From positions 1 to 64,000 of the forward strand of contig NC_050721.1 in assembly GCF_013402915.1 (NCBI RefSeq): DNA of 64,000 bases, given 5' to 3'. The DNA is from Zygotorulaspora mrakii (Eukaryota; Ascomycota; Saccharomycetes; Saccharomycetales; Saccharomycetaceae). A program made the position numbers and the translations under genes. This document shows, in pieces, positions 1-64,000 of this stretch (positions are counted from its first letter, which is position 1; each line of letters starts with the position of its first letter). Under the pieces are notes generated by a model. The model did not search any database. It saw only the letters and a program-made list of their open reading frames with translations, and was not told the origin of the DNA.

Positions 1-1844
1 ACACCGCTCCCGCTCCCCTCCCTCTTCCATTTTTCACCTTCTATTTCTTTTCTATTTCATACACCCCTACACTCTCACATCTCTCATTCATTTCACATTC
101 TTTTTTTCGCTCTTTTCTTTTTTTACTTTACACACCCTACTCTCACATCTTCCTCCACCCTTCCATTTTTTCTTCACTTCCATTTCTCATTTCACACGAC
201 TCCACATTCCTTCATTTCCACTTCACTCTCTCCTTTCACTCCACCACCACTACCACCTCACTTTCACACCTTTCCCCCTCTCTTTTCTTTTTTCATCACA
301 TCACTCATTCCCATTTCCCATTTCCTCACCATCTTCAACCATACATCACATTTCATTCACTCTTTTTCTCGACTTCCCTTTCCACTTTTCTTTTTTTTCC
401 ATCATTCACTCCTCTACACCATTCTCCAACCATACTACTCCCATACTCCACACCCCTACCACTTTCTCCTTCACTTCCCATTTCCTCACACTCTTTTTCA
501 CATTTCCACTCTCACTTCCCCACTCCCCAACTACACACACTCTCAGACCCTTTTCTTCACCCTTTACTACTACACTACTACACAACTACACAACGACATT
601 TCACTTTCTCATCTTCTCTTTCTTTCTTCTTTCTACTTCCCCTCCTACTTTCATCACCACTTCACCATCCCTCCCCTCACTCCACTTACACATCACTTCT
701 TTCACCTCTTCATCCCACTTCCATCCCTCATTCATACACTTTCACATCCTCTTCATTCATCTCACATTCACCCCCAAACACTTCTTCATCTCTTCACCTC
801 ATTCTACCTCTACCATACACCACGCTTCTTTTTTTCTTTTTCCCTTTTCCCTTCTCTTTCTTCCATCCGCTCCTCTACTTCAACATTCCCCACCATCTCC
901 ATTCATACACTCATACATTCATACATTTCCTTTCTTCACTTCACTTCCCTCCCATCCCCTCATTCCACTCAAACCACATTTCCATTCTCCATCACTTTCT
1001 CTCAACCACTCACTCAACTCTCAACTCCTTTCTCTCTCTACTCACCACTTCATTCCTCTTTTCTTTTTCTTCTTTCTTTCCCACTTCTCACTCTCATTCA
1101 CTCTTCACTTCCACAACTCATCCTACCTTCATCTCATTCTTTTCATCACACTCACATCTCCTCACCCCTCCTTTCACTCTCATCTTCTCTACTCTTCAAC
1201 CACCACACATCTTTTTCATCTTTTCATCTTTTCTTTTTTCTCTTTCATTTCTACTCTCACTTCATTCCTCACTCCACTCAACCACTCTCTCTTCCCACCT
1301 TCCCTCATTCCCACACCAACATCCAAACTTTTCATCTCTTCCACGCTACCAACCATCCATTTCCATTCACACATCTACTCAACTTCTCTACCCTACTTCA
1401 CTACACACTCTTTTTATTTACTCTCTTCATCTCTTTCATTCGAACTTCCTTTTACCTCTCTACTCCTATTTCACTACACACTCATTCATTCTACTCTCTC
1501 TTTTCACTCTCACTTTTCGTTTTCACATCTACATACACCATTCATACCACACTTCTCATACATTCATCTTTTCTATTCCATCTTTTCATCACCTCATTTT
1601 ACACATCTACTCCTTTTTTACTACTCAACTCCCGACATTTACTCTTTCTCCTCACTCCCTTTTCACTTTCAACTACATCTTTTTTCTTCACTCTCTCATT
1701 CTTTCATCCTTTCTTTTCTACTCTACTCCACTACACTCCTCATCTTTCATACATTTTCACTTTTACATTTCATTTTTTCTTTCTTTTTACATACACCCTA
1801 CTCTACTACATACTTCCATCCATTTCACTCCACTCCATTACACT

Positions 1845-2063
1845 CCCCTACACCTTTCCCCTACCGAACTCATTTCATCCTCACTTTTCTATCATACTAC
1901 TCTCTTTTTCTTTATTTCATTTTTTCCTCATTCTACTCTTACACCTCTCCTACCAACTTCATTCCCCTACACCTTTCCCCTATCGAACTCATTTCATCTT
2001 CACTTTTCTACCATACTACTCTCTCCCATTTCCCTTCATTCATTCCCCTACACCTTTCCCCTA
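1845..2063. repeat. 19-bp motif CCCCTACACCTTTCCCCTA, three close copies
   Basis: The motif occurs exactly at 1845-1863, 1964-1982 and 2045-2063. After the first two copies a shared context continues (CTCATTTCATC, then CTTTTCTA and CATACTACTCTC); the third shares its beginning. A fourth exact copy lies at 4827-4845. The copies show that this part of the C/T-rich block grew by duplication of units longer than the motif itself. Confidence 0.8.
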
Positions 2064-3471
2064 CCACTCTCATTTCATCTCCACTCTTTTCATCTCCGCA
2101 CTTTCCTCCCCTCGATCACACACTTTCATCTTCACCTTTTCACTTTTCTACCATACTACTCTCATTCTTTTCCTTCTTTTCCATTTCTTTCCTTTCCCTT
2201 TCTACTACTCTTCGCATCTTCATAACACTCCCCACCAAACTCTTTTCCTCTTTCATTCACTTCAACTTCTTTCTCCTTCCATTCACTTCAACTCTCATTC
2301 ACTCTCCATCTTTTCATCTCTATTCATACATACTCAACTTTCTTTTCTTTTCACTCCAACTCCATCTCATCTCCCTCTTCATCACCACTCTTTTCTCAAC
2401 CATTCACTCTACTCTCACACTTCCTCTTCTTTTCTTCTTTCTCACACCCTCTCCTTTCTCTACTCTACTCCCCTACCATCTCTTTCCTTTTTTCTCTATT
2501 TACTACTCTTTCTTACTTTCTACTCCCATCCACTCCATTTCACTCTTCACATCAACTTCCAACCCTTTTCATCTTCTCATACACTTCTTTTTCTCTTTTA
2601 CTACTTTTCTTCCACTCTACTCCACTACTCATTCCCTTTCCTATTTCTTTTCCACTTTTTTCTCCTACCTCACCACAAACTCAACTGGATTCTTTTCCAT
2701 TTCACATACACTCCTTTTCCCTCTATCAACCACTCACTCATACTTCTTTTCCCTTCACTTCAACTTTCATTCCCTAACACTTTCATCATCTCATCCCTCA
2801 ACTTTCCTATTCCTCTCCTACACTTCCTTTTTTCCACTCAACTACTCATCTCATCCCTCATGATTCATTTCACACCTACATCACGCTCTACCCACGTCTC
2901 TCCTCTTCTCCTTCTTTCCTTTCTCCTCTTCTCCTCAACTCTTCTTCTCTACTCGAACACACATTCTCTTTTCACCTCCCCTCATCCTTCACTTTCACCT
3001 CTTTCTATTCATTCCATTCCATTTTACCTCTCATTCACACTCCATTTTCTTTTTCTATACACTTCTTTCCTTCTACTCAACTACTCATCACATCTTTCAC
3101 CTATCTCTTTCCACTTCACTCTTTTCATCATTCCATTCACCCCTACTCTACTTCTTCACTCACTCCCTTTTCCTACTTCTTTCTCCTTTTTCTCTCCTAC
3201 TCTTTTCATCTTTTCTACCAGACATTTCATACTTCTTTCATCTTTTCACTCAACCATTCCCTTCACATTCTCTTTTTCCCATCCACTCCACATTCTTTCA
3301 TCTTTTCAACTTTACATCTTCACTTTTCCTCATTTCTACCACTTCTCATCACTTCTTCTTTCTACTCCATCTTTCATCACCGCGATCTACTCAACTACTC
3401 ATCCTCATTCCCTTTTCCATTCCTCTTCTCCTACTCCACTACCCACTTCCTACTCCACTACCCACTTCCTA

Positions 3472-3543
3472 CTCCCTCACTCCCTCACTCCCTCACTCCC
3501 TCACTCCCTCACTCCCTCACTCCCTCACTCCCTCACTCCCTCA
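3472..3543. repeat. Tandem 8-bp repeat CTCCCTCA, about 9 copies
   Basis: Nine head-to-tail units of CTCCCTCA lie inside the C/T-rich block and are preceded by two copies of an ACTCCACTACCCACTTCCT unit. It is a simple minisatellite, and the 389-codon open frame running across it is not a gene. Confidence 0.9.
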
Positions 3544-5845
3544 CTTCCTTTCCCTTTCCTTTCCTTTTCTCTACTCTACTCCACTACTAACTCATCCATT
3601 TCTCTCTACTTTCATTCTCTTTTACAGCTCCAAAACTCTAACATCCAACTCATCTTTTCACATACTCCGCTTTTCTACTCCATCACTTCTTTCAACTTTC
3701 TCTTTCCCATACCCGACATTTACTTTTTTCTAAACTTCACCCTTTCCCTTCTCCCTTTCTTTTCAACTCTACTTCACTACCCCTACACTTCCGAACTTCC
3801 CAACTTCCTCATTTCTCTTCACTCTCACTCTCATCCCATCTTCCTTACACTTTCTCTTTTACTTCCCCGTCTTTTCACTTCAACTCACCAACTCTCAACA
3901 ACTCATCTTCACATTCCCTTTCTTTCGCTTACTATACTTCATCATTTACTCTCACATTCTTTTCCCCTTCTACATCCACTTTACATCACACCTACTCACT
4001 TCTTTACTCCTTCACTTTCCCTTTTCTGACGCTTCCATTTTCCATCCATCATACTACTTCGTTTCTACACTACACTTCCCACTCCTTTTCATCATCCCCA
4101 TTCTCTTTTTCACATCCAACTTTTCCGTTTTTTACACTCTCAACTTCCCATTTCTTCCCCATTTTTTCCCACTCTTCCCATTACTCTTTCACTTCATTCA
4201 TTCTCATCTCTTCTCTTACTTCCCTTTCTATTCAACTCTACTACTTTCGCTTCTCCACTACATTTCGCACTCCATTTCATTCCCACTATTACGCAAACAT
4301 CAACTTCATTCCATCTTCCTCTCTTCTTCAAACTACACCTTACCTTTTTCCACTTTTCCTCTTTCTTCCACTTTTCTACTTCCTTCACACTACTCCCCAT
4401 CTCTCATCTTCTACGCACCTACACTCAACCACTTTTTTCCTTCATACTTCCTTCATACTACTCCCGACGCTTTTCTTCTACTCTACACCACTCTTCTCTT
4501 CATACCCCCCTCCTCTTTTTTTTTCGTTCATACTACACATCACTCCTTCTTTTCACTCCCGTTCTACTTCACATTCTACTTCTCGCGTCCTTCACTCCTC
4601 ACTCTCTCACTCTCTTTTTTACTTCCCGTTCTTCTTACTACTTCACTATTCTTCTTTACTCTCCCTTCACCTAACTTCTACATTTCCTTCTTTCTTCTCA
4701 CTTACACGCTGACCCTTCTCTCGTTCCTTCCTCACATCTACATCCCATTCAACTTTTCCCCACTACATTCTACCACTCTTTCTTTCCTTTTCTTCTTCAA
4801 TTTCTTTCATACAACATCTCTCCTTTCCCCTACACCTTTCCCCTACCGCCTATTTTCATTCTACCCTCAACTCTTTTCATCTCTTTTACTCCATCAGCCT
4901 TTATGATTCCACTTCATCTTCCTCTTTTCCACATCTTTCATACCACTCCCTCACCGCTCTCATTTCGATTTCATCCGCCATTCAACTTCCATTCACCCCC
5001 TACCTTCTTCATCTATTACACCTCTCCCCTCATCTTTCATATTTCTCGCTTCTCACTCATTCATTTTCTTCATTTCAACTTTTAACCACCCTCTACACTC
5101 TTCATCTACTCCGCTTCTTTTTTTTCCTCTTCACTTCTACTTCTCAACTTTTACATAACACACTCCCAACTTCTTTTCATTCATACTTTTACTTCTTTCT
5201 TCATTCCTCTCTTTCTAACTCTTCTACCTTACTACTCTACTTCCTTCCCTCTTCTAACCCCACTCTTTCTTCTACTTTACTACTATACCATACTCCTTTT
5301 TTCTATTTCCTCTACCCTACTCTTCTATACATCTTCTTTCATAAAAACATTTTACTTTCTTCTTTTCTCGACATTCACAATTACTTCCCCTTTTCTTTCA
5401 TCATTCGCTAAAACTCCGCCTTTTCTCCTCCCTTTACTCCACAATAACTCGACATCTTCTCTAATCGCTACACCTTCACATCTTCCTTTTTCACCATTAC
5501 TTCTCCCATCTCTAACCTTTTTCGACATTCAATTTTCAACACTCACTCAACTTATTTCAATCATCCATTATATCGCTTTTACTTCTTTACTAAACCCTGA
5601 CTTCTTCTTTTACCAACTATCTCCTCTCTTCAACTTGAAACTTTCTTCCTCTATTATTCAACCAATTATCTATTCTAAACCAACTACTAAACTATCCACA
5701 ACGCTTCTCATCACTACTCTCTCACGTATAACCAATATATTATTTAAATTATCTTTTCGCTTACCACTTTTATCTCCTTCCTCTTCCATTCCTTAATTTA
5801 CCATCGAGATCCATAAACAACTTCTTCTTTTCCCATCAAAAAACG

Positions 5846-5854
5846 ACAACAACA

Positions 5855-5899
<45 letters not shown>

Positions 5900-5996
5900 A
5901 AACAACAACAACAACAATAAACAACAACAACAACAACAACAATAACGATAACAATAACAACAATAACGATAACAATAACAACAATAACGATAACAG
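5846..5996. repeat. CAA/AAC trinucleotide microsatellite
   Basis: An array of (CAA)n is broken by TAA and by AACGAT units; read on the minus strand it is (TTG)n. The overlapping frames that would encode poly-Leu, poly-Cys and poly-Val are artefacts of the repeat. Confidence 0.9.
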
Positions 5997-6184
5997 CCGC
6001 ATATTTCCTTCAAACTGCTTACACTGGACTATCCAATTCTTTTATTCTTTTTTCTCCCTTCTTTCCTCTACTCACTACTGCTAACTTTTTCCTTTTACTT
6101 CTCACATTCCTTTACAAACATACCTAATCGTATCTAAAATTTATTATTACAAACTTTCAACTACATTATCTTTTTACTTTAATC

Positions 6185-6284
6185 ACATTCCTTTATTTTC
6201 ATTCCTTTATTTACATTCCTTTATTTACATTCTTTTATTTACATTCCTTTATTTACATTCCTTTATTTACATTCCTTTATTTAC
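6185..6284. repeat. Tandem 14-bp repeat ACATTCCTTTATTT, about 7 units
   Basis: About seven near-perfect units in direct orientation lie at the inner margin of the C/T-rich block, just before base composition returns to normal. Confidence 0.9.
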
Positions 6285-6500
6285 ACTTCTGATTTCACGT
6301 CCTTTACCACCCACTTACCCTACCTTCCTTACCTCATCACTTTTACCCCGTCGCATTTCGACGAATAATTCCTCTTTTTTCCTTTTTTAAGATCTATACC
6401 ACTTCCGAACTCACTCAATAGCCCCATTTCACCTCTACTTTTCCAAAACCAGCCTTCATTCCCTTTTTTCTATCCTCTTTTTTCACCCACTATCCCCCCG

Positions 6501-7506
6501 CTTAACCCATCGCTTCTTCTCAATAAACCTGCCTTTTGACCAACTTTAAAATCTTATCCTATTTATTTCTCTATTGCCATCCCTTATTTTATATTTCCCT
6601 TTCCTCTCCCTGCCTATTCACTTCCCTTGCCCTGCTTCTTCCATCACCCTCCTCGTTTACCATTCCCTCCACATTCCATCAATCCATACCACTTTGCCTG
6701 TATGGAAACACTCTCAAACCATTCCTTGATTTACACATGCCAACTCATCCTCACCAGCTCTCACTGACACAGCAGAATATTTTAAGCTGCCATTCCCATC
6801 CATACATCTACCTCCGTACCCCATTCCGCCATCTCTACACCATCGCCCAGACATTCGCTCCACAAACCCATACAAACAGACGTTAGACCCACACATCTCA
6901 TCTCTTTGCCCCTCTGTATATCCCTCAATATCAACTTCGACTCAAAAAACTCTAAGCTATCCTTCTTTATTTAACGTTTCCTCTCTATTTTGATACTTCT
7001 TTTTCATTTTCGACATTTTTCACCATATTGAATTTTTAAAATTTCTTACCCAACATGAAATGATCGCGCATCCGCAAACTCTTTTTTATAATATTTTTTT
7101 TTTGCTATCTCGCCAACCATGAATCTTGAGAGTGTGACACGATAACCATAAAATAATGTGAGTTTTTCAATGTAGATTCAAAATTTTTTATTACCGAAAG
7201 GCAAGCCATTCGTCAGAAATACATCATTATATCGAAAAAATGGCAAAACCACACTCCCTGAGATCACTCATTTTCTTTGCAAATTATATACCAGTATATT
7301 ACGATTTGTATCTACTCTACAAATATGCCTTTGTATCCCACCGTCAACTCCACAGCACATTTTATGACGGTTTGTACACTCTCTCATCTCCAGATCACAC
7401 ATGACGATACCCGCGTTCTCTTTTCGAAAACGCTAGATGAACACCCATTATTCTCCACGTCCATCGAATCAGTGACAGTCAATACATAAGACTCCGAAAT
7501 TCTCCT
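6501..7506. other. Transition DNA without recognisable genes
   Basis: G content rises gradually across this stretch. Short frames on both strands (for example 6536-6886 plus) have low-complexity composition and no domain. I see no gene, RNA or mobile element. Confidence 0.6.
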
Positions 7507-7600
7507 CAAACTTCTGGTACCCTGGTAGTATGCTCCTCATCATATCGTGACCATCCCCTGCTTATGCACACAGTATAGCAAGGACTACCAACAGCCGCAG
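7507..7600 (-). repeat. Fragment of Y'-like helicase 3' end, repeated at 8819-8912
   Basis: About 94 bp align base for base, with scattered differences, to 8819-8912; shared blocks include GGTACC, ACATCCCC/CCATCCCC and CACCAACAGCC/TACCAACAGCC. In the second copy this DNA lies inside a fragment resembling the C-terminal region of Y' telomeric helicases on the minus strand. It is therefore probably the remnant of another element in a decayed tandem array. Confidence 0.6.
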
Positions 7601-8048
7601 ATCGTTGACTTGTCATACATGCCGCCTTGCGATACAAAATCATCCATGGCCTCCTCACCAACGTACTCACTAAAATAATAGACCCTGTTTCAATCATTAC
7701 GTTCCCTCACATATACGTCTTCACTTTACAAGTAATATTATCTTCATGCTTTACCGGCCCCTCATTCGATGCCACTACCCTATTACAACTCCCCTACAGT
7801 TTCTCGCTACCTAACAGCAACTGTTCACTACCGTTAAAAATAACTAGTCTTTCCTATCACACTTTTGCATCAGTGCATGTACTTCACTAATCCTCCTCCT
7901 CTCTTCCCACCATTTTTTCATAACTCATCCCTTTCTTTACTTTTTTATTTAACTTAACCTTCATGTTACCAGTCCTTTGCATCACCCATCCCCACTTGTT
8001 TGTTCTTTTCTTCTCACTTTTTACACACATCACATTCATTCCCGTCAC
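7601..8048. other. Gene-free stretch between helicase relics
   Basis: The sequence is C/T-rich and G-poor, with only short low-complexity frames. Nothing is recognisable. Confidence 0.5.
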
Positions 8049-8600
8049 TCTTCGCCTTACAGCCAGCTCGCTGTGAAAAAAACTATCGTTCTCATCGGCC
8101 AACCGCGCGTCGTCTTTTTCAACCGCGCGAGCTGTAAAAAACTTATTCCCCGTTGCTGATGATCATTTCACTGGTTTCCTCATGTGCTACGATAATCACC
8201 ATGGCTCATCCAACCGATCTCTCAGGCACTTGACTCTTTATGTGCCAATAGAGCTCCACACTCTTCATTCATTTTTTAAAAAACCGCAACCGAAATGTCA
8301 CTCCTTCATGATCTAGACGACAATCTCTTTTCAACTTTCAGCCACTCTCAAATGCCTAAACAGCACGCTAGAGGCCCAAAAATGCAGGCTAGAGCACTTG
8401 CGTTAGTGCCCAGTAGCTATGCAAAGTTACAGCTTTGTACCTCTTCTTGTTCGCTAGAAAACCCTACTACCACCAAAAACCAGTAGGCACTACCGCCAAA
8501 GTCACGTCCCATAGTAAATCCACTACCGCCAAAGTCACGTCGGGGCAGAAGAATGCAGATTCTCCGAGACGTTGTACACTCACTTTTGCCCAGATCACAC
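8049..8600. repeat. Subtelomeric repeat, copy 1 (5' flank of Y'-like element)
   Basis: It matches 20,600-21,050 in the same order and orientation. Shared blocks include TATCGTTCT, CGCGCGAGCTG, TTTCCTCATG, GCTCATCCAAC, GCCACTTGACTCTTT / GGCACTTGACTCTTT, AAATGTCACTC and AGAAGAAT followed by CTCCG. In copy 2 this DNA lies directly upstream of the start codon of a Y'-like helicase gene, so copy 1 is the flank of a lost element. An exact 20-bp direct repeat (ACTACCGCCAAAGTCACGTC) lies inside at 8489-8508 and 8522-8541. Confidence 0.7.
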
Positions 8601-8666
8601 ACTACACCATTAAGCCTACTTAAATACTACTCAACTGCAAAATCCCACAGCTTCTATAAATCTATA

Positions 8667-8996
8667 CTACATATCACTCGCCTCACCTTCTATCAACACC
8701 TTGTTCAATCCACACTCCTCCACATACGTGCCCAGTACAAACCTGTACACAGGCACCCGCTCTTCGTAACCGCACACTCGCTTACACATCACACTGCTCA
8801 ACCATTGCCCAAATATTTCAAACTTGCGGTACCATGGTAACACCCTACTCACCATATTGTGAACATCCCCTTTCTCGTACACACAGTACAACAGGAGCAC
8901 CAACAGCCGGAACTCATTCAAATCAAAACAGTCCCCCCGACCATGCCCGTCCCCCCAAAGTGTACCTGAAACAACTTCCAGCATGCATCGGTGCAA
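8667..8996 (-). pseudogene. C-terminal fragment of a Y'-like telomeric helicase
   Basis: The open frame of about 109 codons lacks any upstream helicase body. Its order of residues follows the C-terminal region of Saccharomyces Y' helicases: a segment with FRLLVLLLYCVYEK, a hydrophobic/Trp-containing stretch, then a block ending RVPVYRFVL, comparable to the RVPLYMLMV block of Y' proteins. It ends with a normal stop about 85 residues after the FRLL block. It sits between the copy-1 flank repeat and the ATR1-like wreck, as expected for a truncated element in a decayed tandem array. The family match was made from memory by eye, without a search, so I hold it as likely rather than proven. Confidence 0.55.
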
Positions 8997-9583
8997 TGAC
9001 CAGACAAAGCAAGCGTTGCCAATTATCCATTAGATCCATGGCTACCAGACACACTTGTTATTTAATGATGAGAATACTGCTCCAAGAACAAACCTTCCAG
9101 GTGCCCAGGCTCCGAATGGATTGAAACCATGTTCCTGCTTCTTCCTGATGTATATGTGCGCCGAAGAGTGGCAATTGCATTCGATGGTGAAAAATGGGTG
9201 CCTATTTCCTGCAAAACTCAGCAACAATTGAAAAATATTTAATTTTACCATACGCTAAATTTAGAGCACAAACTAAAGGGCATACCACAAAAACCCAAGT
9301 ACAAAGACTTTATCTGACAAAGAACATCACCAAGATTTCAAGAGGTCTAGAAAAATGTTCCAAACTGGAGAGTATCCAGGCAAAACTTACTTAATTGTCA
9401 GAGGCTCGTTATTTCAAAGCTATCACCAATGATGTAAAGTGCCGCATTTGATAGGGCAAGTCCTGCTTGAATTATCAATTGAGCTGAGCACAGCATGCCC
9501 ACGAGGGTAACTTCCCGCATGAGTGAAAAAGGATTTTCAGGCATTTCATTGCACTGATTTGATGATAGTTCATCTTCAAGCAT
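8997..9583 (-). pseudogene. ATR1-like drug/H+ antiporter (DHA2 MFS) pseudogene
   Basis: Read on the minus strand from 9583, the first frame encodes an acidic N-terminus and a first membrane segment containing REVTLVGMLCSAQLIIQAGL and IIGDSF, typical of the start of ATR1/YMR279C-type transporters. After a stop and frame changes the same protein continues: GYS followed by GFLWYAL near 9260-9360, then HGFNPFGAWAPGRFVLGAVF near 9080-9140, the conserved Gly/Pro-rich loop before the next helix. Only about the first third of a roughly 540-residue family member remains, broken by several stops and frameshifts. The remainder is replaced by Y'-like sequence to the left. Intact family members export toxic compounds or boron across the plasma membrane; this copy cannot. 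Confidence 0.75.
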
Positions 9584-10518
9584 TTTCTTTTCAACATAGC
9601 GTTTTTGATATTACGTGTCACACCAAATAACTTACCCAAAGAGGGATCCCAGGCATTGCGTTTATAAACAGCCACTAGGGAATAAAAAAGCTGCGCAGTT
9701 GATGTGCTCCTTTCTGCTTGTTACAGGCCTAGGTTAGGATCTTGCAAATTCCGTATATTTTGGACTTGCTGCTGTAAATTCTTTCTCATGTTTCGCAATA
9801 CCAGGATGTCCAAGAGACGGCCGCCTTCAAGTGAGTACAAAAAATTACGTCGCAAAATTCTGACTTGTAAAAGCAACAGCAGCAGTAACGACCTGGCATG
9901 CGGCTACTACGGCAGCTACACTTCTAAGGGTTCCGTAAGACACTAATGAAGACGAAATTCAATGTGTAGAAATTGTTGCAGGTTCCAGACACCCGCCTGG
10001 ATATGCCATCAGAGCACTTGTGAAAGCTGCAAATCTGTTATTGGGGTAGCTGGAGCAAAATCTTCGTTAGGCTAAAATAACTATATTGATTAATGGCACG
10101 CTGTGGACACATGCTTTATGGTATAGAGCTTATTCAAAGAAAGCTTTTAGCCAGAATTCGAATCTGTTTCTGCATAAAGAAATATGATCTATCATATTTA
10201 TGACTTGAACTAATTGATAATATTGAAAAATCTACTGACAACCTGATACTGTGAGTGATGCAGGTGCAAGCTCTTTGAAATATTCACATACTTACAGAAG
10301 CCATGTCAAGAACTCGAGCTTTGTCGGATATGGGTGATTTTCTTCAGAAGTGGATTGAATAGCAGCCGCTTTTTCCCATAAACCACATCTACGGTAGTAA
10401 CATAAATACTGGAAGCCATCTGGTAGCTCCCTTCTTTCTAAACATGACAGCGTTGTTTGCGCAAGTACCTAGAGATCCTCTCGATTCCATGGATGTCTCA
10501 TTAATGGTTGTGTAACAG
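9584..10518. other. No recognisable gene
   Basis: This holds the upstream side of the ATR1-like pseudogene and DNA beyond the end of the alpha/beta hydrolase wreck. A short plus-strand frame at 9704-9946 is rich in Arg, Lys and Ser but matches nothing I know. No tRNA or repeat is visible. Confidence 0.5.
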
Positions 10519-11220
10519 CTACAGTGCTTGAGATGAGACTGTTTCATTATGCATAAGCTTTATGGCACCTTCAGGGTGGTCCTTAGTTGGTATCAAGCCT
10601 CCTTTTCCAGCAGCGACTGTAAGAGTTTGGGTTTCCACGGTTGGGGCCATTTGACCTTTGTCACTGTGTCGACGATATCTCGGCATAGTGAGAAGGTGCA
10701 TATAGAAGTATCTGCCCAGTCCAAATCTACACTATCCATCAACCACTTGATCAGAGATCGGAGAACCATATTCTCACAACGCTGCATTATCCAATGGACA
10801 TGTGGAACATATCGTGAAAATGAATTGTGGCTGTATGGTTTATTGCCAAATACAAAGACGTCTTTAAATCTCTCAGTGTTCAAAAATGCGAGCTACATCG
10901 CGACATTGGCGCCTAAGCTAAGTCCTAAAACGAGTTTCTCCCCATCAGTAGCATGCCTTGTGACTAGCCTTGCTATCAGTGAGGCAGCATTATCGACCAA
11001 GAAGAGCTTTACGAAGCGAGACTCCTCGTGGCCTGGCATGTCAAGAATGAGTAAATTTTAGTTATCTGGGAGATTATAGACCATCATATCCCATGCGCGA
11101 CGAGAGGGAAATTCCCCATGAACTAGGACAGCTGTCAGATCCACCTTTGAATTATATACCGACTGTGACTGTATTGGTTCACCTAGTAGCTCTTGGTTTC
11201 CTTCTATAAAGAACTCGCGA
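10519..11220 (-). pseudogene. Alpha/beta hydrolase pseudogene
   Basis: The minus strand contains the landmarks of a lipase/esterase-type alpha/beta hydrolase in correct order: LTAVLVHGEFPSRRAW (oxyanion loop, HG), a segment ending LLILDMPGHEESR, then LVLGLSLGANVA with the nucleophile elbow G-L-S-L-G near 10,900, and near the end VAAGKGGLIPTKDHPEG with the acid-containing loop. Stops interrupt it near 11,056 and 10,893, and the frame changes around 10,640-10,700. A plus-strand open frame over the same bases (10,549-11,061) is only the antisense shadow. It lies upstream of, and divergent from, the intact alpha/beta hydrolase at 11,853; the two are not close copies, since their nucleophile elbows differ (Ser versus Asp). 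Confidence 0.7.
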
Positions 11221-11852
11221 GAAGCATATAACATTTATGCAGGAAAACTATAGGATCTCAGCAGTTGTGTATCTAAGGCTTGACTCCAAATGAACTTTCT
11301 CACTCTACATATCCTAACATATCGGTAAGGGAACAATACTGTTGAAGTAAAGTATCTTTCAAGGTTTGGAGTTTATGCACAAAAATTGAGACATGAAGCA
11401 TGTGATACAGTAATCAAAGCAATTCTCAATTCGTAAGAGCTTCAAATCAGAACGCATCATTTTTCGGAGATTTGCCTCAACTCAATGTGAGGTGATGCAT
11501 GAAGCTTTAGGGAGTTCCGTCAACATGTGAAGAGAAACCAGAATATCAGCAATCATTGAAAAAAAAATCCATTTTTGGCAAGTGTTGTCCCAGAAATAGG
11601 TATTTGACACAAAAATTAGTTCTTTTCAAAAAATTTTTTGCGAATGAACTGCGAAAAAGTTCTGTTTGAACTACTTCGGACTTTTTCACGTTGTGACTAA
11701 TAATAATTCGGTTGCTTACGTAATAATAATTTGGTTGCTTACGTAAGTATGGTTGATGGCATATATATTAAATACTTCTTGGCACTATTGAAGATCTCTA
11801 TTTTTATGCCAAAAATGCAGAATTGTTAAGTAAACAGACACTGACTCAAAAT

Positions 11853-12728
11853 ATGGCGGATTCGGAGGTGAGTCATCGATTCCACATGGTCGAAAATACC
11901 CGCATTCATTTTGTCACAGCTGGTAATGTAAAAAACCAAGCCCTCATTTTGATTGCTGGCTTCCCTGAAAGCTGGTATGCCTGGCGTAAAGTGATTCCCT
12001 TCCTTTCCAAGTCCTACTGGGTTATTGCACCGGACCTCCCTGGTCAGGGTGATTCTGATAAACCTGCCATTGGTTACGACACCCAGACGCTTGCGGTCAC
12101 GCTACACGGTCTGCTCGAGGGTCTTGGCTTATCGCGCTACTTTATGGCGGCTCATGACGTAGGCGCTTGGGTGGCGTTTCCCTATGCAATTATGTTCAAG
12201 GAAGAGGTCGAACGTATTGCTTTACTTGATGCAGGAATACCAGGTGTTACATTACCCAGCCAACTTCCAACCAACCCTGACCATGCATGGCGAACTTGGC
12301 ATTTTATGTTTCATGGTATCCCAGATTTACCAGAGTCGCTCCTTGAAGGCAAGGAACGCATATACTTGGAGTGGTTCCTTCTTCGCAAAGCTGCTAACCC
12401 ACTAGTTTTCACCGTGGCTGACATTGACATGTATGTAAAGAACTTCACAAGACCAGGAGCTCTTCGTGCTGGCCTCGCGTATTATAGATCTAGCGCCAAA
12501 TCGGCTGATCAAAACCAGACGCTTTTGAAGAGCGGGAGCCTTCAAGTTCCCATCCTTGCTATCTCGTCGGATCAAGGTTCGATTCCTGACATGGCGGCAC
12601 CTTTGAGAACTTTCGCATCCCATGTAGAAGGGGCGACCATCAAAGAGTGTGGACATTACATACCAGAGGAGCAACCGGGGGCTCTGGCCCGTGAGTTATC
12701 GAACTTTTTTGTTATTGGGCGGTGTTAA
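11853..12728 (+). CDS. Alpha/beta hydrolase, epoxide hydrolase/dehalogenase type
   Basis: This is an intact protein of 291 residues from the ATG at 11,853; an upstream TTG at 11,823 would add ten residues but is an unlikely start. The fold landmarks are present: LILIAGFPESW (residues 31-41, oxyanion loop), APDLPGQGDSDKP (59-71), the nucleophile elbow AHDVGAW with Asp102, and CGHYIPEEQP with the catalytic His268. An Asp nucleophile with HDVGA is typical of epoxide hydrolases and haloacid dehalogenases, which form an alkyl-enzyme ester, so hydrolysis of an epoxide or halogenated/activated substrate is inferred; the substrate is unknown. There is no signal peptide, so it is probably cytosolic. 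Codons are richer in G and C than those of the neighbours and the protein looks bacterial, suggesting transfer, but this needs a tree. It is the only intact gene among the wrecks from 8.6 to 21 kb. Confidence 0.85.
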   Translation: MADSEVSHRFHMVENTRIHFVTAGNVKNQALILIAGFPESWYAWRKVIPFLSKSYWVIAPDLPGQGDSDKPAIGYDTQTLAVTLHGLLEGLGLSRYFMAAHDVGAWVAFPYAIMFKEEVERIALLDAGIPGVTLPSQLPTNPDHAWRTWHFMFHGIPDLPESLLEGKERIYLEWFLLRKAANPLVFTVADIDMYVKNFTRPGALRAGLAYYRSSAKSADQNQTLLKSGSLQVPILAISSDQGSIPDMAAPLRTFASHVEGATIKECGHYIPEEQPGALARELSNFFVIGRC

Positions 12729-13879
12729 TGATATTGATGCTCGGTCAGGCAGAGACCATGTACCTTGATGGAATTTAAATGGAGGAGCTGCTCCTATTAA
12801 AATTGATTTTTGCATCGGTGCACAGCCATTACTAATAACTTTGCGCAAGGCGGTATTTTTATTGACTCGGTGTGTTGAAAGTGAATTTATTCCAATATGT
12901 ATTAATGCAATGTAAGAGCTGAAAAAGACACATCCTTAAACTTTTCTCCGCCAATAAAAAAGTGAACAGAAGCAATTAAGTTGAGTGCCAGATCATGATT
13001 GCCAATGTCATCTTCAATTTAAATTGTACCAAAAGCTACTTATACATGATTATTACCTAGATATAGCGATCGCGATGTTTCCAGCATGAGACGTGAAGTA
13101 TTTCTGTCAAATTTTTTAGGTGCCTTATATACCTTGATATAGGAAAGCAGTTCAATTTCTCCCAGTACCATCCATATCGTGGCAGTTACTTCAGCTGCAA
13201 ATCTTTTTAAGACAGGCGCTGAAATGCACGGGAAATGCACTTTAGATCACATAACAAGATAGCATTCTTCTCAGTTCAGAATTGCAGTTTTTCTCACAAA
13301 GCATTGATGAAGGGGCACGTCACATGAGACTTCAACTGCTAATTCCAATTAACATATTTAGAGCCCCAATGTAGAAAGAAAGATGAGCATATATGTCAAT
13401 ATTTCTCCAAACAGACTTTACACCTGTTCAGCCAGATTTCGTAATCTGGAAGAGATGTTCTGTTATCTTACATACTGCTAGGCAAATCTGTCTAGGAATT
13501 TTATCATAGCGCTTGATTGTAGATTAGTCTGCTTTTAGATACACTACGCTTGGTCAGATATAGCGTGTGCTTATCGACATAGAAAGCATGACTGAAGATG
13601 AATTCTTGAATACTTTTGCACTAGTTTCACTCTCTTTTTTTGCTGTGGAATTTCCTTGCAAGGATAATATATCAGGGATTTCTTAATTGGAAGCGCTGCT
13701 AATTGGGTTGATCTCTTTGATTTTGCCTCCCATAATAATCAGAAATCTCAGCAAAGTATCATCTATAGAATTACTTTCAAATTATCTAGAATATTTTGAG
13801 CCAAAAGGGAGAAGGGGCACTACGGAGTGTCAGTGACTTCCCAGTTGGCGGTAGTCTGTCACTGTCTGAAAGATAACAT
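12729..13879. other. Gene-free stretch of 1.15 kb
   Basis: Only short frames occur, such as 13,040-13,240 minus, with no domain I recognise. A GTCACATG octamer at 13,319-13,326 resembles a CDEI or bHLH site but has no partner elements. The stretch may contain further eroded genes. Confidence 0.5.
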
Positions 13880-15275
13880 TACTGTACTTAGAACCCCTGA
13901 TCTTGAGCTGATAGCAACTGAAAGAGGAATATGGGGTGTTTGATTCATTTTTGGCTAATTGGATGTGCCAAATATTACAATATAGACTTGAAGTACGGGC
14001 TCCGCAATGCTATAACTGGGCCTAAATCTCCAACATATAATTGGGGCTCTCCTGCTTGGTAGAATAATGATGTGTGTATATACTTGTCTTAATTCAGGTC
14101 CCGACGTAATGCAGAATTGGGTATCGGGTCTGTAGGAGGATGAGTTTTGTTATATACGGAGCGGAAAGAGGCATATTGATTAGGACCTCCCTGTCTATTG
14201 TTTTCCATGGCATTCAAAGTTGGATTGGTGGTCTTGTTGTTAAAATGAAATCATAACAACGAGAGCTATATGAACATGAAGGATACGTTTCGATTAAGTC
14301 TGGCGATGAATACCAGAGACTTTATTGGATTTCTGGTCTTCCCAATCGTGCGGTATATATTTTCTTCTTTATGAAACTGGAAAAGATGAGCAAAGCAGTA
14401 GACTTCACCTGTATCATGACTTTAATTACCATAGCTGGACTGTTTATTACAACATTAACTGAAAATCATGGAACCGGGCCAATTAACTTCGAACCCGTCA
14501 CCTTAAGTAGTGGTTATGTGGGGTGGATGTTGTTATATTCGATGATTATCTGGTTAGGTGCTCTCTTTTCTGCTTGTACAAACTAGTGAGATTTTTCCCC
14601 CTTTTCCAGTTCTGAAAAAAGATGTATATTGGAATCATCTCTTCCGTTATGATAACTGGTACTATCTTTTATTTAAGGGGTTTTATTCTCACATACCCAA
14701 GAGCTTTACGGTGCTGAGATCTGGTTACCTACTGACATATTTCTTCAGTGAATGGCCAGTAACTATTCGGTAGGCTCCAGAGCTGCCTCATTTTTTTGTG
14801 CTTTTGCATTTATCTCATCCCAAATGACCTTCAATGTGCTCGCAAATGGCTTTGAAGGAGAAGTGAATTTGGCAGGATTGCTGCCTCGTTAAAAATACAA
14901 AGAGGTGCCCTCATAAAAGCATTATTCTCTTGGGCAACTCATCCTTGGAATTTCTACAACACCTCTTCGGTTTTTATAAATGTCGTGAGCTCTTTTAAAG
15001 TAATAGTTACTCCAACAATTGCAATGTTTGTTGTGGACCATCATTTTTTCTGGAGGGGGAAGTGCCACTGACACAAATGTATCCTACAGATCCTGAATGT
15101 ACCTTTTATTATACTAAAGGATTCAATTTTGCCGAGCAATATTTACCTGGAAGAGTGGTATGGCGTCTGGTTTTCCTGGATTGGTAGATGCAGTAAGTCC
15201 TATTGCTGGATTTCCAGAGGAAATGAGAAGCATTTTCTTCAGTAATTTTTTTTTGGATTTTTTTATTCAGATGTA
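13880..15275 (+). pseudogene. NCS1-family permease pseudogene (uracil/uridine/allantoin type)
   Basis: Successive plus-strand frames spell the FUR4/FUI1/DAL4-type permease in order. The N-terminal loop (ERGIWGV) is near 13,920, followed by VFHGIQSWIGG near 14,195-14,230 and MNTRDFIGFLVFP at 14,309. Next come TGPINFEPVTL and SACTN (14,470-14,585), then SVGSRAASFFCAFAFISSQMTFN (14,770-14,835). GALIKALFSWATHPWNFYNT (14,900-14,960) is the family's hallmark loop, and GFPGLVDAVSP (about 15,170-15,205) is close to the C-terminus. At least six stops and several frameshifts interrupt it, so it is long dead. Intact members import uracil, uridine or allantoin across the plasma membrane; substrate cannot be assigned here. 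The homology ends where LTR-like repeat A begins. Confidence 0.85.
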
Positions 15276-15652
15276 GACATATCCAAATTCTTGATTTCCT
15301 ATATCATGAGGTGAAACAAAAAACTGATTCTCTTGGGATGTAATATCTGAAAAAAATACCGATATTTATACCTGTCAAGTTACACTTGTTGAAGCATACG
15401 ATGGGACAACGGGTAGATGTTTTTCTCTCTCGTCGACCTAGTACTCATGCTCTAGGGACATCCATTTTTACCCGTAGAAGCTGTAGCAGAGCTGTCATTT
15501 CTTACCCGATGCCACAGAATCTTAACATAGTCAGATTCCTGAATTCTTAGCGTCTCGTGATAGATTATCAACCAAGAGCTCTCTCCTATCGATTGATATT
15601 CCGTTAGAGCTTCATCTGACTTGGTTCTTTAAAATCAATATCTATTTCAACA
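15276..15652 (+). repeat. LTR-like dispersed repeat, copy A
   Basis: It shares its course with copies B and C: TATATCA..GA.GTGA/TTGAGA-type blocks, then TAATATCTGAAAAA, GTCAGATTCCTGAATT, CGTCTCG.GATAGATTATCA, ATCGATTGATATTC.GTTAG and an end at ATTTCAACA (15,644-15,652). The middle third (about 15,385-15,525) differs from B and C. Yeast LTRs end in CAACA, so this is probably a solo LTR of a retrotransposon. The 5' boundary and target duplication could not be fixed. Confidence 0.6.
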
Positions 15653-15857
15653 CTATTGTATCACGGTTTTCTAAACTCAGATACAAACTGATTGATGGCA
15701 AAGGGACTAAGAAAAGAATATCTGTCAAAGGTGAGATTCAAGTGCCGTTGAACCACAGAGAACGTCATTGGAGCCGCTGTGACGCCGCACTCGTTGATTG
15801 TGTTATGGTTTATATATATAACGCGTAAATTTGAAGGCAGTGTTAAGAGTTGTGAAT

Positions 15858-16190
15858 TCAGATGGTGTGTGAAGTGCAGATAACTGCCAGTATCATTGAC
15901 CGCGAAATGGATAACAGTAGATGAGTTTTTTTCTCCTCGGATAACCTCTTTTCAGCTTCTGAGTTTTCATCACTCTCAAAAATTTCAAGTCTATTAGCCA
16001 GCAAAGCCCCTCTCTCTAAGATGTCTTTATATTCGGGCAATTCATATCTCTCGCATATTTCACGAACATTGGCTGAAACGAGATCTTCAGGTTGGTGAGT
16101 CGGGAATACGTTCTCTATGCTTTTTGATGAGACTTCTTCAACTTCAGCAATTTCAAAGCCTTCTTCTTCAAAGCCTTTAATGCCACCCAT
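15858..16190 (-). pseudogene. N-terminal remnant of a fungal sugar-type MFS transporter
   Basis: The frame of 110 codons begins MGGIKGFEEEGFEIAEVEE and contains LPEYKDILERGALLANRLEIFE, followed by a charged stretch and SEEKKTH. Many fungal sugar/quinate-type MFS proteins have, just before the first membrane helix, a cytosolic segment of the form LPE..D.F.RGALLA followed some 20 residues later by EEE...L..E.TH. The match to this arrangement is good, but the frame stops where the first helix should begin, and no continuation was found. I read it as a truncated gene; an alternative is an unknown small protein. Confidence 0.45.
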
Positions 16191-16383
16191 TTGTTCTATT
16201 TAATTGTCCTACCACTTGAGACTAAACCCATGTACATTCTTCGACACCGGTGACTTTTTATATCTTCATCGTGTTCACCATTTTATGCCATATTATTCGT
16301 AATTCTTTTCCAAAAGTCTTCTGCTTGAAATTTGTGGCGCGTTTGCTCTGCTATGCGGGCCGACGACTCAATGCTGTTCCACC

Positions 16384-17489
16384 TCACAACCCTGCTGTAC
16401 AGCTTGCCGAATCAGCTCCAAAAGTTCTCAGGTGGAAGGAACGTCCCTGATGTAAACCACTTTTTAGGCTCCTTAACATTTCTGTTGTGGCAAAGCTGGT
16501 AAACCGAACCAGAAATTGGATAGTATCAAGCAGCCGTCTTACTTTTGACACTGTATTCTCAGGACAGGCAAGTTCAAAGCTGTCCCATGTGGGGAAGTCA
16601 AACGGGCACATGCATATCCATCGCACAAGGTGCTCACGGTATTCATCACTACGGATACAGCTGCTAAAGCACCTACCCAGAATCTCCATCTTTTCACTCA
16701 CCTTCTCTTTGATCTCCAAGTTTTCTGTAAGCAGACTGATCTCATCCTCTGGAAGAAATGCGTACTCTTCAAACGGCGATAGTCGATGTCCGTTGAACAA
16801 AACAAAGAGCTTGTGTGCAAGCTTGACCACGTACAGGTTGATGGTATTTGGGGATAACGTCTTCACCATGGACGCAATGCCAGCTTTCATATCTTTGTTA
16901 ACGTATTTTGCAGTCGTTCTTTCGGCGCGTAGGTACACATAATGCAAGTACATTTGAGAAAATGCAACGTATCTTGTTCTTTGGCTCTTGTATTCGCTTA
17001 GAACAGCAAAATCGCTCTCCGTGAATATAAACTCTCGAGTCTTGATAACTCTTGCGAAAACTCTGTTGTCGTAGCCAAGACGTAAATTCAGCTCGTCTCC
17101 CAACATATCAACAGACTGCTCTTGGCATGCCGATATCAAGTACCTATACTGCTTCCGTCTCAGATATATCCTGTGACAAGAAAATGAGAAGGTGTACTCT
17201 ACTTTTTTTGAGTTGCGCTTTCTAAACTCTTGTGTCTCAAGAACAATCTTTTTGTGTGGTAATTGGGCAAATTTGTACTCGTCTAATGCTATAAAGTCGA
17301 AGAGCTCAGCATCACAACCTCTTATAATTATCCCCTCCGTACTGAATATCGTATTCCAGCCACATAGCCCATGGGAGAGTATTTTGTCTCTATTGGCTAT
17401 TGATAAGTCTCTAGGGCTAGGACTTGTGGGATTCACCTATTTGCGTGCTCTAGTATACATGAGCCAGCCATTGACTATGACATATCTAC
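16384..17489 (-). pseudogene. Y'-like telomeric helicase, N-terminal part, cut by hAT insertion
   Basis: A continuous frame of about 350 codons (16,384-17,436) extends upstream, across one in-frame TAG just above 17,436, to the transposon end at 17,497. It resembles the long N-terminal region of Saccharomyces Y' helicases: NGRYVIVNGWL at the start, a middle block with KTLSPNTINLYVVKLAHKLF, and NTVSKVRRLLDTIQFLV comparable with the NTPRRLRKTLDAVKALL block of Y' proteins. A second copy lies at 40,227-43,560 (YVVVNGWLLD). The helicase core is absent; homology stops near 16,384. The missing first codons are on the far side of the transposon, at 20,497-20,516. Y' proteins are ATP-dependent helicases encoded in chromosome-end elements, amplified in telomerase-deficient survivors; here only a relic remains. 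Confidence 0.7.
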
Positions 17490-17497
17490 CATTTATA

Positions 17498-20496
17498 CAA
17501 ACTTGTTCACCGAGTAACATTATGTACGTAAGTAAAGTAAGTACCTAGTCTTCTGCACGATGGGTAACTCGAATACATATCATATATAACGTCAAGGAAT
17601 TAGAGTTACCTGGTTCGTATAAAAGAGTTACCCACCAACTACTCAAAAACTTTGTATCACAAAACTCCACCAATTCCTTGCACTAACTTTAGTTATTTCT
17701 CTGCAAAATTTGTGCAGTCGGATAGCAGCCTCTGTAGATGACGCGCTTCCGCCATTGCTTCACATTAGTTGCCTTCGATCCATTTAATATCGAGTGAGTA
17801 GTACTTCAGAAAGGTATCCCTCGCCATTCTCATATCCAAGGTAAATGCCGAGCTTGGAGTCATTAAGTGATGATGAGGTCACAATTGTGGAGCAGACGAT
17901 GCCGTTGAACACATCATTGGCGCATTGCAGCTCCTCAGAACCATTAACTCCTCGTAATGAAAACGTGATAGCTTCAACTTCGAACGATGATCAATCCGAG
18001 CAGCAGAAACAGATTAAATCTGGATGAATGGGCAAAACTTCATTTAAGTCGCATTTCCAGTTTTTTTTCAAGCATGGGAGGAAAGTTGCCAGGTGCAATT
18101 ACTGTGGGAAGACTTACAAAGAAGGTCAGTCTCCCAGGAAGTTGTCAAAACATATAACGGCTGTACATCGTTCTGTGTTGAAAGAGAAAAAAGTTCCCAA
18201 AATGCAGACACAGGATACAATGTCAAAACCTAGATCACTTCACTTAACTGAGGCATTAATACGAGAATGCAACAAACACCCAGGTACTTTGGAGAGCTTA
18301 CTTCTAATAACGGAGGGATTTCTTCCTTTCAATTTTGTCCGTTTAAGTACTTGGAGCCATCTCAATAAAAAATATGGGGGAAACACGTTCATCCAGTCCA
18401 GGACTACATTGACTAAAAAGATACAGCATTTCAGAGACTGTCTCAATCATACTCTGCGGCAAAATTTGAAAGATATCACTCTAGTCAACGTGCAATTGGA
18501 TATATGGACAGCAAGTAACGGTCAGTCTTTTCTTGCCATTATGGTATCTTTGGCTCAAAATATTTTGAACAAAGAGGTACTTGAAGCCGGTAATGGTTCA
18601 AGGTTATTACTAAATATACGCGGTGAAGCAAGCAATACTCATTTACTCGATTTTGTTAGTTTGGGGGACAAGTAACATAAGGGCAAGAATACGTGTGATA
18701 TATTCATGTCTTTAATGAAGGAATATGATCATGTTGATAAACTTGGAACTATCACTATGGATAACACTTCAAACAATGGCAATTTTCACGTTAATTTAAT
18801 ATATGATCATTTTAATGGACTTAGACCAAGAGGCCATCGGCTGGTTGGAAAAGTTCGTTTTGTACGCTGTGCGAGTCATCTTTTGAATCTGCAATTTCAA
18901 AAAATTATTAAAAGCTTATCCCGGAATTCCCTTTTCTCTAATGCCTTCAAAAGGATCAGAAAGCTAGCAAAAATAATGCGATATTCTACCACAATCAACT
19001 CCAGTCTGAAAAAGAATAATATACCTTTAATTCCTTATGAGTCTTCCACTAGGTGGCTTTTTACATAGAAGCAAGTCAAAATATTCTTGGAGAATTACAA
19101 AGCCTACAAAAATTGGCTTGGCCTAGTACAGGAACGTGGTCAAGACTATTTAGTTACGAGGATTCAAGATCATATTTCGTTTGATTCTAAGACCGTCAGT
19201 ATGTTAGCTTATTTTGTTGAGTGCGGCAAGATTTTTGATTACGTGAACAAAAAGTTCCAAGATGAAGAATATAACGATTTGCCTCAAGGAGTTCCTTTAT
19301 ACTACCTTTTAGGACACTTTTACAAGAGTTGCCTGAACGTATCCACGGGAAAGGAAATTCCTAAATCTAAAAAAGGTATGGATTTCTCTTTTCTAAACGG
19401 CCCCGATACATTGTCCTTTGATGAGAAGAATATTGTTCTTGGAGCCATCAACGTCGCATACTTATGCTATCAAAATTATTTATCACACATCTAGGCTAAC
19501 CCATTGTATTATGCGGCCGTCATGCTCGATCTAACGGCGAAACACAAACAGCTTTACAGAATGATGGAAATTGATGAGTTCAATCTAAGATGAACCATGT
19601 TAGCAATTTTATTAGAATGTACTTGAATGAAGAAAGCGTTGAGCTAGGTAAAGGGGAGCAAGCAAGCCCGGGGCTCTCAACTATCGGGCGAGAGAAAGAC
19701 TATTACAGATGCTTCAATGTTCATGAACAACCGCAATCCACCGAAACATATTCCACAGCCTCAGCATGCGACGTTATTGAAAATCATGAGGAATGGCACA
19801 GATACGAAAGTGAGCCAGTGGCAAGTGGTCTGTCCAGGCTTGACGCAATAAAATGGTGGGCACGCGAATCGCTGCAAGTATCCATCTCTTCAAGCTAGCC
19901 ATCTCTCTTCAAGCTAGCCATGTCTCTGTTATACACTGAAATAAGCTCATGTGATGTAGAGCGCTGCTTTTCTCTTGCAGGAAGAGTTGTTAGGAAAGAC
20001 AGAGCACGGCTTCATTATAAGAATGTACGAACTCCAACGCTTTTAAGAAATCGGTTTTTGAAATTTGGCTTTTACGAGCCATCTCCGATTCTCGTGCTAG
20101 ACTCAGAAAATGAGACAGACCTCGACCTTGATAATGAATACAATGACATAGATTGTTACCTATCAGACAGTTCTGAGGAAATCCATGACAGCCAAGATGA
20201 CAGTGCTGCAACTGCAAGGCTTGCGTCTCAAGAGGGCATTAATACACCTGGTTCAGCTATGTAAATTATGAGCAGGCCGCCGTCATATCGTAGATATTTC
20301 ATTTCACATTCTTAATCCAAATATCATAAATCTCATTATGGACGATAATACTTGGGGTACTCAACTCGTATACACTGCCTTAATAAAAAGTAACTATTTT
20401 TTTTTAACCATGAGTAGGTTTTCACAGGATGATTTACTTTCTCACTTTTACAGAGTAAGTTGTTTTCTTTACCCGGTTATTCGGTGAACAAGTTTG
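17498..20496 (+). mobile_element. hAT DNA transposon hAT-1, 2,999 bp, with TIRs and target duplication
   Basis: The left end reads CAAACTTGTTCACCGA plus GTAAC (17,498-17,518); the right end (20,476-20,496) is its inverted complement with a single difference, giving terminal inverted repeats of about 21 bp. The flanking 8-bp direct repeats are CATTTATA (17,490-17,497) and CATTTATG (20,497-20,504), identical at seven of eight positions; 8 bp is the duplication length of hAT elements. Removing the element plus one duplication joins the flanks into an uninterrupted helicase start (MMNDINGRYVIVNGWL on the minus strand). Subterminal GGGTAACTC (17,562-17,570) and GAGTTACCC (17,625-17,633) form an inverted pair that could bind transposase. 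Size and host fit hAT families known in Saccharomycetaceae (Rover/Roamer type). Confidence 0.88.
17845..20264 (+). pseudogene. hAT-1 transposase, inactivated
   Basis: The transposase reads almost in one frame. It starts with an acidic N-terminus and then a BED-type zinc finger (FKSHFQFFFKHGRKVARCNYCGKTY, then LSKHITAVH). The catalytic-core region includes QLDIWTASNGQSFLA, TMDNTSNNG and RFVRCASHLLNLQ, then STRW, then ANPLYYAAVMLD, and finally the hAT dimerisation motif SSCDVERCFSLAGRVV. In-frame stops lie at 18,025 (TGA), 18,673 (TAA), 19,066 (TAG) and 19,492 (TAG), with a further stop or shift near 19,590. A 19-bp tandem duplication (19,888-19,906 and 19,907-19,925, CTTCAAGCTAGCCATSTCT) breaks the frame just before the dimerisation domain. 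The long well-preserved frames between few lesions imply recent death. Confidence 0.85.
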
Positions 20497-21060
20497 CATT
20501 TATGTCGTTCATCATTTTTCCCAAACCGCGTCAGCCGCGGTGCCTGTATAATTCCGCGGATGAAAATGGAATAACTCATTCTCGAGCTCTCCCCCGCTTC
20601 GTCTTTCTATCTCGAGTTTTGAAAAAAATTTATCGTTCTTATCAGCAAAGCGCGCGAGCTGCGAAAAACTCATTTCCCTTCGCAGAAGATGATTTGGCTG
20701 TTTTCCTCATGCACTACGAAGATCGCTATAGCTCATCCAACAGGTCTCTGTGCCACTTGACTCTTTGTATGTAATAGAACTGCATTCTCGTCATCTATAT
20801 TTTTTAAAGATCCACATAAATGTCACTCTTCATTGCCCAAAAGCACCCTGGAGGCCCCCAATTGCAGGCTGATACACTCCACTTAGACCTTTATTTTTTT
20901 GTGCAAAATTTCAGATTTGTTATTTCTGTCGTTCCAGAGAAATCTCTATCCCAGTAAAAATGGACTTGCACCACCGTCAAAAAATCCTTAATGCGGGTAC
21001 CACCCCGAAAAACGCAACGAAGTAGAAGAATTTGTAATGCTCCGGAGCGACACACTTCCA
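20497..21060. repeat. Subtelomeric repeat, copy 2 (5' flank of Y'-like element)
   Basis: It begins with the severed start of the Y'-like gene (MMNDIN on the minus strand) at the right end of hAT-1. The first part matches copy 3 at 43,545-43,640 (CATTTA.GTC, ATCAT, then CCGCGGATGAAAA and TCTCGAGCTC). The later part matches copy 1 at 8,049-8,600. It was presumably the promoter side of the element. A TCCGCGGA palindrome at 20,553-20,560 lies in it. Confidence 0.75.
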
Positions 21061-21462
21061 TAGCAACACTTTCCCATAGACAATCCAGAAGGTAGCATCG
21101 GTTTTCCTATTAACCTGTAAACTTGACAATTCAGGATCGAAGATTTGTCGACCTGCGACGCACATCCACGTCACAGCGTTGCCATACACACAACAGCTGT
21201 GCAGTTGGTTTTTACGATATCCCCTAAATTTATGTTCTTTTAAATTAAACGCAAACAGAATAAACTTGTGAAGGCAAATATGTATATGCTGCATGCTATT
21301 CGTTCCACCGAAAATATCGAAAAATTTAGGCCTATTTTTTAATTTGTTCCGAGCAAATAACAGATTACTTAAATATCTAGATTAAATATGGCTCAATCTA
21401 TTTTTGTATTCGAACTTGGCTTTGATGAGATCCTCTTTTCGTTGTCTAAAGCCAGTCCTTCG
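21061..21462. other. Spacer between Y'-like flank and CPS1 copy 1
   Basis: A minus-strand frame of 105 codons (20,977-21,294) contains two similar segments, YGNAVTWMCVA and YGKVLLWKCVA. I do not recognise it and doubt that it is a gene. Confidence 0.4.
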
Positions 21463-23199
21463 CTACGGTAGACTATCTTCATTAGCACCTTCCTGAACAT
21501 TAACAATATATTCGTAAACAAATGCAATTGAGGTAAGGTGTGCTGATGCTGGGATTGTTTCATCAACCGAGTGAACTGTCTTCCATAAACCTTGAGGGAG
21601 AACATTTCCGAAGAATCGGTAGATATTTTTTGTCAAAGCCCAGTAATGTTTAGTGTCACTGTTGGCAGATATTGTGTTTGTTGTCACATAAACCTCGGCT
21701 TCAGAATTATTTCTCAGAAGACCATTTTGAAACACATTTTGAATAGTACCCGAAAAGATGTCCCACACTTGAGAACCTCCGGTAGGAGAATAAGGCGATG
21801 GTTCTAAGGGCTTGTATCCCGTGACAGTTATAGATCCAACATCTGTACATGGGATTACCTCTTCATCGGCTAAATATAGACCATAGCCGTACTTTTCAGC
21901 AACTTCTCTTGCGACACTCAAATCACTCTCTAAGACTTCTTGGACGGAAGATTGGATGTCTATTCTATGATTGACCAAAAATGTAGATACCTGAGGAAGT
22001 GCATTTGCCTTCATTCCTCCATGGAAAACGTCTACAGCTTGGGAGGTCCTTATCAGTTCTCTCATCTCCGGTCTTTGTGATATGAACTCGACAAGCTTCT
22101 TTCTTTCTTTTTCGTCGAAGCGTGCTTCAATAATAGCTTTTTTGAATTCGGTCGGTAAACTATTACTGTGCTCAGCCATGCAGACCAGAAAACCATAAAA
22201 TGGATTTTCTAGAGAGAATTCAAATTTGAAAGGCTTATTCTCCAAAGATGAGATTATCTCTGCTGCGACGCCGATTGTAGTATGTTCTGGGGGAATTGAA
22301 GAGTGACCACCGTTTCCGAGTACCGTAATATTCACATCAAGATATCCTTTCTCTTGTACCACGGGCGCTGCAATGAAAACGTTTTTAGAAATCTCAGCAA
22401 CCATGGATCCTTCATCAACAATCGAATAAATTCCATTATCACCATATCTTTCGTGCAAAAATTTTCCCATCGTACGGGCTCCGTGAAGACCTGCTGTTTC
22501 CTCGTCAAATCCCAACGCAACAATTACAGTTCGGGTGGGCTCAAATCCATCTTCAATCAATTGTTCTATAGCCGCCAGTTGGGCGACCAACAATGTTTTA
22601 CAGTCAAGAGCACCTCTACCATATATTAAATCACTTGAAGCATCATAATGTCCCGAAAATGGAGGATAAGTCCATTGAGAAACAGTTTCGGGATCAACTG
22701 GAACCACGTCTTGATGAGATGTTAACATCATAGGCTTCAATTTTTTGTCTTTCCCTTCCCATGTGAAGAGTAGGTTAACCTCATTAACTTTTTCAAGCTT
22801 CAAGTGCTTCGAGACCAAGGGAAAAGAGTTCACAAGATAATCATGAAGTTTGAAGAACTCGTGATAGTACTCAATATCTTCAGAAGGGCTTGGATTGTCG
22901 TCAAAAACCTCTGTTGGAATTTGGATGGCTCCTGCAAGTCTAGATATTGCTTTCTCTTTGAAATCAGGGCTTTCAAAAATCATCTTGATAGACTTATTAA
23001 ATTCAGGTAAAATTGGATCCATTCTGCCGCATTGCTCAATATAATCAACACCAATATGGTTGTGGTAGGACCAAGAAAACATATTGCTCAACGCACCTAC
23101 AATTAGCATTCCAGCACCAACGGCCATAGCCACCCTACGCTTGGAAATCAACTGATTGTACTTGGGAATGTTTCTCTCTGTTTTAGTATCTAATAGCAT
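21463..23199 (-). CDS. CPS1: Carboxypeptidase S (M20 metallopeptidase), copy 1
   Basis: This is an intact protein of 578 residues, close to the 576 of yeast CPS1. It has a short cytosolic N-terminus and a single signal anchor at about residues 23-40 (RRVAMAVGAGMLIVGALSNMF), as in the vacuolar enzyme. The M20 two-zinc site is visible: His162 in SHQDVVPVD, Asp199 in GRGALDCK, the general base and ligand pair in DEETAGLHGA (232-241), Asp262 in VDEGS, and a His in SDTKHYW near the C-terminus. The NGGHSSIP lid segment is also present. It releases C-terminal amino acids from peptides in the vacuole and serves peptide nitrogen recycling. It is transcribed divergently from the DAL5-like gene across a 647-bp shared promoter with GATA motifs. 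A second, different CPS1 lies at 53,027. Confidence 0.93.
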   Translation of the reverse strand: MLLDTKTERNIPKYNQLISKRRVAMAVGAGMLIVGALSNMFSWSYHNHIGVDYIEQCGRMDPILPEFNKSIKMIFESPDFKEKAISRLAGAIQIPTEVFDDNPSPSEDIEYYHEFFKLHDYLVNSFPLVSKHLKLEKVNEVNLLFTWEGKDKKLKPMMLTSHQDVVPVDPETVSQWTYPPFSGHYDASSDLIYGRGALDCKTLLVAQLAAIEQLIEDGFEPTRTVIVALGFDEETAGLHGARTMGKFLHERYGDNGIYSIVDEGSMVAEISKNVFIAAPVVQEKGYLDVNITVLGNGGHSSIPPEHTTIGVAAEIISSLENKPFKFEFSLENPFYGFLVCMAEHSNSLPTEFKKAIIEARFDEKERKKLVEFISQRPEMRELIRTSQAVDVFHGGMKANALPQVSTFLVNHRIDIQSSVQEVLESDLSVAREVAEKYGYGLYLADEEVIPCTDVGSITVTGYKPLEPSPYSPTGGSQVWDIFSGTIQNVFQNGLLRNNSEAEVYVTTNTISANSDTKHYWALTKNIYRFFGNVLPQGLWKTVHSVDETIPASAHLTSIAFVYEYIVNVQEGANEDSLP

Positions 23200-23846
23200 T
23201 GTTCAATTTCTATAATGGATTCCTGTAAGATGCTGTATGGTACTTGAAACCCACCGTCTACTCTATATATACTCAATTTTTAAGGCAAAAAGACAAAGTT
23301 TAGGCATACTGTTGTCTATGAGTTAACAAAATATTGATTAACTGCCTACAGAATGGGAATCATCATGATTGCAATGTTGCGGATCTTTAATCTTTAGGGT
23401 GATAAAGCGGAGGTATTTCTCAAAGTCGATGCGTTGAACTAGTAGATTTAAACCCTTACGTGCGGACGAGAAATCGAAATCAATTGATGCGGAGATCATC
23501 AAACACGAAGTTTCACGCCACAAACGGGATGGCAAGACTTAATTATACCGATACACTAAACTAAGTAGAAGATAACAAAACTGCAACAATGTAACAGATT
23601 CCCTCTGTAAAAATCGGTAAGACAATCTATCAATAATTATTGTGGCAGAGTAATCTTGGTGAGAGTGAATAAGCATGGTTATCAATATGTTATTGAATGC
23701 AAAGCCTTCATCTCGTATCTGCACTTAACTAGAGAGTTCAACGTTCCTTACAAACTCAGATAATTATATATTAAGCCTGCTTTTCGCATTTCAGTATCAT
23801 CCGTTGACTTAGTCACATAGTTGAACGACACAAGGAATCAAAGAAA
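23200..23846. promoter_or_regulatory. Shared CPS1/DAL5 promoter with GATAA motifs
   Basis: This divergent 647-bp spacer contains GATAA at 23,401-23,405, 23,571-23,575 and 23,759-23,763, and TTATC (GATAA on the minus strand) at 23,679-23,683. In S. cerevisiae, Gln3/Gat1 activate and Dal80/Gzf3 repress nitrogen genes through such cores upstream of DAL5 and others. Function here is inferred; single cores are common in AT-rich DNA. Confidence 0.5.
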
Positions 23847-25499
23847 ATGAAAGATCAGGTAAAAGTTGATTGCGCACCATCTCCCGTCGAGTCTTGTGAT
23901 TCAAATGGCTCGTTGTCCCTAGAAAAAAACCATGGGGGTGCTCCGTTGCACAATGATGAAAGTGAAGATGAACCAATTCAGACCATTTTATCAGCCCGGG
24001 GTAAACCAGTGAAAGTTTGGGCGGACTTTGATGATGCTATGGACCTTGCTGACAAAGCCAGTGATCTGGAGCTCACGCCTGAAGAGGATAAAAAACTCTG
24101 CAGAAAAATCGACCTGCATATGTTTCCCTTAATGTCGCTACTATACGCTATTCAGTATATGGACAAAACATCTAACGGTAATGCCGCAATTATGGGCTTA
24201 ATTACTGATCTTAAAATGGTTGGCGATCAATACTCTTGGGCCAGTTCAGCTTTCTACTTCGGTTATTTAGGCGGGTTGTTTGTACTACCCCCTTTACTGC
24301 AAAAGTCAAAATATTTCATGAAGACCTTAGCAGCCATTATTATTCTTTGGGGTATGGTTTTAACTGTTCATGCAGCACCTAATGTGAATTTCGCTTCATT
24401 TGTGTTTCTTCGCTGCCTCTTGGGGTTTTTAGAAAGTGCAATCACTCCTGCGTTCACAGTTATAACGGCTCAGTACTGGAGAAAAGAAGAACACTTCTTG
24501 CGAATCTGTATATGGTTCGGATTCAACGGTTTTGGTGCCATTTGGGGTTGCTCCATAGCATATGGTTTATTTATAAGAGCAGATGTCTATTCAATTCCTG
24601 CTTGGAAGATTGTGTTCATTGTCAACGGTTGCATCACCGTGTTCGTGGGTTTCTTGATGTTATTTATCCTTCCGGACGCTCCTCAAAAGGCCTGGTTCCT
24701 ATCTAAGCGGGAAAAGCTTTTATTGATTTTAAGGATTAAGGGAAACCAGCAAGGTTTCGGTAACCATCATATCAAGAAACATCAAATATGGGAGGCATTC
24801 AGGGACCTAAGGACGTGGATATATTTTTTTTACGCTATAAGCGCCTCCATTCCCAATGGTGGTATAACAAATTTTCAGACAATTTTACTGCATGGCGATT
24901 TCGAATACACAACAAAGCAGACATTGGTGATTTCAATCGCTATTTCTTTTGTTTCGTGGCTAGGAGTTCCGCTATTTGGTTATGCTTCAAGTTACTATCT
25001 TAAAAAGAAATCCAAGTATTTAGGGAGCTGTCTAATTTGGTCAATTATATCTTTGGTCATTGTGTTACTTGGGGTTTGTCTCTTAGCATTTCTCGAAAGC
25101 AGCAAACAAGGAAGACTAGCAGGTTTGGTCTTTATTTTATTGTCACCCGTTGCTCTAATTTCCGTATTAGCTAATATATCTGCAAATACTCTCGGTTATA
25201 CAAAAAAATGGACTGTCATGTCCATTATGCTTATCGGTTACTGCGCCGGTAATATAGCAGGTCCCCATACTTTTATAGAATCGCAGGCTCCTCACTATCA
25301 GGGTGCTAAGGTAACCCTCGTAGTGTGTTTCGCTGTCGGAATCGCTCTTTTGACAGGACTCTACATCTTGAACGTGTCAGAAAATAAAAAGAGAGACAGA
25401 TATGCAATGGAAAACACAATGGAGGAAAACGCCATTCAAAATATAGAGTTCGCTGATTTGACAGATTTCGAAAATCCGTTGTTCAGATACACATTATAG
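23847..25499 (+). CDS. DAL5: Allantoate/dipeptide-type permease, DAL5 family, copy 1
   Basis: This is an intact MFS protein of 550 residues (anion:cation symporter family). An acidic cytosolic N-terminus leads into LTPEEDKKLCRKIDLHMFPLM, the sequence that precedes the first helix in DAL5. Further family marks are YAIQYMDKTSNGNAAIMGL, GDQYSWASSAFYFGYL, QQGFGNHHIKKHQIWEAF in the central loop, SIPNGGITNFQTILL, and the C-terminus ending FADLTDFENPLFRYTL-like (here EFADLTDFENPLFRYTL). Twelve membrane segments are expected. Yeast Dal5 imports allantoate, ureidosuccinate and some dipeptides at the plasma membrane. The close pairing with CPS1 fits uptake and hydrolysis of peptides, but this is inference. 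It is distinct from the second copy at 60,338. Confidence 0.9.
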   Translation: MKDQVKVDCAPSPVESCDSNGSLSLEKNHGGAPLHNDESEDEPIQTILSARGKPVKVWADFDDAMDLADKASDLELTPEEDKKLCRKIDLHMFPLMSLLYAIQYMDKTSNGNAAIMGLITDLKMVGDQYSWASSAFYFGYLGGLFVLPPLLQKSKYFMKTLAAIIILWGMVLTVHAAPNVNFASFVFLRCLLGFLESAITPAFTVITAQYWRKEEHFLRICIWFGFNGFGAIWGCSIAYGLFIRADVYSIPAWKIVFIVNGCITVFVGFLMLFILPDAPQKAWFLSKREKLLLILRIKGNQQGFGNHHIKKHQIWEAFRDLRTWIYFFYAISASIPNGGITNFQTILLHGDFEYTTKQTLVISIAISFVSWLGVPLFGYASSYYLKKKSKYLGSCLIWSIISLVIVLLGVCLLAFLESSKQGRLAGLVFILLSPVALISVLANISANTLGYTKKWTVMSIMLIGYCAGNIAGPHTFIESQAPHYQGAKVTLVVCFAVGIALLTGLYILNVSENKKRDRYAMENTMEENAIQNIEFADLTDFENPLFRYTL

Positions 25500-26268
25500 A
25501 AATCTTTAAGAGTTAAGTTAGCGGTCTGCTATTGAGACATTTCTAGTCATTTTCAACTTGTCTGCTGAAGCAATACTAAGGAACTGAATAGAGATATTTC
25601 TGGTCCAGTCTGATCTGTTCAAATTGTATGGTACGGCACTTGACCATTGTTTTATGTAGGCGAAGTTTCTCCCTATCTATCTATAATTACTTGTTACTTA
25701 TTTCTTTTCATCCTTATACGTTTATGAATTGAATTATAATGTACAATAATACGTTCAGACAAGACCTTGGACCTGCATGAAAAGCACCAATCACGTTTCT
25801 AGTTGTGATACAGTCACGAATGGTTCACACAGATTTTTATGTATAAAGCTTTGAAAGTCAATTTATATCTAACTCAACTCATGTGAATTACTCCAATCGA
25901 GTAAACATAATACTTAAAGTAGTGGGCAGAGTTTTTGCATGAGTAATTAATTTTCAAAGGTGAGGCAACTTTACATGATGGATTGCACACCTGATGTGAA
26001 AAGTATAGCACGTTGAAAAGTATCGATGAACCTCCGAATGACGAGTTTATCACACACCATAGATGCAGATCTCATCTTTTGAGCTACTATTGCATAGCCC
26101 TCATCCATATGACGTTTTTGTTTACGAATTTTCAAATGCTTTCCGCAAAAATTCAGAGCGCAGCTTCAAAATTGAGACATTGCTTTGATTCATGATCTTT
26201 AAGGTGCCTAAAAAGATATACGAGATATGTTGACTCAAAATTCCGAAGTTATAACTGTAACAAAACTT
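25500..26268. other. Convergent spacer between DAL5 copy 1 and Zn2Cys6 gene
   Basis: This is AT-rich 3'-flanking DNA of two converging genes. A plus-strand frame of 60 codons (26,013-26,195) has no recognisable feature. Confidence 0.6.
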
Positions 26269-28047
26269 TCACCTGGTCGACTGAGCAACATTCGCCTTTA
26301 CAACAGCGGAACAAGTTGTATCGCAAGAGCCTCTTCCTTTGCACAATGTTCTTTCCTTTATTTCAACTATTTTTCGAAAAAGTTCACGGAGTACAGGTGG
26401 CCAAAGGCACTCTATTTGCTGCAGGGCATCGCAGCATTTCTCCAATAAAGTAGCACGTATATCACCAGAAATGTAATCAATCGAATCACAAGTTGTGTAA
26501 CGCTCCTTGTGACTCAAATTAGAGAAATTAATGCCCTCAGTAGGATAAGTTTCCAAGTTTGATATTACTATAAGAATGGCTTCAAGTGGATACGTGTTTC
26601 TCGCAAACCAAAGACAGCCTCGCCCCGAGTTCGGTAACTGAGAAATCAGGATGAAAGATTCATTCATCAATAGTAAAGACTGAATGAGAAGCTCCTTGTG
26701 GTGACAGCTAAGATCCACCAGCTTTTCTTGATCGCTCGTCTCGACAATGATTTTCATAACAACAAGGAAATACGCTGCTCTTCTAAGGAACAGCTGGTTT
26801 CCAGCCTTTACGAAATCCTTATCAGATGTCGGTAAATATTGTGAATCTGAAATCTTCTCATTTATTGACTTGACTACTCTTTGAACTTTCTTGAAATCTT
26901 TCTTCAATTTCCTGACGTCATGTGCACTCGGGCCATTGATCTTGTTTAGTGACGTTCTAGAACGGGCACATATCCTAGCACTAAAAAACCTAGCGAAAAA
27001 CGCTAAAACATGCACACTCTCAGGTAGTGCATCTGATATCTCAGTGATTTCGCTAACGCGAGGATCGACTTGGGTTGGAAGTCCATGATAGACAGATACC
27101 AACGAATCAAGGTACGTGACAAATCCATATAATATTTCCTTCAATGGCTTCTCAGGGAGTTGGGAAGTTTTCCTATGAAGACCTGCCATTTGGCAATAAC
27201 GTTGGAGAGTTGAAATGGCAGCAGCAAGTCCATAGCAATTGAGAGATGATACGTAGTACATCAAGCCCAAAGACGAAATTGCCGGGATTGAAGGGCAAAT
27301 GTCAGTCTTCAGCAAATATCTTATATTTTCCACGCATTCGAAATATTCCATTTTATGTCTATCTAAATCCGAACTGGCAAAATCTGGAGGCCCATGATAT
27401 AAAGAGTTCAGTTGAATTGAGACGCAGCTTGAAAAAAACACTCCAAACATTAGAATCAATGCGTTCAGATCTGAAAAAGAATATGGCTCCTCCCAATATG
27501 TTTTCCACTTCAGTAAGAAGTCATCTCGATCAATAATTGGAACTAAAGGAAAGATTTCACTGAAAAAATGAGAAATGAAATGATCACCAAGTTCCTTCGC
27601 GGGTATTTTCGCTTTGAGCTGCCGAAGACTCAATATTTTGGTAGTGAACCTCGAAAAGTCGAAAACATCATTGACACCTGAATTGCCTTGCGTGATGGTG
27701 AAAGTATCGTCCAACTTTGAAAACAGACCGTAAAATGGAAAGTGATTTGTAGGAATAAAAACTGAGACTTCACCAGTGAGGTTGGTGACTATCTGAAAGT
27801 TATTGCTCGTTGTTTTATTGTTAGCTTCAACGAGAAAGTGGAGGGTGGAGCTGTCCTCTGAACTATTCGATACCAAAGCACTCTTTTTGAGACCAGCTCT
27901 TGTTGGGTATAAACAAATGATACCAAGTCTTGTGCAACGCTCACATTTGGGCTTGTCTTTATCGCACTTTCGCTTACCTGCGATGCACCTTTCGCATGAC
28001 TTCACTTCCCTGTTTCTGGTTATACGCCTGCGTCCTGATTTGTTCAT
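26269..28047 (-). CDS. Zn2Cys6 transcription factor, next to CPS1/DAL5 pair
   Basis: This is an intact protein of 592 residues. The N-terminus has a binuclear zinc cluster with Cys18, 21, 28, 35, 38 and 45 (C-X2-C-X6-C-X6-C-X2-C-X6-C), preceded by a basic stretch GRRRITRNREVK. The middle contains an Asp/Phe-rich region and the helical fungal regulator domain (LISHFFSEIFPLVPIIDRDDFLLKWKTYW and YYVSSLNCYGLAAAISTLQRYCQMAGLHRK). Such proteins bind CGG-containing motifs in the nucleus and often control neighbouring genes. It lies tail to tail with DAL5 copy 1, so it may regulate the CPS1/DAL5 pair; that is inference. No closer identity can be assigned. Confidence 0.9.
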   Translation of the reverse strand: MNKSGRRRITRNREVKSCERCIAGKRKCDKDKPKCERCTRLGIICLYPTRAGLKKSALVSNSSEDSSTLHFLVEANNKTTSNNFQIVTNLTGEVSVFIPTNHFPFYGLFSKLDDTFTITQGNSGVNDVFDFSRFTTKILSLRQLKAKIPAKELGDHFISHFFSEIFPLVPIIDRDDFLLKWKTYWEEPYSFSDLNALILMFGVFFSSCVSIQLNSLYHGPPDFASSDLDRHKMEYFECVENIRYLLKTDICPSIPAISSLGLMYYVSSLNCYGLAAAISTLQRYCQMAGLHRKTSQLPEKPLKEILYGFVTYLDSLVSVYHGLPTQVDPRVSEITEISDALPESVHVLAFFARFFSARICARSRTSLNKINGPSAHDVRKLKKDFKKVQRVVKSINEKISDSQYLPTSDKDFVKAGNQLFLRRAAYFLVVMKIIVETSDQEKLVDLSCHHKELLIQSLLLMNESFILISQLPNSGRGCLWFARNTYPLEAILIVISNLETYPTEGINFSNLSHKERYTTCDSIDYISGDIRATLLEKCCDALQQIECLWPPVLRELFRKIVEIKERTLCKGRGSCDTTCSAVVKANVAQSTR

Positions 28048-28693
28048 AATCGCTATCGCGAAATCATTTACTTAGCAGACGCTAAGCGAAACAGTTGTAG
28101 AAGAAATCCCAAGTATATAAGTCAACCCCTCTGCTCCACTCGTTAGTTCCTATCTGCGTAAAAAGTCAAACATTCAGAAAATCAATCTGTTTCGCAACTC
28201 TCTCCTGGAAAAAATCGGCGCACGCTTTCTTCTCGCTTAAAACTCCTATCTGGGCGCAGTGATAAATAGATTTACACAATGCTTGAATCATATCGCTAAA
28301 AATGATGTACGGGATGATCAGTATCTTGGTAAATATGGTGTAGAGGAGCATTCCTAGTGATAGTCAGTGGCCTGAGCTAAGATCTTCATACATTGGGTTT
28401 TCACAATGCATGTCTCATCTCGTTGTACTCTTCTTTTAGTTAGTCAATTCAAAGTTTCCCTATTCTCTCATTCAAAAACTGAGCACTTAGCATGTATTCA
28501 TTGACTTCTAATTTCATCCTCAAAAGATAAACTTTTGCTATCAAACTCCTTGAAAAAAGAAGCAAGTTACTCACCCACACAGTAGAGTCCATCACTAACT
28601 CGTCCGATTGAAATTGGAACATACTCTTTAAGAATAGTTACATGTTTCTTACTATCTAGTGATTTTTTGCCAATAAATATTAACTAAAAAAAC
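28048..28693. other. Upstream region of Zn2Cys6 gene, no gene seen
   Basis: Only a 61-codon minus frame (28,166-28,351) occurs, without recognisable features. The region ends at the presumed edge of the second hAT element. Confidence 0.5.
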
Positions 28694-31600
28694 TTGTATT
28701 CGTGTATTACGAATACAATCAGAGAATCATTAGGTTAGCAGGATAAGAACCATCCTTACCGTATGTAAGACTCTTTAAGACAGAGTGCTACTTACACAGG
28801 TGATTGAAAACCCTGTTGATTACTCGAGTTCATCGATAAAATCAGAATCCGATTCGACAAAAATTGGCTCGCAGTCATCATTACGCTCGGACGCAAAAAA
28901 CATCGAGTTCCCAACTCTATACATGTCACTTTCATCGTCTTCTATCCATTGCTCAAACGGTATATCATTCACCAGGGGCAAGTTGTTGCCTAGTCCGAAG
29001 CACTTCAATCGATTACGAAGATTCATAGTGCACTTCAAATTGGTGCTTGAGAGTGAAAACCTGTTCTCTAGTACTCTTTTACTAATGGAGAAACACCTTT
29101 CGACGTCTGCTGTTGAGAGTTTTCTGTGGTAAAGGGACATAGCCAAGTTAAAAAGATTAGGATATCTGTCTTGAGTATCTAGCCAATAGTCGAGATAATC
29201 AATGTCAGCATCGATAAGCTCTTCCAGGTACAATTCCCTTTCCGTTTTCACATTCCTCTCAATGATACGAGTCATCTGCTTATGTTTCCTAGGTAGATTT
29301 TTTTAGAATTTTGTACACTTTTTCTCTTGATCCTAAGGGTTTTTTAGTTGGTGTTTCTCGATGGTGCTGGTTTCCGTTGCGGTTTCTTTTTGGACTCGAG
29401 AAATGGGACAGGTATCCTGCCATATATCTATTTGCAACCTCGAGAATATGCTGGTAAGACTCTTCATCAAAATTACTCATTAAAATTTCTGTCTTGCAAT
29501 ATGATTGAAGGTGTGCGATCCAGTATCCAGGCTCAGCGAAAGCAATATCTAGATACTTCTTGAACTTTGGATATGCATTCTCATTGGCAAAAAGGACTTC
29601 GTTTCTCACGCCATCCTCGACATCCCGCAAATGGCCTTTTTCCAAACTTGTGTTTCTTAAATGCCTTTCATCTGTTGACCAGCTCTTTACTTGCTTGCAG
29701 GTTTAGAAAAAAGCATCGATTTGCATATAATACTCAATGCCATTCGGAAGTGTATTGAGCTGATCGTCTTGTAAAAGCAATGTGTATTCGTAGAAAATTC
29801 GAGCAACCCGAAGGAAAAAGATGATGGTCTTCATCTCATTTGGCTCGTAGCAAAATACCTCTAAGTCCTCCGGCATTAGCTGATACTTGCTATCTAAGCC
29901 ATGATCGAATTAGGAATTTCGAATAGGACCTGTTAGTTTCAATAATATAGAAAGCTGGCGATAACAAACAAGAACCTGGTATCGCTGTGCATTGCTATAG
30001 TTCTTGATGTGTACTCTGTCAGCTTACTTCTTATAAAAGCATTGATTTTCATCAGAAAAGCTAGTCGATCAATTCTGGATAATAATGGTTTCTGCGACTT
30101 TTCGAACGCTGCCATTATATCAAAAGACTCCGTTCAAAACATGATTCATGCACCGTACTTTTATCAAGCCTCCTTCCTTGTTTACGCCTGGGGCACCCCT
30201 TATATCATTTTCAAGATCGTTTAGCGTCAATATATTGTTGCTCTCATTATCGACAGTAATGCTACTGATTTTATGCGCAATTGAAAACTTACCTAATGTA
30301 TTGAGGAAGGCTTGTTTTGAATTGTTCCCCGTATGTCTCACGTGGCTTAAACCCACGACTTCAATGACATGAGCATTTGGAAATCCATTTGTGATCACAT
30401 CGTGAATTGGCAGTTTCCGTTCGTATCTAGCTAAATTCGGACAGAAAAAAACAATAACTGCAAGATAGCTCCTTTGATTCGAGGATGTCCACATACCTAA
30501 CAAAACGTTCTAGTTAAAAGAGGTTGCCAAAACGTCCCGCATTTGATGATTGAACTCCTCATCATACTTTATCATCAAATTTACCAACCCTTTTCGCGAG
30601 CGGATATAGTCGCCATTCCTAACATACGCGCTGTATAGTAGTTTCTTGTATGCAGGGGCCTCAGCTGTACTAAATTGAATGATGGTCTCAATGAAAAAAT
30701 TTAGTAGTGTTATTTTGAGCTCATTCACAGACATGAAGTGCAGTAGTTCTTTTCTGAATGCGAAGGGTTTGCAATTCGTCGAAATCACGCCTTTAAAATC
30801 AGTTATTTGTGGTTGCATATTCCTCAATTTGTTCTGAAACAACTCAAAATCGCCCTTGTGGTTTCGCCTGAGATGGGCAATAATATTAGAAGAAGTAGTA
30901 TTGCCATCGTGAGAGAACAAATGTTCGCAATCACTATGTTTACAGATTGCATATGGTTCTTCTGCAGTATATTTAGTAACCCACATACCATATGGCGTCC
31001 CCTGAGCCTAACATCAAAGTTCTTTCCTTATATTTTTCTCCCAAAAGAGAGCTATCTGCACTGGGGTGGATGCTGGGTTTTTCGAAAGGATTGAATGAAA
31101 ACTCATCAAAGCGGAAGTTGTACTTTTTTCTGAAGGCCTCTTCTGCAGTGGAAGGGCTGCAATCATTTCTTTCTTTGCTTGAACATATTCCAGTCTGGGC
31201 GTCGCTTTCCTCATAATAATCAGAATCATTATGGCAATAAAAATAACTCCGGTCTAAGGGACTTATCATGCGGTTTCGGACCATAGCGCAGGGCGCCAGG
31301 ATAAAAATTTATTATCTGATTCACACTTGTTGTCCCTAAGCTTCCTGACATGCTCTGGATTGTAACGCCCTTATTTCCATTAGAAAAGATCGGAAGACCC
31401 ACCCTATGATCGATTTCTAAAGATCCCTTTGAGGCTGGACTAAGAATATGCTGCCTTACTTCGAGCGGATTTTGTTGTCCGCATGGCTCTGCCTGTTCAG
31501 ATTCCTTATTCGCCGGCAACCTTGTATCATTACCAGAATTGTCCAGTACATTCTCTTCAAGTCTAGGTTCGGCAGAGACACCCTCTACTTCATTTCCATT

Positions 31601-31979
31601 GTTGTCCCCTTTTAAGCTTGCGGTATCACCTGAAATGTTGTCGGGTGTTCAGGGACTACTGTTTCAGTGCAGCTAAGGCCTTCAATCGAATCACGCCTCC
31701 TTTGCTCATTTTTATATTGAGCACCATTGTTGAGCTGCTAATAATTTTGCCTATTCCTATCTCTTAAATTATACATTGAAGTGCTAAAAGACTGTTTTTT
31801 AACCTCAAATCATTACCAATATGTAAAATGCAAGTTATCATTACACAGCTTTTCACGCGTTTGAGTCTTAGTTATAATATGTATCCGTCAGTTGTATTCG
31901 TTCCATTCCGCTAAAAAAAAGTAAGTACTGTCAAGAATATATTCGTCATGAAGTACGTAGTATTTGTGAGTGTATTCGT
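28694..31979 (-). mobile_element. Second hAT element, hAT-2, approximate limits
   Basis: Limits are approximate. Near the left end an inverted pair TTGTATTCGT (28,694-28,703) and ACGAATACAA (28,709-28,718) occurs. Near the right end TTGTATTCGT recurs at 31,892-31,901, with TGTATTCGT at 31,971-31,979 and further ATTCGT cores in between. Clusters of short motifs at both ends are typical transposase-binding subterminal repeats of hAT elements. I could not identify terminal inverted repeats or an 8-bp duplication. The element belongs to a different family from hAT-1, since neither end motifs nor transposase sequence agree. Confidence 0.5.
28820..31640 (-). pseudogene. hAT-2 transposase, heavily broken
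   Basis: Minus-strand fragments give the transposase in order. An N-terminal Ser/Asn/Gln-rich part lies at 31,229-31,519, followed by a BED-type zinc finger (CKHSDCEHLF, then NIIAHLRRNHKG) at 30,510-30,986. Core segments at 30,120-30,503 include WTSSNQRSYLAV, VGLSHVRHTGNNSKQ, ITVDNESNN and RCMNHVLNGVF. A middle part lies at 29,289-29,645, and the C-terminal dimerisation domain at 28,820-29,275 (LSTADVERCFSISKRVL, then NLRNRLKCFGLG). Stops and frameshifts separate all the pieces; the part around 29,650-30,120 is the most eroded. More decayed than hAT-1, it is probably an older insertion. Confidence 0.8.
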
Positions 31980-32461
31980 TATTCGTCCCCCAGTGCTGGC
32001 TAATAGCATCTCTCTGAACATTATACGCGGCAATTTCGTTCCTCCTTGGAGTACGTATAAAGTTTTCTTCCTGGAATATGCGAATGATCTTATCTTGACA
32101 AGCAATTAACATACTTTTTACTATCTTTCAGCTCCTATACCTAAATCTATGAAATGAGCAAGCAATTAAGTTATGGAAATTTTGGCTGATTTTGGTTTTT
32201 ATGTAAATACTTCAATTTCTTGCCATTTCTTAATTCAAGCAGGTTGGTGAGAGTGAATTGAAGTATTTAAGTTCCGTTTCATATAGAATCTTCCAGGCGT
32301 AAATGGGCTATGGGACCTGCTTTTCCTAGTAAGCTTTTATTTGTAGAACTAGTTCTCTATTTTTCTTTCTGATGTCAAGACAGCTCTGGTGTTAACAGAA
32401 AAGCAGTTTATACACTGCCATTAGCTAGAAGAATGTGATATCTTACAGGTCAAACCATCGA
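31980..32461. other. No gene; short minus-strand frames only
   Basis: Two overlapping minus-strand frames ending at about 32,112 are of unknown origin and probably belong to the transposon edge. Nothing else is recognisable up to LTR-like copy B. Confidence 0.45.
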
Positions 32462-32955
32462 ATATTTGGAAGAAAGATTTTCTTCGGAGTTGTGGATAGT
32501 GACCTGGTTAGACATTGATAATAATAACATGGTGTTCGGTTTAGAGATATATAAGCCCTTGTTTCTTATTTGATAAAGTGGAATAAAGCTAATTGAACTT
32601 AGATTAATATCTGGAAAAAACGTCAGTATTCATACCTAACATTTTGCACCTATTGAACCATAAGAGAGGACGACGATTGAAGCATTTTCATCGTCATCAC
32701 ACCATTTCTAGTCCCATAGAACCCACAGTACAACTGTTATTTCGTCTTCATTCCATAGACTCCTTCGTAGTCAGATTCCTGAATTGTAAACGTCTCGCGA
32801 TAGATTATCATCCGATATCTTTCCAGTAACGATTGACATTCTGTTAGGGTTTCATCTGACTTCGTTTATTTTGTTTTACAGACCAATTGTCTTGTTTCTG
32901 ATGCTTATAAGTCATCTCTTTAATATATCTTACAATATCCATTTATATTTCAACA
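32462..32955 (+). repeat. LTR-like dispersed repeat, copy B
   Basis: It is highly similar to copy C at 39,228-39,731 over its length. Identical stretches include CACACCATTTCTAGTCCCAT, CATAGACTCCTTCGTAGTCA and AACGTCTCGCGATAGATTAT. It ends in ATATTTCAACA (32,945-32,955), the usual 3' terminus of yeast LTRs. The very next base begins homology to the guanidinobutyrase-family pseudogene, so the repeat was inserted into, or recombined within, that gene. The 5' end is approximate; no 5-bp target duplication was found. Confidence 0.7.
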
Positions 32956-33834
32956 TCCATACCAGGAATGGGCAAAGGTTGTGGATTGTGGTGATGTACC
33001 TGTAACGCCGATGGATAGTCATTTGGCTCTAGAAATGATGACTGCTGCTTATGACAACCTGCTAAATCGGAAGAGTGGATACAAAGATTCTTCCTTGCCA
33101 CCAAGATTGTTGACGTTAGGTGGTGACCATAGTATTATTTTACCAGTAATTCGGAATTTGTTTAAACTCTATGCATTACTGTCTTACATTTCGACTCTCA
33201 TCTGAATACTTGGTCCCCTGAAAAATACCCTTCGTATTGGCACAGCGATGCATCCAGATTCAACCACGGCTCCACGCTATGGATGGCAAAGCAAGAGAGT
33301 CTTCTCTCCGAGAACAATGTTCATGCTGGTTTAAGAACACGTCTCAGTGGGACAGATTGGACAGATTGGACAGATTTTGAGGATGATGATGAACTTGGAT
33401 TTCACAGAGTCCAATCTCATGAGATCCTTAAGGTTGGGCTAGAAGGAATCGTCGAAAAGATTAGGAGCTTCCTACCCAAGAACTCACCAATATATATCAG
33501 TGTTGACATTGATGTATTAGATCCAAGTGCTGCCCCTGGTACCGGGACAGTCGAAGTTGGTGGGTGGCTAACTAGAGACTTAATCCACATTTTACGTTCA
33601 CTGGAGGACTATCCTATCGTGGGTGCTGATGTGGTAGAAGTTTCACCGCCTTATGACCAAAGTGATATTACGGCTTTAGCAGCCTCCCAAGTGGTGTATG
33701 AACTTATAACTTCCATGGTGAAAAGCGGCCCGCTCGATCCAAAGGCATTTAAACCTAAAAAAGATGATCACTATGAATCAAAAGAAAGAGGATCCCATTT
33801 CTATAATAGACTAAAAGAAGGGATCATTTTATGA
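32956..33834 (+). pseudogene. GBU1: Guanidinobutyrase/agmatinase-family ureohydrolase, truncated and frameshifted
   Basis: Homology starts directly after LTR-like copy B with [17 protein letters not shown]; the N-terminal third is missing. Metal-site motifs follow: GGDHS, then the equivalent of DSHLD read as DSHLN (Asp to Asn), and [16 protein letters not shown], the manganese-binding signature of arginase-type ureohydrolases. Near 33,173 the sequence TATGC-ATTACT lacks about four bases, shifting the frame between LYG and [10 protein letters not shown]; the second frame then runs open to TGA at 33,832-33,834. A 9-bp unit GACAGATTG is present almost three times (33,351-33,377), lengthening the loop to [10 protein letters not shown]. 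The best family fit is the yeast guanidinobutyrase GBU1 described in K. lactis, which splits 4-guanidinobutyrate into GABA and urea; agmatinase is the alternative. Confidence 0.8.
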
Positions 33835-35433
33835 TATTGTTTTCTCCATCAACTGCTCACGAAATTAGCGTCTCATGATAATGACATCGCCGGTGTTGTT
33901 GAGACCAGAGTACAGGAAAGGAGATGAATTGAAGAGGACCTCGTTTCACTGAGATACGGTTAACTTCACCATTGCGAAATGGCCTAAAGGGTCATTTAGG
34001 ATTTATTTATAGTTGTTAGTAATTAAAGCTATAGCCACATTTTATTGGTACGTTTTTCATAGTTATTTATGCGGGGGTTTCGTATTTCTGTCATGACTGA
34101 AAATTCACAAAATGTATAATGTCGTGAAAAGCCAATAGAATGGTTTTTTTTTTGATGTATTTGATATGAGACTATATGTTCAAAGGAAAATTGTTACATG
34201 CAACTGAAATTGATGGTGATTGAAACAGATGACGGTCTCGATACGAAGTCGTTTGTGTGAATGATTTTCAGACGAAGAAATATATGCTATCTTCCAGTAG
34301 ACAAACGTTAATATCTGCAGAACCCTTACAGCAGATAAAACTGGAAAAAAAAAATTACGTCACCATAATCGAGAAAGGCAATTTGGAAACAAAGTATAGG
34401 GCGGATCATTTTTACAAGTGAGTTCAAGCTAAACATCATCGTGTCGATAATCCTAAAGCTATGATTATGATATACCTGTTGAATGTACTCTGAGAACACT
34501 GAAGTTGTGAATTCAACTGACCAACAACAGTGTCATGGAAAAGCAACCGTAGTTCTCAAGAAGAAGGAATATTTCCAGTTACCCTAACAAGCATTCCGAG
34601 TAGAGAATTTATCTCTTGTATCTATAGCTATGACATGGTAGGATCATTACAAACTGTTATGCGACGGACACCCCATGCTACAGGGCGAATTTAGCTCCTC
34701 CGGTGTTCATTCCGGTACTATAATAGGTGTATCGGTTACTTCGTTAGATTAGTAATGTAGATTATCGTGAATTTCAAGAATATGTGTAGTTTGTGCAGTC
34801 GTTTGCTTGTTGGTTAGCTTAACTATAGTTGAGTTATATGCTCAGTCGTTTGCTACTCTAAACGAAGCGTCTTGGCGTTGCTCATTCCTGCAAGTATTAC
34901 AAATTTCAATTGTGCTATTTTGAGCTATTCTGAAAATCTCATCTCTCATTGTTTCAAATACCCTTGAGCATCTGTTGCCAACACGCCACTTGCTTAGTAA
35001 TTTTTTCGAAAGTGATTTTCGTTGTGACAAGCCAATCACATATTTTTTCATTCATAATAGAACGCGCGGCCAATGGGGAAAAAACGTTTTAGTAAGATCT
35101 TTTAGAACTAGCGGCATTTTTGATCAACTCGTATCTTGTCTGTTTCGTAGAGTCTGCTCGGATGTGTGGAATACAGGAACGAAGAGAATGTACCTACGCA
35201 AGTAGCCATTCAATTCTAACGGTTGAGGTGACATTTGACACAGGGTATGGGTAAGTTTCCCTAGAATGAGTATATTGACCATTGGAAATCCAAAGGTTGA
35301 GGGAATAATTAAGTATTCATAAATTATAAAAGGATGTGTATTTTCTTGTTGTTGTGAGAGTAAGATCTTTTTACTTGTATTCATATCTGAAAATCTGTAG
35401 ATATCCCATCGATTATCACATAACAAATCTGCA
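33835..35433. other. 1.6-kb stretch upstream of YHB1, no gene seen
   Basis: This AT-rich sequence has only short frames on both strands and a T13 run near 34,145. It includes the YHB1 promoter. No repeat, tRNA or pseudogene is recognisable. Confidence 0.55.
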
Positions 35434-36630
35434 ATGCTTTCTACACAAACCCGTACCATTGTCAAGGCCACAGTCCCCGTTTTAGAGGAAAATGGTGTTA
35501 CAATCACCAAGCTGTTCTACAAGAACATGTTGGGAAGCCATAAGGAACTATTGAATATTTTCAACAGAGTCAACCAAGCCAAGGGGGCTCAACCAACTGC
35601 TTTGGCTACAACTGTTTTAGCAGCAGCCAAACAAATTGATGACTTGTCTGTTCTACTACCTCACGTTGAACAAATTGGTCACAAGCACAGAGCTTTGCAA
35701 ATCATGCCAGAACATTATCCTATTGTTGGTGAAAACCTTCTAAATGCTATCAAACAAGTTTTGGGTGATGCTGCTACGCCAGAAATTATCAACGCGTGGG
35801 CCGAAGCTTACAGCGCTATTGCCGATATTTTCATTAGTGTTGAAAAGAAAATGTACGATGAAGCTGTTTGGCCTAGCTGGCAACCATTTGAAGTTGTTTC
35901 ACGTGAACAAGTTGGTTCTGAAATCGTTGAATTTACCGTTAAGCCAAAGCCAGCTTCCGGTATTGATCTGGATAGGCTTCCTATCATTGCAGGACAATAT
36001 TTAACTGTTAAAACACACCCAAGTAGACATCAGAACCAGTATGATGCATTGCGTCATTACTCTATCTGTTCAGCTTCTACTAAGGATGGTTTGAGATTTG
36101 CTGTAAAGTTGGAGACCGAAAAGGACAAGCCAAATGGTTTGGTTTCTGAATACTTGCACAAAGATGTTTCTATTGGAGACGAATTGTTGCTGAGTGCACC
36201 AGCTGGTGATTTCAAATTGGACGAAAAACTGAAGAATCAAAATGAGATTCCACTAGTGCTATTGGCAGCTGGTGTTGGTGCAACACCATTGTTGGCTATG
36301 TTAGAAGAACAAGTTACTGTGAATTCTAAGAGACCTATTATCTGGATCCAATCATCCTTTGATGAGTCTTCTCTAGCTTTCAAGAAGCACGTTGATGAAG
36401 CCCTACAGAAAGCATCTAATAGTAAGAAGATTGTTGTGTACACTGAATCACAATCCCGTATAGATGATAAATTCTTAAAGGAAAACGTTCCAGCAGGTGC
36501 TGATGTATACATCTGTGGTTCTTTCAATTTCATGCAATCCATGATTGATCATTTTGCAGTTCTAAAGCATCAACAGGATGCTATTCATTATGAGCCATTC
36601 GGACCAAAGATGGCGACTGTTAAAGTGTAA
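35434..36630 (+). CDS. YHB1: Flavohemoglobin (nitric oxide dioxygenase)
   Basis: This is an intact protein of 398 residues, one shorter than yeast Yhb1. The globin domain (about 1-145) has Tyr29 and Gln53 of the distal pocket and proximal His85 in IGHKHRAL, followed by the conserved MPEHYPIVGE. The FAD-binding domain (about 150-260) contains RHYSICSAS, and the NAD-binding domain has AAGVGATPLLAMLEEQ and ends in HYEPFGPKM. It converts nitric oxide and O2 to nitrate using NADPH/NADH, in cytosol and mitochondria, and protects against nitrosative stress. Codon use is strongly biased toward GGT, GCT, GTT, TTG and GAA, as in highly expressed yeast genes and unlike its neighbours. It stands as an intact gene between two pseudogenes. 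Confidence 0.97.
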   Translation: MLSTQTRTIVKATVPVLEENGVTITKLFYKNMLGSHKELLNIFNRVNQAKGAQPTALATTVLAAAKQIDDLSVLLPHVEQIGHKHRALQIMPEHYPIVGENLLNAIKQVLGDAATPEIINAWAEAYSAIADIFISVEKKMYDEAVWPSWQPFEVVSREQVGSEIVEFTVKPKPASGIDLDRLPIIAGQYLTVKTHPSRHQNQYDALRHYSICSASTKDGLRFAVKLETEKDKPNGLVSEYLHKDVSIGDELLLSAPAGDFKLDEKLKNQNEIPLVLLAAGVGATPLLAMLEEQVTVNSKRPIIWIQSSFDESSLAFKKHVDEALQKASNSKKIVVYTESQSRIDDKFLKENVPAGADVYICGSFNFMQSMIDHFAVLKHQQDAIHYEPFGPKMATVKV

Positions 36631-37026
36631 GTGGGGGAGGTCCTGTAAATAACATAATCTATATCAGAATACGTACAAAGTAAAATTATATAACGAGAAA
36701 ACCTCTAACATAGAATAAATCATTCATTTTTTGACGCAAATATTTACCATAATGAAAAACAATTTCACGATTTACGTGCTGATATTTATTTGAAAGAATC
36801 TTTTAGGTTTTAATGACGTCAAAGGGCTAAGTAAAAGCTCAAAAAAAATCAATAAAAATTCAATATTTAAAAAATAAATGGTATTAATAATAAGGCTGAT
36901 AACTATTGTAAAATGCTTTTCCGAGAAGCCATTGTGGTGTTAGTTGATAACTTTATCAAGTTTAAGAACTAAAGTTTAGGCACTTAGGTAAAAATCATAA
37001 TATCGTGTTTGAAACGGAAAAGTTAT
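36631..37026. other. Convergent spacer YHB1 / acid phosphatase pseudogene
   Basis: This is very AT-rich 3'-flanking DNA with A- and T-runs; nothing coding is seen. Confidence 0.7.
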
Positions 37027-38435
37027 TCAACCCCTGAACAAAGGAGCGTTGTAGTTGACTTCCTCGTAATCGCAGTATAAAGTTAATGAAGAAACATCAC
37101 TTTCGTTGCTAGTACCACATTGAGAGTATTCAAATTCATCGAGTCTATCAGCAGCATAGTTGTAGAAATCTTTTTCAGGACATGAGAAACCTGGACCACT
37201 GACGCATTCATTCAATGGAATAAAGACGTCATTGATAACATATCTAATATAGGTTTCATTGGAACAGGTGAATTTTTGTGTGTACATTCTAGCACCTTGT
37301 GGGACCAACCATGACTTGTGGTAGATGTGGCCTACGAAAGGAACTGAGGATGTGTTCAATTTCACGCCATTGTCGAACAAACCAACAGCGGAAATGTAGT
37401 TAATCAAATCTGAATCATGAGTGAAACTCAACCAAGCTTTTTGGTCTAAATATTCACTTTGTTTCAATAGATTAACAGAGGCATTGAAAAGAACTGCACC
37501 AGCGACTGGTCCCAAAGAGTTACCATTACCCATGGAGTAGTAACTGTCTAAGTCATCACCATACGAGAAGAAGTTCAATTCATCCTTGGTGAAGACATCA
37601 CACATGTAACTGTAACCACGAACGTTTATTTCAAAGGCACACCAGTTGAATAAGCTTTTGGCATCAGTTTTTGTTAAGTTCAAACCCTTATTTTCACCGT
37701 TTAATCTCTTAGCAATACCGGTCAAGTAATCATCGGAGTATGTGGCTGAATACTCATCATTTTCGCTCTCGTTAAACTTAGCACAAGAGTTTCTTGGTGT
37801 TAAGGTGTTGGCACCAGAGGAAGCGTCTTCACTAACTACTTGCAAAGTTACATTATAGTCATCACCCAAACCGTCAATGAAGTATTGGGCAGTATCGTAT
37901 CGTGACATCTTCTTGAGTTGGAAGTGAACACAGCGAAATCTGGGGTATCTTTGATTAAATCTTCGTATTGAGCCAAAAATTCACGAGCATGTCTCTTGGC
38001 ATCCATCCCACCAGTGTATGGATTGATTGGGTCAATGATGTTTTCAAAAGTGGTTTCTTCTTCAAAGTTGGTTGCATTTTGAACAAAGAATTCGTAGTCA
38101 TCACTTAAGAATGAGAGGGAGCCATTAAACTCACCAGTGTAGTTTGATAGCTTGTACCAAGTTTTAAAAATACTGTTACCAGTGTTAGTACTTGGGTATC
38201 TTTCACCGTGTCTTGCAAAAACTTAAATTTGAGTCATGTTACAGGTTTCAGGGACCTCTTTTGAAACACCAAAGTCAAATGGATATGAGTAATGAGGACC
38301 TGAACCAGCGATATATCTCAATATATCTGTTTGAGTACCAATCTTTTCATAATCTGGTTTGTAAGACTTGCAAATAGCAGCAGCCTCAGAAATTGCGGCA
38401 ACGGATGCCGATAGAGTTAATGCTTTTGCAACCAT
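37027..38435 (-). pseudogene. PHO5: Secreted acid phosphatase (PHO5 type), two lesions
   Basis: This is a repressible histidine acid phosphatase of about 469 codons (PHO5 has 467). It has a signal peptide (MVAKALTLSASVAAISEAAA), the active-site motif ARHGERYPS directly after the first lesion, several N-glycosylation sites (NYT, NGS, NVT), and the HD motif as FTHDSDLI. Lesion one is an in-frame TAA at 38,223-38,225 where the family has a sense codon just before the active-site block. Lesion two is a 5-bp tandem duplication, GTATC at 37,892-37,896 and 37,897-37,901 (GATAC on the coding strand), shifting the frame within SRRCHDT. The rest is clean on both sides, so loss is recent; assembly error is possible. 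Intact enzyme scavenges phosphate in the periplasm. Confidence 0.9.
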
Positions 38436-39227
38436 TATAACTGGTTCTTATTGTAATTGGTAGTGTTACTCTCAATCCTAATATCTTTTCATCAGCAAAA
38501 GGAAGGTCTCTTTTATACAACCCAAAATCCACATTTCACTTGGTTGGTTTCTCGAGGATGTAGATGAGATGAGTACCATCGGGAGCTTTTGCACATGCTT
38601 CAGTTCTGTGACCGTGTGTGAAAAGACCGAGACTATCACTCAATTTTGTTATTCATTGCACCTTTCAACAGGTGGAATACCTATAAAGTCTTGGCGCATT
38701 TGTGACAGGAACACTTTTCCAATTAATCATGATCCCAATAATGGTAAATGACTGTCTCTATTCAGAAATAAATTTCTTTTCTAGACTTTCGTATACTGTT
38801 TCGTCGCATTCATTTCCTCTCGAGTGGAATATGTTGTGCAAGTGCCTAAATATAAAGGGCTTTTTTACTCTTTTAGGAAGCCAAGGACCCTCGGCGTTTA
38901 TTTAATCGGTTCGACAATCTTAATTATTTACTTTTTCGATCAGTAAAACTAAAATTCAACAATAGTTAATAATTAATATTGAATTTGATAATGAGTGAGC
39001 ATTGTGTAAACAACTTAAGAGGTCGATAAGTTCATTATGTGCTCAATATGCGCCAAGAAATGAGGAGTCAGTTTCAGTGGTCAGTCTCAGATGATCGAAT
39101 CAGTATCTTAAAATTTCCACTATCCATAAGAAATCAAGGGTAATCAAAGAGCTAATACATCCTTATGGAACCCTTAGAAAAGAAAATGAAACGGCAATCT
39201 CATATTTGGGTTGAAGTTTTAAATTTG
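38436..39227. other. Upstream region of the acid phosphatase pseudogene
   Basis: I saw no CACGTG (Pho4 site) in a visual scan. Short frames only. The stretch runs up to LTR-like copy C. Confidence 0.5.
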
Positions 39228-39731
39228 ATATGAATGTTATTTGAAAAGAATGTGTTCTTCGGCGTTGTCGATAGTAACTTGGTTTGACATTGATGATAAT
39301 ACTATGATATTCAATATAGAGATATATAATTCCTTGGTCTCCTATATCACGAATTGAGATAAAACTAATTGAACTTGGATTAATATCTGAAAAATACGTG
39401 AGTATTTACACCTAACATTTCACACCTATTGAACCATAAAAGAGGAGGACGAGTGAAGAATTTTCATCGTCATCACACCATTTCTAGTCCCATAGAATCC
39501 ACAGTACAACTGCTATTTCGTGTTCATTCCATAGACTCCTTCGTAGTCAGATTCCTGAATTGTAAACGTCTCGCGATAGATTATCATCCGATATTTTTCC
39601 AGTATCGATTGATATTCTGTTAGGGCTCCATCTGGCTTCGTTTATTTTGTTTTACGGACCAATTATCTTGTTTCTGGTTCTTCTAAATCATCTCTTTCAT
39701 ATATCTTATAATATCGATCTATATTTCAACC
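39228..39731 (+). repeat. LTR-like dispersed repeat, copy C
   Basis: It is the near-identical partner of copy B, ending ATATTTCAACC at 39,721-39,731 (the final A of CAACA is changed to C). The two copies flank YHB1 and the acid phosphatase pseudogene in direct orientation about 6.8 kb apart, an arrangement that permits deletion or duplication of the interval by recombination. Confidence 0.7.
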
Positions 39732-40226
39732 AAAAAAATGTTGCTTGGAGAAATTTTCCGGAAGATTCTCAATTAAACCATTTTTTCGACTATTATTCCG
39801 AAGTTTAATATTATTGATTGAGCCTAATTCGAAGAAATGGATATGGTTGACAAAAAATGTATCTAATCTTGGTTCTCTAGTAAAGAGGAACCTCAGGCGT
39901 GTCAAAAGTCCGCAGAACGACACGACACGACTATCCACACTGCAGCACATCATACAAGCAGCAGGCATCAAAACTTTATCTGAGTGGCCTCTGTTAGAGC
40001 ATATGCAGCTTTGTATATAAAAGTATGGGATTAGTGAATTTGGACACTATAATAACCCTCAACTTGGTTATGGTGAGCTTTCGGAAAGCAATCAACCATT
40101 CAGATAAAACATTTAGCACCATAGCAAAGAACGGAAATCCGTCCGAAGACGCAAAATATCTACAAAGGATTGATCACCGATGGTATATACTAGAGCCTTC
40201 TTTAGAACTGCTGCCGCAATATTTAA
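39732..40226 (+). other. Unidentified coding-like segment
   Basis: Plus-strand translation 39,745-40,020 followed by the next frame gives protein-like sequence (RLSTLQHIIQAAGIKTLSEW, then KYGISEFGHYNNPQLGYGEL) with stops between. It is better than random in composition, but I do not recognise a family. It may be a gene remnant; confidence is low. Confidence 0.25.
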
Positions 40227-43200
40227 CTACAAGTTCAGTAATACTTTCAAAGTTATTTCTTCGGTGGAGGCGATATCCTCAATGGCTTCCGTGTACACAA
40301 ATCCCATTGCCTCGTCATATATGCTGTACGATTTCCTCGCCCGAGCTTCACTAAAAGGCGTCTGAGATTTTGACGTTTCTGAAAGAACTGAAGCAGAACC
40401 AACGCTATTAAGATTATTTTCGCCTTGTGCTTTCAAAAGTTCCCGCAGTGGCAATCCGCGCTCGACATGTAACACGTACAACGAACACTCTCCTGTGGGT
40501 TCATTTTCGCCCCTGTTAGTTTGTTTTCGGAGGTACCCCGTACAGCAACCTCTCATCCTAGGCACATCCAACCGATGTGGAATCAAACAATAATGTACTC
40601 AAATCGCTTGCATACAGCCCTGTGGAGCCATTCCGGATTTTATGAGAATAAAATCGTACATCTTTGAATGTCTGTGGTGCTCCATGTCTTCTCCTTCCTC
40701 TCCCGATGATACATCTATTCGAACATCGTGGGCAATACTGCGCACCTCGCTAATCTCCCTCGGACAACTTTGCTCCTCCCACGAGTTGCAACACAGCTGG
40801 TGATCTGGTCTGGTACTGGCAGCAAGTAGAACGACGCCACTGCTTCCGTTATACACTTGCTCCAGATCACATTCCGCAAGTCCTCGTGTGCAACTGCATC
40901 TCTGAACTCCTTTTTTTTCCAGCTATCCGAACCACCTTCAGGTACCCACTGCCTCGGATCCGTCTAACCATCTGTAGAAAGTCTATCACATCCACATCAC
41001 AGTCTGCCAGACACACATAGTCCACCGCATTGCAGTCAAGACCGTTCGATATCAGCTTGGTCCCCATGATCACGCGCACTGGACTCGATGCCGACTCGAA
41101 TTCGCGAAACACCAACAGCTTCAACCGGTCCGGCATCTCTGCATCCGCGATTTGTTAATGAAGAAAAAGATGGCCTTTCCACTCTCAGTGCCCAGCAGAT
41201 AGCTATTCAATAGCTTCACCAAAATTTGGATCCACAAGTGTGATCTCCCTAAATACTTTCTGGTTGGGCACGCTGTGCATCGCATTTTTCCTGCGCGCAT
41301 GCTGCCCATGTGTTGTTATAGATTTAATTGTTTACACAGCTCGTCCATCAACCATTGTGGAAACGTGGCACTTGGCAGCACTATTTTGAGAAACTGTCTT
41401 CGGTTCATGCTATGCAGCTCCAGAAGTCGAAGCCGAACCTCCCGCTCCAACCACAGAGCGTGTTCCTCATCCACAAATAACTGCCCTTGATGCTTCACAC
41501 AGAGCAGTTCCTCGTTCCATTCGTTGATAAATGTGAACGTATCGTGTGTGGCAAATATGCAAAACGTCCCCACAAGCACATCTGTGTTGCTCAGTTGGCT
41601 TTTGCGGTCGCTCGAGATCAGTACTGCCACATCGGCTGCTTGCAAACCCACATCTCTCAGCTATTGGATCGCAGCCATCTTGAACTACACATACGCCAAG
41701 GGGATAAGATGCACGTATTTATCTGGCCGTGTTTTTCAGAACCAACATCGGCAGCACGTACGTCATCGCTTTTCCAAGCACGGTGCAAGTCTGCACTGCG
41801 AGGACCCGCCTGCCTCCCATTAGAAGCATGTTTGTGAACCATTTCTACTCCTGCTCCTTCGTCATGAGCTCGAACCCTGGTATAATTAACTGGCGTGTCC
41901 CAATAAGGTCGTTTGCTTAGCCGCTGCGGTCCTCTATACTCTCGTCATCTTCTTCCTCCGTCCTCATTCACTTCTTCGTAGGGGTCCGCGTGTTGAGCCT
42001 CTGAAATATACGACATAATCCCTTCGCCATGGCAAATGAAACGTCTTCTGTCCCAACTGACCATGCATTATCATATCTATCAAAAGACAGATCCACAACA
42101 ACTGAGGGCCCGAATGCCCTAGCCACCTCCTCATTGAAATAGCGCACTGCCGCAACATTGGCGACTACATGAGGTGCCGCCACAGCACATTTAGACCCTG
42201 TCTCAGCGATTCCAGTCTATGCGACTCTCGCATTAGGGTACTTGAGCATCACTTTGAGAAACCTCGAACGCTGCACTATTACTAGACGCTGCACATCGAT
42301 AAACACTATACTCCTGAAAATGGGGGGGGGGGGGGCTGCTTTACTGTTGAGAGCCCACATCGCTTACTCGAGCTCCCAGTTCTATCTGGTGTTCGTACAA
42401 TTCTGCATTGAAATTCGTATCGTTGCTTCCTCTTCAACACTCTGTGTAACCGGCAATAATTGTGGAAACGCTGCTGTGATTACTGCTAAGTTCATTTTCC
42501 ATACTTCATTCCCCAAATACTTATCGTGAACGGACGAAGGATGTACATGAACCAGAAAAGCTTGGCAGATACATCCTCATCAAAGACAGTATTGGAGTGT
42601 CGTATTTTGTGTTCGTGTGGTACCTCGACCGAATGATAAAGACACGATCGTCGGAGTCAAAGTACAGGTTGCGATGTGTCCCGCTGAAGCTCAGTATGCT
42701 TAGTTCCAGAAACCTCAGTGCGAGACCAGGACTGATCCAGACCGCCAGCATCAGTAACTCCGTTATGCCATTGATGATATTTGAGAATTCTATCGCACTT
42801 TTGCTTGTTGTTTGCGTCCTGTCGATTCCGGAAAGCCATAATATGACAATCTACAACCTAAACAGCACTGGGGCTAGTCCAGTGCCGTACTGGTTGATGG
42901 TATCTAGTGCTAACATCTTCATTATTGAGGAGACAGCAGCATTTATATCGACATTGGCGTAGTTGGAGACATCTCTCTCGGTATTGATATAGACGTGGTT
43001 AAGATGTATTTGCGAAAACGAAACGTATCTCGTGCGCTGCTCTTTGTACTAGCTGAGAACCTAATAGTCACTCTCGGTTAAAGCAGACTCTTGAGTCTTG
43101 ATAAGTATGGCAATGACACTGTTGTCTTTGTCCAGGCACAGATCCAGATTATCCTTTAATATAGCAACGGGCTTTTCTTGGACCTTTACTCTCAGATATT

Positions 43201-43560
43201 TATACTTTTGGGTCCAGGATACACGGTGACAACTCTTACTAAATAAACAGTCAACGCTGTCAGGACTGCGCCGCATTAATACACGCGTCTCAATAACGGT
43301 CGCTCTGTTCTTTAATTTAACAAACCCGTATTCTTCCAATGCTGAAAGATCGAACAGCTCAGCGTCAGGGATTCTGACAACAGGATCCCCGTTCTGAAAA
43401 AATTCTCCCAGTCACAGAGCTGTTGCGATAGTATTTTGTATCTGCTGGTCATAGAGAGACCTCTAAGATTCGTGTTGGTGGGATTAACCAGTCTGTGTAT
43501 TTTCCTGTCTAGTAGCCAGCCATTTACTACCACATATCTGCCATTTACGTCATGTATCAT
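40227..43560 (-). pseudogene. Y'-like telomeric helicase, nearly full element, degenerate
   Basis: Minus-strand fragments follow the order of the Saccharomyces Y' helicase. The start is MIHDVNGRYVVVNGWLLD (43,560). Later GFELMTKEQE leads to RVLAVQTCTVLGKAMTYVLP near 41,755-41,805, aligned with the Walker A segment AVQAPPGYGKT, so the GKT has become GKA. VLVGTF then precedes LFVDEEHALW (DExH box, about 41,465), LPSATFP (motif III, about 41,370), and VRVIMGTKLISNGLDC with FLQMVRRIRGSGY (motifs V and VI, 40,930-41,080), where the expected GR.R is RRIR. C-terminal pieces run to about 40,227. Many stops and frameshifts and a C14 run (G14 at 42,322-42,335) break it. Intact homologues are SF2 helicases carried by chromosome-end repeats. 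At 3.3 kb it lacks part of the 1,859-residue reference length. Confidence 0.75.
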
Positions 43561-43760
43561 TCTCTCCGGGACTGCTACAGCCGCGCGTTTGCAGGATCCC
43601 GCGGATGAAAAAGGAAAAACTATTTCTCGAGCTCCGAGGAAAACTTATCTTTCATATCGGTCCAGCGCCGTTCTCACTCATTTGGCGAGCAATGAAAAAC
43701 ATATTTTCCGTCGCGGGTGTTCATTTTTTTATTTGCTCACGTGCTCCAATCACCGCCTTG
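43545..43760. repeat. Subtelomeric repeat, copy 3 (5' flank of Y'-like element)
   Basis: It matches copy 2 from 20,497 onward: CATTTACGTCATGTATCAT versus CATTTATGTCGTTCATCAT, then CCGCGGATGAAAA, GGAA.AACT and TTCTCGAGCTC. The match weakens after about 43,660. Confidence 0.65.
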
Positions 43761-44598
43761 TCAACTCTAGAACAAGTCACAGCTACACTAAACTCTACAC
43801 GTGGATACAGCAGCTGATATTTTACTGTAGTTCTCTTGATAACCAGCTCTAAACTTCATGTTTACGGGCCTAAATCAATATCACTTCAAACTTTTGCGAG
43901 TCGCAGTACTGCCCAGGGGCCCTCCAGACACGAAATTGCAAAATAGAAATTGCAAAATAGAAATTACTTGCGAGCTATAGAATGCACCCCAGTTTCAGCC
44001 TTGCGGCTCCCGTCATTTAGTAGAAAATACCATACCGTTCGGATTGAACCACATGACAAAATTACTGCAGCAAAAGGCATCACAGAAGAAAAGTGTACGC
44101 ATGTTTTTCACAGCTTTCTATTTAGAACGAATCTAAAAAACACTCATGTGACCTTTCAGCGACTGTTGGGTATTCACGCTTCCCGGTGATTAAAGTGGCA
44201 TCATTCGTACACGGCCGGCCATAAGACATTAACTACAGCACTTGCAACATTGGTCTAAAAGTGTGTGAAAAATCGTTGTGATGACACTCTATTTTACTAT
44301 TTTGTACATTTAAAAGGCGTCACAATCGCGTTTACTCTGCCACGGCTGACAATACATGCTTGGTCATGAAGCTAAGGTAATATACTACAGGGGTTTTCTT
44401 TTATGATGTTTCTCTGCATGTGTGTAGAGCTCTCATAGTCCTGAGACAAAAGCTGTCAGTTCAGACTTATATCATCAAGTAAAGGCGCGCACAGTCACAG
44501 CCTACACAAATTTTACGATCGCCAAATTCATGTTGTGCCATACAAGTGACTATGTTTTTTCTCTTTTCCATCCAAGATTTGGTGCACCTGAAACAATT
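43761..44598. other. Spacer between Y'-like element and ABC transporter
   Basis: No gene is seen. A short tandem duplication of AGAAATTGCAAAAT-like units occurs at about 43,935-43,965. This is the inner border of the repeat-rich region; all genes to the right are intact. Confidence 0.5.
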
Positions 44599-47500
44599 TC
44601 AAATAAAAGAACGGAAATCTTCAGTATTAATACAGGAGTTTTCGCACATGCTTCTAAATAAGCCTCCCTTATTGTACAGCTCGAATGGCTCATCAAACTC
44701 TACTAATTCTCCATTGTCCAACACTATTATTTTGTCGTAACTCAGAATCGTCTTTAGTCTATGAGCAATAGAAATAACTGTACAGTCTTTAAATTCGCGG
44801 GCAACAGTTTTTTGCACTAAACAATCAGTTTCATAGTCAACGTTGGAAGTAGCTTCATCCATAATCAGAATCCTCGAACGAAGAACTAATGATCTAGCTA
44901 ATGCCAAAAGTTGGCGTTCTCCAAGCGAGAAATTGGAGCCCTCCTCTTCAACAACACTGTGTAAGTGAAATTTGCTATCCTCTCCATCCTTTCCCTCTTT
45001 TATAGCCTTGATCTCCTCAGAAGAGAAGAGACTGCTCCTTCGCAGCGCATCCCACAGCTCCATATCTGTTCTTTGGTCAAATGGATCAAGGTTCTTTCTA
45101 ATTGTTCCTCTGAATAGCACTGGATCTTGTGGTATTATCGACACTCTAGATCTTAAGGTATGTAATCCAATCTTTCGCACATCAATACCATCAATCTTTA
45201 TTTTTCCTTCACACAGCTCTACGATCCTATAGAGTGCGGTTATCAGCGTACTTTTACCAGCTCCAGTTCTTCCACAAACACCAACCTTTTCCGAGGGTCT
45301 TATATTTATATTTAAATTTCTCACAGCCAGTGGAACCCCTTCACGAAATCTCAAAGATACATTAATAAATTCTATGTGCCCTTTCTGAGGCCAATCAGGG
45401 GGTAATGTTTCACCTGGTACTTCAAAGGCACCCTCCTGATCCAAGCTATTTGCATAATGACATAACCTTTCGACTGAATTCATTTCATTTTCGACCTCAG
45501 AATACGCAACAAGAGTAGGTGACAGCGATCCCGCGAGGTCTAACACATAAGATGTTATGAGACCTGTTGATGCTGCAGTTAGGTTGAACTGTCTTGTTAA
45601 AGCAAGCATAGTTACATGAAAAGTAATTCCACATCCTGTAAGATCTAAAGTGATACCGATCCATCTTTGATTAGCAACCGTTACGAAATATGCTTCATTC
45701 AGCTTATCGACGCATTTATCATTCTTATTCATAAACCTCTCTTGGGAGCCAAATGATTTAATAGTGCTCATTCCATTTAACACTTCATTGAAGTTATCGT
45801 AGACATGTGATCTGCTTAGTGCTTCCAGCCGTTTAATTTCTCTTGAGGAAGCCTGATAATAGTTCGTAATCATGAAGAAAATGATGAATAGTAAGGGAAT
45901 CGCGATTGCAAACCATGGTAAATATATGACACATAAAATCAAAATGCCTATAACAGATGCCACCATATGAATTAGCATTTTTAACTGATTACCAATTTCA
46001 TTATCCAGCGAGTTAGTATCTTTAGTAAATCTGTTTAAAATTCTTCCACTAGGGGTACCATCGATGAACTTCATGGTGGTACGTAATAATCTGGCCACAG
46101 CATTCAGGTTTAAAGTTTTGGAAGCATTTATGGTAAGGTATCCCAAAGTGGAGAGCTCCAAAAATAAAAAGAGCAATCCCAAAAAAACAAATGTGATATA
46201 GATACCTATGTAAAAACCAGAGCTTTTACCTGAGAACTTTTCATCAACCCAGAAAGATAGCCATACATTGGCAAACATGGTTACAAATACTGTTAAGATT
46301 GTGATGCCAATTAAAAGAGGTAGTGCATAAACAGAAAAAACCCCTGATCCTGCATTCAAATACTGTTTGTAGATACTGAGTGGGATTGCATCCACCGCTT
46401 TTTCTTCTGCATTATATAGACCTCCTTCTTTGGGATCAAAATTTCCCAGATCTTGATCCATTTCTTGATCCATTTCTACATCTCCTTCTAAGTCCCTCTC
46501 TGGTTTCGCTTCAGCTGATTCCTGAGTAGTCTCTTTTGTAATATGGTCCATTAACGCACCAAAAGTAGGATTCCTTTGATATAATTCCGAGGGTTTCCCA
46601 ACATCAATCATTCCATTGCCATCATTCATAAAGACTACACGATCTGCGCTATAAACTAAAGATAGTTGGTGTGTAGCCAAAAGTTTTGTCTTGTCAGCGA
46701 TTAACCCGAAAAAACACTTTTCAACAATATGCTTTGCCACTTTTGCATCCACAGCGCTTAAAACATCGTCTAAAAGATAAATATCCTTACGTGCGTAGAC
46801 TGCCCTTGCCAAACTGATCCTTGCCTTTTGTCCTCCAGATAACGTAACGCCTCGCTCACCAACTTCAGTCATATCACCTGCCGGCAAAAAGGCAATATCT
46901 GGCTCCAGTGCGCATGCCTTAATTGTCTTATAGTAGTAAACAGGATCAAATTTTGAACCAAATACGATGTTTTCTCGAATTGTCGCACTTTGAATCCATG
47001 GATTTCCATAGAAAACGGAAGACCCCTGAATCTTGATTTCACCTGCAGTTTTTTTAATATCTCCATTTATTGCATGTAACAGTGTAGATTTCCCAGAACC
47101 AATGGCACCTGTGATAATAACAAACTCTCCTCTATGAACATTAAGATTTATGTCATAAAGATTGAAATTATTTGCTTTCTCATTATCCTCAAAAGTTTCC
47201 CATTCAAATGCCCCTTCTTTCACTTCGATAGAAACGTTAGCTTCAAGATCATCCCATTTCTTGTCATGTTCCACATCCTCTACAGCAGCATTCAAGAACT
47301 CATGGATTCGAGTAAAGCTAACTGATGCAGAAGTGCAGTACCCCAAAATCATTGGACACTCTGCTATAATTATCATCAATGTATTATATAATGCCAAGGA
47401 GGAAAAGATACTACCGGGAGAATTATTTTCAGATCTAGTCGCATGGGAAACTAGAAACGCTGTCATTGATGATGTTGAGGCTAAATTAAAAACAGCTCCA

Positions 47501-48600
47501 TACATTAAGTTAGTAAGCCATTCACATTTGAAGATGTAATTAGACTCTTTGGTTCTTTCTTCGAAAATCTTTTTTTGATAGGCATACTCCCAAGAATGAA
47601 GCTTGATCATTTTCATCGCCATCAAGACCTCTCTCATTAAACTAACTCTCTTGTCAGTATATTTGGCTGACTTTTGTCTATACTTAACAAGTAACGTGCC
47701 GGGGATAATGAACATGATTACTGTTAACAGAAAAACTCCAATGCCACTCAACCCTGCTGGCCCAAGGTTGACGATAATGATAGCAATTGCTGCCATGATT
47801 GGTAGAGGTGTCGCGAGAGCATTTGGTAAAAAGCTGATTCCCAGCTCAATTTTAGACAAATCACTGCTCATCAATGAAAAAATCTTGCCGTTCGAGAAAT
47901 AATGTTGAGTTTCGGCGCTAGCCACAAATGACTTTTCCAATAGTGCTTTCGTTAGTATTGTCCTTGCGTGAGCAGCAACAAATTTCGAATGTTGTAGGGA
48001 ATGGTTAAACAGTAGTGCATTCAATGCTAACAAGCCCACGATTCCTACTGCATAACCAATCCCATCCTTTATAGAGGCATTTGGTTCAAGCACCTTGTGC
48101 TGGACAGTATCAATTAAATGCTTAAGCAGGATTGGGATAACAACTTGACACCCATTGAAAAGCGTAGCAGCTGCAATCGAGAATAGGTAATCCCACATGA
48201 AAGTATAAAATAAAGCTTTGATGATCCCGAATCTAGGTATACCCTGCGTCCTTCCATTTTTGGTCTCATTTTCGGCAATTATTCTATTAAGGTAATGTTG
48301 AAATTTCGGATATGTTGTATTTATGGAGAGACGTTGGTCCAATTTCCATAGGTCATTGAAATCAAGTGTTCGCTTGTAGCCTTTGTTAAACAAAGGTATC
48401 AGCCAGGTAAAAAAAGTTCTGGAAATAATGTTAGTGTTCAGTAACGGGAATTCTTTCCTTTCAGATTCGTGAGGTACTGGCGGGACCCTCGTTGAAAGTA
48501 GCGGTGTCATTAGCCTTCTGACAGGCTTTACATTTTTGTCATCTATCAGTTCAGAGTCTTCCCTTGTAACAGTTGAGGGCGAGAACTTATTTTCTACCAT
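44599..48600 (-). CDS. YOR1: ABC exporter, ABCC subfamily, YOR1-like
   Basis: This is an intact full-length transporter of 1,333 residues without the extra N-terminal TMD0 of YCF1-type proteins, so closest to Yor1 (1,477). The N-terminus contains NIISRTFFTWLIPLFNKGYKR, typical of the short ABCC group. The order is TMD1, NBD1, TMD2, NBD2. NBD1 has Walker A GAIGSGKST near residue 497, signature LSGGQ near 585 and Walker B LLDDVLSAVD. NBD2 has Walker A GRTGAGKST near 1,110, the variant signature SLGERQ near 1,222 and Walker B ILIMDEATSNVD. It should sit in the plasma membrane and export organic anions and hydrophobic drugs such as oligomycin. The linker (about 690-720) is acidic and repetitive (DQEMDQ). 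It is the first long intact gene inside the repeat region. Confidence 0.9.
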   Translation of the reverse strand: MVENKFSPSTVTREDSELIDDKNVKPVRRLMTPLLSTRVPPVPHESERKEFPLLNTNIISRTFFTWLIPLFNKGYKRTLDFNDLWKLDQRLSINTTYPKFQHYLNRIIAENETKNGRTQGIPRFGIIKALFYTFMWDYLFSIAAATLFNGCQVVIPILLKHLIDTVQHKVLEPNASIKDGIGYAVGIVGLLALNALLFNHSLQHSKFVAAHARTILTKALLEKSFVASAETQHYFSNGKIFSLMSSDLSKIELGISFLPNALATPLPIMAAIAIIIVNLGPAGLSGIGVFLLTVIMFIIPGTLLVKYRQKSAKYTDKRVSLMREVLMAMKMIKLHSWEYAYQKKIFEERTKESNYIFKCEWLTNLMYGAVFNLASTSSMTAFLVSHATRSENNSPGSIFSSLALYNTLMIIIAECPMILGYCTSASVSFTRIHEFLNAAVEDVEHDKKWDDLEANVSIEVKEGAFEWETFEDNEKANNFNLYDINLNVHRGEFVIITGAIGSGKSTLLHAINGDIKKTAGEIKIQGSSVFYGNPWIQSATIRENIVFGSKFDPVYYYKTIKACALEPDIAFLPAGDMTEVGERGVTLSGGQKARISLARAVYARKDIYLLDDVLSAVDAKVAKHIVEKCFFGLIADKTKLLATHQLSLVYSADRVVFMNDGNGMIDVGKPSELYQRNPTFGALMDHITKETTQESAEAKPERDLEGDVEMDQEMDQDLGNFDPKEGGLYNAEEKAVDAIPLSIYKQYLNAGSGVFSVYALPLLIGITILTVFVTMFANVWLSFWVDEKFSGKSSGFYIGIYITFVFLGLLFLFLELSTLGYLTINASKTLNLNAVARLLRTTMKFIDGTPSGRILNRFTKDTNSLDNEIGNQLKMLIHMVASVIGILILCVIYLPWFAIAIPLLFIIFFMITNYYQASSREIKRLEALSRSHVYDNFNEVLNGMSTIKSFGSQERFMNKNDKCVDKLNEAYFVTVANQRWIGITLDLTGCGITFHVTMLALTRQFNLTAASTGLITSYVLDLAGSLSPTLVAYSEVENEMNSVERLCHYANSLDQEGAFEVPGETLPPDWPQKGHIEFINVSLRFREGVPLAVRNLNINIRPSEKVGVCGRTGAGKSTLITALYRIVELCEGKIKIDGIDVRKIGLHTLRSRVSIIPQDPVLFRGTIRKNLDPFDQRTDMELWDALRRSSLFSSEEIKAIKEGKDGEDSKFHLHSVVEEEGSNFSLGERQLLALARSLVLRSRILIMDEATSNVDYETDCLVQKTVAREFKDCTVISIAHRLKTILSYDKIIVLDNGELVEFDEPFELYNKGGLFRSMCENSCINTEDFRSFI

Positions 48601-49567
48601 GGCACAAGAACTAGATCTGTACTCTCAGCAATTCCAAATCACTGGGAAGTACTTTATATCATTGGGCAATGGATGAAGGAAAAAACATAACTCACAACAT
48701 CTTCTATGCTTCGACGAAGCCATTCTTCGGAAATCTTTCGTAAGTGGGTGCTTTATATCTTTAATATTGTACGACTGCCCCCATAAAAAACGCACAATTG
48801 AGAAGAGAACTCCTCGCGTTTCGTTCTGATTGCGCAACCCAATGCAGGGCAAAAAAGAAAGAAGGAGAAAAAAGGGTTCTAATCAAATGAAAAGTTGAAC
48901 TAGTTCACAGCTTCCTCGCAGTTCATGATAATATTTTTTAAACTTAGCTATTATAGATTAGAAAAGCTAAACATTTAAGATGTTTTTATCCACAAAATAT
49001 TGAACTTTAGCGGTTGATATATTTAAACGCGAATGAGCACAGAGCGCGACTGCACGACAGGCGCGCCTGAAAGTAAGAATCGTGGCGCCACCAATTAAAA
49101 TATGAACTTTGATCAAAATCTGTTCAGAGGCTTTTGATCAAAGTTTATTTTGGAGTACTTTTTGACAAATTCCTTCCGGGCATTCTTGATTATTGACAGC
49201 GTGAAAGGACACCGCCAACGCACTGGACACCATCTCGCAGCGTAATAACGGCATACGGGAATATTGCAAAGCTTGAGCTTTCTATTCTCTAGCAATTCAC
49301 ATCCTAAGAGAGAAAATGTAGTTTCGAGCACATAGTCTGACGTATCAAGAGCAAAAATACATGCTAATTTTGTCTTTGAGCTCTTGTTGCACTCTTTACA
49401 GTCTCTTATCTTTTACTCCGAGCTTGTACGTCGAAAAGAATATAATAAAGATACTTTCGGGTATCGCCTTCTTTTTGCAAAATCTACTTGGTTAAAGAGC
49501 CATGCATGCGTATAGCCTTATTGCGGGCGATAATATATGGTTGACCTATAAAACATGAAGCTTCTTC
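48601..49567. other. Upstream region of the ABC exporter
   Basis: No Pdr1/Pdr3-type TCCGYGGA motif was seen here. It contains the palindrome GGCGCGCC near 49,062. A minus-strand frame of 72 codons (49,113-49,331) is unrecognised and probably not a gene. Confidence 0.5.
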
Positions 49568-51151
49568 TTATTCCTCAAATTCTTTGCTATCTTCGTCCAA
49601 CTGATTTTGTTTAATGGGCATGGAAAAGAGCCATAACAGAACTGACAGACCTGTAATGAACGCAAAAACAACCTTTAAAGAGCTCGAATAGCTCTGGATT
49701 GCCTGTAATTTGTATTCCTCGGGGAATGTTTTGACTGCATCTGAAGATGACAAAGCCATCTCTATTATTCTTTCCCTCTCTGGTCCACTGATGTATCGGT
49801 TGAGAAAATAACGCAACGAGTTTGCAAATATCGAAGAAGATACTGCTACCCCTAGTGTTGATCCAAATCCACGAGATGCGTAAAAAACAGAACTGCTAAT
49901 TGCCTGGGTCTCATGCGACACAGATGACATTATTGCCACTAATGCTACTGTGATAGTACATGAGTATCCCAAACCTAAACAGCACACTGTTATCAATTGC
50001 TTCTGTTCTGAAGTATTCAAATCGAAGGTGTATAATCTTCCACAAGTGACAATATAGACCGCGCCCCCAAGTATCAACAGAGTCTTATAATTTTCTGTGG
50101 TTCTCATGATAAAACCGGAGCCAAGTGAGCCAAGCATGACTCCAATGAAGTTTATTGCAAGAAGCAACCCCGAGGCAGCAGCACTTTTCCCGAGAACAAT
50201 TTCTGTGTAGACAGGTAGATGGTAAATATATGAGTAGGCAGCCATTGAGGCAAGCAGACAGATGATGGAGGACAAACAGACAGTGCTGTTTTCGAACAAA
50301 TGCAATGGAACGATAGCCTTTTCTGGATCTCTCTTTTCAGCTCTCAAAAAGCATAGGAAAAGAATCAAAAATGAAAAGGATAGACATCCAATCTGCCAGC
50401 TTCTCCATGGAACGTACGTGCCTCCGAGATTTAGCGCCAGGAAGAATAGCATGAAAGATCCAAGCAATGAAAAACTGCCATGGAAGTCAACATTGCGCAG
50501 CTGAGATCGTGTGGACCCTGCCTCATTCACATTTGTTTCCTCTAGTTTCAAATATACAAGACACATAGCTATGAAGGAGAGGGCCACTTGGCCTAGGAAT
50601 GCATATCTCCAACCAAATCGATCACTGACAATGCCACCAATACTCCCACCCAGGGATGCGCCAATTCCAAACGATATATTGCTTAGCCCCTGGTATATAC
50701 CGCGCTCACGTAAGGGAATCAGGTCACTGACAACAATACTACTCAGCGCTATCAATCCACCACCACCAATTCCTTGAATGCACCTACCAGCGATTAGAGT
50801 GCTCATTCTGTAAGAAACCCCCGACACCAAACTTCCGATTGCAAATAGAGTATGGCATGCTATAAGACAACACTTTCTGCCAAAAATGTCGCTAAGTTTA
50901 CCGAAAAGCGGCTGAAATGCTGTGCTTAGCGCCATATAGGAGCTGGCAATCCATGGAGCGAATGAGAGATTTCCAAGGTCTGATGCTATGTGGGACAGGA
51001 GAGACGCAACGATTGTACCATCTAGTGCAGCAAGCAGCACACCAGCGTAAAGTGAAACTAAAATAAAAAACTTTTTTGAGCCTGTAGGAAAATCGATTGT
51101 ATGCTCCCTGGGCCGCAACAACGTAGTTTCTTCAGCCTCTACCTTTCGCAT
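49568..51151 (-). CDS. MFS transporter, DHA2/VBA-like (14 TMS)
   Basis: The protein has 527 residues from the ATG at 51,151; an upstream TTG would add 15 and is less likely. Family features are LAALDGTIVASLLSHIASDL in helix 1, ASSYMALSTAFQPLFGKLSDIFGRK (motif A), GRCIQGIGGGGLIALSSIV, and GIGASLGGSIGGIVSDRFGWRYAFL (antiporter motif C) in helix 5. These place it with Vba1/Vba2/Vba5-type proteins, which carry basic amino acids into the vacuole or act in multidrug resistance. It has fourteen predicted membrane segments. It is divergent from the ACC deaminase gene with 584 bp between starts, so the two may be co-regulated. Substrate is not determinable from sequence. Confidence 0.88.
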   Translation of the reverse strand: MRKVEAEETTLLRPREHTIDFPTGSKKFFILVSLYAGVLLAALDGTIVASLLSHIASDLGNLSFAPWIASSYMALSTAFQPLFGKLSDIFGRKCCLIACHTLFAIGSLVSGVSYRMSTLIAGRCIQGIGGGGLIALSSIVVSDLIPLRERGIYQGLSNISFGIGASLGGSIGGIVSDRFGWRYAFLGQVALSFIAMCLVYLKLEETNVNEAGSTRSQLRNVDFHGSFSLLGSFMLFFLALNLGGTYVPWRSWQIGCLSFSFLILFLCFLRAEKRDPEKAIVPLHLFENSTVCLSSIICLLASMAAYSYIYHLPVYTEIVLGKSAAASGLLLAINFIGVMLGSLGSGFIMRTTENYKTLLILGGAVYIVTCGRLYTFDLNTSEQKQLITVCCLGLGYSCTITVALVAIMSSVSHETQAISSSVFYASRGFGSTLGVAVSSSIFANSLRYFLNRYISGPERERIIEMALSSSDAVKTFPEEYKLQAIQSYSSSLKVVFAFITGLSVLLWLFSMPIKQNQLDEDSKEFEE

Positions 51152-51735
51152 CCTAGTTTGTGACTTTGTCTCACATCGAAATATTTCGTAACACAAGGCT
51201 TCTCATGCTATGCTGAGACTATATAACTCGGGAGTTAGAAACATTATACACTGTGCGGCTAAATACCCGCTATGTTCATTGTGTTATTGAGTAATATTGA
51301 TTTTATTTTTCATCAAAAAACCACTGCTGATAAGGTTCGGCTAAGTACCCGAAATCAATCAGCATTCTTTCTGATAAGCCCAACACGGACGCACTTTGAA
51401 CCCCATCGCCACACAGCAGTGGCCTGTTGTACGTATCTATTACCCGCCAAGTCTCGTACCCTTCAGAAGTGTTTAATCCTTACTTACGTTATACTAGGAC
51501 TTTGCGTTGCATTATGGCGATTTTTATGTTTCACCAGGGGCTTTAAACTGCATGAAGACCGTACTACTTACCTGAAGCTGATAACAAGTGCATTCAAGAA
51601 AATTGAAATCGGATAATAAGTTGCGCTCTCAAACTCTTCCTTTCACTATATATAACAGTACCAAATATTTTAGAGTAAAGGAACGTTGGCGGATGTAATC
51701 AAAAATCTAACAAGCAAAAGCTAACTCAAGAAAAC
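51152..51735. promoter_or_regulatory. Shared MFS/ACC deaminase promoter with GATAAG motifs
   Basis: The divergent 584-bp spacer holds GATAAG at 51,329-51,334 and 51,373-51,378, GATAAC at 51,580-51,585 and GATAAT at 51,612-51,617, all on the plus strand. Two full GATAAG sites 44 bp apart resemble a nitrogen-regulated upstream activating element. A TATATATAA stretch occurs near 51,648. Regulation by GATA factors is inferred. Confidence 0.5.
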
Positions 51736-52752
51736 ATGGGGTTAGAAAAGTTTAAGCGTTATCCTCTTACCTTTGGTCCTTCACCAATCACCCCTATGAA
51801 GAGACTGTCTGATCTTTTGGGAGGGGAGGTTCAGATATATGCAAAGCGAGAAGATTGCAACAGTGGTTTGGCGTTTGGCGGTAACAAGATCAGAAAGCTT
51901 GAATACCTCATTCCAGAGGCGGTCGATGGTGGCTACGATACACTTGTATCTATTGGAGGAATTCAATCCAATCAGACTAGACAGGTTGCAGCAGTTGCAG
52001 CCCATTTGGGAATGGATTGCGTTCTTGTCCAAGAGAACTGGGTGGACTATAAAGAGGACGTGTACGACAAAGTTGGTAACATCGAACTCTCCAGGATCAT
52101 GGGTGCAGATGTAAGACTTGACTCTGCAGGCTTTGATATTGGAATCAGACCAAGTTGGGAGAATGCAATGGACAGTGTGAAAGCACAGGGTAAAAAACCA
52201 TTCCCTATCCCAGCAGGATGCTCTGAACATCCATATGGAGGATTGGGTTTTGTTAACTTCGCCAACGAGGTGGCAGAGCAGGAGAAGGCTCTGGGCTTTG
52301 AATTTGATTACATCGTTGTTTGTGCAGTAACTGGCAGCACCATGGCGGGTATGGTCGTAGGCTTTGCATTTCAAGGCCGCCAAAAGAAGGTGATCGGCAT
52401 TGACGCATCAGCAAAACCAGAAAAGACCAAAGCTCAAGTCTTCAGAATTGCTGAAAACACTGCCAAACTTGTTGATCTTCCCGTTAAATTAACACCCGAT
52501 GATATTATTTTGGATGACAGATTCGGAGGGCCTGCATACGGATTGCCCAATGACGGAACAATGGAGGCCATTCGCCTTTGTGCGCGCACGGAGGGTGTGC
52601 TCGTAGATCCCGTATATGAGGGCAAGTCTATGGCTGGTCTCATACAGCTTATTAAAGAGAAAAAAATTCCAAAGGGATCGAAGGTCCTCTATGTCCACCT
52701 GGGTGGGGCCCCAGCTTTGAACGCTTATTCAGACCTATTCAAAGAAGGCTGA
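51736..52752 (+). CDS. 1-Aminocyclopropane-1-carboxylate (ACC) deaminase
   Basis: This intact PLP enzyme has 338 residues, close to the 338-341 of known ACC deaminases. Lys51 in [12 protein letters not shown] forms the Schiff base; Ser78 lies in [10 protein letters not shown]; Tyr294 in DPVYEGKS is the catalytic Tyr. Glu295 and Leu322 ([11 protein letters not shown]) are the residues that separate true ACC deaminases from the related D-cysteine desulfhydrases, and both are present. It opens the cyclopropane ring to yield 2-oxobutyrate and ammonia in the cytosol, letting the cell use the plant ethylene precursor as nitrogen source. The enzyme is characterised in bacteria and in the yeast Cyberlindnera saturnus; its patchy occurrence in yeasts suggests horizontal transfer. 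Adjacent genes are nitrogen-related (CPS1) and a VBA-like transporter. Confidence 0.92.
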
Positions 52753-53026
52753 ATAGTGATCAAACAACGCTATATAGTACTCAAGCACGATAAATAGTTA
52801 AAGCACGATTTATATACGCGCCAAACTTATCTATCTATGCTCTTATCTCAATTTTTCTTAATTAAATGGCAGACTACAAAACTATATAAACAGGAGGAAT
52901 TTCAGTTTTCTCTCTCCAAATATTTCCAGTTTTTCTGTGCTTTGCTTTAGAGACTGCTTTTCACTCCTGCCAAGCTGTCACAAATTAGAATCGATAAATT
53001 AGAGTTTACAAAACAAAAAGCAAAGG
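52753..53026 (+). promoter_or_regulatory. CPS1 copy 2 promoter with four GATA cores
   Basis: Within 274 bp there are GATAA at 52,789-52,793 and 52,993-52,997 and CTTATC (GATAAG on the minus strand) at 52,826-52,831 and 52,842-52,847. This is the densest cluster in the window and resembles promoters under GATA-factor nitrogen control. Confidence 0.55.
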
Positions 53027-54736
53027 ATGGTAACTGTTCATAGACTTGTAGCTATCATCGCCACCACATTCGCTTTTTGTAATGCATTGGGTTCAGCAGA
53101 TGCTTTGAAGATTCAAAGAGGCTTCACTATGTTAGATATGCACCAGGTTTTAGATGACAAAGACTGTTGGATACCTGAAATACCAGCATTACCTGAAGTG
53201 AGCTCAAACATTTACAAGAACATTGTCGCAACTCTTTCAACCGTCCAATACCAGCAAAAATGTATTTCAAGGTTTCAACGCGCAATAGGAGTTGACACTG
53301 AGACAAACGATGATTTTGGTACTGTTCAAGACGATATTCGCTGGTCTAAATTCTATAACTTCTCCGCATTTTTAAAAAAGGATTTTCCATTGGTACATCA
53401 GCATCTTCAGCTGGAAAGGGTAAACTGCCATGGGCTGCTTTACACCTGGAAACCCGCCTCAGAGAGGGATCAAGATACCCATTTTTCCAAGCCATTCGTG
53501 CTGATGGCTCATCAAGATACAGTCCCGGTCTCGAATAAAAGCCTAGCTGAATGGAAATACGATCCGTTTGAGGGGCATGTCGATAAAAGTGGCATTATAT
53601 ATGGACGTGGTGCACATGATGATAAAAACTCCTTGATTTCCATTATGGAGGCAGTTGAGCACCTTCTGAAAAACCACTTCCAGCCAAAACGCACGGTAGT
53701 CTTGGCTTTTGGGTTTGACGAAGAAGTAAGCGGCAAGAGGGGTGCATTTGAAATATCACAAGTCTTGGAGCAGAGATATGGTAAACAAGGCATCGAATTT
53801 ATTCTCGATGAGGGACCTGGTATAATCGATCCAGTTGCACCCGGGGGCAAAGTTGCCTATGCGACTGTGGCGACATCTGAGAAAGGCTATTTGGACGTGC
53901 TAATTGAGGCGAAAGGCTTGGGGGGACATTCCTCATTAGCAGGTAAGCATACTCTAATAGGCATAATGGCAGAAATGATCGTTGCTCTCGAAACAAAAGA
54001 CCCCCTTGCGCCACGAGTTTCTCGAGATAGCCCAGTAATAGAATTTCTCTCCTGTCAAAACTTTAGTACCCGAGATGTGCCGCTTCTGCTTAGAAGAATC
54101 AGAAAAGGGGACATTGATGCAGAATATGATCTTGGCCTTCTCCTCCAAAATACTTCCTTGGCGGTTATGTCACGCACGTCCCAGGCAATAGATCTAATAT
54201 CAGGTGGCCAGAAAATAAATGCTCTTCCAGAAAGGGTCTCCGTAGGAATCAATTATCGCATCGCTCCTGGCTTGACTTTGAAAGACATCAAGGCTCGAAT
54301 CACATCCATCCTGGAACCAATTGCAATGAAATACAACATGACGTCGTTTTTTTTCGGCTCTCAAGAAAGTGTATCCTGCTCGGACAGTGAACTGTGTATT
54401 TCGCAAGTTGGCAAAGCTCTAGAGCCTGCTAAGATGTCCCCTCAGAATACGAAAGCTTATTCAGTAGTATTTGGTAGCGTCAGTTCAGCATTGAACCCCA
54501 TCTTCACTGAAACATTGAATGTGGAGTCACTGGTTGTTGTACCAACTCTTATGGCTGGCAATACTGACACTCGGCACTTCTGGAATCTGACACAAAATCT
54601 CTTTCGCTTCCGTCCGACTCGAATTGACATCAGAAACAATGGAGGGCACACGGTAAACGAGCACATTCATGTAGATGATCACTTTGCTTCCATCCAGTTC
54701 TATTCGTCATTGATACTTAGGGCAAGCGCGATGTGA
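53027..54736 (+). CDS. CPS1: Carboxypeptidase S (M20 metallopeptidase), copy 2
   Basis: The intact protein of 569 residues has the M20 zinc ligands in place: His162 in AHQDTVPVS, Asp198 in GRGAHDDKN, Glu232/Glu233 in DEEVSGKRGA, Asp261 in LDEGPGI, and a His in NTDTRHFW near the end. The GLGGHSSLA segment of the lid is also present. Unlike copy 1, the N-terminus starts directly with a hydrophobic segment (residues about 5-22, LVAIIATTFAFCNALGSA), ending in a possible cleavage site, so this copy may be secreted or vacuolar-luminal rather than anchored; that is inferred. It probably hydrolyses C-terminal residues of peptides. It follows ACC deaminase on the same strand after 274 bp. Confidence 0.92.
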   Translation: MVTVHRLVAIIATTFAFCNALGSADALKIQRGFTMLDMHQVLDDKDCWIPEIPALPEVSSNIYKNIVATLSTVQYQQKCISRFQRAIGVDTETNDDFGTVQDDIRWSKFYNFSAFLKKDFPLVHQHLQLERVNCHGLLYTWKPASERDQDTHFSKPFVLMAHQDTVPVSNKSLAEWKYDPFEGHVDKSGIIYGRGAHDDKNSLISIMEAVEHLLKNHFQPKRTVVLAFGFDEEVSGKRGAFEISQVLEQRYGKQGIEFILDEGPGIIDPVAPGGKVAYATVATSEKGYLDVLIEAKGLGGHSSLAGKHTLIGIMAEMIVALETKDPLAPRVSRDSPVIEFLSCQNFSTRDVPLLLRRIRKGDIDAEYDLGLLLQNTSLAVMSRTSQAIDLISGGQKINALPERVSVGINYRIAPGLTLKDIKARITSILEPIAMKYNMTSFFFGSQESVSCSDSELCISQVGKALEPAKMSPQNTKAYSVVFGSVSSALNPIFTETLNVESLVVVPTLMAGNTDTRHFWNLTQNLFRFRPTRIDIRNNGGHTVNEHIHVDDHFASIQFYSSLILRASAM

Positions 54737-55722
54737 TGATGCAATTATTAGTTAGCGTAACCTGTTCTAATCACACGCATTGTTACAAGAATATACGTTT
54801 GTAAAGAAAAGAAACATCAATAGAATCTTGCAGAGATTAAGTTGACCCGCAGTGATATCCAGCGTTTTGTTTTTCGCAATTTTCTCCCCAAATTGCAACT
54901 ATCCATGGTGGAGTTAAATTTAATTAAAGCAAATACAGATGCCTTAAAACGCCATATGATTATATCATATAACCCAGAGTACCGGCAGACTGTCTCAGAA
55001 CTGGCTTCGCCGAATCATACAACCTCTAAGTGTCATAATTTTTGGAGCAGGAATATGCAAAGAACCTCATTCAAAAGTAGTCAGCAAGGCGTCTTCAGTC
55101 ACATGCCATACTTCTAGTAGCGGAAGAAGATGCAACTTACAATAAACGCATACACCTCATACACTGCATACGCTGCATGCACTGTCGTTTTTGGCTCAAT
55201 GGATGCTGAAAATTTTCACCGCAATAATAGATGCTGTTATAATTCGATGAGGCGCATTTTTGGAATAATTAGAGATGACATTCTGTAACGTTCCCGTTTT
55301 TTATTATGTTATATAGAACGGGAACGAAGTTCCTAGACACATTTAGTGCATGAACTTGGGCTCACAAACGTGGCGTTAAAGCTTGTGTGCCTAAATCTTA
55401 GGGTTTCGATGCTTTTATTAATCTCAATATATTAGCCCAATATATTAGCTTAACTCTCTTAAAATTAATACTATAATAATATGATCCTTTTTGAAGGCAC
55501 AGTAACGGCAATCCTGCGCAACAGTCGTCCAAAGGTATTTCACCCAAAAGATAAGCATCCGGCAAATGGAACTTCTTTTACAATTTTGGAATCTTGATTC
55601 TCGCTTATCTCTTTCATTCTCAAATGACAATGAATATATAATTTTAGAAATCACCAACTTGTTTTACAAGGCTGTAATGACAGTCAGGACTGAAATCAGT
55701 GTGAGGTTTTCCTGAGAAAAGG
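54737..55722. other. 986-bp spacer before Zn2Cys6 gene
   Basis: No gene is seen. The plus frame 54,842-55,117 (91 codons, non-ATG start) has no features. ACGGGAACG-type sequence occurs twice near 55,290 and 55,318 as an imperfect inverted repeat (GTTCCCGTT / AACGGGAAC). Confidence 0.5.
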
Positions 55723-57798
55723 ATGACTGCTCTCAAGGAAGTTAACGGCAAACAAAAGAGGCGAAGAGGAAGAGTTCCTGATAGTGAACGGATTCGAAAA
55801 GCCGTAGCTTGTGAAGAGTGTAAAAGGCATAAATACAAGTGTGTAGGAGGAGTCCCTTGTAATAGATGTATTATAAAGGATGTCTCATGCAAACAAGAGC
55901 CACGGGTCCGCGTAAGCAAGGAAATTTTAACCACCACCGTTCAGCGGCTTTCCTATATGGAGGCTATCATCAAGGCCACCTTTCCCGGCGTTGAGACATC
56001 TGTCGAACAGATGAAGTTGAAGCTAGCAGAACTTACTGGAGATGCTAAAGCTCGGGAGTTGATTTCTCACATAGACTTTCGAAATATTCAGCTTTCAGAT
56101 GGAAATACGGTTCATACTTTCTATGAAGACGCCGGTTCAACATCAAGTTTTGTGGTTCGAGCTTGTGAGATAGTCTCCAATGCAACCGGAAAGGGACCAA
56201 CAAAGCCTGAGTCACCTGAGATGCAATATGATGTTAATCTCATCGACAAGAAGACAGGAAACATTACCAGCGAAGCATCTAATACATTTTCTGAGTTACT
56301 CAATGTAGCCTTATCCCGATTGCCACCGCTGGAGGAAGCACAAAAACTGATTGACATATTTATCTCTGTTTCTGGGAATAATACCTTTTTCTATTGTGAC
56401 AGCTCGTGGTTTAGATCAATTGTACGGCGCATATATTACAACAGATCAGAAATCGGATTGAAAGATATCAATCATGTGTGTCTTCTATACGTAGGACTCT
56501 GCATGGGTTCCACTTTCGCTTATGTCTGGAAAGATAAGGGTATTCAGCAAGAAAGGGAGAATAAAAGATTTCCTGGTCTGGAGTTCTACGAACATGCTCA
56601 ACTCTTGTTTCCGGCAGTGATCAACGACAGCTCTATGGAAACTGTACAGGTGTTCTTTCTGGCTGCCATGTATGTGCTTGCTGGACAGGAAATGGAGATG
56701 GCTTATAGTTATCTGGGGATTGCCTTGAGAGCAGCCATCGCGAATGGTATGCATAAGAAGTTCCCTTTCAAAGACCACTTTGAAAACAATGTGACAGAGG
56801 CTAGAAAAAGGCTGTTCTGGAGCATTTATACGATTGAGAGGCGTTCCAGTATAGCTCTCGGCCGTCCAGAGACTTTGCCCGTATCTGAAATTGATCTCGA
56901 TCTACCGTCTTACTGTGAGGCTTTGGATGAAAATTCAGAAAACGCGAATGTCACGTGTATGACTCTTATAATCACAGTGTCGCTTTTAACTATAAAGATA
57001 CATGATATGTGGTTTCGAAGAAAGGAACATGGGTTGAAATTTGCCACTATCATGGATTTATATCACAGTATAGACTCCTGGTGGAAACAAGTTCCCCCAG
57101 AGTTTGAGGTCAAATCGATGAAAATAGGGGATCCATCTTACAGAGGTGCAGTTCACGTGCATTTTGCATATAATTTAGCACAGATAACTCTCGGGCGGCC
57201 ATTTCTTTTGTTGAAGTTAAGAGATAGTAATTTTCCCGTCGATCTTGATGATGATATGAGCTCTTTCTCCAGTCGGATGGTTCTGTATTCGTACAACGCG
57301 GCCACGGAAATTGTCGAGACTCTTTTAAACCTGAGAGCCAACAATTTGCTTTCGTGTTATTCCTTCAATGATTATAACGCCTGTCACGGAGCTTCTTTTG
57401 TACTGGTGGTGTACTTGGCTCTTTGCCCATCTACAGAGGCACTACAACGACTCAACGAGTCTGTCAGTATTTTGCAGCAGATATCTCAGAGCTGCAAGTA
57501 CACTCAGAAAAGTACCAACGTGATATTGACCCTGAAAAGCATCGTTCAGCAAGGGCAAACATATCAGCGGTGGATTCACGAGGCAGTACTCGGCATCGGA
57601 GAAACCGCAGACCCTGATTTCAAACTAACAACAGACAACTATGAACTCCAAAACGATACATGGGGTAAATTGGACGCATCTCTTGGTGCCCTTACAGGAG
57701 AGGACTGGTTTTCCTCTCTTTTTTCTGACGGATCCTTTCCTTTGGAGTCGGATCATTTTCTTGATGATCTCTTTCAGAATAACGTGCCCGACAACTAG
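55723..57798 (+). CDS. Zn2Cys6 transcription factor with fungal regulator domain
   Basis: The intact protein of 691 residues has its zinc cluster at Cys30, 33, 40, 46, 49 and 56 (C-X2-C-X6-C-X5-C-X2-C-X6-C), flanked by basic QKRRRGR. A linker and dimerisation helix follow (VQRLSYMEAIIKATFPG). The fungal transcription factor domain covers about 190-480, with VQVFFLAAMYVLAGQEMEMAYSYLGIALRAA and ARKRLFWSIYTIERRSSIALGRP, the most conserved block of this family. The C-terminus is acidic and aromatic (DWFSSLFSDG), possibly an activation domain. It lies between CPS1 copy 2 and the carboxylesterase/DAL5 pair, and I infer that it may govern one or more of these. It is not a close copy of the regulator at 26,269. 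Confidence 0.92.
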   Translation: MTALKEVNGKQKRRRGRVPDSERIRKAVACEECKRHKYKCVGGVPCNRCIIKDVSCKQEPRVRVSKEILTTTVQRLSYMEAIIKATFPGVETSVEQMKLKLAELTGDAKARELISHIDFRNIQLSDGNTVHTFYEDAGSTSSFVVRACEIVSNATGKGPTKPESPEMQYDVNLIDKKTGNITSEASNTFSELLNVALSRLPPLEEAQKLIDIFISVSGNNTFFYCDSSWFRSIVRRIYYNRSEIGLKDINHVCLLYVGLCMGSTFAYVWKDKGIQQERENKRFPGLEFYEHAQLLFPAVINDSSMETVQVFFLAAMYVLAGQEMEMAYSYLGIALRAAIANGMHKKFPFKDHFENNVTEARKRLFWSIYTIERRSSIALGRPETLPVSEIDLDLPSYCEALDENSENANVTCMTLIITVSLLTIKIHDMWFRRKEHGLKFATIMDLYHSIDSWWKQVPPEFEVKSMKIGDPSYRGAVHVHFAYNLAQITLGRPFLLLKLRDSNFPVDLDDDMSSFSSRMVLYSYNAATEIVETLLNLRANNLLSCYSFNDYNACHGASFVLVVYLALCPSTEALQRLNESVSILQQISQSCKYTQKSTNVILTLKSIVQQGQTYQRWIHEAVLGIGETADPDFKLTTDNYELQNDTWGKLDASLGALTGEDWFSSLFSDGSFPLESDHFLDDLFQNNVPDN

Positions 57799-58209
57799 TA
57801 GGTTGCAGTGTTTAAGAGAATGCATTTGGAAAAGTGGTAGCTCTCATGCTGTTAGATTTTACAATTGTAAATAAGAAGAAACGTCTCACCTTTAGAGGTA
57901 CGAGCGCCTCCTTTTTGAATCATCGATAAGGTCTGCCTCAGAGGAATATATCGATAAAGTCGCACGCGCGAGAAAATCAATTATGAGACTTACTACCACA
58001 TCAAGCCGGATAATCAATGTTTTGTTTAAAAACAATTTAGATCTTCTTCAAACTTGAATCATTACCGCCAATATGCTCAAATCTAGTTGGTTGTTTATTT
58101 TCTCTATCACAAATATCTTTAATTTTTATGCCATGTTCTTTAGTACTACAAAAAGCATATTTAAAACTACATTTTTGCAAAAACCAGGTATTACGTGATA
58201 CATAATACT
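57799..58209. other. Convergent spacer, no gene
   Basis: This is the 3' flank shared by the regulator and the carboxylesterase. Open frames reaching into it from the esterase side are out of frame. Confidence 0.6.
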
Positions 58210-59823
58210 CTAGAGGCCCATCGATTTCGCCACTACACCACCTACTTTCAATCCCCAGTCCCAAGTGGAATCCTGCTCGACGGTTATAGACCCGTCAGCA
58301 TTAAACACTCTTAGTTGTTGTGGATCCGTGGTACCCCAGTCCGTCTTACCATGGCTAATCCATTCGCAATAAGGTTTAAGCCAGGACATATAGAATTGCT
58401 TCTCCTCTGGTATAATCCCATCAACATAATTATAAAACCACACACCCATGTCTCCGGCATGGGGCACAAGCATCTCGCGAGGCTCGTATTTGTCGAAGTA
58501 TGATCCTCTATATGCAATCCTGTATCTGTAGATTCTATCTGCGGGAACACCACCCTCAATCAGGCTGCGTACAAAAACTCTACTAGATGCATAGACCTGT
58601 AAGTCGCTGACAATTCTGCCGTACAGAAACCTAAGGTTTTCCAAGTGTTTCTCACTGTCATTGGTGCGCGGAAGGTCAGGATATAGTTCCAATAAAGCCT
58701 TTGTCACGGACCTTGGGTAATAGTTGTTTATTTGATTAAAAAGATCCTCGGTGCTTTTGGGCGGATTGGTTTTGGCATAGACAGCGTGTTCGTTGATAAC
58801 TTCTCCTATGATGAATGATCTTCCAGAGTCTTTCGCTTTCTTTCCAAAAGAGCCATTCAGTATATCCGCGAACAGGGTAGGTGAAATCATGTCGTTATCA
58901 GTGACACCTCTGAACGTGTGCAGATTAAGATCTAAGATTTTCTCCGCAAAAATTTGATATGGTATCGCACGCAAAGCGTTTAGCTTTGCAGCACCGGAAA
59001 GACCAGAATCAATGTCGAAGACTTCCAGCACCTCTTCAAACTGCTCCCGGCACTCCGTGACGTATTTTGGTTGAATAGCTAGTCCGTTGGAGATAAGTAA
59101 GGTCCTCTTTATGATCTGATTGATCTTAGGATGGTACATCTCATATGCCACCTGGAAAATAGACGAGTACGAGCCTGCGCTCACTCCTCCAAGGGTGATA
59201 TTCTCTTTATTACCCCCAAATTTGGGAATGTGCTCGTAAATCCACTCAAGTCCGAGACGCTGATCCCAAAACCCAAAGTTACTGTTCTCACTATCTTCAT
59301 CTAAGAGCTCTTGGCATGATAAAAATCCAAAAATATTAAGCCTATAACCTGGTGAAACAACAATGAATTTTTCTAGACTTTCCTCAGCTTGCAGGTCCTG
59401 GGGATCGCACTGGCGATAATGGAGGGGATTTCCAACCTGGAGCCATCCGCCGTGAATGAAATACAGCACAGGCCAGCCACCAATTGGTGGGCGGCCTGCA
59501 GGTATCCAAATGTTCAGGAAAAGGCAATCTTCATCAAATTTGAAATCCGGATTGCGCTTTCCACCTCTATTGTTGTAAAAGGGCTGAGGACAAATTGTTT
59601 TGTAGGAAGAGTAATCACCAGAATAATCGTAGTCGTGAGGCAAGGGTTGAGGTCTCCTCCATCTGAGATCACCTACCGGAGGCTGTGCGAACCTAATTCC
59701 AGTGTAGCGGTGGCACTTTTCCTTGGAGTTGGGGTCACAGATGGTCAATGCTTTCAAAGTGCCCAATCCGTCTATGTTGGTTGATGTGACTTTTGAGTTA
59801 GTAATTATTGGCGATTCGTACAT
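58210..59823 (-). CDS. Type-B carboxylesterase (cholinesterase family)
   Basis: The protein has 537 residues from the ATG at 59,823; the frame is open further to a TTG at 59,871 but an ATG start is preferred. Typical marks in order are the substrate-entry segment GIRFAQPPVGDLRWRRPQ, DEDCLFLNIWIP, the oxyanion loop FIHGGW (about residues 123-127), SPGYRLNIFGFL, and the nucleophile elbow GGVSAGS with Ser215. A later acidic segment (GEVINEHAVY) and PHAGDMGVWF with the likely catalytic His follow. There is no signal peptide or membrane segment, unlike secreted lipases of this family, so a cytosolic enzyme is likely. It hydrolyses esters of unknown nature. It is divergent from DAL5 copy 2, sharing a 514-bp promoter, which suggests joint control. 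Filamentous fungal esterases look closest, so transfer is possible. Confidence 0.88.
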   Translation of the reverse strand: MYESPIITNSKVTSTNIDGLGTLKALTICDPNSKEKCHRYTGIRFAQPPVGDLRWRRPQPLPHDYDYSGDYSSYKTICPQPFYNNRGGKRNPDFKFDEDCLFLNIWIPAGRPPIGGWPVLYFIHGGWLQVGNPLHYRQCDPQDLQAEESLEKFIVVSPGYRLNIFGFLSCQELLDEDSENSNFGFWDQRLGLEWIYEHIPKFGGNKENITLGGVSAGSYSSIFQVAYEMYHPKINQIIKRTLLISNGLAIQPKYVTECREQFEEVLEVFDIDSGLSGAAKLNALRAIPYQIFAEKILDLNLHTFRGVTDNDMISPTLFADILNGSFGKKAKDSGRSFIIGEVINEHAVYAKTNPPKSTEDLFNQINNYYPRSVTKALLELYPDLPRTNDSEKHLENLRFLYGRIVSDLQVYASSRVFVRSLIEGGVPADRIYRYRIAYRGSYFDKYEPREMLVPHAGDMGVWFYNYVDGIIPEEKQFYMSWLKPYCEWISHGKTDWGTTDPQQLRVFNADGSITVEQDSTWDWGLKVGGVVAKSMGL

Positions 59824-60337
59824 TTCTTTTGGTTGTTGATTACTATTATGAGGATTAACTTTTTTTTTCAAGAGAGTGCCAGGTGAAAATTGATAATCGA
59901 CATGTCGAGATATACAGTTTGAAGCGCCTGCCCAATATAAGCAAAATCACTTTCTGAATTGAGCTTTAAATGTATATTGATTATCTGCGATAGTTAATGG
60001 GTACACACCCGGATACTGGCTTGGTTGTTATCGTTCTTGCCAGGATTGATAAGCGGATATTTTTCCGATATCAAAATGCGGGCAGCTCGAAAAGAGAACG
60101 AGGCGAGACTGCCGCTTCCTATTTCGCGGGTAAACACCCTATCAAATTTAATCAATCTATTAACCACAGTAAATGCTTCAAGTAGTATCGCAATGATTCA
60201 TCGCTGAAAGACATATTTAAACGAAACCAGTTTTCTAACACTATCAGTTACCTCCTTACAAAAACATTCCATCTAGAATTAGCAGTGGCAAACTTGTTGT
60301 CTTCCAATAACTCGCGAAATACACTACACTATTTCGG
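59824..60337. promoter_or_regulatory. Shared esterase/DAL5 promoter with GATA cores
   Basis: The divergent 514-bp spacer contains GATAA at 59,892-59,896, TTATC at 59,981-59,985 and 60,028-60,032, and GATAAG at 60,048-60,053. The last three fall within 73 bp, about 290-360 bp before the DAL5 start. Nitrogen control is inferred. Confidence 0.5.
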
Positions 60338-61885
60338 ATGACGGAAGAAAAGAAAGAGAATTATAAAGTCGATGTTGAAGATGTTGAGCATGGTTCCTTG
60401 TCTCAAGAAGATGTCCCGTGTAGCTTACCGCAATTACTGGAGTCAGCAGATGCTGATGATGCATTCGAGTATGCAAAGAACCTTGACCAAGACACGGAAA
60501 TAGACCCAATTGCTGATAGAAAGCTCACATGGAAAGCTGATATGATAATCTTTCCGATGATGGCCTTAGTTTATGCGGCGCAATTTCTGGATAAAACCTC
60601 AATGTCGTATGCGGCGGTGATGGGATTGCGAACCGACCTCAATATGAGGGGTGACATGTACAGCTGGTCTGGAACCAGTTTTTATTTGGGATACTTAATA
60701 TTTGAGTATCCAGCTGCGTGGCTTCTGCAAAAGTACCCTTTAGCAAAGACCATGGCTATTTTTCTAATTCTTTGGGGGTTCGTTTTGACAATGACTTCCG
60801 TGGCTAACTATCCTGGGTATATTGCAATCAGAACTATTCTTGGTATGCTGGAATCTAGCTCCTCGATAGGTTTCATGCTTCTTACCTCCCAATACTATCA
60901 CCGCAAAGATCAAAGTGCAAGGACTGCATTTTGGGTGGCATGCAATGGTGTGGGGCAGATAATGGGTGGGTCAATGGCATACGGATTAGCCAAACGGGAA
61001 GCATCTTTGCCTCTTGCTGGTTGGAAATTGATTTTCATCATTTGCGGTGTCATTACCATTTTTCTGGGATTGCTGTTTTGGTTGGTTGTCCCAGACTCCC
61101 CATTTAAGGCTTGGTTTTTGAATGATGCAGAAAAAACGTTGATTGTTCATAGGTTGCGTAAAAATCAGCAAGGTGTCGGCAATCATACGTTTAAGAAATA
61201 TCAATTTATTGAAGCCTTCACTGATATCCGAACGTGGATCATGTTCTTCTCCTCTGTTGCTTTGAACATTCCAAATGGAGGTATTGGCACGTTTTCGTCA
61301 CTTCTTATTGCAGGTACTATGGGATACGGTGAGCTTATGACTTTACTCATGGGACTTCCAGCGGGTGCTTGTGAATTTGTAGGTTTGATACTATTTGGAG
61401 TCATATCTCCGTTTGTCAAAAATAGAATGGTGCTTGCATCCATATCGACCATTATTGCGCTGATTGGCTCTTGTTTGATGTCTTTTGCGGGGCCTCCGAA
61501 GGCCCAGCTGGCTGGTTACTATCTCATGATGGTTTCTCCAGGAGCCATGATCGTAATGTTCTCTATTGTGTCTTCAAATGTAGCAGGTTATACCAAAAAG
61601 ACGACTGTTGGTGCGATTTATTTGATTGGATATTGCGTAGGAAACCTTATTGGTCCTCAGACTTTCAAGGAGGAGGACTCTCCTGGTTACCGCCCAGCTA
61701 AAATCGTAATGGTAGCTTTTTATGTCGTAACTCTCGTCACGTTACCACTACTATATATCGTGAATCGCAGAGAAAACCGCAGGAGAGACAAATTGGCTGA
61801 AGAGGGAATGGTGCAACATCAAAAGAATTCAGAATTTGCTGATTTGACCGACAAAGAGAACTTAGAATTTAGATACGTTCTTTGA
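60338..61885 (+). CDS. DAL5: Allantoate/dipeptide-type permease, DAL5 family, copy 2
   Basis: This is an intact MFS protein of 515 residues. It shares with copy 1 and yeast Dal5 the helix-1 region FPMMALVYAAQFLDKTSMSYAAVMGLRTDLNM, GDMYSWSGTSFYLGYL, the central loop LRKNQQGVGNHTFKKYQFIEAF, NIPNGGIGTFSSLLIAG, the YTKKTTVGAIYLIGYCVGNLIGPQTF block, and the C-terminus EFADLTDKENLEFRYVL. Twelve membrane helices are expected in the plasma membrane. Substrates may be allantoate, related ureido acids, carboxylates or dipeptides. The helix-1 motif AQFLDKTS..YAAVMGLRTDLNM is closer to Dal5 than in copy 1, while copy 1 is closer elsewhere, so the copies are old paralogues rather than a recent duplication. 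Confidence 0.9.
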   Translation: MTEEKKENYKVDVEDVEHGSLSQEDVPCSLPQLLESADADDAFEYAKNLDQDTEIDPIADRKLTWKADMIIFPMMALVYAAQFLDKTSMSYAAVMGLRTDLNMRGDMYSWSGTSFYLGYLIFEYPAAWLLQKYPLAKTMAIFLILWGFVLTMTSVANYPGYIAIRTILGMLESSSSIGFMLLTSQYYHRKDQSARTAFWVACNGVGQIMGGSMAYGLAKREASLPLAGWKLIFIICGVITIFLGLLFWLVVPDSPFKAWFLNDAEKTLIVHRLRKNQQGVGNHTFKKYQFIEAFTDIRTWIMFFSSVALNIPNGGIGTFSSLLIAGTMGYGELMTLLMGLPAGACEFVGLILFGVISPFVKNRMVLASISTIIALIGSCLMSFAGPPKAQLAGYYLMMVSPGAMIVMFSIVSSNVAGYTKKTTVGAIYLIGYCVGNLIGPQTFKEEDSPGYRPAKIVMVAFYVVTLVTLPLLYIVNRRENRRRDKLAEEGMVQHQKNSEFADLTDKENLEFRYVL

Positions 61886-63189
61886 TTTTGTTTAACAAAA
61901 TTTTTGATTTATCTAGACATGTTTAATCTGAAAAATATCTTTTGTATGGCTGATTTCCGAGTTTCCCTACGAAATCAACTACATTCATATAACTGTTTTT
62001 TTAAGCGACATTCTGTTGACATCAACAGTTACTACGAACGCGTTGGTTCACACACCTGAAGAAAATGGATTATCGACCCCACTAGGAGTGAGCTGTTCGT
62101 GAAGAGACATTGTAAACATCGCAACATCGCACACGATAACTTGGAACGCTCAGTTGAACCAAATGTATGCGGCATTTCTTTATTTTTGATTTGAACTTTA
62201 ATTTTCCATTATCTAAGTGGAAACTCACATACTTCGAAGAGATCCACTGAAACTCAGCAAATAATATCTGGAAACCAACTTGTATTTTTAGATATATGAT
62301 CTCTAACTTCCTTAGGATTTCTTAGCGGTTTTCAATAATATCTGAGAGCGTGTTGTTTTTTTCCAGGCCTTTTGATTAGACTCTCTTTTTAGGCATGACT
62401 CACAAAACGCTGAGGTAATCGAGCAGTTGCGTGTGACGGTTCAAGTCTGGTCTGCAAAATGCGGCATGAACAATTCGATGTAGTCAAAAAACACTGACGT
62501 GCCATTCCGCCACTCATGTCATTTTTTACATAAACAAGAGGTAAAGAGTTACGAGACCTCTCTTTTAAAGACATAGCTACTATAATGAATGTGCAACTGA
62601 AGCCACTTTTTTAATTTTTACGTTTTCAGGAAGTGAAATTCTTCGTTCCTTATGAAGCGATGGCAACGCCCGAACTGCGGCGTTTTTCTAAACAATATCT
62701 ATAACCCCGTGGCGCGTTCCAACGCTGCAACGAAAAGCAAGTAGTCAATACGATGGTGGGTACACTGTAACGTGTGCATCGTCTCTCGTAATGGATCATT
62801 CACAGTCCAATGACGACCCTCAAATCTTAGGCTACTGCCAATTGTGTGAACGTAGCTTGGATGCACGTACATTTCCTATGTATTTATTGTTGCAATGAAC
62901 TGATCGAGTTAATACCAATCTACAGTATCTTAAACGAGCAATTAGAAAAGGCTGAAAATGTCTTTTAAGCCCGATCATTAAGACTTAGATATGTGCAGCA
63001 ATCAAGATAAGGAACGCCACTGTTCCTTGTGCCACATTCTTCAAGTAGTCTTTTGAGTCTATTCATGCTCATACCAGAACATGTATCTTATATTTAAATG
63101 AGATACCTTTATTCCTTATGTAACGCTGATAGCATTGTTGAGAACTCCCACAAAGAGCTTACCGGCAGCTGCATTAAATCTGGTTACTG
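61886..63189. other. 1.3-kb spacer with no recognisable gene
   Basis: It has AT-rich sequence, short frames only (for example 62,389-62,574 minus), and no RNA gene or repeat that I can see. It includes the promoter of the gene starting at 63,190. Confidence 0.55.
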
Positions 63190-64000
63190 ATGACAGAAAT
63201 CGACTTCGGTCAACCCCTTCCTAGCAACCTGGAGTATGCAGTTTCCTTTGGAATCCCTACATGGAGGACTGCACTTGGCTATGTGGAAAAAGACCCGATA
63301 GTAATAGAAAAAATGGCAACGGGATATCCCAGATATTTCCCCCAACCCCCTATTCAAAAGCTCTGTAAGTATTTCGTGAAAAAATTTGGAAAGAATTCTG
63401 AGGATTGTCGCCCTTTTCCTTCTCTCAAGGAGGCCGAGGAGTGCTTGATGTTTATAAAATCAGTCACGGGATCTGAGAGTACTGCCCATCTTGCGGTGGA
63501 CACCTTCAAGCTCGCGGATAATGAGAGTGCGAAATCTGGGGAAAACAACACATTGTGTATAAGAATAGCCGCTGTCTTGGCGGCGGGCGATGAATTCAAT
63601 CACGTTAAAGAGTACTGGAAATTAAGAGGTGAATGCGTATCTAGCCGCTTAGCAGATCTGCTCAGTAAGTCTTTTATGGAGACAGAGTCATTCTCAAGTC
63701 AAGTAAATCATGGGTTGGAAGAGAGGGTATTGTCTGCTCAGAGTTCTGGTGAAAACGCCAAAATATTAATAAAAAGAAGAATAGCAGACAATCATTTTAA
63801 CCCATTCGGCTCGGGAAAAAATAGTGCGGCCTTGGATGTTGAGAAAGTAGACCCTGAAAAAGTTGTGTATCTGGTGTCGAGTGGCATGTCTTCCATTTTC
63901 ACTGCTCGTAGGTTTCTGACTCATTGGGAAGAAAGCAGAGCATCCAAATATTCTTCGAGTCACGAAAATACTAGCAAGGACCAAAATACTTCTGTTTGCA
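63190..64000 (+). CDS. Cystathionine gamma-synthase-like protein (STR2/YLL058W/YML082W group), 5' part
   Basis: The gene starts at ATG 63,190 and runs off the window after 270 codons. The N-terminus MTEIDFGQPLPSNLEYAVSF followed by GIPTWRTALGYVEKDP and GYPRYFPQPPIQKLCKYF is characteristic of the large yeast Cys/Met metabolism PLP enzymes of the YLL058W/YML082W/STR2 type. Later VEKVDPEKVVYLVSSGMSSIFTARRFL begins the PLP domain; the Schiff-base Lys lies beyond the end. Str2 condenses O-acetylhomoserine or similar with cysteine; the function of YLL058W-type proteins is less certain. The gene is intact as far as it can be read and suggests that ordinary chromosomal content is beginning. Confidence 0.85.
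   Translation, partial: MTEIDFGQPLPSNLEYAVSFGIPTWRTALGYVEKDPIVIEKMATGYPRYFPQPPIQKLCKYFVKKFGKNSEDCRPFPSLKEAEECLMFIKSVTGSESTAHLAVDTFKLADNESAKSGENNTLCIRIAAVLAAGDEFNHVKEYWKLRGECVSSRLADLLSKSFMETESFSSQVNHGLEERVLSAQSSGENAKILIKRRIADNHFNPFGSGKNSAALDVEKVDPEKVVYLVSSGMSSIFTARRFLTHWEESRASKYSSSHENTSKDQNTSVC

Follow-up and report, generated by a model that had tools for sequence, protein, structure and literature searches.

Remains of a Y'-type gene near the start of contig C3

The window analysed here is the first 64,000 bases (1-64000) of contig C3 of the Zygotorulaspora mrakii assembly, which comprises 10.45 Mb in 9 contigs. The genome was sequenced with PacBio and Illumina according to the report cited, which describes Zygotorulaspora as close to Torulaspora (PMC7282813). 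On the minus strand at 40179-43560 lies a frame-broken, internally deleted Y'-type gene, which was delineated by tblastn with P0001 (the protein of the copy at the left end of contig C4) and with relatives of this protein. The collinear pieces run from 43557 down to 40179, are spread over all three minus frames and keep the order Sir1 domain, recombinase-like domain, helicase and C-terminus, with several frame breaks and stops. The preliminary description had placed ordered fragments of a broken Y'-type helicase gene at 40227-43560, and these pieces bear this out.

The first half of the Sir1 ORC-binding domain is found at 43360-43560 (Pfam PF11603, E 1.3e-5, in the frame 43312-43644), with P0001 residues 43-103 aligned at 43360-43557. 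The remainder of this domain and the N-terminal region (P0001 102-278) follow by tblastn at 42854-43381, with two stops in frame. P0001 residues 279-532, about 254 codons, are gone at 42854/42781. The recombinase-like domain resumes with box I and the beta-hairpin at 42359-42781 (P0001 533-676 by tblastn; frame 42521-42850) and continues with box II at 41728-42516 (P0001 622-886; tblastn and residue comparison). The DEAD half of an SF2 helicase occupies 41133-41735, where P0001 885-1090 matches with 50% identity (tblastn, E 6e-84 for linked pieces); the VDEEH box and the SAT motif noted earlier sit in one frame, 41316-41660. The Helicase_C half with motifs V/VI is at 40531-41304 (P0001 1029-1307 by tblastn) and is likewise recognised by Pfam (PF00271, E 8.2e-7, frame 40867-41154). 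The C-terminal part (P0001 1215-1439) is at 40179-40808 by tblastn. In single frames, Helicase_C and Sir1 exceed their Pfam cut-offs and DEAD (E 0.006) falls under its own. The GC content of the relic is 0.468, compared with 0.412 in the window from 44 to 64 kb. In box I the relic reads RFLEL, with the Arg kept. The beta-hairpin reads YHTN instead of YNKN and box II reads FGPS...D instead of FGHS...Y. Because the catalytic Lys is replaced by Thr, the active-site His by Pro and the Tyr by Asp, in addition to the frame breaks, this copy looks dead as a recombinase.

Further relics lie on the same strand. At 16349-17502, P0001 residues 44-427, which comprise the Sir1 domain and the stretch behind it, are spread over two frames (tblastn E 6e-96), with one stop within 16480-17502. 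A gene 3' end is at 8555-8994, its coding part at 8688-8993 (tblastn E 3e-30). A stub at 7505-7609 matches over 35 residues only weakly as protein (E 9e-4 and 0.003 in separate searches) and is 77% identical in DNA over 93 bp to the 8.7-kb relic. Homologues of this stub adjoin the G-poor tract described below at C5 left and C1 right, and another lies immediately on the inner side of the C4-left gene. The C1-right stub is not independent evidence, the window and C1 right being 99.9% identical in this region. Thus, where three further relics had been proposed, those at 16.35-17.5 and 8.69-8.99 kb are clear, and that at 7.51-7.61 kb is real but weak as protein. All relics in the window run toward position 1, which lies at the telomere, in accordance with the common orientation claimed before.

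The older, weak 3' stub is embedded in a common inner flank at 7133-8559, which is 93% identical to C4:12202-13608; the first part of this flank matches each of the two direct repeats around the C4-left gene. The inner end of the repeated unit, CACGTCGGGGCAKAAGAATG, is at 8536-8555 on the plus strand, as determined by comparison of chromosome ends. Beyond it, the DNA differs at three junctions (C4 left, C3 left/C1 right and C5 right). A search with the flank also revealed a piece with 76% identity at 20648-20833 on the plus strand. Inverted repeats of the kind that may mark a recombination site were not found in window 7000-9100.

Several other features were observed in the window. A dispersed repeat of about 495 bp occurs at 32463-32955 and 39235-39730, as well as at C4 left 16463-16924 and C6 left 2520-3015; one copy lies just outside the main relic. 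A hAT transposase C-terminal domain is at 28820-29275, and BED zinc-finger frames are at 18028-18675 and 30510-30986 (the latter below the Pfam cut-off); these frames may be remains of hAT-type elements. Window 51616-62820 is 98.8% identical to the last 11.2 kb of C3 right. This segment holds genes for a PALP enzyme, an M20 peptidase, a Zn-cluster regulator, an esterase and an MFS protein, and its C3-right copy adjoins a Sir1 relic.

Telomere side and copies at other chromosome ends

The telomere side was compared among 13 contig ends (both ends of C1, C3, C4, C5 and C6 and the left ends of C2, C7 and C8); the C1-right stretch in this comparison ends 500 bases short of the contig end. Repeats of 13 nt (CCCCTACACCGCT or -GCA types) begin the sequences of C1 left, C4 left, C5 left, C4 right, C5 right and C6 right. 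There are at least two versions of this telomeric repeat, ending in -CGCT at C1 left and C5 left and in -CGCA at C4 left, C4 right and C6 right; C5 right is mixed. Five further ends (C3 right, C2 left, C6 left, C7 left and C8 left), the ones outside the eight with the tract described next, show no telomeric repeats. Base 10 of the window corresponds to position 106 of C1 left and to position 179 of C5 left, in both cases directly after the last telomeric repeats, and the match continues from there. Because the match begins right there, position 1 of the window lies at the telomere, just inside the 13-nt repeats.

Between the telomere and the Y'-type unit is a G-poor tract (1-7100; G 1.5% at 501-6500). 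It is homologous at 8 of the 13 ends compared (the window, C1 left, C1 right, C4 left, C4 right, C5 left, C5 right and C6 right), with 1-3% G on the inward-read strand and G-free runs of up to 476 bases. TelKO of Naumovozyma castellii is a subtelomeric sequence beside the telomere, with 75-82% T+G and a length of 220-445 bp (PMC12408736). The G-poor tract resembles TelKO in being subtelomeric, in lying beside the telomere and in its strand-biased composition. However, the tract is about 7 kb long, compared with 220-445 bp, and the passages on TelKO in that paper mention no coding unit. Z. mrakii is absent from the main text of a survey of Saccharomycetaceae telomeres.

A protein search of the genome with P0001 gave at least 33 match rows, of which at least 30 belong to the family. 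Of the family rows listed, 29 of 30 are within 44 kb of a contig end, and in all 29 the coding strand points outward; the main window relic contributes 10 of these rows as pieces. Nine of the 16 ends of C1-C8 carry family rows; the 45-kb zones at both ends of these contigs make up about 7% of their length. A search with the relative P0004 gave 15 rows, all at ends, and one with the flank (window 8100-8560) gave 12 matches, all within 28 kb of an end. The single internal relic, C1:715022-715285, comprises 88 codons of the recombinase-like region at 41% identity and is possibly the trace of an old chromosome end or of an insertion. It adjoins a GNAT-like frame (labelled by eye), far from any end. 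The idea that such copies are internal only, raised in the preliminary description as a counter-case, was rejected because only 1 of 30 family rows is internal.

The other counter-case was a better match to an unrelated SF2 helicase. Helicase motifs alone would fit a relic of an ordinary DEAD-box helicase that is subtelomeric by accident. Three DEAD-box-like genes (C1:988426, C3:161715 and C5:1051096), which look like ordinary DEAD-box genes by sequence, match P0001 over the helicase core only (E 1.8e-7 to 3.5e-5), whereas in the relic the Sir1 and middle regions are collinear with the helicase. Moreover, the helicase-core tree joins the window piece to the C4-right Y'-type copy with 100% support, the other Z. 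mrakii copies being adjacent; the deep order of this tree is not firm because the S. cerevisiae group and the DEAD-box outgroup are on long branches. From the core-only matches and the tree, an unrelated DEAD-box helicase was rejected, and we consider such an origin extremely improbable.

The best copy is C4:7403-11764, which is open for 1454 codons from stop to stop, with the first Met at codon 41; homology runs on past its stop. The C1-left copy has a broken N-terminus and one frame break, and the C4-right copy lacks about 290 N-terminal residues and contains frame breaks. The protein encoded by the better copies is about 1450 residues long and combines a Sir1-type ORC-binding domain with an SF2 helicase and a cysteine cluster. 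In P0001, the Sir1 domain is at residues 46-165, DEAD at 847-1012 and Helicase_C at 1071-1166, and all three are common to its relatives P0005, P0006 and P0007. Because these better-preserved copies exist, the Y'-type element is a feature of the Z. mrakii lineage, as had been suggested from the window ("is, or was"). The search of chromosome ends with a YRF1-type protein, which had been recommended, thus yielded copies; among those compared, none intact from end to end was seen.

Exchange between ends and selection on the copies

Copies are common to several ends, mosaic, often truncated on the inner side and apparently stacked as tandem remnants. Window 28-10021 is 99.9% identical to the C1 right end over 10 kb, which indicates a very recent exchange or copying between these chromosome ends. 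C4 right and C6 right are 97.9% identical over 5.8 kb. In 250-bp bins, the two ends of C4 show 92-100% identity as far as C4 position 8750 and 55-69% identity from 9000 to 10750, so that the telomere side has been homogenised. The C4-left gene is bracketed by 237-bp direct repeats that are 84% identical and 5.54 kb apart, and the window contains two 3' stubs 1.2-1.3 kb apart. As judged from their arrangement, these are probably remnants of a tandem organisation. What was observed toward the tandem arrays anticipated earlier is these stubs and direct repeats; an intact tandem pair was not seen among the Z. mrakii copies.

To explain why ends share blocks, homologous recombination is sufficient by itself. 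The elements may have spread by homologous recombination or break-induced replication only, the recombinase-like domain being a catalytically unused DNA-binding fold. The kilobase-long shared blocks, such as that of C1 right and the window, and the sharp identity step on C4 are in favour of this, as are the inner-side truncations, which the 2025 N. castellii paper also notes for S. cerevisiae Y' (PMC12408736). However, five catalytic residues are kept across distant copies, the common inner end is followed by different sequence at the three junctions, and the copies are under selection. Purifying selection on the Y'-type copies, as measured in codon alignments, is shown by dN/dS values of 0.30 for C4 left and C1 left (1053 codons), 0.27 and 0.21 for C4 left and C4 right (315 and 176 codons) and 0.28 for C1 left and C4 right (258 codons). 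For the older N-terminal half, two comparisons gave a dN of about 0.30, with saturation at synonymous sites. We therefore regard spread by recombination only as possible, at clearly less than even odds.

Alternatively, host retrotransposon machinery might copy Y'-type RNA to DNA and so give rise to further copies; in S. cerevisiae without telomerase, Ty1 does this for Y' (cited in PMC7175516). The shared blocks, however, take in the non-coding tract and the telomere side, and we judge this route very unlikely. RNAi as a restraint on the element was rejected because there is no Piwi-domain match in the Z. mrakii genome.

A putative tyrosine recombinase between the Sir1 domain and the helicase

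The region between the Sir1 domain and the helicase is likely to be a tyrosine recombinase with five catalytic residues, in YRF1 as well. This identity was predicted from motifs before the structure models were compared. In the comparison, the middle region matched tyrosine recombinases, with both the core-binding and the catalytic domains covered and the catalytic Tyr paired. Active-site R, K, R, H and Y are present in order, with H-x8-Y (XerH residues were used as the reference). In P0001, where the putative domain spans about residues 225-790, they are R555, K588, R729, H761 and Y770. XerH, Cre, integron integrase, XerA and Tn1549 Int share this fold and these residues. In contrast to them, the putative domain of the Y'-type protein is part of a fusion, with a Sir1 domain on one side and a helicase on the other. 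It is also longer between the hairpin and box II than these recombinases, and the His of HxxR is not kept: this position is R, S, L or M in the Y'-type copies. Not all known tyrosine recombinases keep this His. Because it is missing, we file the region as a likely recombinase fold and not as a proven member.

Other searches for this domain were negative or underpowered. Pfam, PHROGs and PDB searches gave no match, and neither did hhalign, for which 2 of 4 positive controls were also low (6% and 1.5%). Foldseek was run on both models and a recombinase was not among the matches listed; the VIA list of the first model was filled by helicases, and the comparison of viral structures with the model gave nothing at E 0.001 or better. 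A largely helical model might match by chance or convergence, the middle region then being another kind of domain. However, the 8 top rows all fall into a single superfamily, both of its domains are covered, a large gap separates them from unrelated rows, and the motif prediction preceded the match. We consider a chance match unlikely.

Our best explanation, to which we assign a probability of about 70%, is that the relic is a dead Y'-type chromosome-end element and that the better copies encode a Sir1-recombinase-helicase protein that acts in the spread of the element. Through its Sir1 domain, the protein would be tethered to Orc1, either at subtelomeric origins or in silent chromatin; the recombinase would cut and rejoin DNA at element copies or excised circles, and the helicase would help to open or copy DNA. 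Homologous recombination out to the telomere would then homogenise the distal side. Y' circles occur in S. cerevisiae, where Y' elements also carry ARS and are amplified in telomerase-negative survivors.

The Sir1 ORC-binding domain is otherwise that of the Sir1/KOS silencing proteins, and complexes of Sir1 with Orc1 have been solved (1zhi, 1zbx). In the Z. mrakii genome, five places exceed the Pfam cut-off for this domain, and each of them is a copy or relic of the Y'-type gene at a chromosome end. A sixth place, outside these copies, scores 14.7 bits, below the cut-off. In Zygosaccharomyces rouxii and Torulaspora delbrueckii, KOS3 is a gene of its own (PMC6405483). In the assembled contigs of Z. 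mrakii, from which several ends are missing, no separate KOS3 was seen above the cut-off of the Pfam Sir1 model, which may miss KOS3 proteins.

The Y' type of Z. mrakii and what it may mean for Y' elements

The domain order of the C4-left copy is that of S. cerevisiae YRF1. P0001 559-1223 matches YRF1 with E 1e-46 and 187-515 with E 1e-14, so that the middle and helicase regions are covered at 24-25% identity; a C-terminal CxxC...CxC stretch is also common to both, with a very low score. Sir1 and helicase domains have been described in the S. cerevisiae Y' protein (PMC6726248). Searches for homologues from P0001 or its alignment gave no match labelled Saccharomyces among the labelled proteins; the search from YRF1 did return a protein labelled Saccharomyces. 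The two elements thus resemble each other in the Sir1 domain, the middle region with the same five recombinase residues, DEAD/Helicase_C, the low-scoring cysteine cluster, the position at chromosome ends and the coding strand toward the telomere, but identity in the aligned regions is only about 24%. These results support the assignment of the relic to a Y'-type telomeric element in a yeast other than Saccharomyces.

Y' elements typically lie directly beside telomeric repeats, with short telomeric tracts between units, an arrangement that is not defining, and their length is near the Z. mrakii repeat spacing of about 5.5 kb. In contrast, the Z. mrakii unit is parted from the telomere by the G-poor tract of about 7 kb. 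Between its tandem remnants there are no runs of telomeric repeats, only single 8-base matches to CCCCTACA (for example at window 7791 and C4 12860).

Y' elements outside Saccharomyces have appeared in print as sources of small RNA, in a review sentence on Candida albicans and N. castellii (PMC5499181); by this description, the elements of N. castellii can be set beside those of Z. mrakii. C. albicans and N. castellii have RNAi, whereas Z. mrakii has no Piwi-domain match. S. bayanus is described as being without Y' (PMC2994660). The Zygotorulaspora Y' type adds to this kind already in print; its recombinase domain, if confirmed, would redefine that kind. The preliminary description contained neither the better copies nor the Sir1 domain or the likely recombinase domain.

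Starships are fungal mobile DNA encoding a tyrosine recombinase. To our knowledge, a fusion of a Sir1 domain with an SF2 helicase is not part of Cryptons or Starships. Cryptons are fungal elements that encode a tyrosine recombinase (PMC7175516), and by description both Cryptons and the captains of Starships resemble the present element in this respect. In the literature searched, which was not exhaustive and was seen partly in excerpt, there was no report of a recombinase in Y'-type elements. In a broader proposal, budding-yeast Y' elements, including those of S. cerevisiae, would be mobile elements with a tyrosine recombinase, Crypton-like in their enzyme, telomere-colonising, aimed by a Sir1-type domain and equipped with their own helicase. 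The recombinase would make and insert Y' circles, and the Sir1/KOS3 domain would be shared by capture, in either direction. We hold this proposal to be plausible, at slightly less than even odds.

In 2010, Y' elements were described as helicase-encoding repeats "of unknown origin and function" (PMC2994660). A hidden tyrosine recombinase, if true, gives Y' an origin as a mobile element and a testable enzyme, and could explain how Y'-type elements spread, in the setting of one of the best-studied telomere systems. Because the Z. mrakii copies have the same domain order and signs of selection, these domains are not an oddity of Saccharomyces. Moreover, through the shared Sir1 domain, a telomeric element is connected with the way in which yeast heterochromatin is nucleated.
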